Below are positions 1 through 64,000 of a stretch of 64,000 nucleotides of DNA, in pieces (position 1 is the stretch's first letter; the number at the start of each line of letters is the position of its first letter). Source of the stretch: Micromonospora polyrhachis (lineage in GTDB: Bacteria > Actinomycetota > Actinomycetes > Mycobacteriales > Micromonosporaceae). Under the pieces are notes generated by a model. It was not told where the DNA came from and did not search any database. It worked only from the letters and a program-made list of their open reading frames with translations. A program made the position numbers and the translations under genes. The stretch is from the NCBI RefSeq assembly GCF_014203835.1, contig NZ_JACHJW010000001.1, forward strand, positions 4,972,501 through 5,036,500, read 5' to 3'.

Positions 1-177
1 TCCGTCCGGTTCGAGTGACAGCTCGCAGCCGTTCGGATCCTCGGGGGAGACGACCGTGAGCCAGCGTGCTTCGCCGAGGGGAATCTCCGTCTTCTTCACG
101 AAGCCCAGTACCTCGGTGTAGAACCGCAGGGCCTCGTCCTGGTTGTGTACGAGAACGCTGGTGAGGTTGATGCGCAT
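1..177 (-). CDS. VOC (glyoxalase/bleomycin-resistance) family protein, partial
   Basis: The gene starts with ATG at 177 and runs off the left edge, so only the first 59 residues are visible. They begin MRINLTSVLVHNQDEALRFY and continue with TEVLGF and a W-L-T-V strand followed by PNGCELSLEPDG. This is the first beta-alpha-beta-beta-beta module of the vicinal oxygen chelate fold. Proteins of this kind bind a metal and act as small lyases, dioxygenases or binding proteins; the substrate cannot be told from this part. The start overlaps the stop of the upstream ArsR gene by one base (TGATG), so the two genes are translationally coupled and probably share its autoregulated promoter. Confidence 0.85.
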   Translation of the reverse strand, partial: MRINLTSVLVHNQDEALRFYTEVLGFVKKTEIPLGEARWLTVVSPEDPNGCELSLEPDG

Positions 178-506
178 CAGTTCTCCTTCGTTTCACGGTT
201 GCGCCAGCGATCGGTGAGGCGCTCCAGGGGGCTGGTGTCGATGTGATGAAACTTGTAGCGACCCTCGCGGTGACTGGTGACCAGGCCGGCCTCGATCAGT
301 ATCTCCAGGTGCTGGGAGATCGCCTGCCGGGACGAGCCGAGCTGGTACTTCATGGTCAGTCGGGAACAGATCTCGAACAGCGTCTGGCCATCGCGCTCCG
401 TCAGTTCGTCGAGGATCTTTCGGCGGGTCGGGTCGGCCAGGGCTTTGAACACGGCACCGCCCCCGGCGGTGTCGCGCTCGGGCTCGGGCTCGGCGGTGTC
501 ACCCAC
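177..506 (-). CDS. ArsR-family winged-helix transcriptional regulator
   Basis: The 109-residue protein carries the ArsR core: FKALADPTRRKILDEL, then a helix-turn-helix around SSRQAISQHLEILIEAGLV and a wing ending REGRYKFHHID. No Cys metal-binding pair is seen, so it is not a typical arsenic or cadmium sensor and belongs to the group often paired with VOC or SRPBCC proteins. A longer reading frame opens at 566, but its first 20 codons would translate the promoter and operator palindrome. GTG at 506, six bases after a -10 box, is therefore the better start and implies a leaderless mRNA. It is followed at once by the VOC gene and probably represses both. Confidence 0.85.
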   Translation of the reverse strand: MGDTAEPEPERDTAGGGAVFKALADPTRRKILDELTERDGQTLFEICSRLTMKYQLGSSRQAISQHLEILIEAGLVTSHREGRYKFHHIDTSPLERLTDRWRNRETKEN

Positions 507-512
507 CCTACG

Positions 513-542
513 ATGATAGGCAAGTATCGACTTGCCTATCAA
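513..542 (-). promoter_or_regulatory. Leaderless promoter with embedded operator palindrome for the ArsR-VOC operon
   Basis: On the minus strand a -35-like TTGATA (542-537) and a -10 TATCAT (518-513) are separated by 18 bases. An inverted repeat with perfect 11-base arms, GATAGGCAAGT and ACTTGCCTATC, separated by four bases (515-540), fills the spacer and overlaps both boxes. The GTG start of the ArsR gene begins six bases after the -10 box. The arrangement fits steric autorepression by the ArsR protein of a leaderless transcript; that role is inferred. Confidence 0.7.
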
Positions 543-653
543 GGCTGACAGGCGATGCGACGGCACCTACCGTCTCGTGGCTCGCGGGCCTGAAGCGTGT
601 CCGGCAGATAGGCGTTCACGCGGATACCAGCTCACGGCTGGCGCACCCCGCAC

Positions 654-1283
654 CTACTCGTTGGAGAGCAACTCCTCGAAGGAGGCCGACAGGGCGAACG
701 GGTCGGCCGGCGGGACCGGCTCCCGCCGTACCATCTCCTCGGCCAGTTCCCGGCCCGCCCGCCGGATCCGACCGCGCAGCTCGCCCTCGACGGTGTCGGC
801 GGCTGTCCTGTTGCCGGCCCAGTCGTCGGTGGCGGCGAAGACCGAGGTGGGCACCACCACCGACCGGAGATAGGTGAACATCGGGCGTACCACGTGTTCG
901 AGGGCCAACGAGTGCCGGACGGTGCCGCCGGTGGCACCGAGCAGTACCGGTCGTCCGGCCAGCGACCCCTCGGGCAGGACATCGAAGAACGACTTGAACA
1001 GCCCGCTGTACGACGCGTTGAAGATCGGCGTGACGGCGATCAGACCGTCCGCGCCGGTCACCGCCTCGATGGTCGGCCGCAGTGACTCCGGCGCGAATCC
1101 GGTCAGGGTGTGGTCGACCACCTCGTGGGCGTGGTCGCGGAGTTCGACCACTCGCAGGTCCACGGTGACGGCCTGCCGGTCCAGTTCGTCGCGGGTGGCC
1201 GCGGCGAACTGGTCGGCCAGCAGGCGGGTCGACGACGGCTGGCTGAGACCGGCCGAGACCACGACCAGGCTGCGCTGCCTCAT
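654..1283 (-). CDS. NADPH-dependent FMN reductase (partner of luciferase-like monooxygenase)
   Basis: The 209-residue flavodoxin-like protein opens with SLVVVSAGLSQPSSTRLLAD, a phosphate-binding loop typical of NADPH-dependent FMN reductases. It has the TPIFNASYSGLFKSFFD segment near residue 90 and GATGGTVRHSLALEHVVRPM near 120, which shape the FMN site. Its ATG overlaps the stop of the upstream monooxygenase gene by four bases. The two match the CE1758/CE1759-type pair in which the reductase supplies reduced FMN to a class A flavin monooxygenase. The substrate of the pair is not known. Confidence 0.88.
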   Translation of the reverse strand: MRQRSLVVVSAGLSQPSSTRLLADQFAAATRDELDRQAVTVDLRVVELRDHAHEVVDHTLTGFAPESLRPTIEAVTGADGLIAVTPIFNASYSGLFKSFFDVLPEGSLAGRPVLLGATGGTVRHSLALEHVVRPMFTYLRSVVVPTSVFAATDDWAGNRTAADTVEGELRGRIRRAGRELAEEMVRREPVPPADPFALSASFEELLSNE

Positions 1284-2419
1284 CGCGTGGCCCCCGACGG
1301 GGAGCCGGCCGCGCCGGCCACACCTGGGGTGCCGGCAACGGCCGCCGCGTCCCGCGCTGCCTTCAACGAGGCGTGCGTGGGGGCCTCCGGCACGTGCGCC
1401 GGCCGCAGTGCCGCGAACTCGCGGCGTAGCACCGGCACCACCTCTTCGCCGAGGAGATCGAGCTGCTCCAGTACGGTTCTCAGCGGCAGTCCCGCATGGT
1501 CCATCAGGAACAGTTGCCGCTGGTAGTCACCGACGTACTCGCGGAAGGTGAGGGTACGGTCGATCACCTGCTGTGGGCTGCCCACGGTCAGCGGGGTCTC
1601 CCGGGTGAACTCCTCCAACGACGGGCCGTGGCCGTACACCGGGGCGTTGTCGAAGTACGGCCGGAACTCCCGTACGGCGTCCTGGGAGTTACGGCGCACG
1701 TACACCTGACCGCCGAGGCCGACGATGGCCTGGTCCTCGGTGCCGTGGCCGTAGTGGGCGAACCGCTGGCGGTAGAGGCCGACCATGCGCCGGGTGTGCT
1801 CCTTCGGCCAGAAGATGTGGTTGGCGAAGAAGCCGTCGCCGTAGTACGCGGCCTGCTCGGCGATCTCCGGGCTGCGGATCGAGCCGTGCCACACGAACGG
1901 CGGGATGCCGTCCAGCGGCCGGGGAGTCGAGGTGAACGACTGCAACGGCGTACGGAACTTGCCCTTCCAGTCCACGACGTCCTCCCGCCACAGTCGGCGC
2001 AGCAGGTCGTAGTTCTCGATCGCCAGCGGGATGCCGTTGCGGATGTCCTGCCCGAACCACGGGTATACCGGCCCGGTGTTGCCCCGACCCAGCATCAGGT
2101 CGACCCGGCCGTCGGCCAGGTGCTGCAACATCGCGTAGTCCTCGGCGATCTTCACCGGGTCGTTGGTGGTGATCAGGGTCGTGGCGGTGGAGAGCAGCAG
2201 CTTCTCCGTCCGGGCCGCGAGGTAGCCGAGCATGGTGGTCGGCGACGACGGCACGAACGGCGGATTGTGGTGCTCCCCGGTGGCGAAGACGTCGAGCCCG
2301 ACCTCCTCGGCCTTGCGGGCGATGGCGACCATCGCCTTGATCCGCTCGTGCTCGGACGGGGTGCGGCCGTTGGTCGGATCAGTGGTGACGTCGCCGACGG
2401 TAAAGATCCCGAACTGCAT
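1280..2419 (-). CDS. LLM-class flavin-dependent oxidoreductase (CE1758-type)
   Basis: A bacterial luciferase-like monooxygenase of 379 residues. It begins MQFGIFTVGDVTTDP and has GLDVFATGEHHNPPFVPSSP, then LSTATTLITTNDPVKIAEDYA and VDLMLGRGN, all hallmarks of the F420/FMN TIM barrel family. ATG at 2419 is preferred over an upstream GTG-type extension because GGAGCTGACC lies just in front and the family starts here. The C-terminus is a low-complexity Ala/Gly/Pro tail. It is the first gene of an operon with the FMN reductase. Confidence 0.88.
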   Translation of the reverse strand: MQFGIFTVGDVTTDPTNGRTPSEHERIKAMVAIARKAEEVGLDVFATGEHHNPPFVPSSPTTMLGYLAARTEKLLLSTATTLITTNDPVKIAEDYAMLQHLADGRVDLMLGRGNTGPVYPWFGQDIRNGIPLAIENYDLLRRLWREDVVDWKGKFRTPLQSFTSTPRPLDGIPPFVWHGSIRSPEIAEQAAYYGDGFFANHIFWPKEHTRRMVGLYRQRFAHYGHGTEDQAIVGLGGQVYVRRNSQDAVREFRPYFDNAPVYGHGPSLEEFTRETPLTVGSPQQVIDRTLTFREYVGDYQRQLFLMDHAGLPLRTVLEQLDLLGEEVVPVLRREFAALRPAHVPEAPTHASLKAARDAAAVAGTPGVAGAAGSPSGATR

Positions 2420-2483
2420 GGTCAGCTCCTCACTCGGGAACGGGGGCGACCGTCCGACCCCCTGAACCACCGGCACAACATGT

Positions 2484-2495
2484 TTGACTCGTCAA
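2484..2495. promoter_or_regulatory. Inverted repeat TTGAC-TC-GTCAA upstream of the LLM operon
   Basis: Perfect five-base arms around a two-base centre, 65 bases before the monooxygenase start. TTGAC-n2-GTCAA sites are common for MarR and similar dimeric repressors, and the minus-strand TTGACG half could also act as a -35 box. No regulator gene is adjacent, so the role is a guess. Confidence 0.35.
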
Positions 2496-2604
2496 CTATT
2501 CCATGGGTCAACCACTTCGCTGGGCTCCGCTGCCGCTCGACCCTCCATCCCGTTCGACTTCCCATCCTGTTCGGCCTTGAACGGTCCCGTCCGGCGATGG
2601 GGAG

Positions 2605-2655
2605 GTAAGGAAGGGCCTCTTCCAAGGCAGAAGAATAAGTAGGGGCCTTCCCTAC
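2605..2655. repeat. Intergenic hairpin repeat, copy A (GGAAGGGGCCCTTCC family)
   Basis: Arms GTAAGGAAGGGCC (2605-2617) and GGGCCTTCCCTAC (2643-2655) pair with two mismatches around a core containing CCAAGGCAGAAGAATAAG. The same core word CCAAGGCAGAA and the same arms recur in copy C at 29736-29788, and the arms recur in copy B at 27486-27539. It ends 22 bases before the first ABC-2 gene. A TAGAGT -10-like box (2666-2671) stands six bases before that gene's GTG, so the gene may be leaderless. Confidence 0.6.
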
Positions 2656-2677
2656 AGCAGCGCCGTAGAGTACGCCG

Positions 2678-3478
2678 GTGATCGTTGCCGAGCGTCCGCA
2701 CGTCGCACCCCCGACCGGCTGGGCGGCCACCCTGGCGGTCTTCGAGTACTACCTCGTGGTCTACCGCAGAGTCTGGCGGGGCAGCGTCTTCGGGGCGTTC
2801 GCCCTGCCCCTGTTGACCATGCTCGGCTTCGGGCTGGGTGTCGGGGCGTACGTCGAGGGTGGGGTCGCCGGCGTGTCGTATCTCGACTACATCGTCCCCG
2901 GTCTGATCGCCTCGACGGCGCTCCAGGTGGCCATTGGCGAGTCGACCTGGCCGGTGTGGGGCAACTTCGAGTGGAACAAGTACTACTCCGCGCAGGCGGC
3001 GACACCGCTGCGGGTGGCGGAGATCCTCAACGGACAGTTGGCCTTCGTGCTCTTTCGGGTGCTCGTCAGCAGTGCGGTCTTCCTACTGGTCGCTGCGGCC
3101 TTCGGCGCGCTGCACTCGCCCTGGACGCTGGCCGTACCACCGCTGATGCTGCTGATCGGGTTGGCGGTCGCCGGGCCGGTGGTCGCATACACCTCGATGA
3201 TCCCCAGCGACGGCTACCTGTCCCTGCTGTTCCGCTTCGCGGTGATCCCGATGACACTCTTCGCCGGGGTCTTCTTTCCGGTCGAGTCGCTGCCCGGGGC
3301 GGTGCGCTGGCTCGCGTACGTGTCGCCGCTGTGGCACGGGGTCGACCTGTCCCGGGCGGCGACCCTCGGCGTCGCGCCGTACTGGTCGATTCCCGGTCAT
3401 CTGGGCTACCTGGCCCTCTGGACGGTGGCCGGCTGGCTGTTGGCCTGGTGGCGGTTCGATCGCCGTCTGATGAGTTGA
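2678..3478 (+). CDS. ABC-2 type transporter permease (first of a pair)
   Basis: A 266-residue integral membrane protein with about six membrane helices, starting GTG. The segment VAIGESTWPVWGNFEWNKYY followed by ATPLRVAEILNGQL is the conserved cytoplasmic loop of DrrB/NodJ-type ABC-2 permeases, and FRFAVIPMTLFAGVFFPVE with LAYVSPLWHGVDLSR is the C-terminal ABC-2 signature. It probably exports a hydrophobic molecule or glycolipid together with the next gene as a heterodimer. No ATP-binding subunit is encoded nearby, which is unusual for this family; it must be supplied from elsewhere or has been lost. Confidence 0.9.
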   Translation: MIVAERPHVAPPTGWAATLAVFEYYLVVYRRVWRGSVFGAFALPLLTMLGFGLGVGAYVEGGVAGVSYLDYIVPGLIASTALQVAIGESTWPVWGNFEWNKYYSAQAATPLRVAEILNGQLAFVLFRVLVSSAVFLLVAAAFGALHSPWTLAVPPLMLLIGLAVAGPVVAYTSMIPSDGYLSLLFRFAVIPMTLFAGVFFPVESLPGAVRWLAYVSPLWHGVDLSRAATLGVAPYWSIPGHLGYLALWTVAGWLLAWWRFDRRLMS

Positions 3479-3526
3479 CAGTCTGGTGAGTTGCCCCCTG
3501 GTGAGTTGATCCCTGGTGAGTTGACA
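3465..3526. repeat. Tandem repeat of a gene 3' end, period 15-16 bases, four copies
   Basis: The last codons and stop of the upstream permease (GTCTGATGAGTTGACA) are repeated as GTCTGGTGAGTTG, CCCTGGTGAGTTGAT and CCCTGGTGAGTTGACA. The first unit is coding and contains the TGA stop; the others are untranslated and extend the gap to the next gene. Replication slippage is the likely origin. Similar duplications occur at five other gene ends in the window. Confidence 0.8.
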
Positions 3527-3555
3527 GTCTGGTCATTGAAGAGGAGAGAGAGCAC

Positions 3556-4365
3556 GTGGTCAGCGTCGTTCTGCCCCGACTGGTCAGCTTCGAGGGAGCG
3601 CCCCGCCGATCGGCGTCGGTCACCGAACGGAACCTCGCCGCGATGCGCTCCGCATACTGGCTGGTGCTTGTCTCCGGGTTCTTCGAGCCGCTGCTCTACC
3701 TTCTCTCCATCGGGGTCGGAGTCGGGGCGCTGATCGGGGACATCACGCTGTCCAGCGGCGAGGTGGTGTCGTACGCCGCCTTCGTCGCGCCTGCGATGCT
3801 CGCCTCGTCGGCGATGACCGGCGCGCTGGCGGAGACCACGTCCAACTTCTTCGGGAAGTTGAAGTACATGAAGCTGTACGACGGCATCCTGAACACCCCC
3901 GTTCAGCCCTTCGAGATCGCGCTCGGTGAGCTGGCCTGGGCGATGCTGCGCGGCACGCTCTACTCGGCGGCGTTCCTCGGCATCATGGTGGCGATGGACC
4001 TGACCAGCGCCGGCCGGGCGGTCGCCGCCTTCCCGGCCACGGTCCTGGTGGGCTTCGCCTTCGGGGCGCTCGGCATGGCGCTGTCGACGTACATGCGCAG
4101 CTGGCAGGACTTCGACCTGATGGGGGCCATCCAGTTCACCCTCTTCCTCTTCTCCGGGACCTTCGTGCCGGCCGACGCCTATCCGATGTTGCTGCGGTGG
4201 TTGGTGGAGGTCACGCCGTTGTACCGTGCCGTAGACCTCGTGCGGGGCATCAGCACCGGGAGTGCGGGGTGGCTTCGGTTGGTCGACGTGCTCTATCTGC
4301 TTGCCGCCACCATCCTGGGCCTGGCGCTTGCGGCCCGCCGGATGGGCCGGTTGCTCTATCGATGA
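3556..4365 (+). CDS. ABC-2 type transporter permease (second of a pair)
   Basis: A 269-residue membrane protein homologous to its neighbour: the loop TTSNFFGKLKYMKLYDGILN with TPVQPFEIALGELAW, then FTLFLFSGTFVPADAYP and LVEVTPLYRAVDLVRGIS, mark an ABC-2/NodJ-type permease with six membrane helices. The GTG start follows GAGGAGAGAG. With the preceding permease it would form the membrane heterodimer of an exporter. The missing ATPase is again the oddity. Confidence 0.9.
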   Translation: MVSVVLPRLVSFEGAPRRSASVTERNLAAMRSAYWLVLVSGFFEPLLYLLSIGVGVGALIGDITLSSGEVVSYAAFVAPAMLASSAMTGALAETTSNFFGKLKYMKLYDGILNTPVQPFEIALGELAWAMLRGTLYSAAFLGIMVAMDLTSAGRAVAAFPATVLVGFAFGALGMALSTYMRSWQDFDLMGAIQFTLFLFSGTFVPADAYPMLLRWLVEVTPLYRAVDLVRGISTGSAGWLRLVDVLYLLAATILGLALAARRMGRLLYR

Positions 4366-4562
4366 AGCTTTGCCCTTGGTTGCGGTCCGTGATGGAGTTG
4401 TCGGCAGAGCGAGCTCGTCGAATGACGATAGTCGGACAGGCCGTCACATTGTCCCACCGATTACCCATTGGTTTGGGCTGCTGGCAGTAGCTTTGCGAAC
4501 GGTGGTTAGGGTCTCTGGAGAATCAGTTCGTATCCCCTTGGCCAGGAGAATTTGGGACACCG

Positions 4563-5630
4563 ATGACCGACCCTTACTCCCCGTATTCGAATCAGCCCGA
4601 CCCGAACCAGCCGCAGCAGTGGGGGCCGCCGCCCACCTCCGCGCCGCCCGGACAGTCGGCCGGCTACCCCGCCCCCGCCCAGCCGGGTGCCCAGCCGCAG
4701 TACGGCCAGCCGGCCCAGCCCGGGCAGTACGACCCGACGGGTCAGCAGCCGCAGTACGGCACCCCGGGTCAGCCCGGGCAGTACGACCCGACGGGTGCCC
4801 AGCCGCAGTACGGCCAGCCGGCCCAGCCCGGACAGTACGACCCGACGGGTCAGCAGCCGCAGTACGGCACCCCGGGTCAGCCGGGGGCGTACGACCCCAG
4901 CGGCCAGCCGCCCTACGGCACCCCGGAACCGCCGAAGAAGTCCAACAAGGGCCTGACCATCGGTCTGATCATCGGTGGTGTGGTGCTGCTCGTACTGCTG
5001 CTCTGCGGTGGCGCGGTGGCGCTGGTGATGAACAGCGGCGACGACGAGGACGACAAGCCGATTGCCCAGCCGGGCAACAGCGCGGGCGCCGACCCGAGCA
5101 ACGGTGCCAAGCCCACACAGCCTGGCAACAAGAACAACAACGCCATCACCGCTGACTCCGCCAGCGACTTCCGCGAGGTCTGCTCGGGTGGCGCGATCAT
5201 GAACGCGGCGCCCTACAACGGTCCCGCTGGCGCGAAGGCGTACGCCTTCTCCAACTCGCCGGGTCGGTTGACCAGCTGGGGCACCGAGTCGCTCGACTAC
5301 GACGCGACGTACTACGCCAAGTCCGCCGAATACACCACGGTCAGCGTGGTCGGTTGCCTCACCTACGAGGAGGGCAGCGAGGCGTCGGGCCAGAAGTGTG
5401 ACATCAAGGCCAGCGACGGCACCAAGCTGACCGTCGACTACATGTCGTCGCGGTACACGCTGACCTTCCACAACGCCCAGACCGGCGAGAAGATCGGCGA
5501 TGGTGGCAGTATCAACGCACCGGCCACCCGTTGCCCGAGCTTCATGACCTACAACAAGACGACGCTCAAGTCGTACGCGTCGCCGGACGACGGCACGCTG
5601 AACGCGGCGTTCAAGAAGTTCCTGTCCTGA
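4563..5630 (+). CDS. Single-pass membrane protein with Pro/Gln/Tyr-rich cytoplasmic repeats
   Basis: A 355-residue protein of three parts. Residues 1-125 are rich in Pro, Gln, Gly and Tyr. Residues 138-160 (LTIGLIIGGVVLLVLLLCGG) form one membrane helix, and the rest is an Asn/Thr-rich linker followed by an extracellular domain with four Cys. The N-terminus contains a 36-residue unit (two 18-residue halves, QPQYGQPAQPGQYDPTG and QPQYGTPGQPGQYDPTG) present twice. At the DNA level this is a 108-base tandem repeat, 4692-4799 and 4800-4907, and so prone to expansion or contraction. The topology is common in actinobacterial envelope proteins of unknown role. A strong hairpin terminator follows. Confidence 0.8.
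   Translation: MTDPYSPYSNQPDPNQPQQWGPPPTSAPPGQSAGYPAPAQPGAQPQYGQPAQPGQYDPTGQQPQYGTPGQPGQYDPTGAQPQYGQPAQPGQYDPTGQQPQYGTPGQPGAYDPSGQPPYGTPEPPKKSNKGLTIGLIIGGVVLLVLLLCGGAVALVMNSGDDEDDKPIAQPGNSAGADPSNGAKPTQPGNKNNNAITADSASDFREVCSGGAIMNAAPYNGPAGAKAYAFSNSPGRLTSWGTESLDYDATYYAKSAEYTTVSVVGCLTYEEGSEASGQKCDIKASDGTKLTVDYMSSRYTLTFHNAQTGEKIGDGGSINAPATRCPSFMTYNKTTLKSYASPDDGTLNAAFKKFLS
4692..4907 (+). repeat. 108-base in-frame tandem repeat, two copies
   Basis: Two consecutive 108-base units encode QPQYGQPAQPGQYDPTGQ plus QPQYGTPGQPGQYDPTGA and the near-identical second copy. Each unit consists of two 54-base halves, so the array can also be read as four 18-residue repeats. Confidence 0.85.
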
Positions 5631-5666
5631 TCATCGCGCCGCTTCGTGGCGTGACCGCGCAGCCTC

Positions 5667-5697
5667 GGGGCCGCGTACCGCATCGGTACGCGGCCCC
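5667..5697 (+). terminator. Rho-independent-like hairpin after the repeat protein
   Basis: Perfect 13-base arms GGGGCCGCGTACC and GGTACGCGGCCCC around the loop GCATC, 36 bases after the stop. No T run follows, as is usual in actinomycetes. The rest of the gap up to the ROK gene (5698-5941) holds the inverted repeat at 5790-5811 and no other recognisable gene. Confidence 0.8.
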
Positions 5698-5789
5698 GCC
5701 GCATCTCCGCCGCCTACTACTACGAGGAACTCGCCGCCGCACCCGGGCAGCGGCAGGAGATGTCCCCGCTTTCCTAGATCCAATAGGCT

Positions 5790-5811
5790 CTTTTGTCGCT
5801 TCGGACGAAAG
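5790..5811. promoter_or_regulatory. Candidate ROK operator, CTTTTGTC-n6-GACGAAAG
   Basis: Eight-base arms with seven matches (CTTTTGTC and GACGAAAG, spacer GCTTCG), 130 bases upstream of the ROK regulator gene. It is the only clear dyad in this promoter region. The half-site ACGAAAG recurs in the dyad at 24446-24460 in front of the secreted sugar dehydrogenase gene. Confidence 0.4.
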
Positions 5812-5941
5812 TTAGCGTCAGATTGGCGGAACCTCTGGACAGGTGACCCGGCGTACTCCTACTGTGGCGGGCACAACTTTCGATGTCATACCGGCGCGCT
5901 GCCGGGGTGGACATCAGGCTCCCCTCCGGAGGTGAGACCGA

Positions 5942-7120
5942 GTGCGCAACGCGGAACCGTTACATCTCCGGCTGCTGCGTCTGCTGCGTGACAACGGTGC
6001 GGTGTCCCGCGCCGAGTTGGCCGACCGGCTGGAGATTCCCCGGCCCCGACTGCTGGCCGAGGTGTCCCGGCTGGTGAGCCTGGGCTACGTGGCTGAGGCC
6101 GGGCTGGCCGCATCCCGGGGCGGTAGACGATCCACACTGGTGGAACTCAATCCCAGCCTGCGGTTCGCCGCCGTCGACCTGGGAGCCAGTTCGGTCGATG
6201 TGGAGGTGGTCAACGGCCGGCTCGAACCGGTCGCCGCGTACGCCGAGCCAGCCGACATCCGGACCGGCCCCAAGGTGATCCTGCAACGGGTCAACGAACT
6301 GCTGCACAAGGCGAAGGCCGACGGGGCGTACGAGCGGCTCGACGCGGTCGGCGTGGGCGTACCCGGACCGGTCAGCTTCCGCGACGGGGTTCCGGTCTCT
6401 CCCCCGATCATGCCCGGTTGGGACCGGTTTCCGGTCCGGGAACTGCTCACCCGGGAACACGGCTGCCCGTCGGTGGTCGACAACGACGTCAACATCATGG
6501 CGATCGGGGAGCGGCACGGCGGGGTGGCCCACTCGGTGGACGACTTCCTCTTCGTCAAGGTGGGCACCGGCATCGGGTGCGGCATCTACCTCAGCGGCGA
6601 GGTCTACCGGGGCGTCGACGGCTGCGCTGGCGACATCGGGCACATCCAGGTCGACGCACACGGTCCGATGTGCACCTGCGGCAACATCGGCTGCCTGGAG
6701 GCGCTGTTCAGCGGCACCGCGCTGGCCAAGGAAGCGATCACCGCCGCCCGGAGCGGCACCTCCCCGGCGATGGCCGAGCGGCTGACCGCCAAGGGCGCGC
6801 TCACCGCCCTCGACGTTGCCGAAGGGGCCATCGAGGGGGACGTGGCCTGCATCCGGCTCATCCGGGACGGTGGCCGCCGGCTCGGCGGCGTCCTCGCCGG
6901 GCTGGTCAGCTTCGCCAATCCATCAATGATCGTCATCGGGGGTGGGCTCGCCCAGCTCGGCCACATCCTGCTGGCCGAGATCCGCAGCGTGGTCTACCGC
7001 CGCTCGCTGCCCCTGGCCACCGGAAACCTGCCGGTCGTCCTCTCCGAACTCGGGCCCCGGGCCGGGGTCACCGGAGCGGCGGTGCTCGCCAGTGACGTCG
7101 CCTTCGGGGAGGCGACGTGA
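5942..7120 (+). CDS. ROK-family transcriptional regulator (NagC/XylR type)
   Basis: A 392-residue repressor. The N-terminal winged helix (residues 5-60) has LRLLRLLRDNGAVSRAELAD and a recognition segment RPRLLAEVSRLVSLGYV. The sugar-binding ROK domain follows, with GVGVPGPVSF, VDNDVNIMAIGERHGG, VKVGTGIGCGIYLSGEVYRG and the zinc motif CTCGNIGCLEA near residues 240-250. GTG at 5942 follows GGAGGTGAGA. Its last codons overlap the ABC ATPase gene, so it is the first gene of the sugar-transporter operon and probably controls it in response to the imported sugar or its phosphate. Confidence 0.93.
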   Translation: MRNAEPLHLRLLRLLRDNGAVSRAELADRLEIPRPRLLAEVSRLVSLGYVAEAGLAASRGGRRSTLVELNPSLRFAAVDLGASSVDVEVVNGRLEPVAAYAEPADIRTGPKVILQRVNELLHKAKADGAYERLDAVGVGVPGPVSFRDGVPVSPPIMPGWDRFPVRELLTREHGCPSVVDNDVNIMAIGERHGGVAHSVDDFLFVKVGTGIGCGIYLSGEVYRGVDGCAGDIGHIQVDAHGPMCTCGNIGCLEALFSGTALAKEAITAARSGTSPAMAERLTAKGALTALDVAEGAIEGDVACIRLIRDGGRRLGGVLAGLVSFANPSMIVIGGGLAQLGHILLAEIRSVVYRRSLPLATGNLPVVLSELGPRAGVTGAAVLASDVAFGEAT

Positions 7121-8658
7121 CCGAGGTCGTGCTACGGCTCACCGACGTGGTCAAGACCTTCCCCGGCGTACGGGCCCTGGACGGGGTACGGCTGGAGGTG
7201 CGCGCCGGTGAGGTGCACTGCCTACTGGGCCAGAACGGTGCCGGCAAGTCGACTCTGATCAAGGTGCTCTCCGGGGCGCACCGACCCGACTCGGGGCAGG
7301 TCGAATGGCTCGGACAGCCGGCCACCTTCGCCAATCCGCAGGCCGCGATGAAGGCCGGTATCGCCACCATCTATCAGGAACTCGACCTGGTCGAGGACCT
7401 GTCGGTGGCCGAGAACGCCTTCCTCGGTCACGAACCCCGCCGGTTCGGTTTCGTCCGCCGGGGGCAGATCGTCCGGCGTACCCGGGAGATCCTCGGCCGG
7501 CTCGGGCACGCGGAGATCCCGCCCCGGCGGATGGTCCGGGCGTTGCCCGCCGCCGGCAAGCAGATCGTCAGCATGGTCCGGGCGCTGTCCCACGAGGCCC
7601 GACTGATCGTGATGGACGAGCCCAGTGCGGTGCTCGCCCACGACGAGGTGGGCAACCTGTTCCGGATCATCCGGGAGCTGACCGCCCAGGGGATCGCGGT
7701 CATCTACATCTCGCATCGGCTGGAGGAGATCCGCGAGATCGGCGACCGGGTCACCGTACTCAAGGACGGTCGGACCACGGCGGCCAACCTCTCCGCCCGG
7801 GACACCCCGACCCGCGACCTGGTCAGCCGGATGACCGGCCGCACCATCGAGTACGTCTTCCCGGACCGGCCGCAGGCCGAGCCGGAGCGACCCGGAACCG
7901 AGCCGGAGCACGCGGAGTTGCTGCGGGTCGACCGGCTCGGGCGGGTGGGCGAGTTCGCCGACGTCTCGCTCAGCGTCGGTCGGGGGGAGATCGTCGGTAT
8001 CGCCGGGCTGGTCGGCTCCGGCCGGTCCGAACTGCTGGAAACCATCTACGGTGCCCGCCGGGCGGAGACCGGCACGGTACGGATGGCCGGTCGGACGGTG
8101 CGCCCCGGCAGCGTACGGGCGGCGGTGCGGGCCGGTATCGGCATGGCCCCGGAGGAACGTAAGAGCCAGGCGCTGCTGCTCGGTGAGCCGATCTACCGCA
8201 ACGTCACCCTGGCCACGTTCAGCCGCTATGCCCGACTCGGGTTCACCGACGCGGGCCGGGAACGGGCCGAGGCCGACCGGATTGCCCAGACCCTGGAGTT
8301 GCGCCCCCGGGACGTACGCCGGCCGGTGCGCACCCTCTCCGGCGGCAACCAGCAGAAGGTGGTGGTCGGCCGGTGGCTGCTCGGTGACACCCGCCTGCTG
8401 CTGCTCGACGAGCCGACCCGGGGGGTGGACGTCGGCGCGCGGGCCGAGTTGTACCGGGTGGTCCGGGCGCTCGCCGCCCGTGGCGTGGGGGTCCTGTTGG
8501 TCTCCAGTGAGGTGCCGGAGGTGCTCGGCCTGGCCGACCGGGTGCTGGTCATGCGGGAGGGCCGCGTCGTCCACCAGGCACCGGCCGGGCAGCTCGACGA
8601 GGCCACCGTCCTCGATCTCGTGATGGCGGGTTCGCTGATGGAAGGAGCGGCAGGATGA
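7117..8658 (+). CDS. Sugar ABC transporter ATP-binding protein (RbsA/MglA type, two NBDs)
   Basis: The 513-residue protein has two nucleotide-binding domains. The first has Walker A GQNGAGKST near residue 38 and Walker B LIVMDEPSAVL near 168, with a degenerate signature. The second has the altered Walker A GLVGSGRSE near 300, signature LSGGNQQKVVVGR near 408 and Walker B LLLLDEPTRGVDVGA near 428. A weak second P-loop is normal for the CUT2 class that imports ribose, xylose, galactose or inositol. GTG overlaps the ROK stop by four bases and the 3' end overlaps the permease by four bases. Confidence 0.95.
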   Translation: MTEVVLRLTDVVKTFPGVRALDGVRLEVRAGEVHCLLGQNGAGKSTLIKVLSGAHRPDSGQVEWLGQPATFANPQAAMKAGIATIYQELDLVEDLSVAENAFLGHEPRRFGFVRRGQIVRRTREILGRLGHAEIPPRRMVRALPAAGKQIVSMVRALSHEARLIVMDEPSAVLAHDEVGNLFRIIRELTAQGIAVIYISHRLEEIREIGDRVTVLKDGRTTAANLSARDTPTRDLVSRMTGRTIEYVFPDRPQAEPERPGTEPEHAELLRVDRLGRVGEFADVSLSVGRGEIVGIAGLVGSGRSELLETIYGARRAETGTVRMAGRTVRPGSVRAAVRAGIGMAPEERKSQALLLGEPIYRNVTLATFSRYARLGFTDAGRERAEADRIAQTLELRPRDVRRPVRTLSGGNQQKVVVGRWLLGDTRLLLLDEPTRGVDVGARAELYRVVRALAARGVGVLLVSSEVPEVLGLADRVLVMREGRVVHQAPAGQLDEATVLDLVMAGSLMEGAAG

Positions 8659-9725
8659 CCGACAGCACCGCGACCGCCGTACGGAAGACCCCGGCGCAGC
8701 CCGACCCCGAGGCCGGTACGTCCTGGTGGCGCGGGGACGGCAGCGAGTCGGTACGGCGCAACTTGGGTCTGCTCGGGGTGCTGGTCGCACTGGTCGTCAT
8801 CGGCATCGTCACCCGACCGGACCTCTACGGCGACTCGCGCTGGGTCAGCGACAACATCTTCGCCATCCTCAAGCTCGCCTCGGTGATCGGGGTGGTCACC
8901 GTCGGCATGACCTTCGTGATCATCGGGGGTGGGATCGACCTGTCGGTGGGTGCGATCGTGGCGCTGGCCGGCGTCTGGTCCACCACGCTCGCCACCCAGA
9001 GCTTCGGTGCCGGCGGCATGATCTTCACCGCGCTCACTGTCGGCGTCGGGGTCGGACTGGTCAACGGCCTACTCATCTCGTACGGCCGGCTGGTGCCGTT
9101 CATCGCGACCCTGGCGATGCTGGTCGCCGCCCGCGGCCTGGCGGCGGAGATCTCCAACAAGCAGACCCAGGTCTCGGCCAACGACACCATCAACGGCATC
9201 GCCAGCACCGAACTGCTGGGCATCCCGATGCTGGTCTACCTCCTCGCCGTGGTGGTTGTCACCGGCTGGGTGCTGCTCAACCGCACCACCTTCGGTCGCC
9301 GTACGGTGGCCGTGGGCGGTAACCCGGAGGCGGCCCGGCTCGCCGGGATCAACGTCAAACTCCACACCATGCTGCTCTACGCGCTCTCCGGGCTCTGCGG
9401 TGGCATCGCCGCCATCATGCTGACCGCGCAGGCCAACTCCGCCCAGGCGGCGATGGCCAACCTCTACGAACTGGACGCGATCGCCGCCGCCATCATCGGC
9501 GGAACCCTGCTCAGCGGCGGTCGGGGCACCATCGTCGGATCGTTGCTCGGCGTGATCATCTTTGCGACGATCACCAACCTGTTCGCCATCAACGACCTGT
9601 CCGTAGAGGCGCAGAACATGGTCAAGGGCGGCATCATCGTGGTCGCCGTACTGGTCCAGCAGTTCCGGTTCAAGTCTCTGACCCAGCTTCTCCATCGCAA
9701 CAACAAGGTCACCACCACGACCTGA
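8655..9725 (+). CDS. Sugar ABC transporter permease (RbsC type)
   Basis: A 356-residue CUT2 permease with about ten membrane helices. It contains GMTFVIIGGGIDLSVGAIVALAG, the hallmark of RbsC/XylH/IatP-type proteins, and VGGNPEAARLAGINV followed by YALSGLCGGIAAI, the cytoplasmic coupling region. The N-terminal 35 residues are a hydrophilic extension. It is translated through an ATGA overlap with the ATPase gene. The permease would homodimerise and pair with the double ATPase and the lipoprotein encoded next. Confidence 0.95.
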   Translation: MTDSTATAVRKTPAQPDPEAGTSWWRGDGSESVRRNLGLLGVLVALVVIGIVTRPDLYGDSRWVSDNIFAILKLASVIGVVTVGMTFVIIGGGIDLSVGAIVALAGVWSTTLATQSFGAGGMIFTALTVGVGVGLVNGLLISYGRLVPFIATLAMLVAARGLAAEISNKQTQVSANDTINGIASTELLGIPMLVYLLAVVVVTGWVLLNRTTFGRRTVAVGGNPEAARLAGINVKLHTMLLYALSGLCGGIAAIMLTAQANSAQAAMANLYELDAIAAAIIGGTLLSGGRGTIVGSLLGVIIFATITNLFAINDLSVEAQNMVKGGIIVVAVLVQQFRFKSLTQLLHRNNKVTTTT

Positions 9726-9817
9726 ACCAGCACCACCGCACCTGGTGACGCCCGGTTGGGCGCTCGCCCGATCCCGCACGCCCGCATACCCCTAACAGCA
9801 CACCTCAGGAGGTTGTC

Positions 9818-10873
9818 ATGACCCAGCACAGACGCGATCTGTCGCGCCGCCGGCTGCTGCTCGGCGGAGCCGCGATCGGGGCCGGCACCCTGCTCACCGC
9901 GTGCACCAGCAACGAGGCCGAGCCGACCGCGGCGCAGACCAAGGCCGGCGATGCCGGCGGTGGCAACAGCGCCCCCGGCAAGAAGGTCACCATCGGCTTC
10001 TCCGCGCCCGCCGCCGACCACGGCTGGATGGCCGCGATCACCAGCAATGCCAAGGCGCAGGCCGCGGCGTACTCCGACGTGGAGCTGAAGTCGGTCGAGG
10101 CCGGTGCCGACGCCGCCACCCAGCGGGCCGCGCTGGCCACCCTGCTGTCCCAGAAGCCGGACGTCATCGTCCTGCTGCCACACGACGGCAAGGAACTCAA
10201 CGCGTTCGGCCTGGAAGCGATGAAGGCCGGCGTCCCGGTGGTCAACCTCGACCGGGCGTTCCCGGACGCGCTTGCCTACCGCACCCAGATCAAGGGCGAC
10301 AACTACGGCATGGGTGTCTCCGCTGGCCGCTACATCGGGGAACAGATGAAGGCCAAGGGCGTGACCAACCCGATCATCGGGGAGATCGCCGGCATCGACG
10401 CGCTGGAGCTGACCCAGGAGCGGTCAGCCGGTTTCCGGGACGAACTGGCCGTGTACGGCTTCAAGGTGGCCAACCGGCGGGCCGCCGAGTTCACCGCCGA
10501 CACCGGCCAGCGCGAGGCGGCGCAGCTGCTCCAGGCACTGCCGAAGCTGGACGCGCTGTGGAACCACGACGACGACCAGGGCATCGGTGTGCTGGCCGCG
10601 ATCAAACAGGCGAACCGCACCGAGTTCATCATGGTCGGTGGCGCAGGCGCCAAGGCCGCGATCGAGGCGATCCAGGCCGACAACAGCGTCCTGAAGGCGA
10701 CGGTCACCTACAGCCCGTCGATGGCCTCCTCGGCGATCTCGCTGGCCCGTCTGATCGGACAGAACAAGGGCATGTCCGACCTGGTGGAACTCCAGGTACC
10801 GAAGGAGATCACCCTCACTTCGGAGACCATCACCAAGGAGAACGCGAGCGCCTACCTCAAGCTCGGGTTCTGA
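9818..10873 (+). CDS. Sugar ABC transporter substrate-binding lipoprotein, Tat-exported
   Basis: A 351-residue periplasmic-binding protein of the RbsB type. The signal peptide has a Tat motif (SRRRLLLG) and a lipobox ending LLTAC, so it is exported folded and lipid-anchored. The mature part has KKVTIGFSAPAADHGWMAAI, then VIVLLPHDGKELN and VPVVNLDRAFPDA, with the hinge segment LWNHDDDQGIGVLAAIKQ near residue 247. AGGAGG precedes the ATG. The ligand cannot be read from the sequence; pentose, hexose and inositol are all possible. Confidence 0.93.
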   Translation: MTQHRRDLSRRRLLLGGAAIGAGTLLTACTSNEAEPTAAQTKAGDAGGGNSAPGKKVTIGFSAPAADHGWMAAITSNAKAQAAAYSDVELKSVEAGADAATQRAALATLLSQKPDVIVLLPHDGKELNAFGLEAMKAGVPVVNLDRAFPDALAYRTQIKGDNYGMGVSAGRYIGEQMKAKGVTNPIIGEIAGIDALELTQERSAGFRDELAVYGFKVANRRAAEFTADTGQREAAQLLQALPKLDALWNHDDDQGIGVLAAIKQANRTEFIMVGGAGAKAAIEAIQADNSVLKATVTYSPSMASSAISLARLIGQNKGMSDLVELQVPKEITLTSETITKENASAYLKLGF

Positions 10874-10893
10874 CGTACGGGGGGAGACCCACC

Positions 10894-12066
10894 TTGTCCA
10901 CTGTAGATCAAGAGCTGCGGGTCGGCCTGGTCGGCTACGCGTTCATGGGTGCCGCGCACTCGCAGGCGTGGCGGACCGTGAACCGGGTCTACGACCTGCC
11001 GGTGCGAGCCCGGATGGCCCTCGTCTGCGGTCGGGACGCGGCGAAGGTGGCCGACGCCGCCGACCGACTCGGCTGGGACGGGTACACCACCGACTGGCGT
11101 GACCTGGTCGGCCGGGACGACATCGACGTCGTCGACGTCTGCACCCCCGGCGACAGCCATGCCGAGATCGCGATCGCGGCCCTGACGGCGGGCAAGCACG
11201 TCCTGTGCGAGAAGCCGCTGGCGAACACGGTCGCCGAGGCCCGAGCCATGGCCGCCGCCGCGACCACGGCCCAGGCGGCAGGGGTACGGTCCATGTGCGG
11301 GTTCAACTACCGCCGGGTGCCCGCGGTCACCATGATGCGTGACCTGGTCGCCGCCGGCCGGCTCGGGGTGATCCGGCACGTCCGGGCGGCCTACCTGCAG
11401 GACTGGATCGTCGACCCGCAGTATCCGCTGGTCTGGCGACTACAGAAGGACCGGGCGGGCTCCGGCGCGCTGGGCGACATCGGTGCGCACATCATCGACC
11501 TGACCCAGTTCGTCACCGGCCAGCGGATCACCGGTGTCAGCGCGATCACCGAGACCTTCGTCAAGGAACGACCGCTGCCGGACATGGTGACGACCGGGCT
11601 GGTCACCGTGGACGACGCCGCCGTCTTCGTCGCCCGGCTCGACGGCGGAGCGCTGGCCACGTACGAGGCCAGTCGGTTCGCCACCGGACGCAAGAACGCG
11701 CTCCGGGTCGAGATCAACGGATCTCTCGGTTCGCTCGTCTTCGACCTGGAACGCCTCAACGAGCTGGAGTTCCACGACGCCTCGGCACCCAGCACCGAGC
11801 AGGGATTCAACCGGATCCTGGTCACCGAATCCGACCACCCGTACCTGTCGGCATGGTGGCCGCCGGGGCACATCATCGGCTACGAGCACTCGTTCACCCA
11901 CCAGATGCGTGACTTCCTGGCGGCGATCGCCACCGGGACCGACCCGGCCCCTTCCTTCGCCGACGCGCTCCAGGTGCAACTGGTGCTGGACGCCGTCGAA
12001 CGCTCCGCCGCCCTCGGCTCGTCATGGGCGGAGGTGGAACCGGCCCTCACCACGGTGGCTGCATGA
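10894..12066 (+). CDS. Gfo/Idh/MocA-family NAD(P)-dependent sugar dehydrogenase
   Basis: The 390-residue protein has an N-terminal Rossmann fold (LRVGLVGYAFMGAAHSQAW), the conserved HVLCEKPLANTVAEA segment carrying the EKP motif near residue 105, and a C-terminal alpha/beta domain with GALGDIGAHIIDLTQFVTG (D and H of the active-site loop near 195-200). TTG at 10894 after GGGGGGAGA is chosen as the start; the frame stays open further upstream but that part lies inside the binding-protein gene. It is the last gene of the ROK/ABC operon and probably oxidises the imported sugar or cyclitol, inositol 2-dehydrogenase being one family member. Confidence 0.9.
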   Translation: MSTVDQELRVGLVGYAFMGAAHSQAWRTVNRVYDLPVRARMALVCGRDAAKVADAADRLGWDGYTTDWRDLVGRDDIDVVDVCTPGDSHAEIAIAALTAGKHVLCEKPLANTVAEARAMAAAATTAQAAGVRSMCGFNYRRVPAVTMMRDLVAAGRLGVIRHVRAAYLQDWIVDPQYPLVWRLQKDRAGSGALGDIGAHIIDLTQFVTGQRITGVSAITETFVKERPLPDMVTTGLVTVDDAAVFVARLDGGALATYEASRFATGRKNALRVEINGSLGSLVFDLERLNELEFHDASAPSTEQGFNRILVTESDHPYLSAWWPPGHIIGYEHSFTHQMRDFLAAIATGTDPAPSFADALQVQLVLDAVERSAALGSSWAEVEPALTTVAA

Positions 12067-12097
12067 CCATCCAGGACGCGAAACCATCCAGGACGCG
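12066..12097. repeat. 15-base direct repeat immediately after the dehydrogenase stop
   Basis: ACCATCCAGGACGCG occurs at 12066-12080 and again at 12083-12097. The first copy begins on the last base of the TGA stop. An ATG overlaps that stop and opens a 67-codon frame without family likeness, so a truncated downstream gene cannot be excluded. Confidence 0.7.
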
Positions 12098-12284
12098 GGG
12101 GAGGCGAGGCCGGAACGCCGGTCGACCTCGTCTGCCGGCCCCGTCCGTTCGTACCGGTAGGCACTCCCGGGACGGTATCGACGCCGCCGACGTCGGCGCT
12201 GGTCCCAGGCTTGCCGTATCGGACGCGTGGACGGACGGGGCGCCACCGTACCCGGAACGCGGCTAACTTCATACCTGTTCGGCG

Positions 12285-12317
12285 GTGCGGGCGATGCCCC
12301 CATCGGGTGCCCCGCAC
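12285..12317 (+). promoter_or_regulatory. Two-tier leader hairpin abutting the Shine-Dalgarno of the inositol-phosphate synthase gene
   Basis: Outer arms GTGCGGG (12285-12291) and CCCGCAC (12311-12317) enclose inner arms CGATG and CATCG around a CCCC loop. GGTGC bulges on the right side. The ribosome binding site GAGGAGGGAG begins on the next base and ATG is at 12333. The structure could modulate initiation of the first gene of the ebo-like cluster; it matches no riboswitch class that can be recognised by eye. Confidence 0.4.
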
Positions 12318-12332
12318 GAGGAGGGAGCACAC

Positions 12333-13631
12333 ATGCGTACGGGTGTCTGGCTGGTGGGGGCGCGTGGCTCGGTGGCGACCACCAGCATCGTCGGAGCGCT
12401 CGCCCTGCGGGCCGGGCTGGCCGAGCCGACCGGCTGTGTCACCGAGCTGCCCGCGCTGCGGAGCGCGGCCCTGCCTGCCCTCGGCGACCTGGTCTTCGGT
12501 GGGCACGACGTGGTGGCGACTCCGCTGGTGAAGAAGGCGGAGGCACTGGCCGCGGCCGGAGTGTTGCCGCCCCGACTGGTGACCGCGCTCGCCGAGGAAC
12601 TGGCCGGGGTGGAGCGCGAGGTCCGGCCGGTGCCCACCGGCGGCCGGCAGGCCGGCACGATCGCCGCTATCACCGCCGACCTGACCGGATTCCGGGCGCG
12701 GCACGGTCTGGACCGGGTCGTGATGGTCAACGTCTCCACCACCGAACCGGTGCCGCCCACGCACCCGGGGCACGCCGATCTGGCTACGCTGACCGCCGTG
12801 CTGGAGGCCGGGCAGGCGGTGCTTCCGCCCAGTGCCGGGTACGCCTTCGCCGCCTTCACCGCCGGATGCGCCTACGTGGACTTCACGCCGTCGACCGGGG
12901 CGCGGCTGCCGGCGCTGGCCGAGTTGGCCGCTCGCGAGCGGCTGCCGTACGCCGGCCACGACGGCAAGACCGGCGAGACCCTGGTCAAGTCGGTGCTGGC
13001 ACCGATGTTCGCCATGCGAAACCTGCGGGTCCGCACCTGGTCGGGGGTGAACCTGCTCGGCGGCGGGGACGGCGCCAACCTGGCCGAGCCGGCGGCCAAC
13101 GCGGCAAAGGCAGCCAGCAAACAGCGGGTCCTCGGCGAGACGTTGGGCTACGTTCCGCAGGGCACCACCCGGATCGAGTACGTCGAGGACATCGGCGACT
13201 TCAAGACCGCCTGGGACCTGGTCACCTTCTCCGGTTTCCTGGGCATCCCGATGCGGATGGAGTTCACCTGGCACGGCTGTGATTCGGCGCTGGCCGCGCC
13301 GCTGGTGCTCGACCTGGCCCGGCTCACCGCCGCAGCACATGTGGCTGGTCGTACTGGCCCGCTGACCGAGTTGGGCTTCTTCTTCAAGGATCCGCTCGGT
13401 TCGGTGGCGGATTCCGGGGCCACCGCCGAAACGGAGGGCTTCGGGGGCGTCGCCGAAACCGGCGGCGGACACGCGCTGGCCGAGCAGTGGGCCGCGTTGC
13501 GTGGACTGGTCCGACGACTTGACGCCACCGTCGGTCGGGACGGTACGGGCCACACCGGAGATGCCTGCGGACGGGATGAAGCTGGCGATGCCGTCGGACG
13601 GGATGGAGCCGGCGATGCCATCGCTGCGTGA
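12333..13631 (+). CDS. Inositol-1-phosphate synthase family protein, first gene of an ebo-like cluster
   Basis: A 432-residue myo-inositol-1-phosphate synthase homologue. It starts MRTGVWLVGARGSVATTSIV, the NAD-binding loop. VVMVNVSTTEPVPP and the catalytic region YAGHDGKTGETLVKSVL, then FAMRNLRVRTWSGVNLLGGG and AANAAKAASKQRV, follow the family order. The enzyme would turn glucose 6-phosphate into inositol 1-phosphate through internal oxidation and reduction by bound NAD. An upstream frame exists but AGGAGGGAG selects ATG at 12333. The C-terminus is a tandem-repeat tail that overlaps the next gene. It occupies the place of EboD, the dehydroquinate-synthase-like cyclase of other ebo clusters. 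Confidence 0.88.
   Translation: MRTGVWLVGARGSVATTSIVGALALRAGLAEPTGCVTELPALRSAALPALGDLVFGGHDVVATPLVKKAEALAAAGVLPPRLVTALAEELAGVEREVRPVPTGGRQAGTIAAITADLTGFRARHGLDRVVMVNVSTTEPVPPTHPGHADLATLTAVLEAGQAVLPPSAGYAFAAFTAGCAYVDFTPSTGARLPALAELAARERLPYAGHDGKTGETLVKSVLAPMFAMRNLRVRTWSGVNLLGGGDGANLAEPAANAAKAASKQRVLGETLGYVPQGTTRIEYVEDIGDFKTAWDLVTFSGFLGIPMRMEFTWHGCDSALAAPLVLDLARLTAAAHVAGRTGPLTELGFFFKDPLGSVADSGATAETEGFGGVAETGGGHALAEQWAALRGLVRRLDATVGRDGTGHTGDACGRDEAGDAVGRDGAGDAIAA
13560..13626 (+). repeat. 27-base tandem repeat at the synthase/UbiA gene overlap
   Basis: The units 13560-13586 and 13587-13613 plus a partial third each contain GATGCC...GGACGGGATG. The array codes for the last residues of the synthase in one frame and offers four closely spaced ATG codons to the prenyltransferase gene in another. 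Confidence 0.8.
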
Positions 13632-14616
13632 CCTTGCCGAACTGGTCCGGGCACCGGCCGCCCTCTCCGTACCCGGGGACGTGCTGGCCGGTGCGGTCGC
13701 CGCCGGATGGGCATACCCGCTTGCCGGTTCCGCAGCCGAGCCGCCAGGCGGGCACCGCCTGGACCGGGCGGCCCGCGCCTCCGGTCTGGCCGGGGCGTCG
13801 GTGCTGCTCTACTGGGCCGGCATGGCGGCCAACGACTGGGCCGACCGTCGACTCGACGCGCTCGAACGGCCGGAACGGCCCATCCCCAGCGGCCGCGTCC
13901 ACCCGGCGACCGCGTTCGGCCTCTCCGCCGGCCTCACCGTGGCCGGCTTGGCGGCGGCTGGGCTCGCCGGTGGACGCCGGTCGCTGGCCGTGGCCGTGCC
14001 GCTGACCGGTGCGGTGTGGGCGTACGACCTGTGGGCCAAGAAGACAGCGGCCGGTCCAGCGGTGATGGCCGCCTGTCGCGGGCTGGACGTGCTGCTCGGC
14101 GCGAGCCTCGGCCAGCCACTGCGGGCCGTACCGGCGGCGGTGACCATAGCCGCCCACACCTACACGGTGACCGCGTTGTCCCGCCGCGAGGTGACCGGTG
14201 CCGACCGGTGGCTGCCGATGGCGACCCTGGCCGGCACGGCGGCGGTGGCCGGGGCAGCAACTGGGCCGGTGGGGGCCGAGACGAGAGTGGCCGCAGCGAG
14301 ATCGGCCGGGATGCGAGCGGTTGGGTCGGGGGCAGCGGGGGCCGGTCGAATCCGTCGTACCCGGCGCGACTGGCGAGGGCTGGTGCCAGCCGTACTGGCC
14401 GCCGGCTACCTCGCCCGCTACGGCCGGGCGCAGGCGCGGGCGATGGCCACCCCGGACGCGGCCCGAATCCGGACTGCGGTGGGGGCCGGCATCACCGGGC
14501 TGCCCGCCTTGCAGGGCGCGCTGATCGCCCGGGCGGGCGCGCCGCTGCTGGGGATGGTGGTGGCCGCCGCCGCACCGGTGGGGCGGCGGCTGGCCCGCTG
14601 GATGTCGCCTACCTGA
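13615..14616 (+). CDS. eboC: UbiA-family prenyltransferase, EboC-like
   Basis: A membrane prenyltransferase of about 333 residues and roughly eight helices. The first Asp-rich motif is NDWADRRLDALERPERP with PSGR (NDxxDxxxD), and the second region is YDLWAKKTAAGPAVMAACRG followed by LDVLLG. These bind the prenyl diphosphate through magnesium. Starts at 13561, 13576, 13588, 13603 and 13615 are all possible because of the tandem repeat; the last matches where homology to UbiA proteins begins. The neighbourhood (EboA, EboB, EboE, EboF) identifies it as EboC-like rather than a quinone enzyme. The acceptor is probably the cyclitol phosphate made by the preceding gene. Confidence 0.85.
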   Translation: MPSLRDLAELVRAPAALSVPGDVLAGAVAAGWAYPLAGSAAEPPGGHRLDRAARASGLAGASVLLYWAGMAANDWADRRLDALERPERPIPSGRVHPATAFGLSAGLTVAGLAAAGLAGGRRSLAVAVPLTGAVWAYDLWAKKTAAGPAVMAACRGLDVLLGASLGQPLRAVPAAVTIAAHTYTVTALSRREVTGADRWLPMATLAGTAAVAGAATGPVGAETRVAAARSAGMRAVGSGAAGAGRIRRTRRDWRGLVPAVLAAGYLARYGRAQARAMATPDAARIRTAVGAGITGLPALQGALIARAGAPLLGMVVAAAAPVGRRLARWMSPT

Positions 14617-14720
14617 TCCTCGACCTATCGAGGGCTACCGCTTTGATCAAGAACGTGGCAGTCTAGGCAAGAATATCGGGGAATGCGAATTCATCGTTTA
14701 TCCCACGGTGGAGGTGGCCG

Positions 14721-15614
14721 GTGACGAACATCCCCCGGTTCGGGTACGGCACGAACGGATTCGCCAACCACCGGCTGGACGACGCGTTGGCGGTGCTGGC
14801 CGACCTTGGCTACCAGGGGATCGCGCTGACCCTCGACCACGACCATCTCGACCCCTACGAACCGGACCTCGCCGCCCGGGTGACCGCCGTGGGCCGACGC
14901 CTCGCCGACCTCGACCTCGGGCTGGTGATCGAGACCGGGGCCCGCTACCTGCTCGACCCGTGGCGTAAGCACTCGCCCACCCTGCTCGACGACGATCCGG
15001 CCCGCCGGGTCGACTTCCTCCGCCGGGCGGTGGCGATCGGGGCCGACCTCGGGGCCGAGGCGATCTCCTTCTGGGCCGGCATACGGCCGCCACACGTCGA
15101 CGAGGCCACCGCCTGGGACCGGCTGGTCGCCGGCTGCGCCGAGGTGCTGGCGGTGGCCGACCGGGCCGGGGCCACCCTCGGCTTCGAGCCGGAACCGGGC
15201 ATGCTGGTGCCGGACATCGCCGGCTGGCAGCGGCTGCACGCCGCCCTCGGCGCGCCGTGCAACCTTGGCATCACCCTCGACATCGGGCACTGCCGGTGCC
15301 TGGAGCCACAGCCGGTCCCGGACTGCGTCAGGCAGGTCGCCCCCTATCTGGTCAACGTGCAGATCGAGGACATGCGTCGGGGCGTACACGAGCATCTCGA
15401 ATTCGGCGACGGGGAGATCGACTTCCCGCCGGTGCTGCGGGCCCTGGCCGACGCCGACTACCGAGGGCTGATCGCCGTCGAGCTGCCCCGGCACTCCCAC
15501 GCCGCCCCGGCTGTCGCCCGACGCTCGCTGGACTTCCTCCGTGCCGCCGCCGACCGGGCCGGCACGAACCCCACCGTGGCCACCACCGTGGCTCCCGCCG
15601 GGAAGGAGCGCTGA
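14721..15614 (+). CDS. Sugar phosphate isomerase/epimerase-like TIM barrel
   Basis: A 297-residue xylose-isomerase-like (AP endonuclease family 2) barrel, starting GTG after GGAGGTGGCC. Putative metal ligands lie in GFEPEPGMLV, LGITLDIGHC, NVQIEDM with the nearby HEHLEF, and IAVELPRHSH. Enzymes of this fold isomerise or epimerise sugars, cyclitols and keto acids. A 104-base gap separates it from the UbiA gene, the only gap in the cluster. It contains TTGATC and a TAGGCA box 15 bases apart, so an internal promoter is possible. Its stop overlaps the EboA start (TGATG). Confidence 0.85.
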   Translation: MTNIPRFGYGTNGFANHRLDDALAVLADLGYQGIALTLDHDHLDPYEPDLAARVTAVGRRLADLDLGLVIETGARYLLDPWRKHSPTLLDDDPARRVDFLRRAVAIGADLGAEAISFWAGIRPPHVDEATAWDRLVAGCAEVLAVADRAGATLGFEPEPGMLVPDIAGWQRLHAALGAPCNLGITLDIGHCRCLEPQPVPDCVRQVAPYLVNVQIEDMRRGVHEHLEFGDGEIDFPPVLRALADADYRGLIAVELPRHSHAAPAVARRSLDFLRAAADRAGTNPTVATTVAPAGKER

Positions 15615-16300
15615 TGGGACCGGACCGACTTCGAGCCGCGCTGGAGGGCGTACCCGATCCGGGGTGGCTGACCGAGGCGCTGCGCCGCGTCGCGGCCGAG
15701 CCTGCCACGCTCCCGCGGATCTTCGCCACCGTTGGCCGCAACTGCGGTCGGGGCCAGCTACCGGACGCACCGGGCTGGACCGCCGACGACGCCGCGCGGG
15801 TGCTGCTGCTGACCGCGCTGCCGGCCGACGCCGTGGCCGCCCAGGTCGAGACCCTCTACCGGTACGGCGACGCGGCGGAGAAGCGGGCGGTGCTGCGCGC
15901 CCTGCCGATGCTGCCGCTGGATGCCGAGGCCCTGCCCCTGCTGCACGACGCGATCCGCAGCAACGACACCCGGCTGCTCACCGCCGCGCTCGGCCCGTAC
16001 GCCCGACACCTCGACGACGCGGCCTGGCGGCAGGCGGTGCTCAAGTGCGTCTTCCTCGGCGTACCGCTGTCGGCGGTGGACGCGCTCGCCGAGCGGGCCG
16101 ACACCGAGCTGGCCGTGATGCTGGCCGGGCTGGCCGACGAGCGGCATGCCGCCGGTCGGAGCATCCCCGCTGACGCCACCGCACTGCTCGACCGGCTCAC
16201 CCACGCTTCCGTCCGGCCCGCGTCCGGCCCCGACCAGTCCGCCCACGGACCCGACCAGGTTACCCATGGTCCCGCCCGGTCCACCTCGAAGGAGGCGTGA
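15614..16300 (+). CDS. eboA: EboA domain-containing protein
   Basis: The 228-residue alpha-helical protein has the features of EboA: ATLPRIFATVGRNCGRGQLP near residue 33, DAARVLLLTALPAD, then a helical-repeat stretch RYGDAAEKRAVLRALPMLPL and HDAIRSNDTRLLTAALGPYA. No enzymatic motif is seen. EboA proteins are encoded only in ebo-type operons and have no assigned reaction. The C-terminal tail holds three 7-residue repeats (GPDQSAH, GPDQVTH, GPARST). It is coupled by TGATG overlaps on both sides. Confidence 0.85.
   Translation: MGPDRLRAALEGVPDPGWLTEALRRVAAEPATLPRIFATVGRNCGRGQLPDAPGWTADDAARVLLLTALPADAVAAQVETLYRYGDAAEKRAVLRALPMLPLDAEALPLLHDAIRSNDTRLLTAALGPYARHLDDAAWRQAVLKCVFLGVPLSAVDALAERADTELAVMLAGLADERHAAGRSIPADATALLDRLTHASVRPASGPDQSAHGPDQVTHGPARSTSKEA
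16226..16285 (+). repeat. 21-base tandem repeat in the eboA 3' end
   Basis: Three diverged 21-base units (16226, 16247 and 16268) code for GPDQSAH, GPDQVTH and GPARST, just before the stop. The tail lies outside the conserved EboA domain. Confidence 0.65.
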
Positions 16301-17163
16301 TGCGCATTTTCGACCCGCACATCCACATGACCTCGCGGACCACCGACGACTACGAGCGGATGGCCGCCGCCGGGATCCGGGCCCTGGTCGAGCCGGCGTT
16401 CTGGTTGGGGCAGCCGCGCACCAGCGCCGCCACCTTCGTCGACTACTTCGACTCGCTGCTCGGCTGGGAACCGTTCCGGGCCGGCCAGTTCGGCATCCGA
16501 CACCACGCCACGATCGCGCTCAACCCCAAGGAGGCCAACGACCCGCGCTGCCGCGAGGTGCTCGAACTGCTGCCGCGCTACCTCGACAAGGACGGGGTGG
16601 TGGCGGTCGGCGAGATCGGGTACGACTCGATGACCCCCGAGGAGGACGAGGCCTTCGCCGCCCAGCTCGCCCTGGCGGTGGCCCATGAACTGCCCGCCCT
16701 GGTGCACACCCCGCACCGGGACAAGGCCCGGGGCACACAGCGCACCCTGGCGGTGGTGGCCGAGTCCGGCCTCGACCCGGGGCGGGTGCTGGTCGACCAC
16801 CTCAACGAGGTGACCGTGGAGCTGGTCCGGGACAGCGGCTGCTGGCTGGGCTTCTCCATCTATCCGGACACCAAGATGTCCCCGCCCCGGATGGTGGAGA
16901 TCCTGCGCCGCTGGGGCACGGAACGGATGCTGGTCAACTCGGCCGCCGACTGGGGTCGTTCCGATCCGCTGCTCACCCGGGCGACCGCCGAGGCGATGCT
17001 GCTGGGCGGCTTCAGCGACGACGAGGTCGACCGGGTGCTGTGGCGCAACCCGGTCGAGTTCTATGCCCAGTCCGGTCGGCTCGACCTGGCCGACCTCGAT
17101 CTGGCCGGGCTCGACCTGGCACCGACCTTCGAGGGGAACTCGATCCTGCGGGGAGGCAGCTGA
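16300..17163 (+). CDS. eboB: TatD-family metal-dependent hydrolase, EboB
   Basis: A 287-residue amidohydrolase-type barrel. The N-terminal HxH motif is in FDPHIHMTS, the glutamate is in VGEIGYDS, the later histidines are in LVHTPHRD and LVDHLNEV, and the C-terminal Asp is in NSAADWGRSDP. TatD enzymes are divalent-metal phosphoesterases or nucleases; the EboB branch is restricted to ebo operons and its substrate is unknown. ATG at 16300 sits in TGATG after GGAGGC; a GTG one codon earlier is also possible. The C-terminal RLDLADLDLAGLDLAP is a 15-base tandem triplication. Confidence 0.9.
   Translation: MRIFDPHIHMTSRTTDDYERMAAAGIRALVEPAFWLGQPRTSAATFVDYFDSLLGWEPFRAGQFGIRHHATIALNPKEANDPRCREVLELLPRYLDKDGVVAVGEIGYDSMTPEEDEAFAAQLALAVAHELPALVHTPHRDKARGTQRTLAVVAESGLDPGRVLVDHLNEVTVELVRDSGCWLGFSIYPDTKMSPPRMVEILRRWGTERMLVNSAADWGRSDPLLTRATAEAMLLGGFSDDEVDRVLWRNPVEFYAQSGRLDLADLDLAGLDLAPTFEGNSILRGGS
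17080..17124 (+). repeat. 15-base tandem triplication in the eboB 3' end
   Basis: Three units at 17080, 17095 and 17110 code for LDLAD, LDLAG and LDLAP and extend the C-terminus beyond the TatD fold. Confidence 0.65.
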
Positions 17164-18356
17164 TGCGGCTGCGGCACCGCGACGGCCAGACGGTCCACCT
17201 GAGCTACTGCACCAATGTGCACCCGGCCGAGGACCTGGCTGGCATCGTCGGCCAGCTCGACGCGTACGCGGTGCCGATCCGGCGGTGGCTCGACTCCGAC
17301 GTGCTCGGGTTGGGGTTGTGGTTGTCGGCCCCGGTCGCCACCGCGCTGGCCGCCGACCCGGCCGCCCGGCGACGGCTTCGGGCCGAGCTGGACGGGCGCG
17401 GGCTGGAAGTGGTGACCCTCAACGGCTTTCCCTACCGGTCGTTCCAGGCACCGGTGGTCAAGCACGCCGTCTACCAGCCGGACTGGACCACCCGGGAGCG
17501 GCTGGACTACACGCTGGACCTGGCCCGGGTCCTGGTCGACCTGCTGCCCGACGATGCGGCCCGGGGCTCGATCTCCACCCTGCCACTGGCCTGGCGGGAC
17601 CCGTGGGACGCGGACCGGGCCGCCGAGGCGGACCGGCGGTTGGCCGAGCTGGCGACCGGGTTGGCCGAGCTGCATCGACAAACCGGGCGGGTGATTCGGG
17701 TCGGCTTCGAGCCGGAGCCGGGCTGCGTGGTGGAGAGCACCACACAGGCGGCCGAGCGGCTGTCCAAAATAGACATCAGGTGGCTGGGAATCTGCCTCGA
17801 CCTGGCGCATCTGGCCTGTGCCTGGGAGGAGCCGGCCGCCGCGCTGGCCCGGCTGCACGCGGCCGGACTGCCGGTGGTCAAGGTCCAGGTCTCCGCCGCG
17901 CTCCAGGCCCTCGACCCGGTCGCCGCCGCCGACCACCTTCGGGGGTACGTCGAACCCCGCTTCCTGCACCAGACCCGGGCCGCGGCCTGCGCCGACGCGG
18001 TCGAACCGGCCGACCCGGCGCACGCCGCCGACGACCTGGACGCGGCGCTGGCCGACGGGCTGCCCGGGGCCTGGCGGGTGCACTACCACGTGCCGGTGCA
18101 CGCCCAGCCCGATCCGCCACTCAGCTCGACCAGCCCGGTGCTGCGCGCCGCGCTCCGGGAACTCTTCGACGGTCCGGTCGCCGGCTGCGACCACCTCGAC
18201 GTCGAGACGTACACCTGGGGGGTGCTGCCCACCTCGCGCCGGCCCCGCTCCGACGTGGAGTTGGCGGCCGGCATCGCGGCCGAGTTGGCGTACGCCCGCG
18301 CCGAACTGGGCGCGCTCGGGCTCGCGCCAGCCGCGCCGAGCGAGGTGTGGTCATGA
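17163..18356 (+). CDS. eboE: Metabolite traffic protein EboE
   Basis: A 397-residue TIM-barrel protein. The opening YCTNVHPAEDLAGIVGQLD, then VVTLNGFPYRSFQ near residue 85, HAVYQPDWTTRERLDYTLDL, GFEPEPGCV near 183, GICLDLAHLACAW near 205, and YHVPVH with DVETYTWGVLP near the end follow the EboE pattern. The fold is xylose-isomerase-like with metal-site residues (E, D, H). In cyanobacteria the ebo operon is needed to move a scytonemin precursor to the periplasm; no reaction has been shown for EboE. TGATG overlap with EboB upstream, ATGA overlap with the phosphodiesterase gene downstream. Confidence 0.88.
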   Translation: MRLRHRDGQTVHLSYCTNVHPAEDLAGIVGQLDAYAVPIRRWLDSDVLGLGLWLSAPVATALAADPAARRRLRAELDGRGLEVVTLNGFPYRSFQAPVVKHAVYQPDWTTRERLDYTLDLARVLVDLLPDDAARGSISTLPLAWRDPWDADRAAEADRRLAELATGLAELHRQTGRVIRVGFEPEPGCVVESTTQAAERLSKIDIRWLGICLDLAHLACAWEEPAAALARLHAAGLPVVKVQVSAALQALDPVAAADHLRGYVEPRFLHQTRAAACADAVEPADPAHAADDLDAALADGLPGAWRVHYHVPVHAQPDPPLSSTSPVLRAALRELFDGPVAGCDHLDVETYTWGVLPTSRRPRSDVELAAGIAAELAYARAELGALGLAPAAPSEVWS

Positions 18357-19759
18357 CCCCGCCGGTCGTGACCCCACTGGTGGTGATCGACGTGGTGGGC
18401 CTGACCCCTCGGCTGCTGGCCCAGATGCCCCGGCTGCGGGCGGTGGCCGAGGCCGGGTTCCAGGCGGAGCTGGGTACGGTGCTGCCGGCGGTCACCTGCT
18501 CGGTGCAGTCCACCTTCCTGACCGGCGAACCGCCGGCCGGGCACGGCATCGTCGGCAACGGCTGGTACTTCCGCGACGTCGGGGACGTGCTGCTGTGGCG
18601 GCAGCACAACGCCCTGGTCGGCGGCGAGAAGCTGTGGCAGGCGGCCCGGCGGGTGTGCCCGGACTACACGGTCGCCAACGTCTGCTGGTGGTACGCGATG
18701 GGCGCGGACGTGAACTGGACCGTCACGCCCCGGCCGATCTACTACGCCGACGGGCGCAAGGAGCCGGACTGCTACACCGATCCACCCGAGTTGCACGACG
18801 CGCTGACCGCCGCGCTCGGCACCTTTCCGCTGTTCACGTACTGGGGGCCGGGGGCGGGGCTGCCGTCGTCGGAGTGGATCGCCGACGCGGCGGTCGAGAT
18901 CATGGCGGCCCACCGGCCGGACCTGACCCTGGTCTACCTTCCGCACCTCGACTACGACCTGCAACGCTTCGGCCCGTCCTCGCCGCAGGCGGCGGCCGCC
19001 GCGACCGCGCTGGACGGAGTGCTCGGTCCGCTGCTGGACGCCGCCTCGGCCCGGGGCGCGACCGTGGTGGTCCTCTCCGAGTACGGCATCACCGACGTCT
19101 CCCGGCCGGTCGACGTCAACCGGCTGCTGCGGAGCGAGGGCTGGCTGCGGGTCCACACCCAGGACGGCATGGAATACCTGGACCCGTGGACCTCCCGGGC
19201 CTTCGCCGTCGCCGACCACCAGGTGGCCCACGTCTACGTACCGGATCCGGCCGACGTGCCGGCGGTGGCGAAGCTCTGTGCCGGCCTGGCCGGGGTGGCC
19301 GAGGTGCTCGACCGGGCGGGCCAGGCCCGGTACGGCCTGGACCATCCCCGTTCCGGCGAGCTGGTGCTGGTCGCCGAGCCGGATGCCTGGTTCACCTACT
19401 ACTACTGGCTGGACGACGCGGCGGCCCCCGACTTCGCCCGGCTGGTGGAGATCCACCGCAAACCCGGGTACGACCCGGCGGAGCTGTTCTTCGACCCGGC
19501 AGACCCGGGCGCAGCCAAGCGGCGGGCGGCGGTGGCACTGGTCCGTAAGAAGATCGGCCTGCGTTACCTGATGAACGTGGTGGGCTTGGACGCCGGGGCG
19601 CGGGCCGTCCGGGGCTCGCACGGACGGTTGCCGGCCGACCCGCTGGACGGGCCGGTGCTGCTCTGTTCCGACCGGTCCGTGGCCCGGGACCGGCTCGCCG
19701 CCGTGGATGTGAAGCAGACGCTGCTCGACCTGGCTGGACTGAATGGGGAGAAGGCATGA
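18353..19759 (+). CDS. eboF: Nucleotide pyrophosphatase/phosphodiesterase family protein, EboF-like
   Basis: A 468-residue alkaline-phosphatase superfamily enzyme of the NPP type. The nucleophile Thr lies in LPAVTCSVQSTFLTGEPPAG, with metal ligands in VVIDVVG, VYLPHLDYDLQRFG, LSEYGI and DHQVAHVYV. No signal peptide is present, so it acts in the cytoplasm. In ebo operons the phosphatase is often called EboF. Here it could remove or cleave the phosphate of a prenylated cyclitol phosphate, which is inference from neighbours. Confidence 0.88.
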   Translation: MTPPVVTPLVVIDVVGLTPRLLAQMPRLRAVAEAGFQAELGTVLPAVTCSVQSTFLTGEPPAGHGIVGNGWYFRDVGDVLLWRQHNALVGGEKLWQAARRVCPDYTVANVCWWYAMGADVNWTVTPRPIYYADGRKEPDCYTDPPELHDALTAALGTFPLFTYWGPGAGLPSSEWIADAAVEIMAAHRPDLTLVYLPHLDYDLQRFGPSSPQAAAAATALDGVLGPLLDAASARGATVVVLSEYGITDVSRPVDVNRLLRSEGWLRVHTQDGMEYLDPWTSRAFAVADHQVAHVYVPDPADVPAVAKLCAGLAGVAEVLDRAGQARYGLDHPRSGELVLVAEPDAWFTYYYWLDDAAAPDFARLVEIHRKPGYDPAELFFDPADPGAAKRRAAVALVRKKIGLRYLMNVVGLDAGARAVRGSHGRLPADPLDGPVLLCSDRSVARDRLAAVDVKQTLLDLAGLNGEKA

Positions 19760-20829
19760 CGGTGGAGATGGCGGCCCCGCTGGGCCTCGCTGAGGACCTG
19801 CGGTCCCGGTTCGACGCGCGGCTCGCCGCGTTCCTGGACCGGCAGGATCCGGACTGGCCGGACAGCACGCCCCGGGACGTCTTCACCACCCTGCGCCGGT
19901 TCGTGCTCGCCGGCGGCAAGCGACTCCGGCCGTCGTTCTGCTACTGGGGCTGGCGGGCCGCCGGGGGACCGGACGGTACGCCTATCGTGACCGCCGCCGC
20001 CGCGCTGGAACTCTTCCACGCGTTCGCGCTGATCCACGACGACATCATGGACGGCAGTGACCAGCGTCGGGGGGAGCCGTCCGTACATCGGCGCTTCACC
20101 GACGTGCACGCCCGGTCGCGGTGGCGCGGCGACTCGGCCGCGTACGGGCGCAGCACCGCCCTGCTCTGCGGCGACCTCTGTGCCGCCTGGGCGGACCAGA
20201 TGTTCCACGAGTGCGGGTTGGAGACCGAGCAGTTGCTTCGGGGCTACCGGATGTTTTCGGCGATGCGTACCGAGGTGATCGCCGGGCAGTATCTGGATCT
20301 GGTCTCCGGGGTGGACGAAGCGTCGGTCGAGAGCGCGCTCACGGTGATCCGGCTCAAGTCGGGCCGCTACACCATCACTCGGCCGTTGCAGATCGGCGCG
20401 ACGCTGGCCGGTGCCGGTGCGGAGTTGGTCGACGCACTGGCCGACTTCGGCGATCCGTTGGGCGACGCCTTCCAACTCCGTGACGACGTACTTGGGGTCT
20501 TCGGGGATCCAACGGTGACCGGCAAGTCGACCCTGGACGACCTGCGGGAGGGCAAGCCCACGGTGATGATGGGCCTGGCCCGGGCCGCCGCCGACCAGCG
20601 GCAGGCTGCCCGACTGACCGTGCTCTTCGGCAATCCCTACCTCGACGCGGCCGGCGCGGCGGAGTTGCGCGGGATCATCATGGACACCGGCGCGCTGGAC
20701 CGGATCGAGCAGATGATCAGGGTACGCAGCGACGCCGCGCTCTCCGCGTTGGCCGAAGCGCCGTTGTCGGACGAGGCGCGGGAGGTGCTGGCCGCGCTGG
20801 CCGCCGAGGCGGTCGACCGACACGTCTGA
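19756..20829 (+). CDS. Trans-polyprenyl diphosphate synthase
   Basis: A 357-residue class I isoprenyl diphosphate synthase. It has GGKRLRPSFCYWGW near residue 54, the first Asp-rich motif DDIMDGSDQRRG near 95, and the second, QLRDDVLGVFGDP, near 243 followed by GKSTLDDLREGKPTVMM. It condenses isopentenyl diphosphate with allylic diphosphates; two bulky residues before the first motif (F-A-L-I-H) do not settle chain length. It is coupled to the phosphodiesterase gene by ATGA and is the last gene of the cluster, presumably making the prenyl donor for the UbiA enzyme. Confidence 0.93.
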   Translation: MTVEMAAPLGLAEDLRSRFDARLAAFLDRQDPDWPDSTPRDVFTTLRRFVLAGGKRLRPSFCYWGWRAAGGPDGTPIVTAAAALELFHAFALIHDDIMDGSDQRRGEPSVHRRFTDVHARSRWRGDSAAYGRSTALLCGDLCAAWADQMFHECGLETEQLLRGYRMFSAMRTEVIAGQYLDLVSGVDEASVESALTVIRLKSGRYTITRPLQIGATLAGAGAELVDALADFGDPLGDAFQLRDDVLGVFGDPTVTGKSTLDDLREGKPTVMMGLARAAADQRQAARLTVLFGNPYLDAAGAAELRGIIMDTGALDRIEQMIRVRSDAALSALAEAPLSDEAREVLAALAAEAVDRHV

Positions 20830-20921
20830 CGAGGTGGGGTGGGCAACGTCAGAAATCGGTCATCGACTATTTAGATGATCGCCCATATGGTTGCTTCGAG
20901 TCGTCGGCGAAACGAGGAGTC

Positions 20922-23084
20922 ATGCCCGTCACGATCCACAGGCGCGCGACCTGGGCGCAGTACGTCAACGAGGACCAGCGGCCGCACGCCGCTGCGGATC
21001 CCGCGCCCAGTGACAACCCGGACTGGAATCCGATCGGTGGGGTGTTCGTCCATCATCGTGGCCCGGCCGACCCCTTCGGCGGTGAGTACCCCACGGAGGA
21101 GGACTGCCGTCGGGACATCGCCGAGGTCTACGAGGACCACACGTCGGGCGACGAGTTCAACGGCGACATCGGGTACAACTTCCTCATCTGCCAGCACGGC
21201 AACATCTACCAGGGGCGGGGCTACGAACGCGGTGAGGCGAACGCCGGTGAAGCAGGTCCGGTCGACGGCCTGAAGCGCAACGCCAACTTCTACTCCATCT
21301 GTGCCCTCATGCGGTCGAACCACACGGCCAACGAGACGTTGCTGGAGGCGTACCGGCAGCTCATTCAGCACCTGCGTACGGAGGCGCCACGTACGTGCGG
21401 GACGAGGATCTACCCGCACTCCTTCGGATACGACACCGAGTGCCCGGGAAACCTCACGATGTACGCACAGCCGGGCTCGACGATCGACCCGGCCGCCCCG
21501 TGGACCGGTCTCGCGGACATCTACATCTTCGCGGCGCAGAAGTGGGTCAACGCGACCTACCAGAACGCGCCGGGATACATCCGATGCCCCGAGACCGGCC
21601 GCACCGGCTGGTCCACGGTGCTCTCCCTCACCCAGGGTCTCCAGCACGAACTCGGTATCTCCCCGACGGTCCAGAACTTCGGCCCCGGCACCTTCGCCGC
21701 GGTCAAGCAGCGAAGGCTCGTGCCATCCGACGAGTCCAACCTGAACCTGATCCGCATCTACAACGGTGCCCTGTGGTGCAAGGGCTACTGGACTTCCACC
21801 ATCCAGGCCTTCTGGAACAGCGACTCCCAGGCCGCGCTCGAAGCACTCTACGGCCACGCCGGCCTGTCGTACTCGGACTCGGCACAGCGGTACGAGATGT
21901 GGCCGCACGTGGTCAAGGCGCTGATGCGGATGGACCAGTTCCGGCTGGTGCCTCGTGGCGACATCAACATCCAGCGGATCCAGCAGCGGTTGAACTCTCG
22001 CTACGTCGCCGACATCGGCATTCCCGCGATGGCCCTGGTGCCCTGCGACGGAATCTACTCCCGGGACGTGCAGCAGGGGTTCATGATGGCGGTCCAGTAC
22101 GAGATCGGCATCGCCCCGGACGCCATCACCGGCTATTTCGGTCCCGGCACCCAGGCCGGGTTGCGGGGGCGGGGCTCCGGTCAGCTCACCGGGAACCTGC
22201 GCTACCTGTTCCGCTCGGCGTGCTACTTCAATTCCCCCACGATGCTGCCGGGCGACCCTCAGGTGCCGCTGATGTACAAGCCGGAGGACATCGGCACCGA
22301 CACCCAGACCAGTACCCACCTGGAGTGGGTACGCGCCTTCCAGCGGTTCTCGCAGATATCCGTGACCGGCACCAACGACTACACGACCTGGGCCCAGCTG
22401 CTCGTCTCCTCCGGTGACACGGACCGGCCGGCCACCGGCTGCGACTGCATCACGGAGATCACGGCGGCGCGGGGTGCTCAGCTCAGGGCGGCCGGTTACC
22501 AGATCGTCGGCCGCTACCTCGACGAGCATCTTCCCCCGAGCGATCCGTACTACCTGGGCAAGGCGCTCAAGTCCGGCGAACCGCAGACCATCCTGGATGC
22601 GGGGCTGCGGTTCTTCCCGATCTTCCAGTACAACGGCACGCAGCTGGGCAACTTCACCTACGCCAAGGGGTACGACCAGGGCAAGATCGCCCACCAGAAG
22701 GCGGTCGAGCATCGCATCCCCGCCGGCGCCTGCATCTACTTCGCGGTCGACTACGACGCGCTCGACATCGACATCGACTCCAACATCAAGCCGTACTTCT
22801 CGGGGGTCAAGGCGGGGCTTGCCGAACTGGGCAACCGCTACACCTTCGGCATCTACGGATCGCGCAACGTGTGCAGTCGGGTGTCGCACGAGGTGGGTGC
22901 CCGCTGGTCGTTGGTCTCCGGCATGTCCTGGGGTTACTCCGGGAACCTCGGTTTCCCGCTGCCGGAGAACTGGTCGTTCAACCAGATCAGGGAGTACGAG
23001 TTCCAGCCCGGCTGGGGGCTGGACCACGACGTCTGGCGTCAGGGAGCAGATCCCGGCGTGTCCACCCTCGTCACCGGTCAGTGA
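20922..23084 (+). CDS. N-acetylmuramoyl-L-alanine amidase-like (PGRP) protein with C-terminal DUF1906 domain
   Basis: A 720-residue two-headed protein. The N-terminal amidase-2/PGRP domain has VFVHHRG (zinc His near residue 44), YNFLICQHGNIYQGRGY and HSFGYDTECPG (His166, Cys174). The middle (190-500) contains peptidoglycan-binding-like repeats (QGLQHELGISP, GPGTFAAVKQ, QRIQQRLN, GPGTQAGL). The end (505-715) is DUF1906, a glycoside-hydrolase-like barrel also found in Rv2525c, with GRYLDEHLPPSD and YFAVDYDALD. No signal peptide is seen, unlike most cell-wall enzymes, so it may be exported by another route or released by lysis. AGGAG precedes ATG. A Tat-exported protein follows nine bases later. 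Confidence 0.85.
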   Translation: MPVTIHRRATWAQYVNEDQRPHAAADPAPSDNPDWNPIGGVFVHHRGPADPFGGEYPTEEDCRRDIAEVYEDHTSGDEFNGDIGYNFLICQHGNIYQGRGYERGEANAGEAGPVDGLKRNANFYSICALMRSNHTANETLLEAYRQLIQHLRTEAPRTCGTRIYPHSFGYDTECPGNLTMYAQPGSTIDPAAPWTGLADIYIFAAQKWVNATYQNAPGYIRCPETGRTGWSTVLSLTQGLQHELGISPTVQNFGPGTFAAVKQRRLVPSDESNLNLIRIYNGALWCKGYWTSTIQAFWNSDSQAALEALYGHAGLSYSDSAQRYEMWPHVVKALMRMDQFRLVPRGDINIQRIQQRLNSRYVADIGIPAMALVPCDGIYSRDVQQGFMMAVQYEIGIAPDAITGYFGPGTQAGLRGRGSGQLTGNLRYLFRSACYFNSPTMLPGDPQVPLMYKPEDIGTDTQTSTHLEWVRAFQRFSQISVTGTNDYTTWAQLLVSSGDTDRPATGCDCITEITAARGAQLRAAGYQIVGRYLDEHLPPSDPYYLGKALKSGEPQTILDAGLRFFPIFQYNGTQLGNFTYAKGYDQGKIAHQKAVEHRIPAGACIYFAVDYDALDIDIDSNIKPYFSGVKAGLAELGNRYTFGIYGSRNVCSRVSHEVGARWSLVSGMSWGYSGNLGFPLPENWSFNQIREYEFQPGWGLDHDVWRQGADPGVSTLVTGQ

Positions 23085-23092
23085 GGAATCTG

Positions 23093-23767
23093 ATGATCAC
23101 CAGACGCAGTCTCCTCGGTGGTGCCGCCGCTGGGGCCAGCATGCTCGCCCTCGTGCCCAGCGCCTCGGCGCACGCGGCCGACAAGGCCGACATGGGTACG
23201 GGGATGTGGACTCGTGACGTGTCCGCGAATGGCTGGCGGATCGACCCCGCCGCCATCGCCACCTACCGGGTCGAAGGGGCGGGAGTCTCCATCGCGCTCC
23301 GGCAGGGTCAGGCCGCCGCAGTGCTGTTGCACGTGGCGCGGCGCTGGCACTACGAGATCGGTCCGTTGGACACGGGGGAGGGCGGGGGAGTCACCGCCCA
23401 CACCAGCCAGCGCACCGTACGGGCGGACTTCGAGTCCAACTATCTCTCCGGCACCGCCCTTGCCCTGCACCCCACCGCCTACCCCCTGGGTGGCAGCGAG
23501 CGGCTGTGGCCCCATCAGGAGGCGATCGTGCGGGACATCCTTGTCGACTGCGACGGTACGGTCGTCTGGGGTGGCGACCTCACCCCGGCGAAGCTCTCCC
23601 ACTTCCAGCTCGTCGCCCGTCCCGACGCGCCGACCCTGGCTCGCGTTGCCGCTCGATTGGACACCAGTAGGCACACCGAACTCCGGTCCCAGACCGCTGG
23701 TGCGGTCGCCGACCCGATGACCCCGGCCCGACGGGAGCAGGCCCGGCGTCTGCCTCGCCCGCGCTGA
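23093..23767 (+). CDS. Tat-exported hypothetical protein
   Basis: The 224-residue protein begins MITRRSLLGGAAAGASMLAL and continues to SASAHA, a Tat signal with RR and an AHA cleavage site. The mature part is not recognised. It is rich in beta-strand-like segments, with RWHYEIGPLD and VDCDGTVVWGGDL. It lies eight bases after the amidase/DUF1906 gene and is probably co-transcribed, so a role at the cell wall is likely but unproven. Confidence 0.75.
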   Translation: MITRRSLLGGAAAGASMLALVPSASAHAADKADMGTGMWTRDVSANGWRIDPAAIATYRVEGAGVSIALRQGQAAAVLLHVARRWHYEIGPLDTGEGGGVTAHTSQRTVRADFESNYLSGTALALHPTAYPLGGSERLWPHQEAIVRDILVDCDGTVVWGGDLTPAKLSHFQLVARPDAPTLARVAARLDTSRHTELRSQTAGAVADPMTPARREQARRLPRPR

Positions 23768-23809
23768 TCTCTGCCACGCGATGACGTGGAAGTGGGGACC
23801 GTCCCCTGT

Positions 23810-24262
23810 TCAGGGCCGGTCCTGAGGGTCGTCCTCGAACGCCTGGGCGACGGTGAGGCTGTCCTCGTAGATGTGGTATCGGGTGACCACGCCGTCTTCG
23901 ACCGTGAGATGCAGGGCAAACCGGGCGCGGTACGCGCGACCGGTGCGCCTGGCGGTTTGGCGGATCTCGCCAAGCACGACGGCATGCTCCCCGTCAACGA
24001 GGATCCGCTCGATCTGGGTGTCCACCGACCCAGGTACGTGGTGTTCGGTGAGCTCGCGGAAGTTGGCTACGGCGTCAGCGCGGGTGGCCCGGTGCCGAAT
24101 CCACGGGGTGACGGCCGAGCCGTGCTCGGCCTCCGGCCAGTTCAGCTTCCAGTCGCACTGCTCGGCGAAGAGTTCGGCGGTGCGCTCGAGGTCACCCGCG
24201 CCGATCCGCTGGAGTAGCTCTTGTACTACGGCGCGGGTGGTCGTCTCCGATGCTACGGGCAT
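23810..24262 (-). CDS. SnoaL/NTF2-like domain protein
   Basis: A 150-residue protein of the nuclear-transport-factor-2 fold: TTTRAVVQELLQRIGAGDLE, ELFAEQCDWKLNWPE, a central segment ending ANFRELTEHHV, then VLGEIRQTARRTGRAYRARF and DGVVTRYHIYEDSLTV. Such proteins are small cyclases, isomerases or ligand binders. AAGGAG precedes the ATG at 24262; the frame extends upstream but without likeness. It converges on the Tat-exported protein gene, with GGGGAC-C-GTCCCC (23794-23806) between them as a possible weak terminator. Confidence 0.82.
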   Translation of the reverse strand: MPVASETTTRAVVQELLQRIGAGDLERTAELFAEQCDWKLNWPEAEHGSAVTPWIRHRATRADAVANFRELTEHHVPGSVDTQIERILVDGEHAVVLGEIRQTARRTGRAYRARFALHLTVEDGVVTRYHIYEDSLTVAQAFEDDPQDRP

Positions 24263-24445
24263 GGCGGTTCTCCTTCGTCGTGCATCCGCGCCCTGACTGG
24301 CGCGGTGAGACCAACCCTGCCAACGTGGCTGCTTGCCGGCAATTACTTCGCAGGTAACCCCGTTTTCTCGATACGAGCGAAAGTTTGGTTTGTCTGGGCA
24401 GAAGGTATGGACACGTCGTCGGTTCCCTCCTAGTCTCGTCCGCAC

Positions 24446-24460
24446 ACGAAAGAGTTTCGT
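24446..24460. promoter_or_regulatory. Perfect dyad ACGAAA-GAG-TTTCGT in the promoter region of the sugar dehydrogenase gene
   Basis: Six-base arms around GAG, 183 bases before the dehydrogenase start. The divergent gap 24263-24643 holds this dyad, a looser TTTTCTCG/CGAGCGAAA dyad at 24363-24382 and the ribosome binding site GGAAGG near 24628-24635, and no gene. The ACGAAAG half-site is shared with the candidate ROK operator at 5790-5811, so the same regulator might act here. Confidence 0.45.
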
Positions 24461-24643
24461 CGATGTAAACCGACGGCGCGGTAGTCCATCGACAGGTGAC
24501 CTCCCCATCCGGTGCCCCCACCGGCCGGTGGTCACGGACAACCCGGGGAGGACCCCGAAGCTTCGACCTCCACCGTTACGGCAACCGGCGCGACGGCGCG
24601 CGCCCTGCCTGGCAACCCCCAGTCAGGAAGGGAAGGCACCACT

Positions 24644-27484
24644 GTGTCCACTACGGAATCCCGAGCCGGACGACGATGGCAGGCCAGTAGCGCAGCCCTG
24701 CTGCTGGTCGCGGCGACCGTCAGTACGGCCATCGGCACCGCTCCCGCTCCCGCCCAGGCACACCCGATCAACGCAGCCGATTTCCAGCAGGTCGAGCTGG
24801 CCCGTGGCGTGTCCGACATGGGCGAGCCGATGTCCCTGGCCGTCCTGCCCGACCGGTCGGTCCTGCACACCGCGCGTAACGGCACGCTGCGCCGTACCGA
24901 CGCGGCCGGCAACACCGCCGTGCTCGGCACCCTGCCGGTCTACAGCCACGACGAGGAGGGCCTGCAGGGCGTCGGCGTCGACCCCGGCTTCGCCACCAAC
25001 CGGCAGATCTACCTCTACTACGCGCCACCACTGTCCACACCGGCCGGTGACGCGCCCGTCACCGGGACCGACTGGTCGGCCTGGCAGGGCGTCAACCGGC
25101 TGGCCCGGTTCACCCTCAACGCCGACTTCACCCTCAACATGGGCAGCCAGGTCACCGTCCTCGACGTACCGGCCGACCGGGGCATGTGCTGCCACGTCGG
25201 CGGGGACATCGACTTCGACGCGGCCGGTAACCTTTACCTCTCCACCGGGGACGACTCCAACCCGTTCGACTCGGCCGGCTACGCGCCCATCGACGAGCGC
25301 AGCAACCGCAACCCGGCCTACGACGCCCAGCGCAGCTCCGGCAACACCAACGACCTACGCGGCAAGATCCTGCGGATAAAGGTCAACGCCAACGGGACGT
25401 ACTCGATCCCGGCGGGCAACCTCTTCGCGCCCGGCACCGCCAGGACACGGCCGGAAATCTACGCGATGGGCTTCCGCAACCCGTTCCGGATGAGCGTCGA
25501 CAAGACCACCGGCATCGTCTACGTCGGCGACTACGGCCCGGACGCCGGCACCACCAGCGCCAATCGGGGACCCGCCGGGCAGGTCGAGTTCAACCGGGTC
25601 ACCTCGCCCGGCAACTACGGCTGGCCGTACTGCACCGGCACCAACACCAGCAGCGAGACGTACAACGAGTGGGACTTCGCCACCGGCACCGGCGGCGCGA
25701 AGTACAACTGCACCGGCGGGCCGACCAACAACTCGTTCCGCAACACCGGCCTGACCACCCTCCCGGCCGCCCGGCCCTCCTGGATCCGGTACGGCGGGGA
25801 CGCCGGCACACCCCCCGAGTTCGGTGGCGGTTCCGAGTCACCGATGGGCGGCCCGGTCTACCGCTACGACCCGAACCTCAATTCGGCGACCAAGTTCCCG
25901 TCCTCGTTCGACGGGCAGTTCTTCGCCACCGAGTTCGGCCGAGGCTGGATCAAACCGATCCACGTCAACACCGACGGCTCACCCGGCACCATCGACAGCT
26001 TCCCGTGGGTCGGCAAGCAGGTGATGGACTCGGCGTTCGGCCCGGACGGGGCGTATTACGTGCTCGACTACGGCACCGGCTACTTCAACGGGGACGAGAA
26101 CTCGGCGCTCTACCGGTTCGACCATGTGGGTGGGGGCAACCGGGCACCGACCGCAGCCGCCTCGGCGAACCGGACCTCCGGCCCGGCCCCGCTGACCGTC
26201 GCCTTCTCCTCGGTCGGCTCGTCCGACCCGGAGGGCAGCGCGTTGACGTACGCCTGGAACTTCGGCGACGGCACGACTTCGACGGCGGCCAACCCGACGA
26301 AGACCTACCACACCAACGGCAGCTACACCGTGACGTTGACCGTGACCGACCCGGAGGGGGCCACCGGCAGCTCCAGCGTCACCATCACGGTCGGCAACAC
26401 CGCCCCGACGGTCTCGGTCAGCGCCCCCGGCAACGGCCAGCTCTTCTCCTTCGGTGACACCGTGCCGTTCCAGATCACCGTCACCGACCCGGAGGACGGC
26501 ACCATCGACTGCACCAAGGTCAAGATGACCTACGTGCTGGGCCACGACAGCCACGGCCACCAGATCACCTCCAAAACCGGCTGCTCCGGTGAGATCGCCA
26601 TCCCGGTCGACGGTGAACACGACGACGCGGCAAACATCTTCGCGATCTTCGACGCCGAGTACACCGACGCCGGCGGACTGACCACACACACCCAGCAGAC
26701 CCTGCAACCCCGACACCGACAGGCCGAACACTTCAAGACCTCCGCCGGCGTCAACCTCTTCGACAAGACGCCGGCCGAGGGCGGAAAGACCGTCGGTGAC
26801 ATTCACAACGGCGACTGGATCGCGTTCGAGCCGTACCGGCTGGGCAACGCGACCTCATTCACCGCGCGGGTGTCGTCCGCCGGAATCGGCGGCACCCTAC
26901 AGATCCGGGCCGGTTCGGTGACCGGCACCGTACTCGGGTCGGCCACCGTGCCGGTGACCGGTGGTTGGGAGACCTTCACCGAGGTCACCGGCGCGATCTC
27001 CGGCGCACCGGCCGGCACCACCACCCTCTACCTGACCTTCGCGGGCGGGGCGGGCGCGCTCTACGACGTGGACGCGTTCACCCTCAACACCGGTGGTCCG
27101 CGTACCGGTCCGGTGGTGGGGTTGGCGGGCAAGTGCCTGGATGTGGCGGGTGCGGCCACGGCGGACGGTACGAAGGTGCAGCTCTACACGTGTAACGGGA
27201 CGGGTGCGCAGCAGTGGACGGTTGCCGCCGGGTCCGGTCCGGTGAAGGCACTGGGCAAGTGCCTGGACGTGTCGGCCGGTGGCACCGCCGACGGCACGAA
27301 GGTCCAACTGTGGACGTGCAACGGCAGCGGGGCGCAGAACTGGGCACCCCAGGCCAACGGCACGGTGGTCAATCCGCAGTCCGGTAGGTGTCTGGACGTC
27401 TCCGGTAACAACTCCGCCGACGGTACGCAGATCCACATCTGGACCTGCCACACCGGCGCCAACCAGAAGTGGACCCTGCCCTGA
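24644..27484 (+). CDS. Secreted sugar (glucose/sorbosone-type) dehydrogenase with PKD, CBM6-like and ricin-B lectin domains
   Basis: A 946-residue secreted protein. After a signal peptide (cleavage near PAQAHP), residues 50-490 form a six-bladed quinoprotein-type propeller: DEEGLQGVGVDPGF, CCHVGGDIDFDAAGNLY, EIYAMGFRNPFRMSVD and GNYGWPYCTG. A PKD domain follows near 505-590 (YAWNFGDGTTS), then a linker, a CBM6-like module (GDIHNGDWIAFEPY) and a ricin-B trefoil at about 825-946 ([23 protein letters not shown]). It would oxidise sugars or bind polysaccharide outside the cell. GTG at 24644 after GGAAGG is preferred to an upstream extension that lacks signal-peptide character. Confidence 0.85.
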   Translation: MSTTESRAGRRWQASSAALLLVAATVSTAIGTAPAPAQAHPINAADFQQVELARGVSDMGEPMSLAVLPDRSVLHTARNGTLRRTDAAGNTAVLGTLPVYSHDEEGLQGVGVDPGFATNRQIYLYYAPPLSTPAGDAPVTGTDWSAWQGVNRLARFTLNADFTLNMGSQVTVLDVPADRGMCCHVGGDIDFDAAGNLYLSTGDDSNPFDSAGYAPIDERSNRNPAYDAQRSSGNTNDLRGKILRIKVNANGTYSIPAGNLFAPGTARTRPEIYAMGFRNPFRMSVDKTTGIVYVGDYGPDAGTTSANRGPAGQVEFNRVTSPGNYGWPYCTGTNTSSETYNEWDFATGTGGAKYNCTGGPTNNSFRNTGLTTLPAARPSWIRYGGDAGTPPEFGGGSESPMGGPVYRYDPNLNSATKFPSSFDGQFFATEFGRGWIKPIHVNTDGSPGTIDSFPWVGKQVMDSAFGPDGAYYVLDYGTGYFNGDENSALYRFDHVGGGNRAPTAAASANRTSGPAPLTVAFSSVGSSDPEGSALTYAWNFGDGTTSTAANPTKTYHTNGSYTVTLTVTDPEGATGSSSVTITVGNTAPTVSVSAPGNGQLFSFGDTVPFQITVTDPEDGTIDCTKVKMTYVLGHDSHGHQITSKTGCSGEIAIPVDGEHDDAANIFAIFDAEYTDAGGLTTHTQQTLQPRHRQAEHFKTSAGVNLFDKTPAEGGKTVGDIHNGDWIAFEPYRLGNATSFTARVSSAGIGGTLQIRAGSVTGTVLGSATVPVTGGWETFTEVTGAISGAPAGTTTLYLTFAGGAGALYDVDAFTLNTGGPRTGPVVGLAGKCLDVAGAATADGTKVQLYTCNGTGAQQWTVAAGSGPVKALGKCLDVSAGGTADGTKVQLWTCNGSGAQNWAPQANGTVVNPQSGRCLDVSGNNSADGTQIHIWTCHTGANQKWTLP
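27092..27484 (+). repeat. Lectin-module direct repeat, copy 1
   Basis: The ricin-B coding region is near-identical at DNA level to 29326-29724 at the end of the next gene. From GCAAGTGCCTGGACGTGTCG onward, most differences are synonymous. Such a pair can recombine and would delete the gene between. Confidence 0.85.
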
Positions 27485-27485
27485 T

Positions 27486-27539
27486 GTGGGGAAGGGCCCC
27501 TTCTCGTCGCTTTCCGCCGTGGAAGGGGCCCTTCCCCAC
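27486..27539. repeat. Intergenic hairpin repeat, copy B, acting as likely terminator
   Basis: Perfect 18-base arms GTGGGGAAGGGCCCCTTC (27486-27503) and its complement (27522-27539) around an 18-base loop, starting one base after the dehydrogenase stop. Each arm itself contains the palindrome AAGGGCCCCTT. It should terminate or stabilise mRNA between the two lectin-tailed genes. Confidence 0.85.
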
Positions 27540-27561
27540 CACCGTCGATAGGAGAGCAACC

Positions 27562-29724
27562 ATGCGTAGACTCCTCCGTCCGGTCCTCGCCGCAGCCACC
27601 ACGACCCTGGCCGCGCTCGCCTGCACCACGCCCGCCGGCCCGGCCACCGCCGGCACCGCCCCGGTCGATGCCAGCGGCGTTTCGGCCGGCCCGGTGGCAT
27701 CCGCCGACGCCCCGTACGACGTGCTGGTCTTCTCGAAGACCGCCGGCTTCCGGCACGACTCGATCGCCGTCGGCACCCAGGCCATCCGGGACCTCGGCGC
27801 GGCGAACAACTTCACCGTCACCGCCACCGAGGACGCCACGGCGTTCACCACCGGCAACCTTGCCCAGTACGAGGCGGTCGTCTTCCTCAACACCACCGGT
27901 GACGTGCTCGACGCCGGTCAGCAGGGCGCGTTCGAGTCGTACGTCCGGGCCGGCGGCGGGTACGTCGGTGTCCACGCCGCCGCCGACACCGAGTACGACT
28001 GGCCGTTCTACGGCAACCTGGTCGGGGCGTACTTCGCCTCGCACCCGGCCATCCAGCAGGCCAACGTCAAGGCGGTCGACCGAGGGCATGCTGCCACCGC
28101 CCACCTGCCGCAGACCTGGACCCGCACCGACGAGTGGTACAACTACCGGACCAACGCCCGTTCCACGGCGCGCGTGTTGACCACGCTCGACGAGTCGTCG
28201 TACTCGGGTGGTGGGATGGGGGCCGACCACCCGCACACCTGGTGCAAGCCGTACGAGGGTGGCCGCTCGTTCTACACCGGCGGCGGCCACACCCAGCAGT
28301 CGTACGCCGAGCCGGCGTTCCGCGCGCACCTGCTCGGCGGCATCCGGTACGCGGCTGGCCGGACCAAGGCCGACTGCCGGGCCGAGTCCGGTTACACCAC
28401 CCTGTACAACGGTTCGACGAGTGGCTGGTCCCAGGCCGGGCCGGGCAGCTTCACCAACGCAGACGCCACGCTGACCTCGGTCGGCGGGATGGGCCTCTAC
28501 TGGTACAGCGCGCGGGAGTTCACGTCGTACTCCCTGAAGTTGGACTGGAAGCTGGCCGGCGACGACAACACCGGGGTCTTCATCGGCTTCCCGCCGTCGA
28601 CCGACCCGTGGTCGGCGGTGAACAACGGTTACGAGGTCCAGATCGACGCTACCGACACGGCGGACCGGACCACCGGTGCGGTCTACACGTTCAAGTCGGC
28701 GGACATCGCCGCCCGGGACGCGGCGCTGAACCCGCCGGGGGAGTGGAACACCTACGAACTGCTCGTAGATGGTGAACGACTCCAGGTCTTCCTCAACGGG
28801 GTGAAGATCAACGACTTCACCAACACCGACCCGGCGCGGTCGCTGGCCGGTCACATCGGCATCCAGAACCACGGCGACGGCGACGACGCGTCGTTCCGCA
28901 ACATCCGGATCAAGGATCTGGGTACGCCGGGCGGCAACACCACCATCCAGGCGGAGGCGTTCGGCACCGCCAGCGGCGTCCAGCCGTACCCGAAGGCGGG
29001 GGCCAACGGCGGACAGACCCTGGGGTACGTCGACCCGGGCGACTGGGCCGCGTACCCCGGGGTGGACCTGACCGGGGTGACCAGCTTCCGGGCCCGGGTG
29101 GTCTCCGGCGGGCCCGGCGGCGCCATCCAGGTGCGGGCCGACTCGGCCAGCGGCGCGGTGCTGGGCACGGTGGCGGTGCCCAACACCGGTGGCTGGGAGT
29201 CCTTCGCCGACGTCACCACGACGCTCTCCACCGTCCCCGCCGGGCTGCGGAACCTCTACCTGACCTTCACCGGTACGGGCAGCGGCCTGTTCGACGTCGA
29301 CGACTTCACCCTGGTCCGGACGACCGGTGGTGGTCCCCGGAGCGGTCCGGTCGTGGGGTTGGCCGGCAAGTGTCTGGACGTGGCGGGTGCGGCCACCGCG
29401 GATGGCACCAAGATCCAGTTGTACGGCTGCAACGGCACCGGGGCACAGCGCTGGACGGTGACCTCCGGCGGTGGCCCGGTCGTCGGGCTGGGCGGCAAGT
29501 GCCTGGACGTGTCGGCTGGCGGTACCGCCGACGGCACGAAGGTCCAGCTGTGGACGTGCAACGGCAGCGGGGCACAGAACTGGACGCCGCAGGTCAACGG
29601 CACGCTGCTCAACCCGCAGTCCGGTAGGTGCCTGGACGTCTCCGGCAACAACTCCGCCGACGGTACGCAGATCCACATCTGGACCTGCCACAGCGGAGCC
29701 AACCAGAAGTGGACGCTGCCGTAG
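27562..29724 (+). CDS. Secreted ThuA-like/DUF1080 protein with CBM6-like and ricin-B lectin domains
   Basis: A 720-residue exported protein with signal [20 protein letters not shown] and a weak lipobox-like ALAC. Residues 45-270 are a ThuA-type flavodoxin-like trehalose-utilisation domain ([55 protein letters not shown]). Residues 290-455 are DUF1080, the 3-keto-disaccharide hydrolase type ([29 protein letters not shown]). A CBM6-like module and a ricin-B trefoil end the protein. ThuA and DUF1080 proteins take part in breakdown of 3-keto-glycosides. AGGAG precedes ATG at 27562. Confidence 0.88.
29326..29724 (+). repeat. Lectin-module direct repeat, copy 2
   Basis: Counterpart of 27092-27484. 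The last 230 bases differ from copy 1 at only a small number of positions, closer than the rest of the two genes, which suggests recent duplication or gene conversion. Confidence 0.85.
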
Positions 29725-29735
29725 CGCAGCGCGGT

Positions 29736-29788
29736 GAGGAAAGGCCCCGACCAAGGCAGAAAGCGATAGGAAGGGGCCCTTCCTTCCA
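29736..29788. repeat. Intergenic hairpin repeat, copy C
   Basis: GAGGAAAGGCCCC, the core CCAAGGCAGAAAGCGATA shared with copy A, and GGAAGGGGCCCTTCCTTCC. It begins 11 bases after the ThuA gene stop and ends 22 bases before the isomerase start, the same distance as copy A to its downstream gene. Confidence 0.7.
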
Positions 29789-29810
29789 TCAGGGAGGGAG
29801 AAGAGGGAGT

Positions 29811-30818
29811 ATGGCGCGACCCGTCACGCTGTTCACCGGCCAGTGGGCCGACCTACCGTTCGAGGAGGTGTGCCGGCTGGCCTCCGAGTGGGGCTACGAC
29901 GGACTGGAGATCGCCTGCTGGGGGGACCACTTCGAGGTCGACAAGGCGCTCGCCGACGACACGTACGTCGACCGCAAGCGGGAGACCCTGGCCAAGTACC
30001 ACCTCCAGGTCTTCGCGATCTCCAACCATCTGGTCGGGCAGGCAGTCTGCGACCACCCGATCGACGAACGGCACCAGGGCATCCTGCCGGCCCGGATCTG
30101 GGGCGACGGCGAACCCGAGGGGGTACGCCAACGCGCGGCAGCCGAGATCAAGGACACCGCACGGGCGGCGGCGAAGCTCGGCGTACGGACCGTCGTCGGC
30201 TTCACCGGCTCGTCGATCTGGCACACCCTGGCCATGTTCCCGCCGGTCCCGCCCTCGATGATCGAGAAGGGGTATCGGGACTTCGCTGACCGGTGGAACC
30301 CCATCCTCGACGTCTTCGACTCCGTCGGCGTACGGTTCGCCCACGAGGTGCACCCCAGCGAGATCGCGTACGACTACTGGACCACCCGGCGCACCCTGGA
30401 GGCGATCGGGCACCGGCCGGCGTTCGGGCTGAACTGGGATCCCTCGCACTTCGTCTGGCAGGAACTCGATCCGGTCAACTTCATCCTGGAGTTCGCCGAC
30501 CGGATCTACCACGTCGACTGCAAGGACGCGAAGGTGCGTACCGGGGACGGGCGGCGGGGGCGGCTCGCCTCCCACCTGCCCTGGGCCGACCTGCGGCGCG
30601 GCTGGGACTTCGTCTCCACCGGGCACGGGGACGTGCCGTGGGAGGACTGCTTCCGGGCGCTCAACGCCATCGGGTACGACGGCCCGATCTCGATCGAATG
30701 GGAGGACGCCGGCATGGACCGGCTGGTGGGTGCCCCCGAGGCGCTGCGGTTCGTCCGTGGACTCGCCTTCGACGCGCCGACCGCTGCCTTCGACGCCGCC
30801 TTCACCAGCGAGAAGTGA
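29811..30818 (+). CDS. Sugar phosphate isomerase/epimerase (xylose-isomerase-like TIM barrel)
   Basis: A 335-residue cytoplasmic barrel starting [20 protein letters not shown]. The metal-binding positions are visible as [15 protein letters not shown] (Glu), [11 protein letters not shown] (Asp/His), YHVDCKDAK (Asp) and [11 protein letters not shown] (Glu). Such enzymes work with ThuA/DUF1080 and Gfo/Idh/MocA partners in keto-sugar catabolism. GGGAGGGAG precedes the ATG. The stop codon lies inside a 30-base tandem repeat. Confidence 0.9.
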
Positions 30819-30880
30819 ACACGTAGCCGGCACACCAGCGGGAAGTGAACACGTAGCCGGCACACCAGCGGGAAGTGAAC
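30803..30880. repeat. 30-base tandem repeat spanning a stop codon
   Basis: The unit CACCAGCGRGAAGTGAACAC with GTAGCCGGCA occurs at 30803-30832 and 30833-30862, with a partial third copy to 30880. The first unit contains the last codons and TGA of the isomerase; the others are untranslated copies of that 3' end. Confidence 0.85.
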
Positions 30881-30885
30881 GTGCG

Positions 30886-30921
30886 GCGGGGGTGGTCACC
30901 GGTACCGGTGACCACCCCCGC
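30886..30921. terminator. Perfect 36-base palindrome between convergent genes
   Basis: Arms GCGGGGGTGGTCACCGGT and ACCGGTGACCACCCCCGC pair without a loop. It lies between the isomerase gene on the plus strand and the YtxH-like gene on the minus strand and probably stops transcription from both sides. Confidence 0.85.
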
Positions 30922-30976
30922 CCGACGGTTCAGTCTGCGCTGCGGCGACGGTTCAAGCCCGCGCCGAGATCGAGGT

Positions 30977-31363
30977 TCAGACCGTGCTGCCGTTGGTGTT
31001 GGAACCGGGCGACTTCGCCCGAGGTTCGGTCGTCGCGGAAGCGGTCGACGTGCCGGTGGTCCGGCTCGCGCCGGAGGTGGCGCTGGCCAGGGCGTTGTCC
31101 GCCGGGGTCAGCTCCGTGGTGTTGTCGGTGCTCGAACTGACGTGCAGCTTCTCGCCGAGGCGGGTCTGGCTCAGCTTGTCCCGGCCCTCGGTGTAGAGGC
31201 GGGTGGCCTGGGCCTGGGCGACCCCGGCTGCCTCCTGCACCGTCGGGTGATCCAGCACCTTGCGGCCCTTGACGACCAACTGCTCGTACGTCTCACGGCC
31301 TGAGCGGGCGCCTAGGACGAAGCCCGCGGCGAGCCCGCCGATGAACCACAGCTTTCCGCGCAT
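30977..31363 (-). CDS. YtxH-like small membrane-associated protein
   Basis: A 128-residue protein. MRGKLWFIGGLAAGFVLGAR is a short glycine-rich membrane helix followed by SGRETYEQL, the YtxH signature. The middle is helical (EAAGVAQAQATRLYTEGRDK) and the C-terminus is Ser/Thr/Ala-rich and disordered. ATG at 31363 follows AGAGGAG; the longer frame adds nothing recognisable. YtxH proteins are poorly defined and sometimes linked to general stress. Confidence 0.78.
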   Translation of the reverse strand: MRGKLWFIGGLAAGFVLGARSGRETYEQLVVKGRKVLDHPTVQEAAGVAQAQATRLYTEGRDKLSQTRLGEKLHVSSSTDNTTELTPADNALASATSGASRTTGTSTASATTEPRAKSPGSNTNGSTV

Positions 31364-31621
31364 GGCGGCTCCTCTCGTACCTGACGCGGAGTCGCTCACC
31401 GGGGTCCGGTGTGCCACCGTGTCGCGCCTACGTCGTCTGTCCGGTGCTATCTACCCATCCTCCTGGATGGGCATGCCTGAGACGACCATCATCACAATTT
31501 GCCCCGATATCCGAGTGGGCGATTTTTCGCGGAGAACCCGGTAGCGAAGCACCCCCCGGTGTCCTGTACTCTTGTCCCGTCGCACGGCGACGGAGAGATC
31601 CGGAAGCCGAGCACACTGCAA

Positions 31622-31694
31622 TCCCCCGTAGCTCAATTGGCAGAGCAGCCGGCTGTTAACCGGCAGGTTTTTGGTTCGAGTCCAAACGGGGGAG
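31622..31694 (+). tRNA. tRNA-Asn(GTT)
   Basis: A cloverleaf with acceptor stem TCCCCCG/CGGGGGA, D-arm GCTCAATTGGCAGAGC, anticodon loop CTGTTAA and T-arm with GGTTCGAGTCC. CC follows the discriminator G, but the final A of CCA is not encoded. TACTCT at 31567-31572 may be the -10 box. Apart from this gene, 31364-31851 contains nothing recognised. Confidence 0.95.
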
Positions 31695-31851
31695 CCTCTT
31701 CACCAAACCCGCCCGCCGACCCCAGGTCGGCGGGCATCGTCATATCTGGGGCCCGTCCACCACACGAGGTGGCCAGCCGGGCTTCCGGGCCGGCAGCCGT
31801 CCCGGATACGCGGGGGCGTCGCCTGAGCGACGTGCGACAGGTGGGTTTGGA

Positions 31852-33984
31852 ATGGTCGAAAATCGGACGCGCAGGCCGGTACTGGTCGCGATCGCGGTGG
31901 CGCTCGTGTGGGTGGTCATCGCCCTGATCGCCGCCCCCTACAGCGGGAAGCTCACCAGCGTGGCGACCAACTCGAACGTCGCCTTCCTGCCCAAGGACGC
32001 CGAATCCAGCCAGGCCCTGGAGCTGACCCGGGGCTTCGTCGAGCAGCAGACGACGCCAGCGCTGGTCGTCTACCAGCGCAGCAGCGGCATCACCGAGGCG
32101 GACCGGCAGCGGGCCGGCGCCGACGCGGCCCGGTTCGCCGAGGTGCCGGGGGTGCTGCCGCCGGTGCCGCCACCCGTGCCGAGCCAGGACGGACAGGCAC
32201 TCCAGGTGATGGTGCCGATCAGCGACGCCGAGGGAACCCAGGTACAGGACGTCGTCGACCGGCTACGGGAGATCACCGGCAAGGGCGAAGGCGGGCTCAC
32301 CATCAACGTCGCCGGACCGGCCGGCCTCCAGGCCGACCTGATCGAGGTCTTCTCCAGCATCGACGGGCGGCTGCTGCTGGTCACCCTCTGCGTGGTGCTG
32401 GTCATCCTGCTGATCGTCTACCGCAGCCCGGTGCTGTGGATCATTCCGTTGCTCAGCGCCGGTGTGTCGTATCTGCTCTCCACCCTCGCCGTCTACTACC
32501 TGGCCGACAACGACATCATCATGCTCAACGGGCAGGCGCAGGGCATCCTCACCGTTCTTGTCTTCGGTGCCGGCACCGACTACGCGCTGCTGCTCATTGC
32601 CCGCTATCGCGAGGAACTGCGGAACCATCCCGACCCGGCCGAGGCCATGTTGGTGGCCTGGCGGGGTGCCGCGCCGGCCATCATCGCCTCCGGGACCACG
32701 GTCATCGCCGGCCTGCTCTGTCTGCTGCTCTCCGGGCTCGAATCCAACCAGGCGATGGGACCGGTATCGGCGGTCGGCATCGGGGCGACCCTGGTGGTCA
32801 TGCTCACCTTCCTGCCGGCGCTGCTGCTGATCGGTGGGCGCTGGGCGTTCTGGCCCCGCCGACCGCAGTTCGACTCGGCCGAGGCGGCGGGGGGTATGTG
32901 GCACCGGATCGCCGGCTTCGTCGCCCGGCGGGCCCGTACCGTCTGGTTGGTCACCAGTCTGGCGCTGGCCGCGCTGGCCATCGGCCTGACCCAGTTCAGT
33001 ACCAACACCCTCAGCCAGGTCGACCTCTTCACCAGTCGGACCGACGCGGTCGCCGGGCAGGAGACGATCAACCGGCACTACCCGGGTGGGTTGGGTGACC
33101 CGGTGCTGGTCTTCACCCGGGCGGAGGCGGCCGACCGGACGGCGGAGCGGATCCGGGGGGTCGCCGGGATCGCCGAGGTCCAGCCGGTCACCCCGCAGAC
33201 CGGAGCGGCCCCCGGACAACCGGCGCAGCCGGACACCGCCGAACCGAAGGTGGTCGACGGGCGGGTCCAACTCCAGGCCACCCTCGCCGATCCGATCGAC
33301 AGCAGTGCGGCGAAGGAGACCGTACGTCAGCTGCGGGTGGCGCTACGCGACGTGCCCGGTGCCGACGCGGTGGTCGGCGGCTCGACCGCGATCGACGTGG
33401 ACACCGCCGACGCGTCGGACCGGGACCGCAACGTGATCATCCCGGTGGTGCTGGTGGTGATCGCGATCATCCTCGCCGTGCTGCTGCGTTCCCTGGTCGC
33501 GCCGGTGCTGTTGATCCTCACCGTCGCGCTCTCCTTCGCCGCGACGCTGGGGCTCTGCGCGCTGCTGTTCAAGTACGTCCTCGACTTTCCCGGTATCGAC
33601 TCGTCCTTCCCACTCTTCGCCTTCGTGTTCCTGATCGCGCTCGGCATCGACTACAACATCTTCCTGATGAGCCGGGTACGCGAGGAGGCGGTGAAACACG
33701 GCACCCGGGCCGGGACACTGCGCGGGTTGGTGGTCACCGGTGGTGTGATCACCTCGGCCGGGGTGGTGCTCGCTGCCACCTTCGCCTCGCTGGTCGTACT
33801 CCCGATGGTGATCCTGGTCGAACTCGGCCTCGCCGTGGCGATCGGCGTGCTGCTCGACACCGTCGTCGTACGCTCGCTGCTCGTGCCGGCACTGGCGTAC
33901 GACCTGGGCCCGCCGATGTGGTGGCCGAGCCGGCTCGCCCGGCGGCGTAACCACGGCGACTCCGACGGTCCGCCCGACCGGTGA
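31852..33984 (+). CDS. MMPL/RND-family transporter
   Basis: A 710-residue membrane protein with twelve predicted helices in two halves and two extracellular loops. Conserved RND/MMPL segments are FGAGTDYALLLIARYREEL in helix 4-5 and LGIDYNIFLMSRVREEAVKH in the second half. Actinobacterial MMPL proteins export lipids or glycolipids by proton motive force, or small molecules. It stands alone between two tRNA genes, so the substrate is not indicated. Confidence 0.93.
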   Translation: MVENRTRRPVLVAIAVALVWVVIALIAAPYSGKLTSVATNSNVAFLPKDAESSQALELTRGFVEQQTTPALVVYQRSSGITEADRQRAGADAARFAEVPGVLPPVPPPVPSQDGQALQVMVPISDAEGTQVQDVVDRLREITGKGEGGLTINVAGPAGLQADLIEVFSSIDGRLLLVTLCVVLVILLIVYRSPVLWIIPLLSAGVSYLLSTLAVYYLADNDIIMLNGQAQGILTVLVFGAGTDYALLLIARYREELRNHPDPAEAMLVAWRGAAPAIIASGTTVIAGLLCLLLSGLESNQAMGPVSAVGIGATLVVMLTFLPALLLIGGRWAFWPRRPQFDSAEAAGGMWHRIAGFVARRARTVWLVTSLALAALAIGLTQFSTNTLSQVDLFTSRTDAVAGQETINRHYPGGLGDPVLVFTRAEAADRTAERIRGVAGIAEVQPVTPQTGAAPGQPAQPDTAEPKVVDGRVQLQATLADPIDSSAAKETVRQLRVALRDVPGADAVVGGSTAIDVDTADASDRDRNVIIPVVLVVIAIILAVLLRSLVAPVLLILTVALSFAATLGLCALLFKYVLDFPGIDSSFPLFAFVFLIALGIDYNIFLMSRVREEAVKHGTRAGTLRGLVVTGGVITSAGVVLAATFASLVVLPMVILVELGLAVAIGVLLDTVVVRSLLVPALAYDLGPPMWWPSRLARRRNHGDSDGPPDR

Positions 33985-34081
33985 GGTGACCGATCGGCCC
34001 CTGGTCGCGGGCGGGTCGCGCCGGGCTGGTCTGGCGGAGACCACACGAACGGGGCACGTACGTTAGGCTTTCGCCCGGCGA

Positions 34082-34158
34082 GGGGCGGTAGCTCAGCAGG
34101 TTAGAGCAGTCGACTCATAATCGATCGGTCACGGGTTCGAGTCCCGTCCGCCCCACCA
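34082..34158 (+). tRNA. tRNA-Met(CAT), or Ile2 with CAT anticodon
   Basis: Acceptor stem GGGGCGG/CCGCCCC, D-arm GCTCAGCAGGTTAGAGC, anticodon stem-loop GTCGA-CTCATAA-TCGAT, T-arm ACGGG-TTCGAGT-CCCGT, with CCA encoded at the 3' end. The CTCATAA loop occurs both in elongator tRNA-Met and in the lysidine-modified tRNA-Ile2, which sequence reading alone does not separate. It is not the initiator, which has a different acceptor end. Confidence 0.9.
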
Positions 34159-34403
34159 GCAGCATGTGAGCTGGGAAAACGTGAAACCGGATGGCGTACG
34201 CGAACGGCCCTCGCAAAGCGCGCCGTGAACTGGATAAACGTGCGCGTGGTCCCGGATCGGCGCATCCGGGCCGCTGGCCCTGCAGCGACGCCGGTGGACG
34301 GATGTGTCGACAGGCGGCTGACGCCCTGACTGAGCTGCCACCGCCCCTTATCTGCGGCAGTTGCGGACGTTCTTGGTCAGACGGTCGTGCTCTAATCCCA
34401 CCC

Positions 34404-34808
34404 ATGTACGAGGTCGTTGTCGCGGCGCTGGTTCGCGAAGGTCGAGTCCTTCTCGTCCACCGGAGTCCGAACCGCCGCGCCTACCCGGACGTGTGGGATC
34501 TGCCGGGCGGACACATCGAGACAGGTGAGACAGAGTTGGCCGCGCTCACGAGGGAGATGCACGAGGAACTGGGCGTGCGGATAGCAACGGGATCGGCGAT
34601 CCATCTGTGTCGGCTGGACATAGGCCGCAGAGGGGAGTCCGTACGCCTCAGCGCCTGGCTTGTCGGTGAGTGGGAGGGGACACCGACCAACGTCGCTCCC
34701 GATGAACATGACGAGATCCGTTGGTTCCGGCCTGAGGAGTTGCCTCCGGTCGCCCACGAACCCTTGGGCAAGACGCTGGTGGAAGCGATACGGGGCGCCC
34801 GCGCCTGA
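34404..34808 (+). CDS. NUDIX hydrolase
   Basis: A 134-residue protein with the NUDIX box GGHIETGETELAALTREMHE followed by ELGV, near residues 39-62. It starts MYEVVVAALVREGRVLLVHR. The upstream part of the frame (from 34191) looks non-coding. NUDIX enzymes cleave nucleoside diphosphates linked to another group, often for housecleaning (8-oxo-dGTP, sugar nucleotides); the specificity is open. Confidence 0.9.
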   Translation: MYEVVVAALVREGRVLLVHRSPNRRAYPDVWDLPGGHIETGETELAALTREMHEELGVRIATGSAIHLCRLDIGRRGESVRLSAWLVGEWEGTPTNVAPDEHDEIRWFRPEELPPVAHEPLGKTLVEAIRGARA

Positions 34809-35199
34809 ACTCAACGCGCTGTCATCGGCATGACTGCGCAGCCTGAGCCGAATGGCTTGTGGCCGTCGATTCGCAGGACTTGACGACCCCTTCGACGGCT
34901 TCCACTGTGCCCGCCGTGGCACGTACCGGGGGTCGATGTGGTCGGTAGTCGAAACCGCAGGGACCGGTTGCCAGCCTTCTGGCCTGGGCGGGCAGCGATG
35001 CCGCTGGTCTGCCCAGGTTCGCACTCGCCTTCCCCGATCCGCTGCGCGGCAAGCTGGGCGTTGTCGTGCTGGACGGGACCAAACCGTGGACGCCCACCGG
35101 TTCTCTTCTTCGTCTGCCCGCGCGCCCTCCGCGTCCAGCGGTGGCTCTCGTCTCGGGGCGGTGGAGCCGCAGGGTGGGCCGCGCCGCGGTTACCCTGCC

Positions 35200-35325
35200 G
35201 GGAGCAACCCGGACCGGCTCATCCCGCGCGAGGTGGAAGTCTTGCGGTTGATGGCGCAGGGGATGAGCGACCGTGACATCGCGGAGACCCTCTTCGTCGG
35301 CCGTTCCCAGCCGCGGAAACCTACC
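35200..35325 (+). pseudogene. LuxR-type helix-turn-helix remnant
   Basis: The segment PREVEVLRLMAQGMSDRDIA followed by ETLFVG is the GerE/LuxR DNA-binding helix-turn-helix, but it breaks off before the recognition helix is complete and has no recognisable regulator domain in front. The 585-base stretch 34809-35393 otherwise holds scraps in several frames (for example LRGKLGVVVLDGTKPW) and no intact gene. It is best read as a decayed LuxR-family regulator. Confidence 0.6.
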
Positions 35326-35393
35326 AACCGAGATCGCCGGAAACACCGTCGGCGAGACAGCCCGGCGAAGGGACGTTGGAGTACTAGGGTCCA

Positions 35394-36473
35394 ATGACCC
35401 GTGTGTCCACACCCCGCCACCTTGATTGTGTTGGCATGTCGGTGGCGAGCCTGTATCCGGGCTACTTCGCACTGGTCATGGCGACCGGTATCTGTTCTGC
35501 GGCACTGCGGGAGATCGGACAGCCGACCGCGTCGGCCGTTCTGCTCGCCATCGCGGTGGCCTGTTTCGTTGTTCTGACCATCGCTCTGGGCTGGCGGCTG
35601 GTCCGCTACCCGCGCCAGGTCCTCGACGACCTTTCCGCACCGGAGAAGGCGTTCGCGTTCTTCACCGTGGTGGCGGCCTGCAACGTCCTCGCCTCGCGGC
35701 TGGTCGCGGATGGCCATCGCGCCACCGCGACCGTCTTGGCGATCGTGGGTGCGGCGGTGTGGCTGGTCTTGTCCTACACGATCCCCGTACGGCTGATCCT
35801 GGGTCCCCGGCCCCGGCCGATCCTGGAGGGGGTGAACGGGACCTGGTTCATCTGGGTGGTCGGCACCCAGTCGATCGCGATCGCCGCCGCGGCCCTGGAC
35901 TCGCCCGGTACCCGCTACACGTATACCGCCGCGCTGATCGCCGTGCTGATGTGGTCGGTCGGCTTCGTGCTGTATCTCATCGTCGCCACACTGCTGCTGA
36001 CCCGGCTGCTGCTGCTCAAGGTGCGCCCGCAGGATCTGACCCCGCCGTACTGGGTGACCATGGGCGCTACCGCGATCACGGTCTTCGCCGCGGCCCAGAT
36101 CATCCAGATGCCGGAAGCGCCCGCGGTGCTCGCCGCCGGTCCGGTCCTGGCCGGACTCGGGCTGGTGCTGTGGGCGTTCGGCACGTGGCTGATCCCGATG
36201 CTGATCGCCTTCGGCCTGTGGCGCCACGTGCTGCGCCGGGTCGAGCTGGAATACGGTCCGGCGCTGTGGAGCATCGTGTTCCCCCTCGGCATGTACGCGA
36301 TGGCGAGCATGCAGTTGGGAACGGCGGCGCGGCTGCCCATCGTCGCCGGCATCGGGCAGGACTGGACCTGGCTCGCCGTCGGCGCATGGGGCGTCGTCTT
36401 CGCCGCCATGTGCGTGGCGCTGACGCGTTCGCTGTTGCGACGAACCCAACCCGAGACGGTCGGCACGCCATAG
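35394..36473 (+). CDS. TDT/SLAC1-family transporter (tellurite-resistance/dicarboxylate type)
   Basis: A 359-residue membrane protein with ten predicted helices. It opens VASLYPGYFALVMATGICS, the typical first helix of TehA/Mae1/SLAC1 channels, followed by EKAFAFFTVVAACNVLASRL, VNGTWFIWVVGTQSIAIAAA and SIVFPLGMYAMASMQLGTA. Members carry anions such as malate, sulfite or chloride. A second ATG at 35436 is also plausible and lies closer to the first helix. Confidence 0.88.
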   Translation: MTRVSTPRHLDCVGMSVASLYPGYFALVMATGICSAALREIGQPTASAVLLAIAVACFVVLTIALGWRLVRYPRQVLDDLSAPEKAFAFFTVVAACNVLASRLVADGHRATATVLAIVGAAVWLVLSYTIPVRLILGPRPRPILEGVNGTWFIWVVGTQSIAIAAAALDSPGTRYTYTAALIAVLMWSVGFVLYLIVATLLLTRLLLLKVRPQDLTPPYWVTMGATAITVFAAAQIIQMPEAPAVLAAGPVLAGLGLVLWAFGTWLIPMLIAFGLWRHVLRRVELEYGPALWSIVFPLGMYAMASMQLGTAARLPIVAGIGQDWTWLAVGAWGVVFAAMCVALTRSLLRRTQPETVGTP

Positions 36474-36774
36474 CCTGCCGCGATTGTCAGATTCCGCGAC
36501 CGCCCCGCGTTGCCGGTAGCGATTCGGCAATGAAGCCCCCTGTCATGGCGCGAGTTCCGCTCAAGATCTCTGGGCGACCAGCACGAGCCAGGAGGCCTGA
36601 CCGCACTTCCACAGTCAGTCCTCCCGCCCTACCTCACGGAGCGACCTCCTTCTGTTGTTGCCTCTGGAGCTATAGGTGAACCGGGTTCGGTGATCCCGTA
36701 GGCGACCGACGACGCGGCAATGCGGCTCCCACCGACAGCGTGTGGGCAGAGAGGCATGGTGATCGGCCGGATCC
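36474..36774. other. Intergenic stretch without recognised features
   Basis: About 300 bases between the convergent TDT transporter and TrmO genes. No gene, tRNA or strong hairpin was found; short frames present here show no family likeness. Confidence 0.6.
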
Positions 36775-37242
36775 TTACGGCTGGAAGTATTCCGACATCA
36801 GACCGCTGACCCATTCCGGCTGCTTGACGTTCTCCGGTAGGAACTCCGCCATCGCTGGCTTCAGGTCGATGACCGGGGTGCCCGAGACCGCGTCGAGGCC
36901 GACCACCGTCAGTTCGCGGCCGTCGACGGATTCGATGGCGCAGCACGTCACCCCGATGCGGTTCGGTCTGCGCGGGCCGCGGCCGGCGAACACGCCAACG
37001 GGCGGGAGATCGGGACGGCCGCGGTAGGGACGAGGCTCGCGGTGATCGCCGTGTTCCGGGAACTGGTCGAAAATGAATAGGACCTCCACGTGGGAGAAGT
37101 CCTCCAGACCCTGGAGGCACGCATCGCCGAAGCGCTCGTCAACGGTGATCGTGCTGAGGACGGCACCCCAGTTGTCCGTGTGCTGAACGTCCGTCCTGGC
37201 GTTCCGAACGGTACCTATCGGGGTGATCTCGAAGCTGTGCAT
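36775..37242 (-). CDS. trmO: tRNA (N6-threonylcarbamoyl-adenosine-37) methyltransferase TrmO-like
   Basis: A 155-residue beta-barrel methyltransferase of the TrmO/YaeB (UPF0066) family: ITPIGTVRNARTDV, a core segment ending GLEDFSHVEVLFIFDQ, PDLPPVGVFAGRGPRRPNRI and GLDAVSGTPVIDLKP. In E. coli the enzyme methylates t6A37 of tRNA-Thr with SAM. Actinobacterial homologues are short like this one. GGAAGG precedes the ATG at 37242; an upstream extension is unlikely. Confidence 0.82.
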   Translation of the reverse strand: MHSFEITPIGTVRNARTDVQHTDNWGAVLSTITVDERFGDACLQGLEDFSHVEVLFIFDQFPEHGDHREPRPYRGRPDLPPVGVFAGRGPRRPNRIGVTCCAIESVDGRELTVVGLDAVSGTPVIDLKPAMAEFLPENVKQPEWVSGLMSEYFQP

Positions 37243-37370
37243 TATTCCTTCCACGTCCGTACGAGTGTCGGGCCATTGGCGCCGTTCTTGACCGTGCCGT
37301 TCTCGGCCATGCCGTAACGATCCGGGAGGCCGCATCCGCCAGGATCGGCAGTACCGCTGTATGGCATCGG

Positions 37371-37610
37371 TTACCCGACGAGCAGGAGGCCGCTGATCGC
37401 CAGCATCACCACGGCGGTGGCCCCGAGGCTATGTCGCGTACGGCCTTGACGGATAGCCAGGCCTGGAAGTTGGGGTCCTTGACCGGCGTGTCGGGAATGC
37501 CGAAGCCGGCTGCGGCCTGCGGTGCCCAGAAGGCGTACGCGCCCATGAAGATGATGCCTACGCCGATTAGTCCGGCGAACACGGTGCGACGTTGATGAGC
37601 ATGGGTTCCC
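37371..37610 (-). pseudogene. DUF4267 membrane-protein gene with internal deletion
   Basis: One frame reads TVFAGLIGVGIIFMGAYAFW, then APQAAAGFGIPDTPVKDPNF and WLSVKAVRDIASG, the N-terminal half of DUF4267 proteins, and then hits a stop. The usual C-terminal helix (GATAVVMLAISGLLLVG) follows at once in another frame. The middle helices are missing, so a deletion of roughly a hundred or more bases joined the ends out of frame. The gap 37243-37715 contains nothing else. Confidence 0.7.
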
Positions 37611-37715
37611 GCTGTGGTGAAGCGGATCTTGCGACATGAGAACTTTCAGCTACTGGCACCGCGCCTCGTCCACGGCAGGAGAGTGTGTGTGGGGGCGGTG
37701 ATCCAGTGCGGCAGA

Positions 37716-38633
37716 TCAGGGAACGATCACCACGCCGCCCCGTACGCCGCCTTGGGCCAGTCGGTTGTGGGCCGCTGCCGCGTCGGCGAAGGAGTAGACG
37801 CCGGCGACCCGGAGCGGGATGTCACCGCTTTCTGCCAATTTCACCAGTTCGCCTAGCCGGGAGCTGTCCGGCAGCACGTCCAGTGCGAACGTCCGGATGC
37901 CCCGCACCGGCTCCGGGCGCAGCGGGGGTGAGGCGGCCACGTAACCGCCGCCGTCCCTGACCAGTTCCATCGCCGATGGGCCGATCACGGCCAGGTCGAC
38001 AACCGCGTCGAAGCTGTCCGGCGCTACCGCGATCGGATCGTCCGAGCGCGGCACGAACGTCGCGCCCTGCGACTCGACGAACCCGCGGTCGTCGGCCCCC
38101 GCTATTCCCGTGGCGTGCAGGCCGGTGACTCGGGCCAGCGCCAGGGTGAACCCGCCGACCTGCCCGGCGGCACCGGTGACAAGCACGGACGAGCCCACCG
38201 GGAGCGCGAGCAGGTCGAGGGCCTGGGCGGCGGCGAGGCCGTTGGTCGGCAGGGTCGCGGCCTCGCTGGCGGGAATGCCGACGGGCGCGGCGGTCAGCCA
38301 TGCGGCGTCGAGGACCACATACTCCGCATGGGCACCGACCGTGGTGCGTAGCCACGGCGAGAAACCGACGACCTCGTCATCCACCGTCAGATCTCCAACG
38401 GCCGGACCCACCGCGTCGACCGTGCCGGCTACGTCCCAGCCGGGTACATACGGCAGCCCGGCCGGCAGTGGCGCTGGGAATCGACCGGCGCGGATCATGA
38501 GATCGACCGGGTGCACGACGGACGCGGCGACCCGTACTCGTACCTGTCCCGGCCCCGGCTGCGGCACCGGCAGGTCCGTCGCCACGTGCAGAACCTCCGG
38601 CCCGCCGAACTGTGCATACCTGACTGCGCGCAT
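37716..38633 (-). CDS. MDR-family NADP-dependent oxidoreductase (quinone-reductase-like)
   Basis: A 305-residue zinc-free medium-chain dehydrogenase: MRAVRYAQFGGPEVLHVATD, a GroES-like domain with VPGWDVAGTVDAVG, then the Rossmann loop VTGAAGQVGGFTLALAR near residue 150. Such enzymes reduce quinones or enones with NADPH. It diverges from an HxlR regulator gene 109 bases away, a common pairing for electrophile-responsive regulation. Confidence 0.9.
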   Translation of the reverse strand: MRAVRYAQFGGPEVLHVATDLPVPQPGPGQVRVRVAASVVHPVDLMIRAGRFPAPLPAGLPYVPGWDVAGTVDAVGPAVGDLTVDDEVVGFSPWLRTTVGAHAEYVVLDAAWLTAAPVGIPASEAATLPTNGLAAAQALDLLALPVGSSVLVTGAAGQVGGFTLALARVTGLHATGIAGADDRGFVESQGATFVPRSDDPIAVAPDSFDAVVDLAVIGPSAMELVRDGGGYVAASPPLRPEPVRGIRTFALDVLPDSSRLGELVKLAESGDIPLRVAGVYSFADAAAAHNRLAQGGVRGGVVIVP

Positions 38634-38699
38634 CGCCGTTCCCTCCGCTGGACTTCATGTTCGTCATGACGGTAGGCACCCTCGCGCACGTGGGAAAGT

Positions 38700-38724
38700 A
38701 GGTACCTGGAAGTGCCTAGGGCAC
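38700..38724. promoter_or_regulatory. Candidate HxlR operator in the divergent promoter
   Basis: Two dyads stand side by side: AGGTACCT (38700-38707) and GTGCC-TAG-GGCAC (38712-38724), 19 bases before the HxlR start and 67 bases from the oxidoreductase start. Binding here would control both genes. Confidence 0.5.
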
Positions 38725-38742
38725 CGGCAAGGTGGGGGGAAC

Positions 38743-39141
38743 ATGGCGACTACGACCGCTGGACAACGACGAGAGCAGGCCAAACGCGACTATGACGCGT
38801 TCCTGGTCGGCTGCCCGACCAGGGAACTGCTGAGCACGCTCACCGACAAATGGGCGGCACTGGTGATCGCGGCGCTCGCAGACGGCCCGCAGCGGCACAG
38901 CGAACTCGCCCGCCGCATCGCCGGCGTCAGCCAGAAGATGCTCACCCAGACCCTGCGCACACTGGAACGCGATGGACTGCTCACCCGTACCGTGACCGCG
39001 TCGGTGCCGACCCGCGTCGACTATGCGCTCACCCCGCTCGGCCACGACCTGTTCCCGGTGATGGTCGCGATCAAGACATGGGCAGAGGCACACATGGATC
39101 GCGTCTTTCAGGCCCGCGCCCAGTTCGACGCGCGGTCATAA
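38743..39141 (+). CDS. HxlR-family transcriptional regulator
   Basis: A 132-residue winged-helix protein: DAFLVGCPTRELLSTLTDKW with one Cys, the HTH segment RHSELARRIAGVSQKMLTQT, LRTLERDGLLTRTV and DYALTPLGHDL. The single N-terminal Cys fits the group that senses aldehydes or quinones. ATG at 38743 follows GGTGGGGGGA. It probably represses the divergent oxidoreductase. Confidence 0.9.
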   Translation: MATTTAGQRREQAKRDYDAFLVGCPTRELLSTLTDKWAALVIAALADGPQRHSELARRIAGVSQKMLTQTLRTLERDGLLTRTVTASVPTRVDYALTPLGHDLFPVMVAIKTWAEAHMDRVFQARAQFDARS

Positions 39142-39322
39142 GTCCAGTGGACGCTCCATGTGGCCGTCGGGGACCTCGTTGTCCTGACGACGTCGAGAGG
39201 AAGCGCCATACACCCATCGTGGTGGCGAGAAATCAACCCCTGAGCTGCGGGAATGTGATTCGTTGCCGGCCACGTCCGGTCCGACGAACGAATGTGCCAC
39301 CAATTGGCTGACGCTCGCGTGG

Positions 39323-40492
39323 TTACGCGTGGCCGCCCACGGTCACCGTGCCGATGGTCAGATGTGGTCTGCCCTCCAGGATCTCCCCGATCCGGTCTGC
39401 CTGCTCGTCGAGGTCCCGGCGTTGGGCGACGGTGAGCGTGGTCAACGGTTCGACCGTGATGTTCAGCTTGCGTCCGGAACGGCGGAGGTGCCAGATCCCG
39501 GCGACGGTGCCGTCGATGAGCAGTACCGGAAAGTTTCCGGCTTGGCCGCCGGAGAGCGCGCGTTGTGCGGCAGCTCCGGGGAAGAGCTGCTCACGCGGGT
39601 GGCAGCCGACGGTGTAGGCGTCGAAATATGGCAGTAGCCGTACGCCGTGCGCTGGCACGGGTGTGGGCGCGGTGTCGCCAGCGGTGACCCAGGCGACCGT
39701 GCCGGCGACGTCGACTGGTTGCAGTTCGTCGGCGAGGGAGTCGAACAACTGGGCCGCCCAGCGGCGAGGTGCGGACAGCCACTGCGCGAAGTGCTGCGGT
39801 GTGGCCGGCCCGTACGCATGCAGGTAGTGCCGGACCAGGCCGGCGAGGGCGTCGGGTGCCGGGGCTGGCTGGAACCCGGGCAGCCACCGTTGCGGGCTGG
39901 TGTAGGTCACCTTCCGTCCCTGGTTCGGGCCGAAGCAGAGGACCCCTCGGTGCGCGGCAAGGTGCATCGCCTGACGCCAGCGCGGCCACATGCCGCCGAA
40001 CGCCGGCACCACCGGGTCGGCGGCCCAGGAGCCGCTGCTGGCGACCACCGCTGCGGTGAGTTCGTCGATGGTGAGTTCCGCGTCGGCCAGTGCCTCCGCG
40101 ATGGCCGCGACGACCTCGTCGGTCTGGTCCGGCGTCAGCCGCGCGTCGGCGGACAGGCTGTTCGACGACGGTGGCAACGCCCCGAGCGCGCCGGTCCACA
40201 GGGGTAGTTCGCGGCTCGGTAACAGGTGCACAGTGCCGCGTGGCCCGAACGTCTTGACCAGACTGCGTTCGTTCCACAGGGCGTCCCGGACGTCGCTGCG
40301 GGTGACACCGGCTACGCGTAGCCCGATGGAGACCTCAGCGGCGGAGAGCACCTGAGCGTGGGCGCCGCACATGGCGGCGACGGCATCGACTGCTCGGCCG
40401 GGGAACGGCGCGGACAGTCCGTGCCTGCCGAGCCGCCGGCCCCACACCTCGGGCCAGGACAGCTGCGGCATCACGGTGGAAAGGTTGGCCAT
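39323..40492 (-). CDS. AlkZ-like winged-helix DNA-binding protein (HTH_42 family)
   Basis: The 389-residue protein begins MANLSTVMPQLSWPEVWGRR. It has VSIGLRVAGVTRSDVRDALW, TFGPRGTVHLLPSRELPLWT and a QWLSAPRRW segment, then PYFDAYTVGCHPREQLFPG and LIDGTVAGIWHLRRSG. This is the winged-helix family that includes the DNA glycosylase AlkZ, which unhooks interstrand crosslinks. The QxQ catalytic motif of AlkZ is not evident, so glycosylase activity is uncertain. ATG lies five bases after the stop of the epoxide hydrolase gene. Confidence 0.8.
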   Translation of the reverse strand: MANLSTVMPQLSWPEVWGRRLGRHGLSAPFPGRAVDAVAAMCGAHAQVLSAAEVSIGLRVAGVTRSDVRDALWNERSLVKTFGPRGTVHLLPSRELPLWTGALGALPPSSNSLSADARLTPDQTDEVVAAIAEALADAELTIDELTAAVVASSGSWAADPVVPAFGGMWPRWRQAMHLAAHRGVLCFGPNQGRKVTYTSPQRWLPGFQPAPAPDALAGLVRHYLHAYGPATPQHFAQWLSAPRRWAAQLFDSLADELQPVDVAGTVAWVTAGDTAPTPVPAHGVRLLPYFDAYTVGCHPREQLFPGAAAQRALSGGQAGNFPVLLIDGTVAGIWHLRRSGRKLNITVEPLTTLTVAQRRDLDEQADRIGEILEGRPHLTIGTVTVGGHA

Positions 40493-40497
40493 GGGCG

Positions 40498-41643
40498 TCA
40501 GCGGAGCTTGCGGAAGAATCCGCGTACGTCGTCGACGAGGAGGTCGGGTGCTTCCATGGCGGGAAAGTGGCCGCCGCGGCTGAACTCGGTCCAGTGCACC
40601 ACGTTGTGGTCGCGTTCGGCGAGGGGTCGGAGGGTGATGTCGTTGGGGAACACCGCCACCCCGGTCGGTACCGAGGAGCGTGGCTGGGCCTGGCCCCAGC
40701 TGTTGGCGTCCTCGTAGTAGATGCGGGCGGCGGATCCGGCGGTGCCGGTCAGCCAGTACATCGAGACGTCGGTGAGGATCAGGTCGCGGTCGACAGCGTC
40801 CTCGGGCAGGGCGGCGCTCGGGTCGGTCCACTCCTTGAACTTCTCGACGATCCACGCGAGCTGGCCGACGGGTGAATCGGTGAGGGCATAGGAGATCGTC
40901 TGCGGCCGGGTCGACTGGACGATGGCGTACCCGCTCATGTCCCGGCCCCAGGTCGTCATGAGTGCGAGACGGGCCTGGTCGGCCTCGGTGAGATCGGCCA
41001 GTTCGGTCGGGTCACCGGAGGGGAAGGTGCCCAGGTTGTTGACGTGTACGCCGATCACATGCTCAGAGTCGACCCGGCCGAGTTTGGGGGAGACGATCGC
41101 CCCGGTGTCACCGCCCTGCGCGCCGTAGCGGTGGTAGCCGAGGCGGCCCATCAGTTCGGCCCAGGCGCGGGCCACCCGATCGGTACTCCAGCCCGGGGTG
41201 GTGAGGGGGCTGGAGAAGCCAAAGCCGGGTAGCGATGGGGCGACGACGTGGAAGGCGTCAGCGGGGTCGCCCCCGTAGCGGGCGGGATCGGTCAGTGGTC
41301 CGATGACCTTCATGAACTCCACGACCGAGCCGGGCCAGCCGTGGGTGAGGATGAGCGGCAGCGCGTCCGGCTCGGCCGAACGTACGTGCAGGAAATGAAT
41401 GTTCTGTCCATCGACGACGGTGGTGAACTGGGGAAACTCGTTCAGCTGTGCCTCGTGGGCACGCCAGTCGTACGTGGTGTGCCAGTAGTCGGCCAGATCC
41501 TTCAGGTAGCCCAGCGGCACCCCAGCCTCCCAACCGGCACCGGGCACCTCGGCCGGCCAACGGGTGCTGGCGAGCCGGTGACGCAGGTCGTCCAGGTGCT
41601 CCTGGGAAATTTCGATCCGGAACGGGGTGATCTCTTCGCTCAT
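40498..41643 (-). CDS. Epoxide hydrolase family protein
   Basis: A 381-residue alpha/beta hydrolase with the N-terminal EHN region ([22 protein letters not shown] type). [20 protein letters not shown] holds the oxyanion loop, the nucleophile Asp is in [17 protein letters not shown] near residue 180, and the lid contains [15 protein letters not shown]. The catalytic His is near the end ([15 protein letters not shown]). It probably opens epoxides. The WYL regulator diverges from it. Confidence 0.9.
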
Positions 41644-41664
41644 GAACACAATGCTACCGGCGAG

Positions 41665-41685
41665 CTAGGACAGGTCCGGTCCTAG
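41665..41685. promoter_or_regulatory. Candidate WYL-regulator operator
   Basis: Perfect seven-base arms CTAGGAC and GTCCTAG separated by seven bases (AGGTCCG), midway between the divergent epoxide hydrolase and WYL regulator genes, 21 bases from either start. Binding here would switch both genes. Confidence 0.6.
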
Positions 41686-41706
41686 GTCGCTGAGAGACTG
41701 TGGGAC

Positions 41707-42657
41707 ATGTTGGAAACCTCCGCCCGACTGCTGCGTCTGCTCTCGCTGTTGCAGACTCCCCGTGATTGGATCGGAACCGACCTGGCACAACGCCTTGAGG
41801 TCGACGTGCGGACCGTGCGCCGAGACATCCAGAAGCTGCGCGACCTCGGCTATCCGGTCCATGCCACCCCCGGCGTAGCCGGCTACCGACTCGGTGCCGG
41901 CACGAAGCTCCCGCCGCTACTACTCGACGACGAGGAAGCCGTCGCCATCGCCATCGGGCTACGCACCGCCGCCAGCGGCACGATTACCGGCATCGAGGAA
42001 ACCTCGCTACGCGCACTGGCCAAGCTCGAACAGGTCCTTCCCTCCCGTATACGCCACCGGGTCAACCTGCTGCACTCGGTCACCGTCACGGTCCCGTCCG
42101 CCGGCCCCACCGTCGACCCCGACGCACTGACCGCCGTCGCCGCCGCCTGCCGCGACCACCAGCGGCTCCGCTTCGACTACCGCAGCCACGACGGCACCAC
42201 CTCGGTACGGGACACCGAACCACACCGGCTGGTCCACACCGGCCGACGCTGGTACCTGGTTGGTTGGGACACCGACCGGCGGGACTGGCGCACCTACCGG
42301 GTCGACCGAATCCATCCCCGCGTCCCGACCGGCCCCCGCTTCACCCCCCGACCGGCACCCGACGTCGACCTCGCCGGCTACCTGACCCATGGAGTCTCCA
42401 CCGCCCCCTACCGCTACCAGGCCCGAATCACCCTGTACACGTCGGCGGAAACCGCCGCCGAACGCATCTCACCCACCGTCGGTGTCATCGAAGCCGTCGA
42501 TCCGCACACCTGCCTTCTGCACACCGGATCCAACTCCCTTGACGAAATCGCCATCTACGTCGCATCGTTCGGCTTCCGCTTCCAGATCCACCACCCACCC
42601 GAACTCGTCGTACACATCCGAGACCTCGCCACCCGGCTCGCCGACGCTGCCCAATGA
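41707..42657 (+). CDS. WYL-domain transcriptional regulator (YafY type)
   Basis: A 316-residue regulator. The N-terminal HTH_11 domain has RLLRLLSLLQTPRDWIGTDL and RTVRRDIQKLRDLGYPV. The WYL domain has LRFDYRSHDG, HRLVHTGRRWYLVGWDTD and WRTYRVDRI, followed by a WCX extension (ARITLYTSAE onward). WYL proteins bind ligands or nucleic acids. It is divergently oriented from the epoxide hydrolase operon and probably controls it through the dyad at 41665. Confidence 0.92.
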   Translation: MLETSARLLRLLSLLQTPRDWIGTDLAQRLEVDVRTVRRDIQKLRDLGYPVHATPGVAGYRLGAGTKLPPLLLDDEEAVAIAIGLRTAASGTITGIEETSLRALAKLEQVLPSRIRHRVNLLHSVTVTVPSAGPTVDPDALTAVAAACRDHQRLRFDYRSHDGTTSVRDTEPHRLVHTGRRWYLVGWDTDRRDWRTYRVDRIHPRVPTGPRFTPRPAPDVDLAGYLTHGVSTAPYRYQARITLYTSAETAAERISPTVGVIEAVDPHTCLLHTGSNSLDEIAIYVASFGFRFQIHHPPELVVHIRDLATRLADAAQ

Positions 42658-42777
42658 CCCCCCCAGCAACCCGCGCAACGGCAAGGCCCAGTCGTCGCTG
42701 CCGAACGTCAGGTCGACGCCACGGTTGTGCGGACCCACCAACACGCGGTCACGGGGAGCTAGGCGGCGGACGTCCCG

Positions 42778-43085
42778 TCAGCGGCCGATCTTGTCCAACT
42801 CGGCAATGTCGTCCCCGGAGAGCGACAGCCCCGCGCCGGCGACGTTCTCGCGCAGGTGCGCCACGGACGAGGTCCCGGGGATCAGCAGGATGTTCGGCGA
42901 ACGCTGCAGCAGCCAGGCCAAGGCGACGCACATCGGCGTCGCGGCCAGTCGGGCGGCCACCGAAGACAGGGTCGAGGACTGCAGCGGGCTGAAGCCGCCG
43001 AGCGGGAAGAAGGGCACGTAGGCGATACCTTGGCCGGCGAGTAGCCGGTGAGGGTTGTCCTGATCGCAGCCTTCGATATAGGCGA
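42778..43085 (-). pseudogene. Aldo/keto reductase, 5'-truncated remnant
   Basis: Only the C-terminal part remains: IAYVPFFPLGGFSPLQSSTL, a segment ending MCVALAWLLQRSPNILLIPG and SVAHLRENVAGAGLSLSGDD with IAELDKIG before the stop. This is the last third of an aldo/keto reductase with the NADPH-binding R-S-P-N-I-L-L-I-P-G-T-S segment. The catalytic Asp-Tyr-Lys-His part is missing. The breakpoint lies near 43085, close to the rox promoter, which suggests the remnant was made when the rox segment arrived. Confidence 0.78.
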
Positions 43086-43176
43086 CTGCGGTTGGGAAGC
43101 CATCCAGAATCAGGGTCGGACGCAGAGGGCAGGGAGAGCAACAACTTCCTGCCACTCTCAACGTATATCGCAGTGG

Positions 43177-43195
43177 GGGTCTTGCGGCAAGACCC
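43177..43195 (+). promoter_or_regulatory. Rifamycin-associated element (RAE) upstream of rox
   Basis: GGGTCTTGCGGCAAGACCC is a perfect 19-base inverted repeat with a central G. It has the CTTGCGGCAAG core known from the RAE found in front of rifamycin-inactivation genes of actinomycetes. It lies 128 bases before the rox start. TTGCGG inside it and CAGAAT at 43207-43212 could serve as -35 and -10, with a long 19-base spacer. It should make rox rifamycin-inducible. Confidence 0.85.
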
Positions 43196-43284
43196 GGGTC
43201 GTGCCGCAGAATTCTCCGGCCGAAGCCAGGACCTGCGGAAAACAGGGATTCGCGACGTACGCATGCGCGTGGGTGCGCTGCTGA

Positions 43285-44890
<1,606 letters not shown>

Positions 44891-44993
44891 GCGATGGGCT
44901 TGGTCGTGTAGTCGTACTCGCTGGCTGACCTTCGCGCGCCCAAGCTGTCGGTCGCGGCTTGTGACGGAGATGATAAGTGCGCATACTATTGGC

Positions 44994-45413
44994 ATGGCTG
45001 TGCTCAGTTCTTGCTCTGCTCAGACGACGCACGCTCCTTCGGTCGTGTACTCACGGTGGGCTGATCCCGCTACCTGGCCGGAGTGGGACTCCGAGGTGCG
45101 CGAGGTGATCTTCGAGGGGCCCGCTGTGCTCGGGAGCACGGGCAGGATGCGGCCGGCATCCGGGCCTACCGTCTCGTTCTCGGTCACGGTCGCCGATCCT
45201 GACCGAGTCTTCACGAACACCTCATCGATGCCGGGCGCGACGTTGACCTTCGAACATGTTGTCGAGCCTGCTCCGGAGGGTGCTCTGGTGACCGTGACGA
45301 TACGAATCGACGGGCCCCTCGCCCCGCTGTGGAGGCGCATCATCGGGCGAGGTATAGCCGACGCCGCGCGGTCGAGCGTGGTCGGTCTGCTGACGTACCT
45401 GGACTCCGCATGA
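44994..45413 (+). CDS. SRPBCC (START-like) family protein
   Basis: A 139-residue protein of the polyketide-cyclase/START fold: VVYSRWADPATWPEWDSEVR, FEGPAVLGSTGRMRPASGP, then MPGATLTFEHVVEPAPEGA and WRRIIGRGIADAARSSVVGL. ATG at 44994 is six bases after a CATACT -10-like box, so it may be leaderless; a GTG at 44961 is an alternative. The region around the box has the dyad AGT-GCGCAT-ACT, a possible site for the MarR protein of the same operon. Confidence 0.85.
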   Translation: MAVLSSCSAQTTHAPSVVYSRWADPATWPEWDSEVREVIFEGPAVLGSTGRMRPASGPTVSFSVTVADPDRVFTNTSSMPGATLTFEHVVEPAPEGALVTVTIRIDGPLAPLWRRIIGRGIADAARSSVVGLLTYLDSA

Positions 45414-45820
45414 GCCGCGGGTGGCTAGGCGTGGTATCCGAGGCGCATGTGCGTCGAGGCGAGGAGCTGGGCATCGCGCAGCTCAACCACGGGAAGCGTT
45501 CGGGGCTCTCGCGGATACGTGCGGGTGACACTCTCGTCTATTACTCACCGACCCGGCAGCGAGAGGACCGTGTGCCGTACCAGTGCTTCACCGCCATCGG
45601 CATCGTCCCTGACGACGACATCTGGCAGGCGGACGAGGGCGACTTCAAGCCCTACCGGCGACGCCTTGCCTATCTACCAGCAAGGCCGGTTCCGCTCGAG
45701 GAGGTGCGCTCGCGACTGCACCTGACAGCTGAGCCGAACTGGGGCTACCAGCTTCGCTACGGTCTCGTGCCTCTCGACGTACACGATGTCGAAGTTCTCG
45801 GAGAGGCGATGAAGACATGA
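45410..45820 (+). CDS. EVE domain-containing protein (UPF0310)
   Basis: A 136-residue PUA-like EVE protein: GWLGVVSEAHVRRGEELGIA, LSRIRAGDTLVYYSPT, YQCFTAIGIVPDDDIWQ and LRYGLVPLDVHDVEVLGEAM. EVE domains bind modified bases in DNA or RNA, and some take part in modification-dependent restriction. Here it lies between an SRPBCC gene and a MarR gene with ATGA overlaps on both sides, so it is unlikely to be a restriction component. Confidence 0.9.
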   Translation: MSRGWLGVVSEAHVRRGEELGIAQLNHGKRSGLSRIRAGDTLVYYSPTRQREDRVPYQCFTAIGIVPDDDIWQADEGDFKPYRRRLAYLPARPVPLEEVRSRLHLTAEPNWGYQLRYGLVPLDVHDVEVLGEAMKT

Positions 45821-46278
45821 AAGGCGAACTGGTCACCGCACACTCGGACCCCTCGACGAGCACGGGCCTGATGCTCTGGCGGGTCACGAACTCGTGGCAA
45901 CGAGCCATCCGGGCCGCGCTCGCTCCGTTTGGATTGACGCATGTGCAGTTCGTCCTTCTGGCCACCCTGACCTCCATGGGCCGCGCCACTCCCGTCACCC
46001 AGAGAGACCTCGCCGACCAGGCAGCCACCGACGTGATGATGACCTCGCAGGTCCTCCGGGTCCTAGAGGACAAGCAGCTCATCGAACGCGCGCCGCATCC
46101 GGAAGATCGGCGTGCCCGGACACTCACCCCTACGGCTGCGGGCGTGGCCCTGGTCAACCGCGCGAACACCGCGGTGGAAGACGCGGACCGTGCCTACTTC
46201 GCGGCCCTGGGCGCTGCGACACGAGACTTCACGCGCCTTCTGGGAACCCTCGACAACGCACACCGAGCCGCCTCGTAG
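45817..46278 (+). CDS. MarR-family transcriptional regulator
   Basis: A 153-residue winged-helix regulator: HVQFVLLATLTSMGRATPVT, QRDLADQAATDVMMTSQVLR and the wing HPEDRRARTLTPTAAGVAL. It is the third gene of the SRPBCC-EVE-MarR operon and probably autoregulates it. Confidence 0.92.
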   Translation: MKGELVTAHSDPSTSTGLMLWRVTNSWQRAIRAALAPFGLTHVQFVLLATLTSMGRATPVTQRDLADQAATDVMMTSQVLRVLEDKQLIERAPHPEDRRARTLTPTAAGVALVNRANTAVEDADRAYFAALGAATRDFTRLLGTLDNAHRAAS

Positions 46279-46284
46279 GCGGCT
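46266..46284. terminator. Hairpin overlapping the MarR stop codon
   Basis: Arms AGCCGCC (46266-46272) and GGCGGCT (46278-46284) around TCGTA. It lies between convergent genes and the TAG stop is in its loop and right arm. Confidence 0.5.
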
Positions 46285-46305
46285 GCTCAACGTCGGTCCG
46301 GGGGC

Positions 46306-47148
46306 TCAGCCGAGCGCGGCCGGAATCGGCCTCTTGCTGGCCGCCAGCGTGCCCAGAAGCCGAAGCGCCTCGGCACTTCGGCTGTGCGGCTCCGCGCGGT
46401 AGACAATGAGCTGCTGGCCGGGCGTGCCCCGCACATCGAACGCGTGGTACGACAACGTCAGCTCGCCCACCGCGCCGTGCCGGAAAGTCTTCGCCTCGTG
46501 TGTCTTGCCCTGCACGTCGTTGCGCTCCCACAGCCGTCGGAACTCCGGGCTGGCCGCACCCACCTCCTCGGCCAGCTCCCGCGCCCGCTGGTCGTGCGGG
46601 TCATGTCCGAGGGCCAGGCGTAGGTTCGCCACACACGCCTCGGCCGCCCGCCGCCAGTCGGCGAAGAACGTGCTGCCGGCCGGATCCAGGAAGGTCATCC
46701 GGACGAGGTTGTCCGCCTCGGCGAAGTCCGCGTAGAAGACATCCGCCAGCGCGTTACGGGCCAGCAGGTCGAGTCGCAGGTCGATGACGACCGCCGGAGT
46801 GTCTGGCCAGGCGTCGAGCAGTTCCCGCAGGCCCTGCTCGACCCGGGGCCGGGCGGGCACCGGCACGCTGCCGGGCGAGACGTCGGCCAGCCGGAACAGA
46901 TGGTCGCGGGCATCCGGACCGAGGTCGAGCGCACGGGCCAGGGCGTCCAGCACCGACGCTGACGGGTTGCGCTCCCGTCCCTGCTCCAGGCGGGTGTAGT
47001 AGTCGACGCTCACCCCCGCGAGCACCGCGATCTCCTCGCGTCGTAGCCCTACGACCCGTCGGTTGCCGCTGGACACGAGGTTGACGTCGTCCGGCGTCAG
47101 GCGGGCACGTCGGGCAGCGAGGAACGTCCCGAGTGCGGTTGTCGGCAT
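46306..47148 (-). CDS. XRE-family regulator with MmyB-like ligand-binding domain
   Basis: A 280-residue protein. HTH at residues 8-75 (LRREEIAVLAGVSVDYYTRL, EQGRERNPSASVLDALARAL), then an MmyB-type sensor with RDHLFRLADVSPG, NALADVFYADFAEADNLVRM, FLDPAGSTFFADWRRAAEAC and FRHGAVGELTLSYHAFDVRG. MmyB domains bind fatty acids or similar ligands. It diverges from the Atu4866-type gene 132 bases away, a pairing often seen for short-chain dehydrogenase or Atu4866 genes it controls. Confidence 0.92.
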   Translation of the reverse strand: MPTTALGTFLAARRARLTPDDVNLVSSGNRRVVGLRREEIAVLAGVSVDYYTRLEQGRERNPSASVLDALARALDLGPDARDHLFRLADVSPGSVPVPARPRVEQGLRELLDAWPDTPAVVIDLRLDLLARNALADVFYADFAEADNLVRMTFLDPAGSTFFADWRRAAEACVANLRLALGHDPHDQRARELAEEVGAASPEFRRLWERNDVQGKTHEAKTFRHGAVGELTLSYHAFDVRGTPGQQLIVYRAEPHSRSAEALRLLGTLAASKRPIPAALG

Positions 47149-47280
47149 GCCACCAACGGTAGCCAGGCGGCTTCGGCCCAGCCAGGGTGCGCCGCACCCC
47201 GGTTACCGCCGGCCTGGTTGTCGGTTCCGGCGTCCCCGACGGTGGGAGGACCACACCCAACCCCTATCCGGAGGTACGAC

Positions 47281-48009
47281 GTGAGTGTCCGCATACTCGA
47301 CGAGGCGGTATTGGCGAAGATCATCGGGAATACCGGTGACCTGCGCCGTCCGCTGATGTTCGTCAACGCCACCATCCACACGCTCGACCCGGTGATCGGT
47401 GACCTACCCGCCGCCGACCTGCTGCTCGGCGGCGACGTGATCGTCGGAGTCGGTCCGGGCCTGCACACCGCGGCCGAGGACGACGGTGCGATCGTCGTCG
47501 ACTGCACCGGGCTGACCATCGTGCCCGCGATCGTCGACGGTGTCGCCGTCGCCGGCCTGCGCGCCCGCCCAGCCGACCGGGTCGGCACGCTCACCCCGGG
47601 GAACCCGGCCAGCTTCGCCGTGATCGCCGGCCGGGCCCCGGGCGCGTCCGCCCTGGAGATGATCGTCTGGCGGCCGGAACAGGCCGTTGCGATCGTCGTC
47701 GACGGCGAGGTTGCGCTCTTCAACGGCCGACGCCTCACGCCCGCCCCGGCCGAGCCCGATCTGCGCCTCCGGTCGATCCAGAGCCCGTACCTCGGCATGT
47801 GGATCGACGAGACCGGCTTCGTGCACCAGGAGTTGACCGCCGACGGCCGGTACGACGAGACGCGGGGCGGGCGGCCCCACGCGTACCAGGGGTCGTTCTG
47901 GATCGACGGTGACCGGATCGTCTACCGCGACGACCTGGGCTTCTGGGCGTACGGCGTATTCACCGACGGCGTGCTGCACCACGCCGGCTACACCTTCCAC
48001 CGGCAGTGA
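47281..48009 (+). CDS. Barrel-less amidohydrolase fragment fused to an Atu4866 domain
   Basis: A 242-residue protein starting GTG after CCGGAGG. Residues 25-90 match the N-terminal beta-sandwich strand set of cyclic amidohydrolases (FVNATIHTLDPVIGDLPAAD, DCTGLTIVPAIVDG). They jump directly to the C-terminal strand set (VGTLTPGNPASFAVIAGRAP), so the entire catalytic TIM barrel and its metal ligands are absent. Residues 165-242 are an Atu4866 domain (YLGMWIDETGFVHQELTADG, GFWAYGVFTDGVLHHAGYTF). The function is unknown. The fusion is intact and in frame, so it is not simply decay. Confidence 0.75.
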   Translation: MSVRILDEAVLAKIIGNTGDLRRPLMFVNATIHTLDPVIGDLPAADLLLGGDVIVGVGPGLHTAAEDDGAIVVDCTGLTIVPAIVDGVAVAGLRARPADRVGTLTPGNPASFAVIAGRAPGASALEMIVWRPEQAVAIVVDGEVALFNGRRLTPAPAEPDLRLRSIQSPYLGMWIDETGFVHQELTADGRYDETRGGRPHAYQGSFWIDGDRIVYRDDLGFWAYGVFTDGVLHHAGYTFHRQ

Positions 48010-48035
48010 CCACAGGTAGCAGAGGAGACACCCAC

Positions 48036-48110
48036 ATGATGTTGTTCACCGGCGGCACCGTCGTCACGATGGAGCCGCAAATCGGCGACCTGGAACGCGG
48101 TGACGTGCTT
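48036..48110 (+). pseudogene. Amidohydrolase gene truncated after 25 codons
   Basis: MMLFTGGTVVTMEPQIGDLE and RGDVL is the perfect start of an amidohydrolase (5-methylthioadenosine/guanine deaminase-like), preceded by AGAGGAG. At 48110 the likeness stops and the sequence continues as the reverse complement of an hsdR gene. The junction marks a deletion or rearrangement. Confidence 0.72.
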
Positions 48111-49056
48111 TTACCGGAGCCGGCCGAGGCCATGATCAGATAGTTGTGCCCGGCCCCGTGCCGCTCGGCGTGCGCGGTCAGCTTCTTCACCACGTCCCAC
48201 TGGTGGTAGCGGGGGAAGATCAAGGCCTTTCGGGTACGCCCGTCCGCGCCCTCTCCTGGTGCAGGCGGACGAAACGTTCCAGCAGGCCGAGCCAGTTGTC
48301 CGGCTGCCAGATCTCCGCCCACAGGTAGGAGATGGCGTATGTGCCGTAGGCGGTGGCCGGGGGGTTGCCCTTGCCACCCGATCGGCCCGGTCCGGCGCTG
48401 CCGGTGTTGAACGGCAGGAATCGGGTCTTCGCGCCGCGCAGTTGGGTGGTGGCGAAGACCAGGTCCGGGTCGACGGCGAAGTTGGCGATGACCCGACGCG
48501 AAAAGACCAGCTCGCTCGGGTCGCGCTCGGCCCGATACTGCTCCTTGGCGTGCTCGACCCCGGAACCGGTGAGCGGGTTCTTCAGCTCGGCGGTGGCGAC
48601 GGGAATGCCGTTGAGGAAGAGCGTGAGATCGAGCCGGTTGCCCCGGTCGGCCTGCTTGGTCGCGTACGCCAACTCCCGGACCACGGTGAGCCGGATCTCG
48701 CGGTAGTCGGTCAGGATCGCGTCCGACTCCACGAAGGACGGCTTGAATTAGGCGAGCCGAATGCGTACGCCCTGGTCCTTGACGCCCTTGCGGAGTACGT
48801 CGAGCAGTCCTTCGGTGGAGATCGCCTGGTCGAGCCGCTTGACGAATCCGCGCTACGCCTCGTTGGGGTCACCGCCGTAGTAGGTGACCAGGTCATCCCA
48901 CTCGGCGGTCTGGGTCGCCCCGATGAAGGTGAAGAGCTGGTGGCTGTCGAGCCCAAGCTCGGGGCGGTAGTCGGCGCTGTTGCCCTCGGCCCAGCCGTTG
49001 GCCAGCATCGCGGCGACGATTGTGTCACCGAAAACCAACTCGTGGTGGACGGCCAT
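48111..49056 (-). pseudogene. hsdR: Type I restriction endonuclease subunit R (hsdR), broken and 3'-truncated
   Basis: The 5' part reads MAVHHELVFGDTIVAAMLAN to YYGGDPNEA, then a TAG (48855-48853), continues RGFVKRLDQAISTEGLLDVL, meets a TAA (48750-48748), and resumes VESDAILTDYREIRLTVVRE with the nuclease signature LDLTLFLNGIPVATAELKNP. A frameshift near 48235 precedes RKALIFPRYHQWDVVKKLTA. The gene ends abruptly inside the Walker A motif (YLIMASAGSGK) at the junction with the truncated amidohydrolase. The helicase motor, and any hsdM or hsdS, are missing. It is clearly non-functional. Confidence 0.88.
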
Positions 49057-49206
49057 GTCGCCTCTCGTGCCGGTCCGGGTGCCGGAGCCGGACCACCGCA
49101 GAGCCTACTGATCGAAGCAGATCTAGGCGAGCGATCTTTGGTCACCTATGAGGGCTGGTAGGTTCAGCGCTTTGAGCCTTACCTTCTCCGAATGAGGACC
49201 TGCGTC

Positions 49207-49734
49207 ATGTCGCACACCGAGAAGATCGCCGGTGAGCTGGCCGCCCTCACAGCAGGCATCGAGGCAGCTCAGGGGCGCGCAGCCGCAGCCGACCAACAGG
49301 CACAAGACGTGGCGCTACGGGCGGCCGGAGCTGGCTTTGCCGCGTTGGCGGCAGGCATGGCTCGGGTGCGCGAGGCGATCAACGCCATTCAAGGCGGCCT
49401 GAATGGTCTTGCCGGGGCAACCGGTGAAGCAATGAAGCTGGCTACTGTCGTTCCGGAGGGTGGCACTCCGCAGGAGACAATTGCCGGGCTCGCATCCGTC
49501 CAGAACGCCGTGAGTGGTCTCCATGAGATGGCAGTCGGCGTGATAGAGCAGATTAGCCAAGCCCAGCGACTCGTTGCCATGGTTCTCCAGGGCGGTCAGC
49601 CGGGACCGATGCTGTCGGCGCTGGATAACGTCAAGCAGGTGGTGGTGCTGGTGGCCCAGCGTTCCGGTGACGCCCGACAAGCCATTGAGGTGGCGACGGC
49701 TGAGGCGCGGCAGTTGGGGATCTCGGGAAACTGA
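49207..49734 (+). CDS. DUF6244-type helical protein, likely N-terminal module of a polymorphic toxin system
   Basis: A 175-residue, almost entirely helical, Ala/Gln-rich protein (MSHTEKIAGELAALTAGIEA, GFAALAAGMARVREAINAIQ, QRLVAMVLQGGQPGPMLSAL, QRSGDARQAIEVATAEARQL). It resembles the DUF6244 family of Micromonosporaceae, which sits in front of variable toxin domains much like WXG100 proteins. Its TGA stop is followed, in the +2 frame, by a Gly/Ser/Pro-rich linker that leads without a stop into the tRNase domain of the next gene. Confidence 0.7.
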   Translation: MSHTEKIAGELAALTAGIEAAQGRAAAADQQAQDVALRAAGAGFAALAAGMARVREAINAIQGGLNGLAGATGEAMKLATVVPEGGTPQETIAGLASVQNAVSGLHEMAVGVIEQISQAQRLVAMVLQGGQPGPMLSALDNVKQVVVLVAQRSGDARQAIEVATAEARQLGISGN

Positions 49735-49844
49735 CAGGGGCTGGCGGCCTGCTGCCGACCAGCCCTTCCCGTGCCTCCGCAGAGCCTTCGACCTCGGCAG
49801 ACTCCACTGGTGGTGTCGCTTCCCCCCGTAGGACCGGCGTAGGT

Positions 49845-50330
49845 ATGCCATGGACCCGACGTCGGACCGGTGTCCTTGGTGGGTCGGCAACCGGGTCGCG
49901 GGCCAGAATCTCGCCAAACGACAAGCCTCCGCAACGGCGTGCTCTCGAACTGGAAAATGAATGTGCTGACAGGGTCGCCGAGCAGGGCTACCGGATCCAC
50001 CAGAATCCTACGGAGCAGGAGATCAGCGAATCTCGACGCAACACGGGGGACGCTGGTGATCCTGGGCGATCTCCTGACTTCCTGATTGAGGGCCATGTTT
50101 TTGATTGTTACGCTCCCACTGCGCACAAGCCGGTGCGCGGTGTTTGGAGCGAGGTTTCCAAGAAGGTTGATGAGGGCCAGGCGCAGCGTGTGACCTTGAA
50201 CCTTCAGGATTGGCAAGGCGACCTCTCCGCCCTGCAGAAGCAGTTCGATGACTGGCCCTTGTCCGACTTGAAGGAGCTCGTGGCTGTTACGCGGAGCGGC
50301 GCGATCGTGCAGATCGTCAAGCGAGACTGA
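49845..50330 (+). CDS. CdiA C-terminal-type tRNA nuclease toxin domain
   Basis: A 161-residue protein from the first ATG; the frame is open back to the DUF6244 stop. The C-terminal 110 residues have ALELENECADRVAEQGYRIH, SPDFLIEGHVFDCYAPTAHK, VWSEVSKKVDEGQAQRVTLN and LQDWQGDLSALQKQFDDWPL. These fit the PD-(D/E)xK-like CdiA C-terminal tRNase family, with D in PDFL and FDCYAP and K-K-V-D-E-G-Q as likely active-site residues. Such toxins cleave tRNA in competitor cells. The SitI3-like immunity gene follows 14 bases later. Confidence 0.78.
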   Translation: MPWTRRRTGVLGGSATGSRARISPNDKPPQRRALELENECADRVAEQGYRIHQNPTEQEISESRRNTGDAGDPGRSPDFLIEGHVFDCYAPTAHKPVRGVWSEVSKKVDEGQAQRVTLNLQDWQGDLSALQKQFDDWPLSDLKELVAVTRSGAIVQIVKRD

Positions 50331-50344
50331 GGAAGGGCGTAGAG

Positions 50345-50794
50345 GTGTCCATTAACTATCGACTAACGCTCGCTGGCAATATCCCCTTGGAGCAGGTGGC
50401 GGAGTTCGCTGCTCCGACCGCTGTCGAGACCTCGACATTGTCCGGCGGTCGGATGCTCAGTGCTGACCTCTCCGATCAACTCGGATATGCCGTCAGCATT
50501 ACGGCGGGTAGTGGGGGCTACTACGACGCTGAGGACGACAATGGAGAGCAATGGGTGTGGGAGCCCGACCCGTATGTGGATGTGAATTTCCATATGCGCA
50601 AGGACATGCTTGCCGAGAAAGGGACGCTTAACATGATCAAGGCCGTGGGCCGCGTCTTGGCTGCTCGGCCGGAAGATGCCGCGCTCGTGCTGAACGGCAA
50701 CTGGTTGATGTTGACTCGGGTTGGGGGCGAGCTGCGAAAGCACAACGTTGCCGACTGGTTCGATGAGGAATACGTAGGGATCCTTCCGGATTGA
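50345..50794 (+). CDS. SitI3-family immunity protein
   Basis: A 149-residue protein from GTG: YRLTLAGNIPLEQVAEFAAP, DQLGYAVSITAGSGGYYDAE, WVWEPDPYVDVNFHMRKDML, NMIKAVGRVLAARPEDAALV and LNGNWLMLTRVGGEL. The pattern is that of SitI3-type immunity proteins, acidic and without signal peptide. Its place directly behind the tRNase gene indicates it protects the producer from that toxin. Confidence 0.78.
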   Translation: MSINYRLTLAGNIPLEQVAEFAAPTAVETSTLSGGRMLSADLSDQLGYAVSITAGSGGYYDAEDDNGEQWVWEPDPYVDVNFHMRKDMLAEKGTLNMIKAVGRVLAARPEDAALVLNGNWLMLTRVGGELRKHNVADWFDEEYVGILPD

Positions 50795-50827
50795 GCCCAG
50801 TTGAGATCACCAACGTAATTTCAATTC

Positions 50828-51474
50828 TCATGCCGTCCGCTTGTTGACGTCCGGTCTGTTGTATGCCCGGATGTAGCGGTCGAACTCCACCACTCCGGTC
50901 ACTCCTGTTTCATGCACGGACGGATCGAAGTAGCGGATGCCTGCTAGGTCCAGGCCGTCGGTCACCAGATCCGACAATGTGCTGTAGGGGATGCGGGTGC
51001 TCCCGATGACCGGGAAACCCCTGTGGAACGTCGGGATCGATTTCAACACCGGCCTTGGGTCTGCGGAGTGGAACGATGGTCGCGCCCGTCCATCCTTCGA
51101 ACTCCCCGAGTACGTCCTTCATGGTTACCAGCAGCTTTTGTCCGGGCTGCTTGAGAATGTCTACCTGTTGGCCCTCGGTGCCCAGACTATGGTGCGACCG
51201 TCGTCGATTAGGCGATAGTTGGAAAGGTGTTCGACATCAGTCAGGTCTTGCAGGTTGGCTGACGCCTCACGGATCTTCTGCAGCAAAAACCAGTACGCAG
51301 GTTGGCAACCATGCGGATTGCGATGAGGTCTCTGAAGCTGTATTCAATCGGCCTGGTCGAACTTGTCTCGGGAACCAGGAGCGGCGATGATCCAGACCGC
51401 CATCGGTAGAACTGGTGGACGGTCACACCGCCAAGCGCTGCGGTCAACGCCTCGGGGTACGCCACTGCCTCCAC
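50828..51474 (-). pseudogene. DUF433/MerR-like antitoxin-type gene with several frameshifts
   Basis: Reading 5' to 3', MEAVAYPEALTAALGGVTVH and RPIEYSFRDLIAIRMVANLR form a MerR-like N-terminus. After a shift near 51295 comes LQKIREASANLQDLTDVEHL and LIDDGRTIVWAPRANR, a second shift leads to ILKQPGQKLLVTMKDVLGEF with EGWTGATIVPLRRPKAGV, and a third to VIGSTRIPYSTLSDLVTDGL and YNRPDV. Together they reconstruct one DUF433-type protein of about 215 residues. Family members are antitoxins; no intact partner toxin is adjacent. Confidence 0.78.
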
Positions 51475-51490
51475 CCTCCTGAAGTAGGGG

Positions 51491-52024
51491 CTAGCCGAGG
51501 CCCACCTTCGTGACCTCGTCCACGCCGGGCTGTCCCTCGACGAGAGCCTTGATTGTCGCGATCTTCTCTGGTCTGACGGTATGTAGGAAGAACGCTGCAG
51601 CGGTCCATTTCTGCGAGGACTCGGATGCGGTGACGGAGACAGCTTCGTCGAAGGTCACGTACATGGTCGCGGCACTCTCGACGAGAGTCTCCTTGATCGC
51701 GGCGGCCTGCGCGTCGGTGTAATCCTGCTGTCGGCACGCGGGATTCGGTGACTGGGCGCTGCAGAGCCGGATGACAAACACAGTGGATTGCTGGTTGTCG
51801 CCGCTGCTGACGCGCTGCCAAATCAGGAACGCCCCAGCGGCGGTGGTGGCAATCAGCACCACGCACATGGCGACCACCGCAGCGATCACCTTCCCCCGAA
51901 CACCTGGGCGACGCGGCGGCATGGAAGGCGGCGGTGAGGACGGTTGCCCGTACGCCTCCCCGTGCGGTGGCCCGTACGGCTGCTGGCCGTGGTCGTGCGG
52001 TGCCTGCGGCTGGGACGTGTCCAT
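51491..52024 (-). CDS. Single-pass membrane protein with FtsX-ectodomain-like extracellular part
   Basis: A 177-residue protein. Residues 1-45 are a Pro/Gln/His-rich cytoplasmic tail and 46-70 a membrane helix (VIAAVVAMCVVLIATTAAGA). The rest resembles the extracellular domain of the cell-division protein FtsX: VFVIRLCSAQSPNPACRQQD, AIKETLVESAATMYVTFDEA and ATIKALVEGQPGVDEVTKV, with the two-Cys pair of that domain. The permease part of FtsX is absent. It is the last gene of a minus-strand operon, four bases after the preceding stop. Confidence 0.68.
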   Translation of the reverse strand: MDTSQPQAPHDHGQQPYGPPHGEAYGQPSSPPPSMPPRRPGVRGKVIAAVVAMCVVLIATTAAGAFLIWQRVSSGDNQQSTVFVIRLCSAQSPNPACRQQDYTDAQAAAIKETLVESAATMYVTFDEAVSVTASESSQKWTAAAFFLHTVRPEKIATIKALVEGQPGVDEVTKVGLG

Positions 52025-52028
52025 CGGC

Positions 52029-52463
52029 TCACGATAATTGCCAGGGATCCGCGAGTTGCTCAGCCTCGGCCACGAACTCATCGAGCTCTGCTGAGGTCAG
52101 GTGCGCCCGGGGAAGTAGGTAGCCGAGGACGAAGATCTCGATCCCGAGCATGTTTACGGCGGCAATGGGGTCGGCGAGCTCTGGCTCGCCGAGGGCGGCC
52201 CGGATCAGATGCTCCATTTCGAGAGCTGGCAGGCAGTCGAGTTCCTGGTGCGACGCCTGGGTCATCGACACGAAGGCGGCCACATCGGCTGGGGTAGCGT
52301 TGGGTCCGAAGTGCTCGTCGACCGCGAGCGCGAACACGGTACCGATGAATTGCAGGCCGCCTGTCCAACCGTCGCGGCCGAGCTGCACCGCGAAGGCGTC
52401 CGCGGCGTCCCAGTCAGCTCTGGCCAGGGCCCGAATCCGCTCGCTGAGGGAGGTTAGGTTCAT
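52029..52463 (-). CDS. Hypothetical protein following an XRE regulator
   Basis: A 144-residue acidic, helical protein (MNLTSLSERIRALARADWDA, LQFIGTVFALAVDEHFGPNA, MEHLIRAALGEPELADPIAA). No family recognised. The ATG overlaps the regulator stop by four bases. Confidence 0.7.
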   Translation of the reverse strand: MNLTSLSERIRALARADWDAADAFAVQLGRDGWTGGLQFIGTVFALAVDEHFGPNATPADVAAFVSMTQASHQELDCLPALEMEHLIRAALGEPELADPIAAVNMLGIEIFVLGYLLPRAHLTSAELDEFVAEAEQLADPWQLS

Positions 52464-53696
52464 GGGCGGGTCAGGCCGATGGTGGTGGCGAGGCGGGTTA
52501 CGTCGGCCGTGGTGGTGCCGGTGCGGAGCACGGCGGTGAGTGCGGTACGGGCGGTGGGGCGGATGCGGGTCTCGGCGGGGGCGATGCGGTCGGCGGTGAC
52601 CAGGGCTTGGCCAGCCGTGCGAGGGTTGCCGAGGTCGAGGTAGGCGCGGGTGATGTCGATCAGATGGGCGGCTCGGTGTTCGGCGGGTAGCCGTCCCCAG
52701 GCGTCGCTGCTGGTGGCGTACTGGTGGATGGTGATGGCCTGGTGGTTGTCGCCAAAGCTGGCGGCGATCAGGGCGCGGGCGAGGTCGACCACGGTGGACC
52801 CGAACGCGATGTCGCCGCTGTCGCGGTCGGGGTGGGTGTCGTGCGTGCCGGCCAGACGTGCCGCGTGGTCGGCGAGGTCACGGGCGGCGGTCGCGTCCCG
52901 GCAGGTCGCGGCCGAGAGAGCGGCTTCGACCAGCAGAGTCCCGGCCAGGGCCAGGTCGTCCGGCGCGGGCTTGTGGGATGGCGGCGGGGTGAGCTGGCGT
53001 ACGGCGGTGATGCTGGCGGCCATCGCCAGCCGGCCTCGGTTGAGGGTGCGGAGCGCCTGAGCCAGTGGAATCGTCGCGAGCGCGGTGCGGATTCCCGGCG
53101 GCGGTGGCTATCGCCCGGTCGGCAGCCAGCCAGGCAAGGTTGGGCTCGCCGAGCTTGACAAGCAGGTGGGCAGCGAGCCGGTGTACCTGTACCAGCAGAT
53201 CGAGGGTGTGCGCTGGGCCGGTGGTGGCTGCGAGGGTGCGGGCGTCGTGGAGTAGGTCGGGGAGCATCCGCAGCACCTGTGGGTGGTCGGCGTGCTGGTA
53301 CGCCGTCCAGGCGTACGCCAGTTGGGCGGCGACTGACGGCGGCGGCTGGTGCTCGTCGACGCCGGCGCCGGGGGAGTCGTAGCAAGCCAGGGCGGCCCCC
53401 ACCTGCTCCACTGCCCCGGCGACATCCTCGATTGACTTCGGCTGTCGTGCGGGGCGGGTGAGCAGGATCTCCGGGGTGACGCCGAGCGCCTCGGCGACAG
53501 CCTCGATGACCGAGAGCCGTTCGAGCTGTCGCACGCCGCGCTCGACCTTGTCGACCCAGCTTTTCGATTTGCCGATCCGGTTGGCGAAGACCTGTTGGGT
53601 CATTCCGCGCCGCGCTCGTAGCTGGGCCACTCGCCGCCCGTTGGCGACGTCTCGCTGTTGCGCTGTCGGCCTGGCCCGGTCATCGGTGGTCCACAC
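52460..53696 (-). pseudogene. XRE-family regulator with one frameshift
   Basis: The N-terminal frame (GTG at 53696) carries the HTH: RVAQLRARRGMTQQVFANRI, GKSKSWVDKVERGVRQLERL, SVIEAVAEALGVTPEILLTR, then helical repeats up to AIATAAGNPH. Near 53080-53100 one extra base shifts it. The neighbouring frame continues LATIPLAQALRTLNRGRLAM, TPPPSHKPAPDDLALAGTLL and YATSSDAWGRLPAEHRAAHL to the stop at 52460. Removing one base gives a normal protein of about 411 residues with a TPR-like C-terminus. It is either a recent mutation or a sequence error. Confidence 0.8.
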
Positions 53697-53823
53697 GGTG
53701 CATGGCCTCGGTGGACTCGCCGCAGCGGGGGCACCACCGCGACTTGACCTTGAAGGCGAGGAGTCCGGGCAGGAACCCCGGCAGTAGGCCGCCGAACAGG
53801 ATCGACAGGATCTCCTCGATCAC
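53680..53823 (-). CDS. Small zinc-ribbon membrane-anchored protein, 47 residues
   Basis: GTG-started small gene: a hydrophobic stretch ILSILFGGLLPGFLPGLLAF is followed by KVKSRWCPRCGESTEAMHRV and DHR. The CPRCG and later two His residues look like a small metal-binding ribbon. It overlaps the XRE regulator start by 17 bases and lies 22 bases after the preceding gene, in a chain of coupled genes, which supports it being real. Confidence 0.6.
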   Translation of the reverse strand: MIEEILSILFGGLLPGFLPGLLAFKVKSRWCPRCGESTEAMHRVDHR

Positions 53824-53845
53824 GAGCGCCCACACCCCCGCCCGG

Positions 53846-54127
53846 TCACCGTTGACCCTCGACGATCCGGCGCAGGGCTTCGCAGCGTACGCGCAGCTGG
53901 ATGCAGGGTGGGTGGTATTCGCTGGTGGGCCAGGTGCATTCGGGGGCGTGACCGGTGATCCAGACCGAGACGCTGGTGGCCGATGTGCTGTCGGTGTGCA
54001 CCTTGGCGACGATCAGGGCAACGGTGCGGTCGACGTCGCAGTTGGCTTCGTCCGGGTGGTACCAGTCCTCGCTGTCGAGCCGCAGCAGGGTGCCGGGTGG
54101 GATGCACGGCAGGTCGGGTGCGGTCAT
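53846..54127 (-). CDS. Hypothetical small protein with His/Cys-rich end
   Basis: A 93-residue protein starting MTAPDLPCIPPGTLLRLDSE. It has VDRTVALIVAKVHTDSTSAT, the cluster GHAPECTW and a YHPPCIQLRVRC end. His and Cys residues could bind metal. It is coupled by ATGA to the upstream small gene. Not recognised. Confidence 0.65.
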   Translation of the reverse strand: MTAPDLPCIPPGTLLRLDSEDWYHPDEANCDVDRTVALIVAKVHTDSTSATSVSVWITGHAPECTWPTSEYHPPCIQLRVRCEALRRIVEGQR

Positions 54128-54282
54128 CGGCTGCCTGCCTGTCCGGAGAGGATGCGCTGCTGGGCGTGGGGGAGGACCGGTCCGATCAGGGCGGTCGGAA
54201 CGTCCCACGCCGGTCGGGTAGGGGTGGCGGATCGCCGGTCCTCCAGCCGATGCCGCCCGTGGTACTCCCGCCGCCGGCTCAC
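54124..54282 (-). CDS. Small basic protein, 52 residues
   Basis: GTG start inside GTGA overlapping the stop of the 30-codon gene before it, and a stop overlapping the next ATG (ATGA). The sequence is Arg-rich (MSRRREYHGRHRLEDRRSAT) with WDVPTALIGPVLPHAQQRIL near the end. Coupling on both sides is the main support. Confidence 0.5.
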   Translation of the reverse strand: MSRRREYHGRHRLEDRRSATPTRPAWDVPTALIGPVLPHAQQRILSGQAGSR

Positions 54283-54371
54283 CGCCCAGTCTCCGGTGTG
54301 AGGAGGCCGATCAGGACCGCCGACAGCAGGTTGGCGTACGGAATGTTCTCGTCGATCACGAGCACTCTCAT
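54279..54371 (-). CDS. Very small protein, 30 residues, possible leader of the small-gene chain
   Basis: ATG at 54371 opens MRVLVIDENIPYANLLSAVL and IGLLTPETGR, stopping within the GTGA of the next gene. It is mostly hydrophobic. It may be a short membrane peptide or only a coupling leader; the evidence is position and overlap. Confidence 0.4.
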   Translation of the reverse strand: MRVLVIDENIPYANLLSAVLIGLLTPETGR

Positions 54372-54392
54372 CTTCTGGCGTGGCCGGGGGCA

Positions 54393-54417
54393 GGGGGTTG
54401 CCGCACCCACAACCCCC
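54393..54417. terminator. Hairpin in the divergent gap before the TPR regulator
   Basis: Perfect eight-base arms GGGGGTTG and CAACCCCC around nine bases, 22 bases upstream of the small-gene chain. It could be a leader hairpin of that transcript or an end point for transcripts from the right. Confidence 0.45.
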
Positions 54418-54587
54418 GGCCGTTCCACCGGACTTGAATCGGGTCACTGTCCGTTCGGGTGCGTCGAGTTGACCTCACCGAGGCGGTGGCGTGGGTCGGT
54501 GCGCGTGGTGCCTATCGGTGCGGATCAGTGCCGAGGGCTCCCTGTTCACGATGTGTCCGATACTGTGCGTGTGACCGGCCACTACGC

Positions 54588-55973
54588 ATGGAGGGTCAGG
54601 GGAAGGTGACACTCAGCGGGGATGCGATCAGCCGTTTGTTGACCGAGGTGGGCTGGCAGCCCGAACAGCTTGCCCGGCGCCTCAATGAATGCGCGGAACG
54701 ACATGGCCGAACAGAGCGACTGCACCTCAAGACGCCGTACAAGTGGAAGAAAGGCGACGTCCCCCGCAGTCCGTGGCCATCGTTGACCATCGCGCTGTTG
54801 TCCGAGCAGTTACGCCGAGCGGTCACTCTCGATGAGCTGGGTTGGCCTGACGACGGGTTTGAGGCTATGACCGCTTCTGCCGGCTTGGAGCTGCCCTGGT
54901 CACCAGCCGGGGCCTTGCAAGCGGCCGAGGTCGTGAACGAACCTGAAGGAATGATGCACCGACGGATGTTTCTCACTCTGCTCGGATCTGCACTGACGTC
55001 ACCTGCGCACGAGTGGTTGATCACCCAGCAGCCATTAGACGTTGCGTCGACCACCGGTCGTCCGCTTTCCGGCGAGGTCGTTGACCACCTGGACGCCGTG
55101 ACGGCCAGCCTCCGACGCATGGACGACCATCTCGGCAGCGGACAAACCCTAGGCCTGGTTCGCGAGCACCTGAGCATAGTCGTCGGAGTGCTGCGCAATC
55201 GTCGCTACCCGGACACCATTGGCCGCCGCCTTCACACCACCGCCGGTGAGCTGCTGCGCCTCGCCGGCTGGCTCTCATTCGACAATGGCCACCACAGTCA
55301 GGCGCAGCGGTTCTGGATCGCCGGTCTCTACCAGGCTCACACCGCTGGTGACCGTGGGCTCGGTGCGAACATTCTCGGATTCATGTCCTGCCAGGCCAAG
55401 GACCTCGGGCAACTCCGGCAAGCCGTGACCCTCGCGGAAACCGCGCGGGCGAGCTACCCGGGTACGAGTCCGAAGGTGGCGGCGATCCTCGACCTGCGGG
55501 CTGCCGAGGCGTATGCCAACAATCAGTCGGTGGCTGATGCCCGCCGTGCACTCGACAGTGCCTTCGACCGGCTCGCCGACAATCGGCCTGAGTACGGCGA
55601 CCCGGACTGGGCCTACTGGATCAACGAGGCGCAGGCTCACGCGCAGGCGGGCTACTGCTACGTCAAGCTCGAAGATTGGTCACGTGCCCGAGAGCACCTA
55701 CGAGCAGCGCTTCGGCTGCAGGGCAACGAGTACAGCCGTGAAGGCGCGCTGCGAAACGCCCTGCTCGCCACTACGTACGTCCGGCAAGGTCATCCCGACC
55801 TGGACAAAGCGCTTGCCCTCGGTGACCAGGCCGTCGATACCCTCACTGGCCAGGTCACTTCCGCGAGGTGCATCAAGCACGTGCGGAACCTTGTCGGCAG
55901 CCTGACCCCGTATCGACGTACTCCAACGGTCCACCGTTTCTGTCAGGACGCCAGAGACCTGATCGCCACCTGA
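54588..55973 (+). CDS. Helix-turn-helix/TPR transcriptional regulator
   Basis: A protein of about 461 residues. The N-terminus (SGDAISRLLTEVGWQPEQLA, RRLNECAERHGRTERLHLKT, YKWKKGDVPRSPWPSLTIAL) is an XRE-like HTH fused to a C-terminal TPR-type helical region (QRFWIAGLYQAHTAGDRGLG, AQAGYCYVKLEDWSRAREHL). A short segment MMHRRMFLTLLGSALTSPAH looks like a relic of a signal sequence, a known trait of this actinobacterial family. ATG at 54588 and GTG at 54606 are both possible starts. Confidence 0.82.
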   Translation: MEGQGKVTLSGDAISRLLTEVGWQPEQLARRLNECAERHGRTERLHLKTPYKWKKGDVPRSPWPSLTIALLSEQLRRAVTLDELGWPDDGFEAMTASAGLELPWSPAGALQAAEVVNEPEGMMHRRMFLTLLGSALTSPAHEWLITQQPLDVASTTGRPLSGEVVDHLDAVTASLRRMDDHLGSGQTLGLVREHLSIVVGVLRNRRYPDTIGRRLHTTAGELLRLAGWLSFDNGHHSQAQRFWIAGLYQAHTAGDRGLGANILGFMSCQAKDLGQLRQAVTLAETARASYPGTSPKVAAILDLRAAEAYANNQSVADARRALDSAFDRLADNRPEYGDPDWAYWINEAQAHAQAGYCYVKLEDWSRAREHLRAALRLQGNEYSREGALRNALLATTYVRQGHPDLDKALALGDQAVDTLTGQVTSARCIKHVRNLVGSLTPYRRTPTVHRFCQDARDLIAT

Positions 55974-56006
55974 GACGCAAACATCAGCGGTGGAGTCTGG
56001 AGGGGC

Positions 56007-56198
56007 ATGGGTGCACTCCCTGAGGTCGCCGCGACCAGACGTGTCAAGATAGCCGATCTGCACGCCGTAGCTGCCGCCCTCTGCGTGGCCCGCACCACGC
56101 TCGACCAAGCGCGTTGGCGGCTTGCTGCGGTTGCGCACGGAGCGGAACGACAGGACGTCGTCGACGGGTCTACGTCATGGGAGCGGACGGCCGAGTGA
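56007..56198 (+). CDS. Small hypothetical protein, 63 residues
   Basis: MGALPEVAATRRVKIADLHA followed by VAAALCVARTTLDQARWRLA. It follows the TPR regulator by 33 bases on the same strand and overlaps the next small frame. Typical of hypothetical proteins beside such regulators; not recognised. Confidence 0.4.
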   Translation: MGALPEVAATRRVKIADLHAVAAALCVARTTLDQARWRLAAVAHGAERQDVVDGSTSWERTAE

Positions 56199-56323
56199 GG
56201 TTCTGGAGAACGTACGTCGCCACAGACGAGCGGCCCACGTGCGTCGATTGGGGCAACCAGACCGAGGCAGATGGCGAGACAGCAGGTCATGACCAGTTCT
56301 CGGAGGACGATCCCTGGGGCTAG
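56177..56323 (+). CDS. Small acidic hypothetical protein, 48 residues
   Basis: ATG at 56177 gives MGADGRVRFWRTYVATDERP and an acidic end (EDDPWG). It overlaps the preceding frame by 22 bases. The evidence is weak; 56324-56526 contains no further feature. Confidence 0.35.
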   Translation: MGADGRVRFWRTYVATDERPTCVDWGNQTEADGETAGHDQFSEDDPWG

Positions 56324-56526
56324 CGCTAACTGGTGTCAGTTGTTGCCGGCCTCGCGGGCGACACCGTGACCGTCAGTTAGGGAGCGCTCGTCACTCCTAC
56401 GCTCTAGCCGGCCCACGTCCCGAGCGCGCCCGCATCTGCAACGGACGACAACGACGACGCTGGGGCCAGCCCGCCATGACACGCAAGCTGACCCCACCAC
56501 CGCGAACGTTCCTGGTTACAGCAGAA

Positions 56527-57561
56527 CTAGCCGCCTGTTTCCTGGCTGGTGACGAACGTGGGTGGGGCGTTGAGATTGATCTTTGCGAGGAGCTTCTGTG
56601 TCATGACGGTCAAGCCGATCGTGTTGAACGGCTTGCCGAGCGAGCGCATGAGGGAGTTCTCCGACGGCCGGTAGATGCCGTACTTGTAGGTGTACGCCCC
56701 TTCGTACGCACCGATGACACCGCCGTCTGGCGTGCTCTGTCCCAGCAGCCCGTACCACTTGGTCTTGCGGGAGGTGAGTTGGCTGGCGGTGTACCTCGTT
56801 ACGTTGGGCGCGCTGGGCTCGGCCCCCGAGTAGCGGTTGTACGGCGTGTCGTACTCGTCAGCCAGGCCACCGATGGAGTGGCCCAGCTCGTGCTGGACGA
56901 TCTGCCCGGATTGGGCGTTGCCGCCGGATGCGGTGGCCATGCTGCTGTAGCCGGCGCCGCCGTACTTGGTGCTGTTGCCGATGGCGACGATCATGTCGAC
57001 CGCCGGGGCGTTCGCCGCGTACGACTTGGCCGTCGATTCGTTGAGGCACAGCAGGCGCTCGGTCCCGGAGCACCAGAAGTACATGCCCAGTGCCGTGTTC
57101 TTGTTGACACCCTGGTTGGGGTCGTTGTCCACACCCGATTCGGCGGAGACGACGTCCACCATCCACACGTTGAAGTAGTTCTTGTAGGTGCTGTACGGGG
57201 CGATCGTGGTGAGCGTGGCCCACTTCTCGGCGACGTGCTGGTGGTAGAGGGCGAGCTGGGACGACGTGTAGCCGTCGCCGACGAAGACGAGGTCGAACCG
57301 GTCGGCCGTGCTCCCGGTCTGCTGGAGCGCGGTGACGGTGGCAGGCGGCGGTGCTGCGGTGACACCGGCGGTCGTTGTCGGGGCGGCCTCGGCCGGGGCC
57401 GCGACCTGGCTTATCGTCCCGTCGGGCGAGAACGCTTCCAGCCAGCGGGTTCCGGCCGGGGCATCGGGTGCGGGGGCCGCCGACGCCTGAGTCGGCGATA
57501 CGACGGCTGCGGCTGCCACGACGATGACTGTCACGGCGGCTAACCGGATGATCGGACGCAA
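56527..57561 (-). CDS. Secreted M64-family metallopeptidase (IgA-peptidase-like)
   Basis: A 344-residue secreted protease. TTG at 57561 directly after AGGAGGCCCACG is chosen; the frame extends upstream without signal-peptide logic. The signal LAAVTVIVVAAAAVVSPTQA is followed by a Pro/Ala/Thr linker. The catalytic zinc motif is HELGHSIGGLADEY, near residue 240, with RFDLVFVGDGYTSSQLALYH and TKWYGLLGQSTPDGGVIGAY typical of family M64. It is divergent from the LysR gene and a paralogue of the gene at 60493-61833. Confidence 0.9.
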   Translation of the reverse strand: MRPIIRLAAVTVIVVAAAAVVSPTQASAAPAPDAPAGTRWLEAFSPDGTISQVAAPAEAAPTTTAGVTAAPPPATVTALQQTGSTADRFDLVFVGDGYTSSQLALYHQHVAEKWATLTTIAPYSTYKNYFNVWMVDVVSAESGVDNDPNQGVNKNTALGMYFWCSGTERLLCLNESTAKSYAANAPAVDMIVAIGNSTKYGGAGYSSMATASGGNAQSGQIVQHELGHSIGGLADEYDTPYNRYSGAEPSAPNVTRYTASQLTSRKTKWYGLLGQSTPDGGVIGAYEGAYTYKYGIYRPSENSLMRSLGKPFNTIGLTVMTQKLLAKINLNAPPTFVTSQETGG

Positions 57562-57670
57562 CGTGGGCCTCCTAGGCTCGATCGTGAACGGATGGCCGCG
57601 CGACCTGCTTCTAAATATCGAGGTGAATTCGTGACGTTCGGCAATCACGACATGCCATAACATCCGGGTG

Positions 57671-58669
57671 ATGAACCTGGAGCTGCGTCACCTGCGGGCC
57701 CTGTGTGTCATCGCCGACACCGGGAGCATCACGAAGGCCGCAGCCACGCTGGGCGTGTCCCAGCCGGCCCTCACAGCTTTGTTGCAGCGGGTGGAACGGG
57801 AGATCGGCGGCCAGGTCTTCACGCGAGGGCGGCACGGCGTCCGGCCGACGTCGCTGGGGCAGTTCGTCCTCGTCCGCGCCCGTACGGTGCTGATGGCCAT
57901 GGAGGACCTGCACCGCACCGCCGCTCGCCAGATCCGGCCGGTGACCGACACGGTTCGCCTCGGCGGACTCGCCGGCCCGGTTTCGGTTGGGCTCGCCGAT
58001 CGGCTCGGCGACCATCTTCCCGATGTCGAGGTTCGACTGCACGCTGAGTATTCGCCGCGGCTGCTGTGGGAACTGCTGCAATCCGGCCGGCTGGACGCCG
58101 CCGCGATGCTCGACTATCCGGGTTTCGAGCTGCGGCCACCGCCCACTGTGCTGTGGGAGGTGATCGTGTTTGAGCCGGTCTTCGTGGCCCTGTGGGAGGG
58201 GCACCGGTTTGCCGAGCGCGACGAGGTGGATCTGGCGGATCTCGCCGACGAGCCGATGGCCCTGACCCCGTCGGACGGGGCCGGCTGGCCGGATTGTTGG
58301 CACCTGGCGTGTCAGCAGGCGGGCTTCGCTCCACGCGTGCTCTACACCATCTCCGATGCCGTTCCGATCCGGGAGATGGTCGCCACCCGCCGAGCCATCA
58401 GTCCGTGCCAGGCCGTGTTTCCGGCCAGCGACGGGGTAGTGGTGCGACCTCTCGCCGGCAACCCGATCACCCTGCGTCACCTTCTGGTGTGCCGCCGGGA
58501 CGGTCCGCTGGCCGAGCACTTCGACGACCTCGTCCGGCTGGCCCGGGAGGCGTACCAGGCGTATGCCGCGCGACGCCCCGAGTATCTCAGGTGGCTACGC
58601 CGGCACGACGACGATGGATTACCGGCCATCCCAGCTTTCCATAATGCAGATCTTATGGATTCAGTCTGA
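57671..58669 (+). CDS. LysR-family transcriptional regulator
   Basis: A 332-residue protein with the LysR HTH (LELRHLRALCVIADTGSITK, AAATLGVSQPALTALLQRVE) and a substrate-binding domain (TVRLGGLAGPVSVGLADRLG, LQSGRLDAAAMLDYPGFELR). GTG three bases earlier is an alternative start. It is divergent from the first M64 gene and followed by the S37 peptidase gene, so it may control this protease cluster. Confidence 0.93.
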   Translation: MNLELRHLRALCVIADTGSITKAAATLGVSQPALTALLQRVEREIGGQVFTRGRHGVRPTSLGQFVLVRARTVLMAMEDLHRTAARQIRPVTDTVRLGGLAGPVSVGLADRLGDHLPDVEVRLHAEYSPRLLWELLQSGRLDAAAMLDYPGFELRPPPTVLWEVIVFEPVFVALWEGHRFAERDEVDLADLADEPMALTPSDGAGWPDCWHLACQQAGFAPRVLYTISDAVPIREMVATRRAISPCQAVFPASDGVVVRPLAGNPITLRHLLVCRRDGPLAEHFDDLVRLAREAYQAYAARRPEYLRWLRRHDDDGLPAIPAFHNADLMDSV

Positions 58670-58855
58670 CCTCGGACTTTGTAGGTTATTTCGGCGTACG
58701 TCAACGAGTGGCAGCGGTCGACCTGTAGCGGGCCGACGAAGCTGCGCCAAGCATGGCGGAGCATCAGTCTTCCCTAATCGATGCGGATAGACCACAGTCG
58801 ACGTCGGCACAGTCCCACTCGGCCGGCCCGGCCCACTCCTATCCGAGGAGCCTTC

Positions 58856-60391
58856 GTGACGCACTGGCGACGAATATCGAACTTCGCTCTCGCGCTGGCG
58901 CTCGCCAGCAGCCTGGGCGCGGCGGTCGGCTCCCGGCCTGCCGCCGCGGAAGCAACCGGCACCGCCGGCACCGCAGCGGCAGCCGGGACTGCTGAGGCAA
59001 CCGGCACCGTGGCGGCAGCCAGCAGCGCTGGGGCGGACATCCGTACGCGGATCGAGGCGATTCCCGGCGTGACGGTGGTTTCCGACCGGACGGTGGCGCT
59101 GGGCTACCGGCAGTTCATCCTGACCTTTCGCCAGCCGAACGACCATCGGGACCCCGGTAGGGGCAGCTTCGCGCAGCGCATCAACCTGATGCACCTCGAC
59201 GTCGATCTCCCGACGGTTCTGTATACCTCCGGTTACGGCGTCTCCACCGGGACCTCCCGGTCGGAGCCCACGCGGCTGCTCGGTGGGAACCAGATCTCAC
59301 TGGAACACCGCTTCTTCGTGCCGTCCCGGCCGTCCCCGACGGACTGGCGGGATCTGAACATCTGGCAGGCCGCCAGTGACCAACACCGTGTCGTCGAAGC
59401 GTTCAAGCCCATCTACGCCAGCAAATGGATCTCGACGGGCGCCAGCAAGGGTGGCATGACCGCCGTCTACCACCGCAGGTTCTTTCCCGACGACGTCGAC
59501 GGCACGGTCGCCTACGTTGCGCCCAACGACGTGGTGAACAAGGAGGACTCTGCCTACGATGCCTTCTTCGCCTCCGTAGGCACCGACCCGGTGTGCCGGG
59601 CCGACCTGAGCAACCTCCAGGCCGAGGCGCTACGGCGGCGAGGCGAGCTGGTGCCGCGCTTCGAGACGTACGCGACGACCAACGGCTTCACGTTCACCAG
59701 CATCTTCGGTACGGCCGACGTGGCGTTCGAGATGTTGGTCATGGATACCGTCTGGGCCTTCTGGCAGTACCTGGGCCAGGCCTGGTGTTCGAGTGTGCCG
59801 AAGACGGGGGCGGCGACGGACGACATCTGGGACTTCCTCGACGATGTCGCGGGCTTCACCTTCTACACCGACCAGGGCCTGACGCCGTACGCGCCGTACT
59901 ACTACCAGGCTGCCACCCAGCTCGGCTCGCCCGCTCTCAAGTTCAGGCACCTCCGGGGCCTGCTGCGCTATCCCGGGGCCTACGACGCGGCGAACTGGGT
60001 GCCGCGGGACATTCCGGTGGGCCGGTTCGAACCGCAGGTGATGCGCCACGTCGACAACTGGGTCCGGCACGATGGCTCGGAGTTGATGTTTGTCTACGGC
60101 GAGCGGGACCCGTGGGGCTCCGAGCCGTTCCGGCTCGGTCCGGGCACGCGCGACTCGTTTGTGTTCAAGGCATCGGGTGCCAACCACGGTGCCAACATCG
60201 CCGGACTGACCGGGGCTGACGGCGCTGTCGCCACCGCCGCGTTGCTGCGCTGGGCCACCCCGGATTCGTCGGTCGAGTCGGGTCAGGGACCGAGCAGCCG
60301 GGCTGGAAAGCGCCTGCCGGTCCGGGGCTTCCGGACCGAACTGGATGAACGATGCGTGGCGGACGGCGATCCCCGGGCCTGCCGCCACTGA
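58856..60391 (+). CDS. Secreted S37-family peptidase (tripeptidyl aminopeptidase type)
   Basis: A 511-residue secreted serine peptidase from GTG after GAGGAG. The signal (FALALALASSLGAAVGSRPA) is followed by an Ala/Gly/Thr repeat region. The catalytic Ser is in KWISTGASKGGMTAVYHRRF near residue 201, the Asp is likely in ELMFVYGERDPWGSEPFRLG near 418, and the His in KASGANHGANIAGL near 445. S37 enzymes such as the Streptomyces PS-10 peptidase remove tripeptides from exported proteins. Convergent with the second M64 gene. Confidence 0.88.
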   Translation: MTHWRRISNFALALALASSLGAAVGSRPAAAEATGTAGTAAAAGTAEATGTVAAASSAGADIRTRIEAIPGVTVVSDRTVALGYRQFILTFRQPNDHRDPGRGSFAQRINLMHLDVDLPTVLYTSGYGVSTGTSRSEPTRLLGGNQISLEHRFFVPSRPSPTDWRDLNIWQAASDQHRVVEAFKPIYASKWISTGASKGGMTAVYHRRFFPDDVDGTVAYVAPNDVVNKEDSAYDAFFASVGTDPVCRADLSNLQAEALRRRGELVPRFETYATTNGFTFTSIFGTADVAFEMLVMDTVWAFWQYLGQAWCSSVPKTGAATDDIWDFLDDVAGFTFYTDQGLTPYAPYYYQAATQLGSPALKFRHLRGLLRYPGAYDAANWVPRDIPVGRFEPQVMRHVDNWVRHDGSELMFVYGERDPWGSEPFRLGPGTRDSFVFKASGANHGANIAGLTGADGAVATAALLRWATPDSSVESGQGPSSRAGKRLPVRGFRTELDERCVADGDPRACRH

Positions 60392-60430
60392 CGGCAGTAT
60401 CTGCCTGCTGCCAACGACGGCAGCGCCAAA

Positions 60431-60468
60431 GGGTGTCCAGATCGGCGTGACAGCCGACCTGGACACCC
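60431..60468. terminator. Bidirectional terminator hairpin
   Basis: Sixteen-base arms GGGTGTCCAGATCGGC and GCCGACCTGGACACCC with one mismatch around GTGACA, centred between the convergent S37 and M64 genes. Confidence 0.85.
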
Positions 60469-60492
60469 TCGGCGACATCGTGACCCGGCAGA

Positions 60493-61833
60493 CTAGGCGG
60501 TGGAGCCGGGTCGGCCGCCACCGGGCTTGTCCTGGACATTCCAAGTGATCGTCGAGCTCAGGATGTCCCGCTGGTACGTGGGGTTCCGGACGAAGCCGGT
60601 GGTGTCGGTGACCCGGACCGTGTAGGTGCAGGCACCCCTACCCCGCAGGTCCTTGCGACCGCACCACGGTGACTCCGGCTGTCCCTTGGGCTGCTTGGGC
60701 TTCTTGGTCAGGACTTCGACGGAGGTCCGGCCAGCCCACTGGGTGATCTCATGGCCGTTGATGAACCAGCGGGTGGTCACCGTCGGGATGGGCACGGGGG
60801 CGACCGTCAGTGTGGCCCGGTCCCGGACCGGTGCCCTGTTCGGGGTGGCACTGTCGACCAGACCGGTCGTCTCGTAGAGCTTACGGGTCATCTCCTCGCG
60901 GCCGACCAGGTTGAACGGCTGGCGCAGGGAGCGCATCAGCGAGTTGTCGCTGGGCCGGTAGATGCCGAGGTTGTAGTAGTAGGCGCCTTCGAACGTGCCG
61001 ATGGTGCCGCCGTCCGGGCTGGCCTCACCGAGCCAGTACCACCACTTCGTTCGCTGCGTGACCTGCTGGTTGGCGTTGTGGACGGAGACGTTGGCGTACG
61101 GCGGTTCCTCGCCGGTGTAGGTGCTGCCGTCATCCGGGTAGGCCCAGTACGGGTACTCGTCGGCCAGGTCGCCGAGGGAGTGGCCGAGCTCGTGCGGCAG
61201 GATCTCCGGTCCGGCCGAGTGTCCGCCGGAGAAGGTGACCAGGTTGTCCTCGATGTAGCCGGCACCACCGTACGTGGGGCTGTTGATGACGACGGCGATC
61301 TGGTCGAACGCGGGAGCGAGCCCCGCGTACGACTCGGCGGTGGGAACGTCGAGGCAGATCAGGCGTTCCAGGCCGTCGCAGTAGTAGGTGCTGTTGAGCG
61401 CGGTGTCCTTGACCACGCCCTCGGTCGGGTCGTTGTCGGAGCCGGACTCGTTGGAGACGACGTTGACCTGCCAGACGTTGAAGAGTGTGCGATAGCTGCG
61501 GAACGGCTCGCGTTGGGCCAGGATGTTCCAGCTGTAGGCCACCTGGCTGGCGTACAGGTCCTGCTCGGATTCGGTGTAGCCGTCGCCGAGGTAGACCAGG
61601 TCGATGCGCTTGTCACTGGGGCCGTTGATCTCGATCGGCGTCACCGTCGCGGTCGGCGGGGCCACGCTCCGTTGCTGGGCACCGACCTGGGCCGGCACCT
61701 CCACATAACCCTGTGGGCCGTGCTCGCCAAAGACCTCGACCTTTCGCTCGCTCGGGCCTTGGGCGTGGGCGGGTACGGCCAGAACACAGCTGGTGACGAG
61801 AAGGGCGCCGACGAGCAGGGGGAGTCTGCGCAC
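60493..61833 (-). CDS. Secreted M64-family metallopeptidase, paralogue with C-terminal extension
   Basis: A 446-residue protease. The signal (MRRLPLLVGALLVTSCVLAV, PAHA) precedes DLVYLGDGYTESEQDLYASQ and the zinc motif HELGHSLGDLADEYPYW near residue 215. TKWWYWLGEASPDGGTIGTF corresponds to the same block in the other M64 copy. Compared with that copy it has an extra 90-residue C-terminal domain (NRAPVRDRATLTVAPVPIPT, VTTRWFINGHEITQWAGRTS), probably an Ig-like fold with a Cys pair. Confidence 0.9.
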   Translation of the reverse strand: MRRLPLLVGALLVTSCVLAVPAHAQGPSERKVEVFGEHGPQGYVEVPAQVGAQQRSVAPPTATVTPIEINGPSDKRIDLVYLGDGYTESEQDLYASQVAYSWNILAQREPFRSYRTLFNVWQVNVVSNESGSDNDPTEGVVKDTALNSTYYCDGLERLICLDVPTAESYAGLAPAFDQIAVVINSPTYGGAGYIEDNLVTFSGGHSAGPEILPHELGHSLGDLADEYPYWAYPDDGSTYTGEEPPYANVSVHNANQQVTQRTKWWYWLGEASPDGGTIGTFEGAYYYNLGIYRPSDNSLMRSLRQPFNLVGREEMTRKLYETTGLVDSATPNRAPVRDRATLTVAPVPIPTVTTRWFINGHEITQWAGRTSVEVLTKKPKQPKGQPESPWCGRKDLRGRGACTYTVRVTDTTGFVRNPTYQRDILSSTITWNVQDKPGGGRPGSTA

Positions 61834-61954
61834 GGGTTCTCCTTTCCGGGGAAGTGCGCAGAGTGTTGCCTGCCACCGGTCACGATCGGGTCACGTCGGC
61901 GCGGTCCGGGTTGGCCGCCTGTCCGGCAGGTTGGGCATATCCGCAGCTCGGAGC

Positions 61955-61980
61955 CGGGGATAACGCGGTGGATATCCCCG
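61955..61980. promoter_or_regulatory. Inverted repeat CGGGGATA-n10-TATCCCCG in the gap before the collapsed transporter locus
   Basis: Perfect eight-base arms. The 300-base gap 61834-62134 contains this dyad, the ribosome binding site GAAGGGATT near its end and no gene. Role unknown. Confidence 0.35.
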
Positions 61981-62134
61981 GTCGGGATGGAACCCGACAG
62001 CGGTGCCATTCCTGCGCTGCCGGGATCGGCCCGGTAGGCCGGGAGCGGCCATAACCGGGCTCGGGGACTCCGTCTGGGACGCCCTCGATTCCAAGGCATC
62101 CCGCTGAACCAAACTCTTCCGAAGGGATTCTGAT

Positions 62135-62567
62135 ATGCGAACATCCGCGAGAAGAGCCGCTTCCGTGGGCCTGCTCGCCGTGGTCACGCTGGCCGGTTCG
62201 GCGTGCACCAGCGGTGGCGGCGGCGGGGACCCGACAGCCCACCGACGTCGGACAAGGTGGAGACATCCACCGTGACGATCGGCGACGCAGCCGCCTCGAC
62301 CGGTCCCGCCAACTGACCACCTACAAGTTGGTGGACGGGAAGTTCGTGCTGGTGGGTGATCTCGCCACCGACACCGGGACCAGCGCCGACGGCGGCCGGA
62401 CCTGGAAGTTCACGCTCAAGGGCGGGATCAAGTTCGACGACGGTACGCCGGTCACCGCCAAGGACGTGAAGTACGGCATCGAGCGCCTCTACGACCCGGG
62501 GAAGGTGCTCGGACCCAAGTACGTGCCGCAGTGGTTGTCCGGCGGCGACTACGCCAAGGCGTACTAG
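62135..62567 (+). pseudogene. Oligopeptide ABC transporter substrate-binding lipoprotein, fragmented
   Basis: An intact lipoprotein signal (MRTSARRAASVGLLAVVTLA, GSAC) is followed by a frameshift in the Gly/Asp linker. DKVETSTVTIGDAAASTGPA appears in another frame and ends in a stop. Then a segment of the OppA/DppA fold ([60 protein letters not shown]) runs to a stop at 62567. The N-terminal ligand-binding strands and the large C-terminal part are missing. Confidence 0.82.
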
Positions 62568-62577
62568 GGGCCGGCGA

Positions 62578-62946
<369 letters not shown>

Positions 62947-62948
62947 AC

Positions 62949-64000
62949 TCACACCTCACCCCGGACCATCGCGCGAAGCCGGTCGAACACCGCCGGCCGG
63001 GCACTGAGCCCGTCATGGACGTGCTCGTTGGTGACCCACGGCCGCAGCCCCCGGACCTGGCCGGCGGTCACCATCGACTGTGCGAAGTCGACGTAGAGGT
63101 CATCGAAGTAGACGACCGCCGCGACGGGAACGGTGTTGCCGGCCAACCGGTCCGGGTCGTACAGGCGTGGCCAGTCGTCATGAGCGGCCAGCAGATCGGC
63201 GCACCCGCGCAGTGGCCTGAGCGCTGGATCCTGGTCGAAGAGCCAGGGATAGAACATCTCCGCCGTGAAGTTGACCTCGGCGCGGTGCCACAGGTCGAAC
63301 TCGTCGAACTCGGCCCGCACCCGGCTCGCCGACCAGGACGAAGCGGTGCCCTGGCAGTAGATCGACTCATGTAGCAGCGCGTACAACGGCTGGCCGGCCA
63401 TCGACACCATCCGGTCGACGCCGCGCAGGAAGGTGTCGGAGAGGACCGGTCCGCCCGGCGCGGATATGAAGGCCAGTTCGAGCAGATGGTGCAGGTTGTC
63501 GAAACCACTTGCCATGCCGAACGTGAGGCCCGACATCTGGAACCGCTCGGTCGACAGCCGCTCGCCGCTGGGCAGTCGGATGTCGTTGTCGGCGAGGTGG
63601 TCCACCACCTGCCGTACCACCTTTCGATCTCCCGGGTAGCGCGTGTAGAACCGCTCGGTGTGGGCCAACGCCCGGGGATAGGCTGCCCGGTACACCTGGT
63701 CCGGGTGGGCGGTCAGGCTCGGCAGGCCGCCGGCGATCATCACCTCGGCCAGGCCCTGGGGCGCCGATGAGAGGTAGGTCATCGCGCAGAAGCCGCCGAA
63801 GCTCTGCCCGAGCAGGCTCCACGGCCGGTCCCCGAGCAACTGCCGGCGGATGAGTTCCGCGTCCTGCACGATCGCGTCCGCCCGGAAATGACGCAGGTAG
63901 GCCGCTGCCTCCGCGTCGGTGCGCCCGGCCAGCGACTGCCGGTTCAGCGGGGTGCTGCGGCCGGTACCCCGCTGGTCGAGCAGCAGTACCCGATAGTTCC
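62949..64000 (-). CDS. S33-family alpha/beta hydrolase (prolyl-aminopeptidase-like), partial
   Basis: Runs off the right edge; about 350 residues are visible. [20 protein letters not shown] holds the oxyanion and QRG(T)GRS loop, the catalytic Ser is in [20 protein letters not shown], and the acid and His lie in the C-terminal third ([21 protein letters not shown]). This fits proline iminopeptidases or related exopeptidases. The start lies outside the window. The 3' end overlaps the OppF remnant frame. Confidence 0.9.

What the first reader, a model, noticed from the sequence alone, without database searches (positions are those of the whole stretch)
12333..20829. Ebo-type cluster with an inositol-phosphate synthase in place of EboD
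EboA, EboB (TatD), UbiA (EboC), EboE and an NPP phosphodiesterase (EboF-like) lie in one coupled operon. The usual EboD (dehydroquinate-synthase-like cyclase) is absent; a myo-inositol-1-phosphate synthase homologue heads the operon instead and a dedicated polyprenyl diphosphate synthase closes it. Both EboD and the synthase turn a sugar phosphate into a ring, so the swap may be functional. The gene set predicts glucose 6-phosphate to cyclitol phosphate, prenylation by UbiA, isomerisation and dephosphorylation, that is, a polyprenyl cyclitol. In cyanobacteria and Pseudomonas ebo clusters serve export or secreted-metabolite functions; the product in actinobacteria is not established to my knowledge.
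Basis: partly seen in the sequence, partly recalled or inferred. Interest (0 to 1): 0.88.

Follow-up and report, generated by a model that had tools for sequence, protein, structure and literature searches.

The report
Inositol-synthase variant of the ebo cluster
This actinobacterium carries a version of the little-understood "ebo" gene cluster in which the usual ring-making enzyme is replaced by an inositol-phosphate synthase; the same version recurs in many actinobacteria and in some salt-loving archaea, which suggests that the cluster makes a lipid built on a sugar-derived ring that has yet to be identified.

Summary
EboD is absent. The MIPS is not the housekeeping Ino1, which lies 1.7 Mb away in another clade; it resembles archaeal MIPS and keeps the catalytic residues. 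The swap is a conserved architecture: MIPS lies beside 26 of 28 EboA matches in a phylum sample and 32 of 51 plasmid EboB records, including three haloarchaea and a gemmatimonad. EboB and EboF trees force at least two exchanges between EboD and MIPS types, but that rests on the gemmatimonad locus. I found no description in print. New here: the operon sits in a sugar-oxidation locus (Gfo/Idh, ThuA/3-ketodisaccharide hydrolase, GSDH-like, ABC importer), a linkage seen in three actinobacterial families and in none of 20 control windows; and EboF has lost at least three canonical phosphodiesterase metal ligands, so the proposed dephosphorylation is doubtful. Best reading: a prenylated inositol-derived membrane lipid, made by a DGGGP-synthase-like UbiA, serving the export or envelope role proposed for ebo. 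The product is inferred, not shown.

The parts
12333..13631 (+). Inositol-phosphate synthase (MIPS) of archaeal type, 432 aa, in place of EboD
   Evidence: Pfam NAD_binding_5 and Inos-1-P_synth; best solved relative Archaeoglobus MIPS 1u1i, 224 bits, against 40 bits for the Ino1 entry 1gr0; catalytic residues kept
13615..14616 (+). UbiA-superfamily prenyltransferase (EboC position; SCO3242 family); start could be as early as 13561
   Evidence: NF045897 345.1 bits, cut-off 260; NF035940 EboC 127 bits, cut-off 250; NDxxDxxxD motif invariant in 18 of 18; model closest to DGGGP synthase
14721..15614 (+).
   Evidence: AP_endonuc_2 124.9 bits; found in 31 of 32 Micromonosporaceae loci and in most other MIPS-type loci
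15614..16300 (+). EboA
   Evidence: NF035938 162.8 bits, cut-off 50; predicted mostly helical, pLDDT 92.5
16297..17163 (+). EboB, TatD-like metallohydrolase; metal-binding motifs intact
   Evidence: TatD_DNase 44.9 bits; HxH, E, H, H and D positions aligned in bacteria and haloarchaea (that these bind metal is recalled)
17163..18356 (+). EboE, xylose-isomerase-like TIM barrel
   Evidence: NF035939 414.7 bits, cut-off 250
18353..19759 (+). EboF, alkaline-phosphatase superfamily (NPP branch) with altered metal site
   Evidence: Phosphodiest 216 bits; D-H pair reads E-Y and the histidine of D...H is replaced in every EboF aligned
19756..20829 (+). Short-chain polyprenyl diphosphate synthase, an add-on frequent in Micromonosporaceae
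   Evidence: polyprenyl_synt 164.4 bits; best solved relatives GGPP synthase 3lk5 and FPP synthase 8f8f; 25 of 32 Micromonosporaceae loci
5942..7120 (+). ROK regulator that starts the upstream sugar operon
   Evidence: ROK 180.7 bits
7117..10873 (+). Sugar ABC importer: ATPase 7117-8658, permease 8655-9725, substrate-binding protein 9818-10873
   Evidence: my reading of the ORFs, no family scan; homologues of permease and substrate-binding protein beside the cluster in other genomes
10903..12066 (+). Gfo/Idh/MocA oxidoreductase 266 bp upstream of MIPS, linked to the cluster across families
   Evidence: Pfam; levoglucosan dehydrogenase model 343.3 bits, below its cut-off of 650; linkage counts
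24512..27484 (+). Sorbosone-dehydrogenase-like (GSDH) protein with PKD, CBM6 and ricin-B domains, probably secreted
   Evidence: Pfam; linked in other loci; secretion inferred from the N-terminus
27556..29724 (+). ThuA plus 3-keto-disaccharide hydrolase protein with CBM6 and ricin-B domains, probably secreted
   Evidence: Pfam; linked in other loci; secretion inferred from the N-terminus
29817..30818 (+). TIM-barrel sugar isomerase
   Evidence: AP_endonuc_2 151.5 bits; linked in other loci

Best explanation
The operon is a distinct, widespread architecture of the ebo cluster in which the sugar-phosphate cyclase EboD is replaced by an archaeal-type inositol-phosphate synthase accompanied by a second TIM-barrel isomerase. 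It most likely turns glucose 6-phosphate into inositol 3-phosphate (inferred from intact catalytic residues). The TIM-barrel enzymes then adjust the ring (inferred), and a UbiA enzyme resembling digeranylgeranylglyceryl-phosphate (DGGGP) synthase attaches a C15-C20 prenyl chain to the polyol or polyol phosphate, probably as an ether (inferred from motif and fold). EboB (metallohydrolase with intact motifs), EboF (phosphatase-superfamily protein with a rewired site) and EboA (helical, perhaps a scaffold) finish or handle the lipid (inferred). The product would be a prenylated inositol-derived membrane lipid that does the job ebo products are thought to do elsewhere: moving or holding compounds at the cell envelope, here often in the context of sugar uptake and oxidation outside the membrane. 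Shown by sequence: gene content, conservation, residue conservation, neighbourhood, and, resting on one locus, repeated cyclase exchange. Not shown: any enzyme activity, the product, the physiological role.
For: MIPS beside 26 of 28 EboA matches, which lie in 26 of 396 phylum genomes (and L038, L040, and the window itself), in 30 of 32 Micromonosporaceae loci and in 19 of 20 loci of a second family. On plasmids 32 of 51 EboB records have MIPS within 5 kb, among them three haloarchaea and Gemmatirosa (loci). The 16 EboD-type records have no MIPS match; 8 of the 16 were viewed. The 37 cluster MIPS rows (32 without duplicates) form one clade (100/98), the 23 Ino1 rows (22 without a duplicate) another (100/100). 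Eight active-site positions are invariant in 32 of 32 cluster MIPS. With Gemmatirosa, EboB and EboF trees force at least two exchanges between EboD and MIPS types. UbiA motif invariant in 18 of 18; model best matched by DGGGP synthase 7bpu and 6m31. Sugar-oxidation genes in 23 of 32, 13 of 17 and 18 of 20 loci of three families against 0 of 20 control windows.
Against: No activity or product is known for any gene of this operon. EboF lacks at least three ligands expected of a phosphatase of its family, so a simple phosphate-removal step has no obvious enzyme. MIPS homologues can make other rings: Ari2 makes a five-membered cyclitol phosphate (PMC11188666, passages). The UbiA substrate cannot be read from sequence and the fold match is loose (TM 0.60, rmsd 5.6, 14% identity). 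Repeated exchange rests on Gemmatirosa: without it EboF needs one change and EboB two, of which one is forced. Some clusters have no MIPS beside them: L184, L194, L253 and Haladaptatus L256; one locus, L091, has the MIPS and sugar genes but no ebo genes. The active-site residues are equally invariant in the housekeeping Ino1 rows, so they show a working MIPS, not a special one.
Confidence: 0.48

Rival explanations
1. The MIPS homologue is a carbocyclase with another substrate or ring size (as Ari2 is), so that the ring is a non-inositol cyclitol closer to the presumed EboD product.
For: EboD and MIPS occupy the same gene context, so both may aim at similar products; Ari2, a MIPS orthologue, makes a five-membered cyclitol phosphate from fructose 6-phosphate (PMC11188666, passages); the cluster MIPS is a separate clade with positions such as W6, G238 and W313 that are invariant in it and in the cluster-linked haloarchaeal and Gemmatirosa MIPS but absent from the six other rows compared.
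Against: It scores far closer to Archaeoglobus MIPS (224 bits) than to the five-membered-cyclitol synthase 6k96 (44 bits); all active-site residues tested are the usual ones.
Confidence: 0.2
2. The operon belongs mainly to sugar oxidation and uptake: it makes a membrane-bound cofactor or carrier for secreted sugar dehydrogenases and 3-keto-glycoside breakdown, and export of secondary metabolites is a side use in some lineages.
For: Gfo/Idh, GSDH-like, ThuA/3-keto-disaccharide hydrolase, TIM isomerase and sugar ABC genes lie beside the cluster in three actinobacterial families, on either side of it, 166 of 173 gene placements on the same strand; Gemmatirosa has Gfo and TIM genes; by annotation Natronococcus has a PQQ-dependent sugar dehydrogenase, Halocatena ThuA, Haladaptatus Gfo and DUF1080; two EboD-type loci also show such genes by annotation, two Gfo in Ketogulonicigenium and a PQQ-dependent dehydrogenase in Salipiger.
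Against: None of the five cluster-bearing Streptosporangiaceae loci examined shows these four genes (two of the five are short contigs); the one of six that does, L091, has MIPS but no ebo genes. Only 4 of 8 other actinobacterial loci show any. None of 8 EboD-type plasmid loci shows them at E 1e-20. Halobaculum shows none by annotation. Some Streptomyces clusters lie beside ScyD/ScyE, multicopper oxidase or peptide-synthetase genes instead. Synteny within families is partly common descent.
Confidence: 0.2
3. The MIPS is simply the genome's inositol supply for phosphatidylinositol or mycothiol and sits here by chance.
For: It carries the family's domains and active-site residues; one genome, G296, shows no other MIPS.
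Against: A second MIPS of housekeeping type exists in this genome; 24 of 25 other genomes with the cluster have a further MIPS, in separate clades; the linkage is conserved across phyla and domains.
Confidence: 0.04

Closest known systems
ebo operon, eboABCDEF (eustigmatophyte and bacterial operon; PMC5133447)
   Same: EboA, EboB, UbiA at the EboC position, EboE and EboF in one operon; the proposed product is an isoprenoid-cyclitol compound
   Different: No EboD; MIPS plus a second TIM-barrel protein instead; UbiA meets the SCO3242 family and stays below the EboC cut-off; often linked to a sugar-oxidation locus
Archaeal MIPS (Archaeoglobus fulgidus Ino1, 1u1i)
   Same: Same family, best match among solved structures, equivalent lysines and asparagine
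   Different: Operon context with UbiA, EboB, EboE and EboF; activity unknown
SCO3242/SCO3243 of Streptomyces coelicolor, counted with the CDA cluster (PMC3610822)
   Same: Listed there as 'Putative transferase' and 'Myo-inositol phosphate synthase'; SCO3242 gives its name to the NCBI family that the window's UbiA meets
   Different: The passages seen do not name them as ebo genes and give no function beyond the annotation; I did not see the S. coelicolor sequence itself
Digeranylgeranylglyceryl-phosphate (DGGGP) synthase
   Same: UbiA superfamily, Asp-rich motif, best fold match
   Different: 14% identity in the fold alignment; acceptor unknown; cyclitol gene context
BE-40644 pathway (as described in PMC5133447)
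   Same: A cyclitol joined to a farnesyl chain by a UbiA-superfamily enzyme
   Different: Cyclitol from an EEVS-type cyclase, not MIPS; not compared here by sequence

Membership tests
ebo operon | EboA present | tested here: met
   NF035938 162.8 bits, cut-off 50; the full-length EboA_family model stays below its cut-off (83.6 against 320)
ebo operon | EboE present | tested here: met
   NF035939 414.7 bits, cut-off 250
ebo operon | EboB and EboF present | tested here: met
   Pfam hits and homology to EboB and EboF of EboD-type loci, e.g. 59% and 54% in Azospirillum
ebo operon | EboC (UbiA-like) | tested here: inconclusive
   UbiA in the operon, but NF035940 EboC 127 bits against a cut-off of 250; meets the SCO3242 family instead
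ebo operon | EboD sugar-phosphate cyclase | tested here: not met
   No EboD in the operon and none in 25 phylum loci searched with four EboD queries and AroB; hence called a variant, not a standard member
MIPS (EC 5.5.1.4) | Both MIPS domains and active-site residues | tested here: met
MIPS (EC 5.5.1.4) | Conversion of glucose 6-phosphate to inositol 3-phosphate | not testable with these tools
   No assay possible
Actinobacterial housekeeping INO1 (TIGR03450) | Equivalog score | tested here: not met
   36.3 bits against a cut-off of 638
NPP phosphodiesterase / alkaline-phosphatase superfamily | Canonical two-metal ligands | tested here: not met
   Nucleophile Thr kept, but the His of D...H and the D-H pair are replaced; which residues bind metal is recalled, not taken from a call; the first Asp ligand lies outside the alignment
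UbiA prenyltransferase | First Asp-rich motif NDxxDxxxD | tested here: met
   Invariant in 18 of 18 sequences

The most novel reading that the evidence does not exclude
Bacteria and haloarchaea share a cross-domain pathway for a new class of lipid, a prenyl ether of inositol or an inositol isomer, whose ring can come from either of two unrelated cyclases (EboD or MIPS) that have replaced each other. The lipid acts as a membrane carrier or cofactor that couples the cytoplasm to oxidation reactions outside the membrane, which would unite scytonemin assembly in cyanobacteria with sugar oxidation in actinobacteria.
Probability: 0.23. Interest if true: 0.88.

Novelty: new variant of a known kind. 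Interest (0 to 1): 0.64.

Why it matters
The ebo product was unknown when the cluster was named in 2016, and no paper I opened identifies it. A variant that starts from inositol phosphate narrows the chemistry: it points to a definite precursor that can be labelled and supplied, and to candidate UbiA acceptors that can be tested. Two unrelated ring-forming enzymes in one conserved gene context argue that the pathway needs a cyclitol as such. The presence in streptomycetes, including a MIPS and transferase pair annotated with the CDA cluster of Streptomyces coelicolor, puts the question into a tractable laboratory organism; the presence in haloarchaea makes it a cross-domain question.

Tried and rejected
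Housekeeping MIPS: rejected. EboD elsewhere in the genome: no strong candidate, though no EboD query was run on the whole genome. EboF as an ordinary phosphodiesterase: rejected as the default reading. Polyprenyl synthase as core gene: rejected. Fold of EboA: the model is good (pLDDT 92.5) but no solved structure matches significantly (best E 0.40; several weak matches are designed HEAT-like repeats). Sigma-70 promoter scan: 0 sites, and 2 terminator-like sites against 1.8 in shuffles, uninformative.

Literature: ten searches showed no description of MIPS in an ebo cluster. I saw the listings (partial lists) and opened seven papers in part. The library lacks most subscription journals and preprints, supplements were not available, and figure 3 of PMC9235831, which shows Saccharomonospora loci, could not be seen. 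PMC6457490 was searched for five terms and held none.

Rows dropped: for the EboA structure alignment, loci with frame errors or odd lengths were left out (16 sequences used); for UbiA three of 21 picked loci gave no clean frame and one a short one (18 rows with the window); for the residue count, five duplicate rows of the MIPS set were left out (32 kept of 37); the 80 named loci were used in the neighbour count only for six Streptosporangiaceae. The 20 control windows were set at round coordinates that I chose, one per genome, in genomes that carry the cluster; they are not random draws.


Full report
What is there. Window 12333-20829 holds eight genes on the + strand: MIPS 12333-13631, UbiA from 13615 (or 13561) to 14616, a TIM-barrel protein 14721-15614, EboA 15614-16300, EboB 16297-17163, EboE 17163-18356, EboF 18353-19759 and a polyprenyl diphosphate synthase 19756-20829. 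Family scans confirm each. Apart from a 104-bp gap before 14721 the genes overlap.

The MIPS is not the housekeeping enzyme. The genome (7.15 Mb, one contig) has two MIPS genes: the window's and one at 3241461, 1.7 Mb away, which I read as the usual actinobacterial Ino1. The window's MIPS scores 36 bits against the actinobacterial INO1 model, whose cut-off is 638; among solved structures it is closest to Archaeoglobus fulgidus MIPS, 224 bits, against 40 for the Ino1 entry 1gr0 and 44 for the five-membered-cyclitol synthase 6k96. Of 25 other genomes that carry the cluster, 24 have more than one MIPS; one (G296) has only the cluster's. In a tree of 71 rows, the 37 cluster MIPS rows (five of them duplicates) form one clade (support 100/98) and 23 Ino1 rows (one duplicate) another (100/100); MIPS of haloarchaea, Gemmatirosa, Hymenobacter, Roseomonas and Runella, and the second copies of three genomes of one family (f18), lie on the cluster's side of the long branch but outside the cluster clade. 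Labels were given by the best-matching query and agree with where the genes lie. Eight active-site positions, including the equivalents of Archaeoglobus N255, K274, K278, K306 and K367, are invariant in 32 of 32 cluster MIPS and equally in 22 of 22 Ino1 rows. That these residues are catalytic is recalled; entries mutated at some of them are visible.

Is the linkage conserved? The phylum sample has 28 EboA matches; MIPS is adjacent in 23 of the 25 fetched and in the other three, all of the window's family, so in 26 of 28. The two without are L184, a second copy in a genome with a MIPS-type copy, and L194, which looks broken. None of the 25 has an EboD by four EboD queries and AroB. In the second family 19 of 20 fetched loci are of MIPS type. 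In Micromonosporaceae 30 of 32 loci have MIPS; the two without, L062 and L066, are cut by contig ends. TIM2 is found in 31 of 32 of these; in the other sets it is missing from L190, L194 and L250, and from the named locus L094. Of the 80 named loci found with the MIPS as query (the best 80 of 373, so chosen by MIPS), 72 also show EboB, seven end soon after MIPS and UbiA, and one, L091, has MIPS without ebo genes.

Beyond actinobacteria. A plasmid census with EboB finds 51 records, all listed. MIPS lies within 5 kb in 32: 25 of 27 Streptomyces, 2 Embleya, 1 Nonomuraea, Halocatena, Halobaculum, Natronococcus and Gemmatirosa (all 44 MIPS records listed in 115). Two Streptomyces records hold only an EboB-EboE-EboF remnant. 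Haladaptatus has the other genes without MIPS beside them. The remaining 16 records contain no MIPS match; I viewed 8 of these 16, one per genus (Azospirillum, Ketogulonicigenium, Mycetohabitans, Salipiger, Roseivivax, Aureibacter, Gloeothece, Deinococcus), and each has a '3-dehydroquinate synthase', the EboD type; the Gloeothece stretch shows only that gene and EboB. The haloarchaeal clusters hold MIPS, EboF-like, EboB-like, UbiA and two TIM-barrel genes, with no EboA annotated or matched. Gemmatirosa combines MIPS and TIM2 with an EboG-like gene.

Did the swap happen more than once? In EboB and EboF trees with both types (24 and 23 rows) the well-supported branches force two changes between EboD and MIPS labels (the earlier run gave three for the MIPS label because Haladaptatus was counted as a third kind). 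Gemmatirosa's EboB pairs with that of EboD-type Deinococcus at 100/100, yet its cyclase is a MIPS. The result rests on that locus: without it EboF needs only one change (98/98) and EboB two, of which one is forced. Its MIPS branch is long and its place in the MIPS tree unsure. Transfer of single genes could also explain the pattern. Either way two unrelated ring-forming enzymes serve in one conserved gene context.

The enzymes. UbiA: the motif NDxxDxxxD is invariant in 18 of 18; it meets the SCO3242 family model and falls below the EboC cut-off; the predicted model (pLDDT 86.7) is best matched by DGGGP synthase structures (E 1.2e-4, TM 0.60/0.69, rmsd 5.6, 14% identity), a loose but consistent match, and sequence search gives only weak hits to DGGGP and chlorophyll synthases (E 0.015). 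DGGGP synthase prenylates a polyol-phosphate ether (recalled), which is why I favour an ether on a cyclitol or its phosphate; this is inference. EboB keeps the metal motifs of its superfamily in bacteria and haloarchaea. EboE, TIM2 and most of the haloarchaeal TIM proteins share conserved acidic and histidine positions; L218 72-1127 departs from them. EboF is unusual: aligned to phosphonoacetate hydrolase it keeps the threonine that is mutated in entry 3t02, but the histidine of the D...H motif is replaced and the D-H pair reads E-Y; E-Y, and no histidine four residues after the Asp, hold in all 21 EboF aligned and all 10, MIPS and EboD types and haloarchaea included. EboA is predicted as a mostly helical protein without a significant match. 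The polyprenyl synthase is closest to GGPP and FPP synthases; it occurs in 25 of 32 Micromonosporaceae loci, while of 25 phylum loci two show a weak match and of 20 loci of the second family none.

The neighbourhood. Upstream, on the same strand, lie a ROK regulator, a sugar ABC importer and a Gfo/Idh/MocA oxidoreductase (5942-12066). Downstream, after an amidase-like gene, lie a GSDH-like protein (24512-27484), a ThuA/3-keto-disaccharide hydrolase protein (27556-29724) and a TIM-barrel isomerase (29817-30818). At E 1e-20, homologues of Gfo, GSDH, ThuA or this TIM protein occur in 23 of 32 Micromonosporaceae loci, 13 of 17 loci of family f5 (taken as Streptomycetaceae), 18 of 20 of the second family and 4 of 8 other actinobacterial loci, against 0 of 8 EboD-type plasmid loci and 0 of 20 control windows. 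Of six Streptosporangiaceae loci only one shows them, and that is L091, which has MIPS but no ebo genes; so 0 of 5 cluster loci there. The order differs between families: GSDH and ThuA lie upstream in f5 and on either side in Micromonosporaceae, so this is not only frozen synteny. Beyond actinobacteria similar genes appear by homology, annotation or Pfam near the Gemmatirosa, Halocatena, Natronococcus and Haladaptatus clusters but not Halobaculum; at E 1e-20 only Gemmatirosa (Gfo, TIM) and Haladaptatus (Gfo) match. Two EboD-type loci have two Gfo genes or a PQQ-dependent dehydrogenase by annotation. On two Streptomyces plasmids a 'ScyD/ScyE family protein' lies just upstream of MIPS and a multicopper oxidase downstream, which recalls the cyanobacterial scytonemin locus.

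What was known. PMC5133447 (abstract, part 1 of section 12, sections 17 and 18, and passages) named the operon, proposed an isoprenoid-cyclitol product, noted operons without EboD in some draft genomes and, in Actinobacteria, EboA entries fused to a xylose-isomerase-like part; the word inositol does not occur in its main text. PMC6282210 (passages) gives the export role in scytonemin synthesis and the nematode phenotype in Pseudomonas. PMC9235831 (passages) reports the cluster in Saccharomonospora and farnesylation by relatives of EboC from marine bacteria. PMC3610822 and PMC3897704 (passages) list SCO3243, the first also SCO3242, among secondary-metabolism genes. RefSeq names for the pieces exist. 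None of the ten literature searches showed the MIPS variant described.

Verdict. A real, widespread variant of a known but unexplained cluster. The replacement of EboD by MIPS is strongly supported; repeated exchange is supported by one locus; the chemistry is a reasoned hypothesis; the product and role are unknown.

Noticed in passing
window 5942-12066 and 24512-30818: A sugar-import and sugar-oxidation locus (ROK, ABC importer, Gfo/Idh, GSDH-like, ThuA/3-keto-disaccharide hydrolase, TIM isomerase) flanks the operon on both sides.
   Followed up: yes
L091: Nonomuraea turkmeniaca has a close relative of the cluster MIPS with GSDH, ThuA and TIM genes nearby but no ebo genes, as if MIPS could belong to the sugar locus on its own.
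   Followed up: partly
L212 3221-4423 and 13939-15447; L264 3820-5019 and 13982-15460: ScyD/ScyE-family genes just upstream of MIPS and multicopper oxidases downstream on Streptomyces plasmids, parallel to the cyanobacterial scytonemin locus.
   Followed up: partly
L220 4932-11101 and L221 4977-11089: A different cluster around MIPS in Hymenobacter and Roseomonas: MIPS, Gfo/Idh, YcaO-like protein and others, a possible unrelated cyclitol pathway.
   Followed up: no
L184 10701-14808: Second ebo copy in one genome: UbiA, TIM2, EboA, EboB, EboE and EboF without MIPS, preceded by what reads as an FAD-dependent oxidoreductase and an inositol-monophosphatase-like gene.
   Followed up: partly
L315 8004-11234 and L316 8004-11440: Streptomyces plasmids with only an EboB-EboE-EboF remnant.
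   Followed up: partly
L263 1-3000 and 12461-18855: On a Streptomyces plasmid the cluster lies beside an adenylation-domain (peptide-synthetase) gene and phosphopantetheinyl transferases, which recalls the SCO3242/SCO3243 pair counted with the CDA cluster.
   Followed up: no
L126 and L128: Micromonospora chalcea has two MIPS-ebo loci on one contig about 45 kb apart in opposite orientation, with the same match values, possibly an assembly effect.
   Followed up: no
window 20922-23084: Amidase_2, peptidoglycan-binding and Rv2525c-like glycoside-hydrolase domains in one protein directly downstream of the operon.
   Followed up: no
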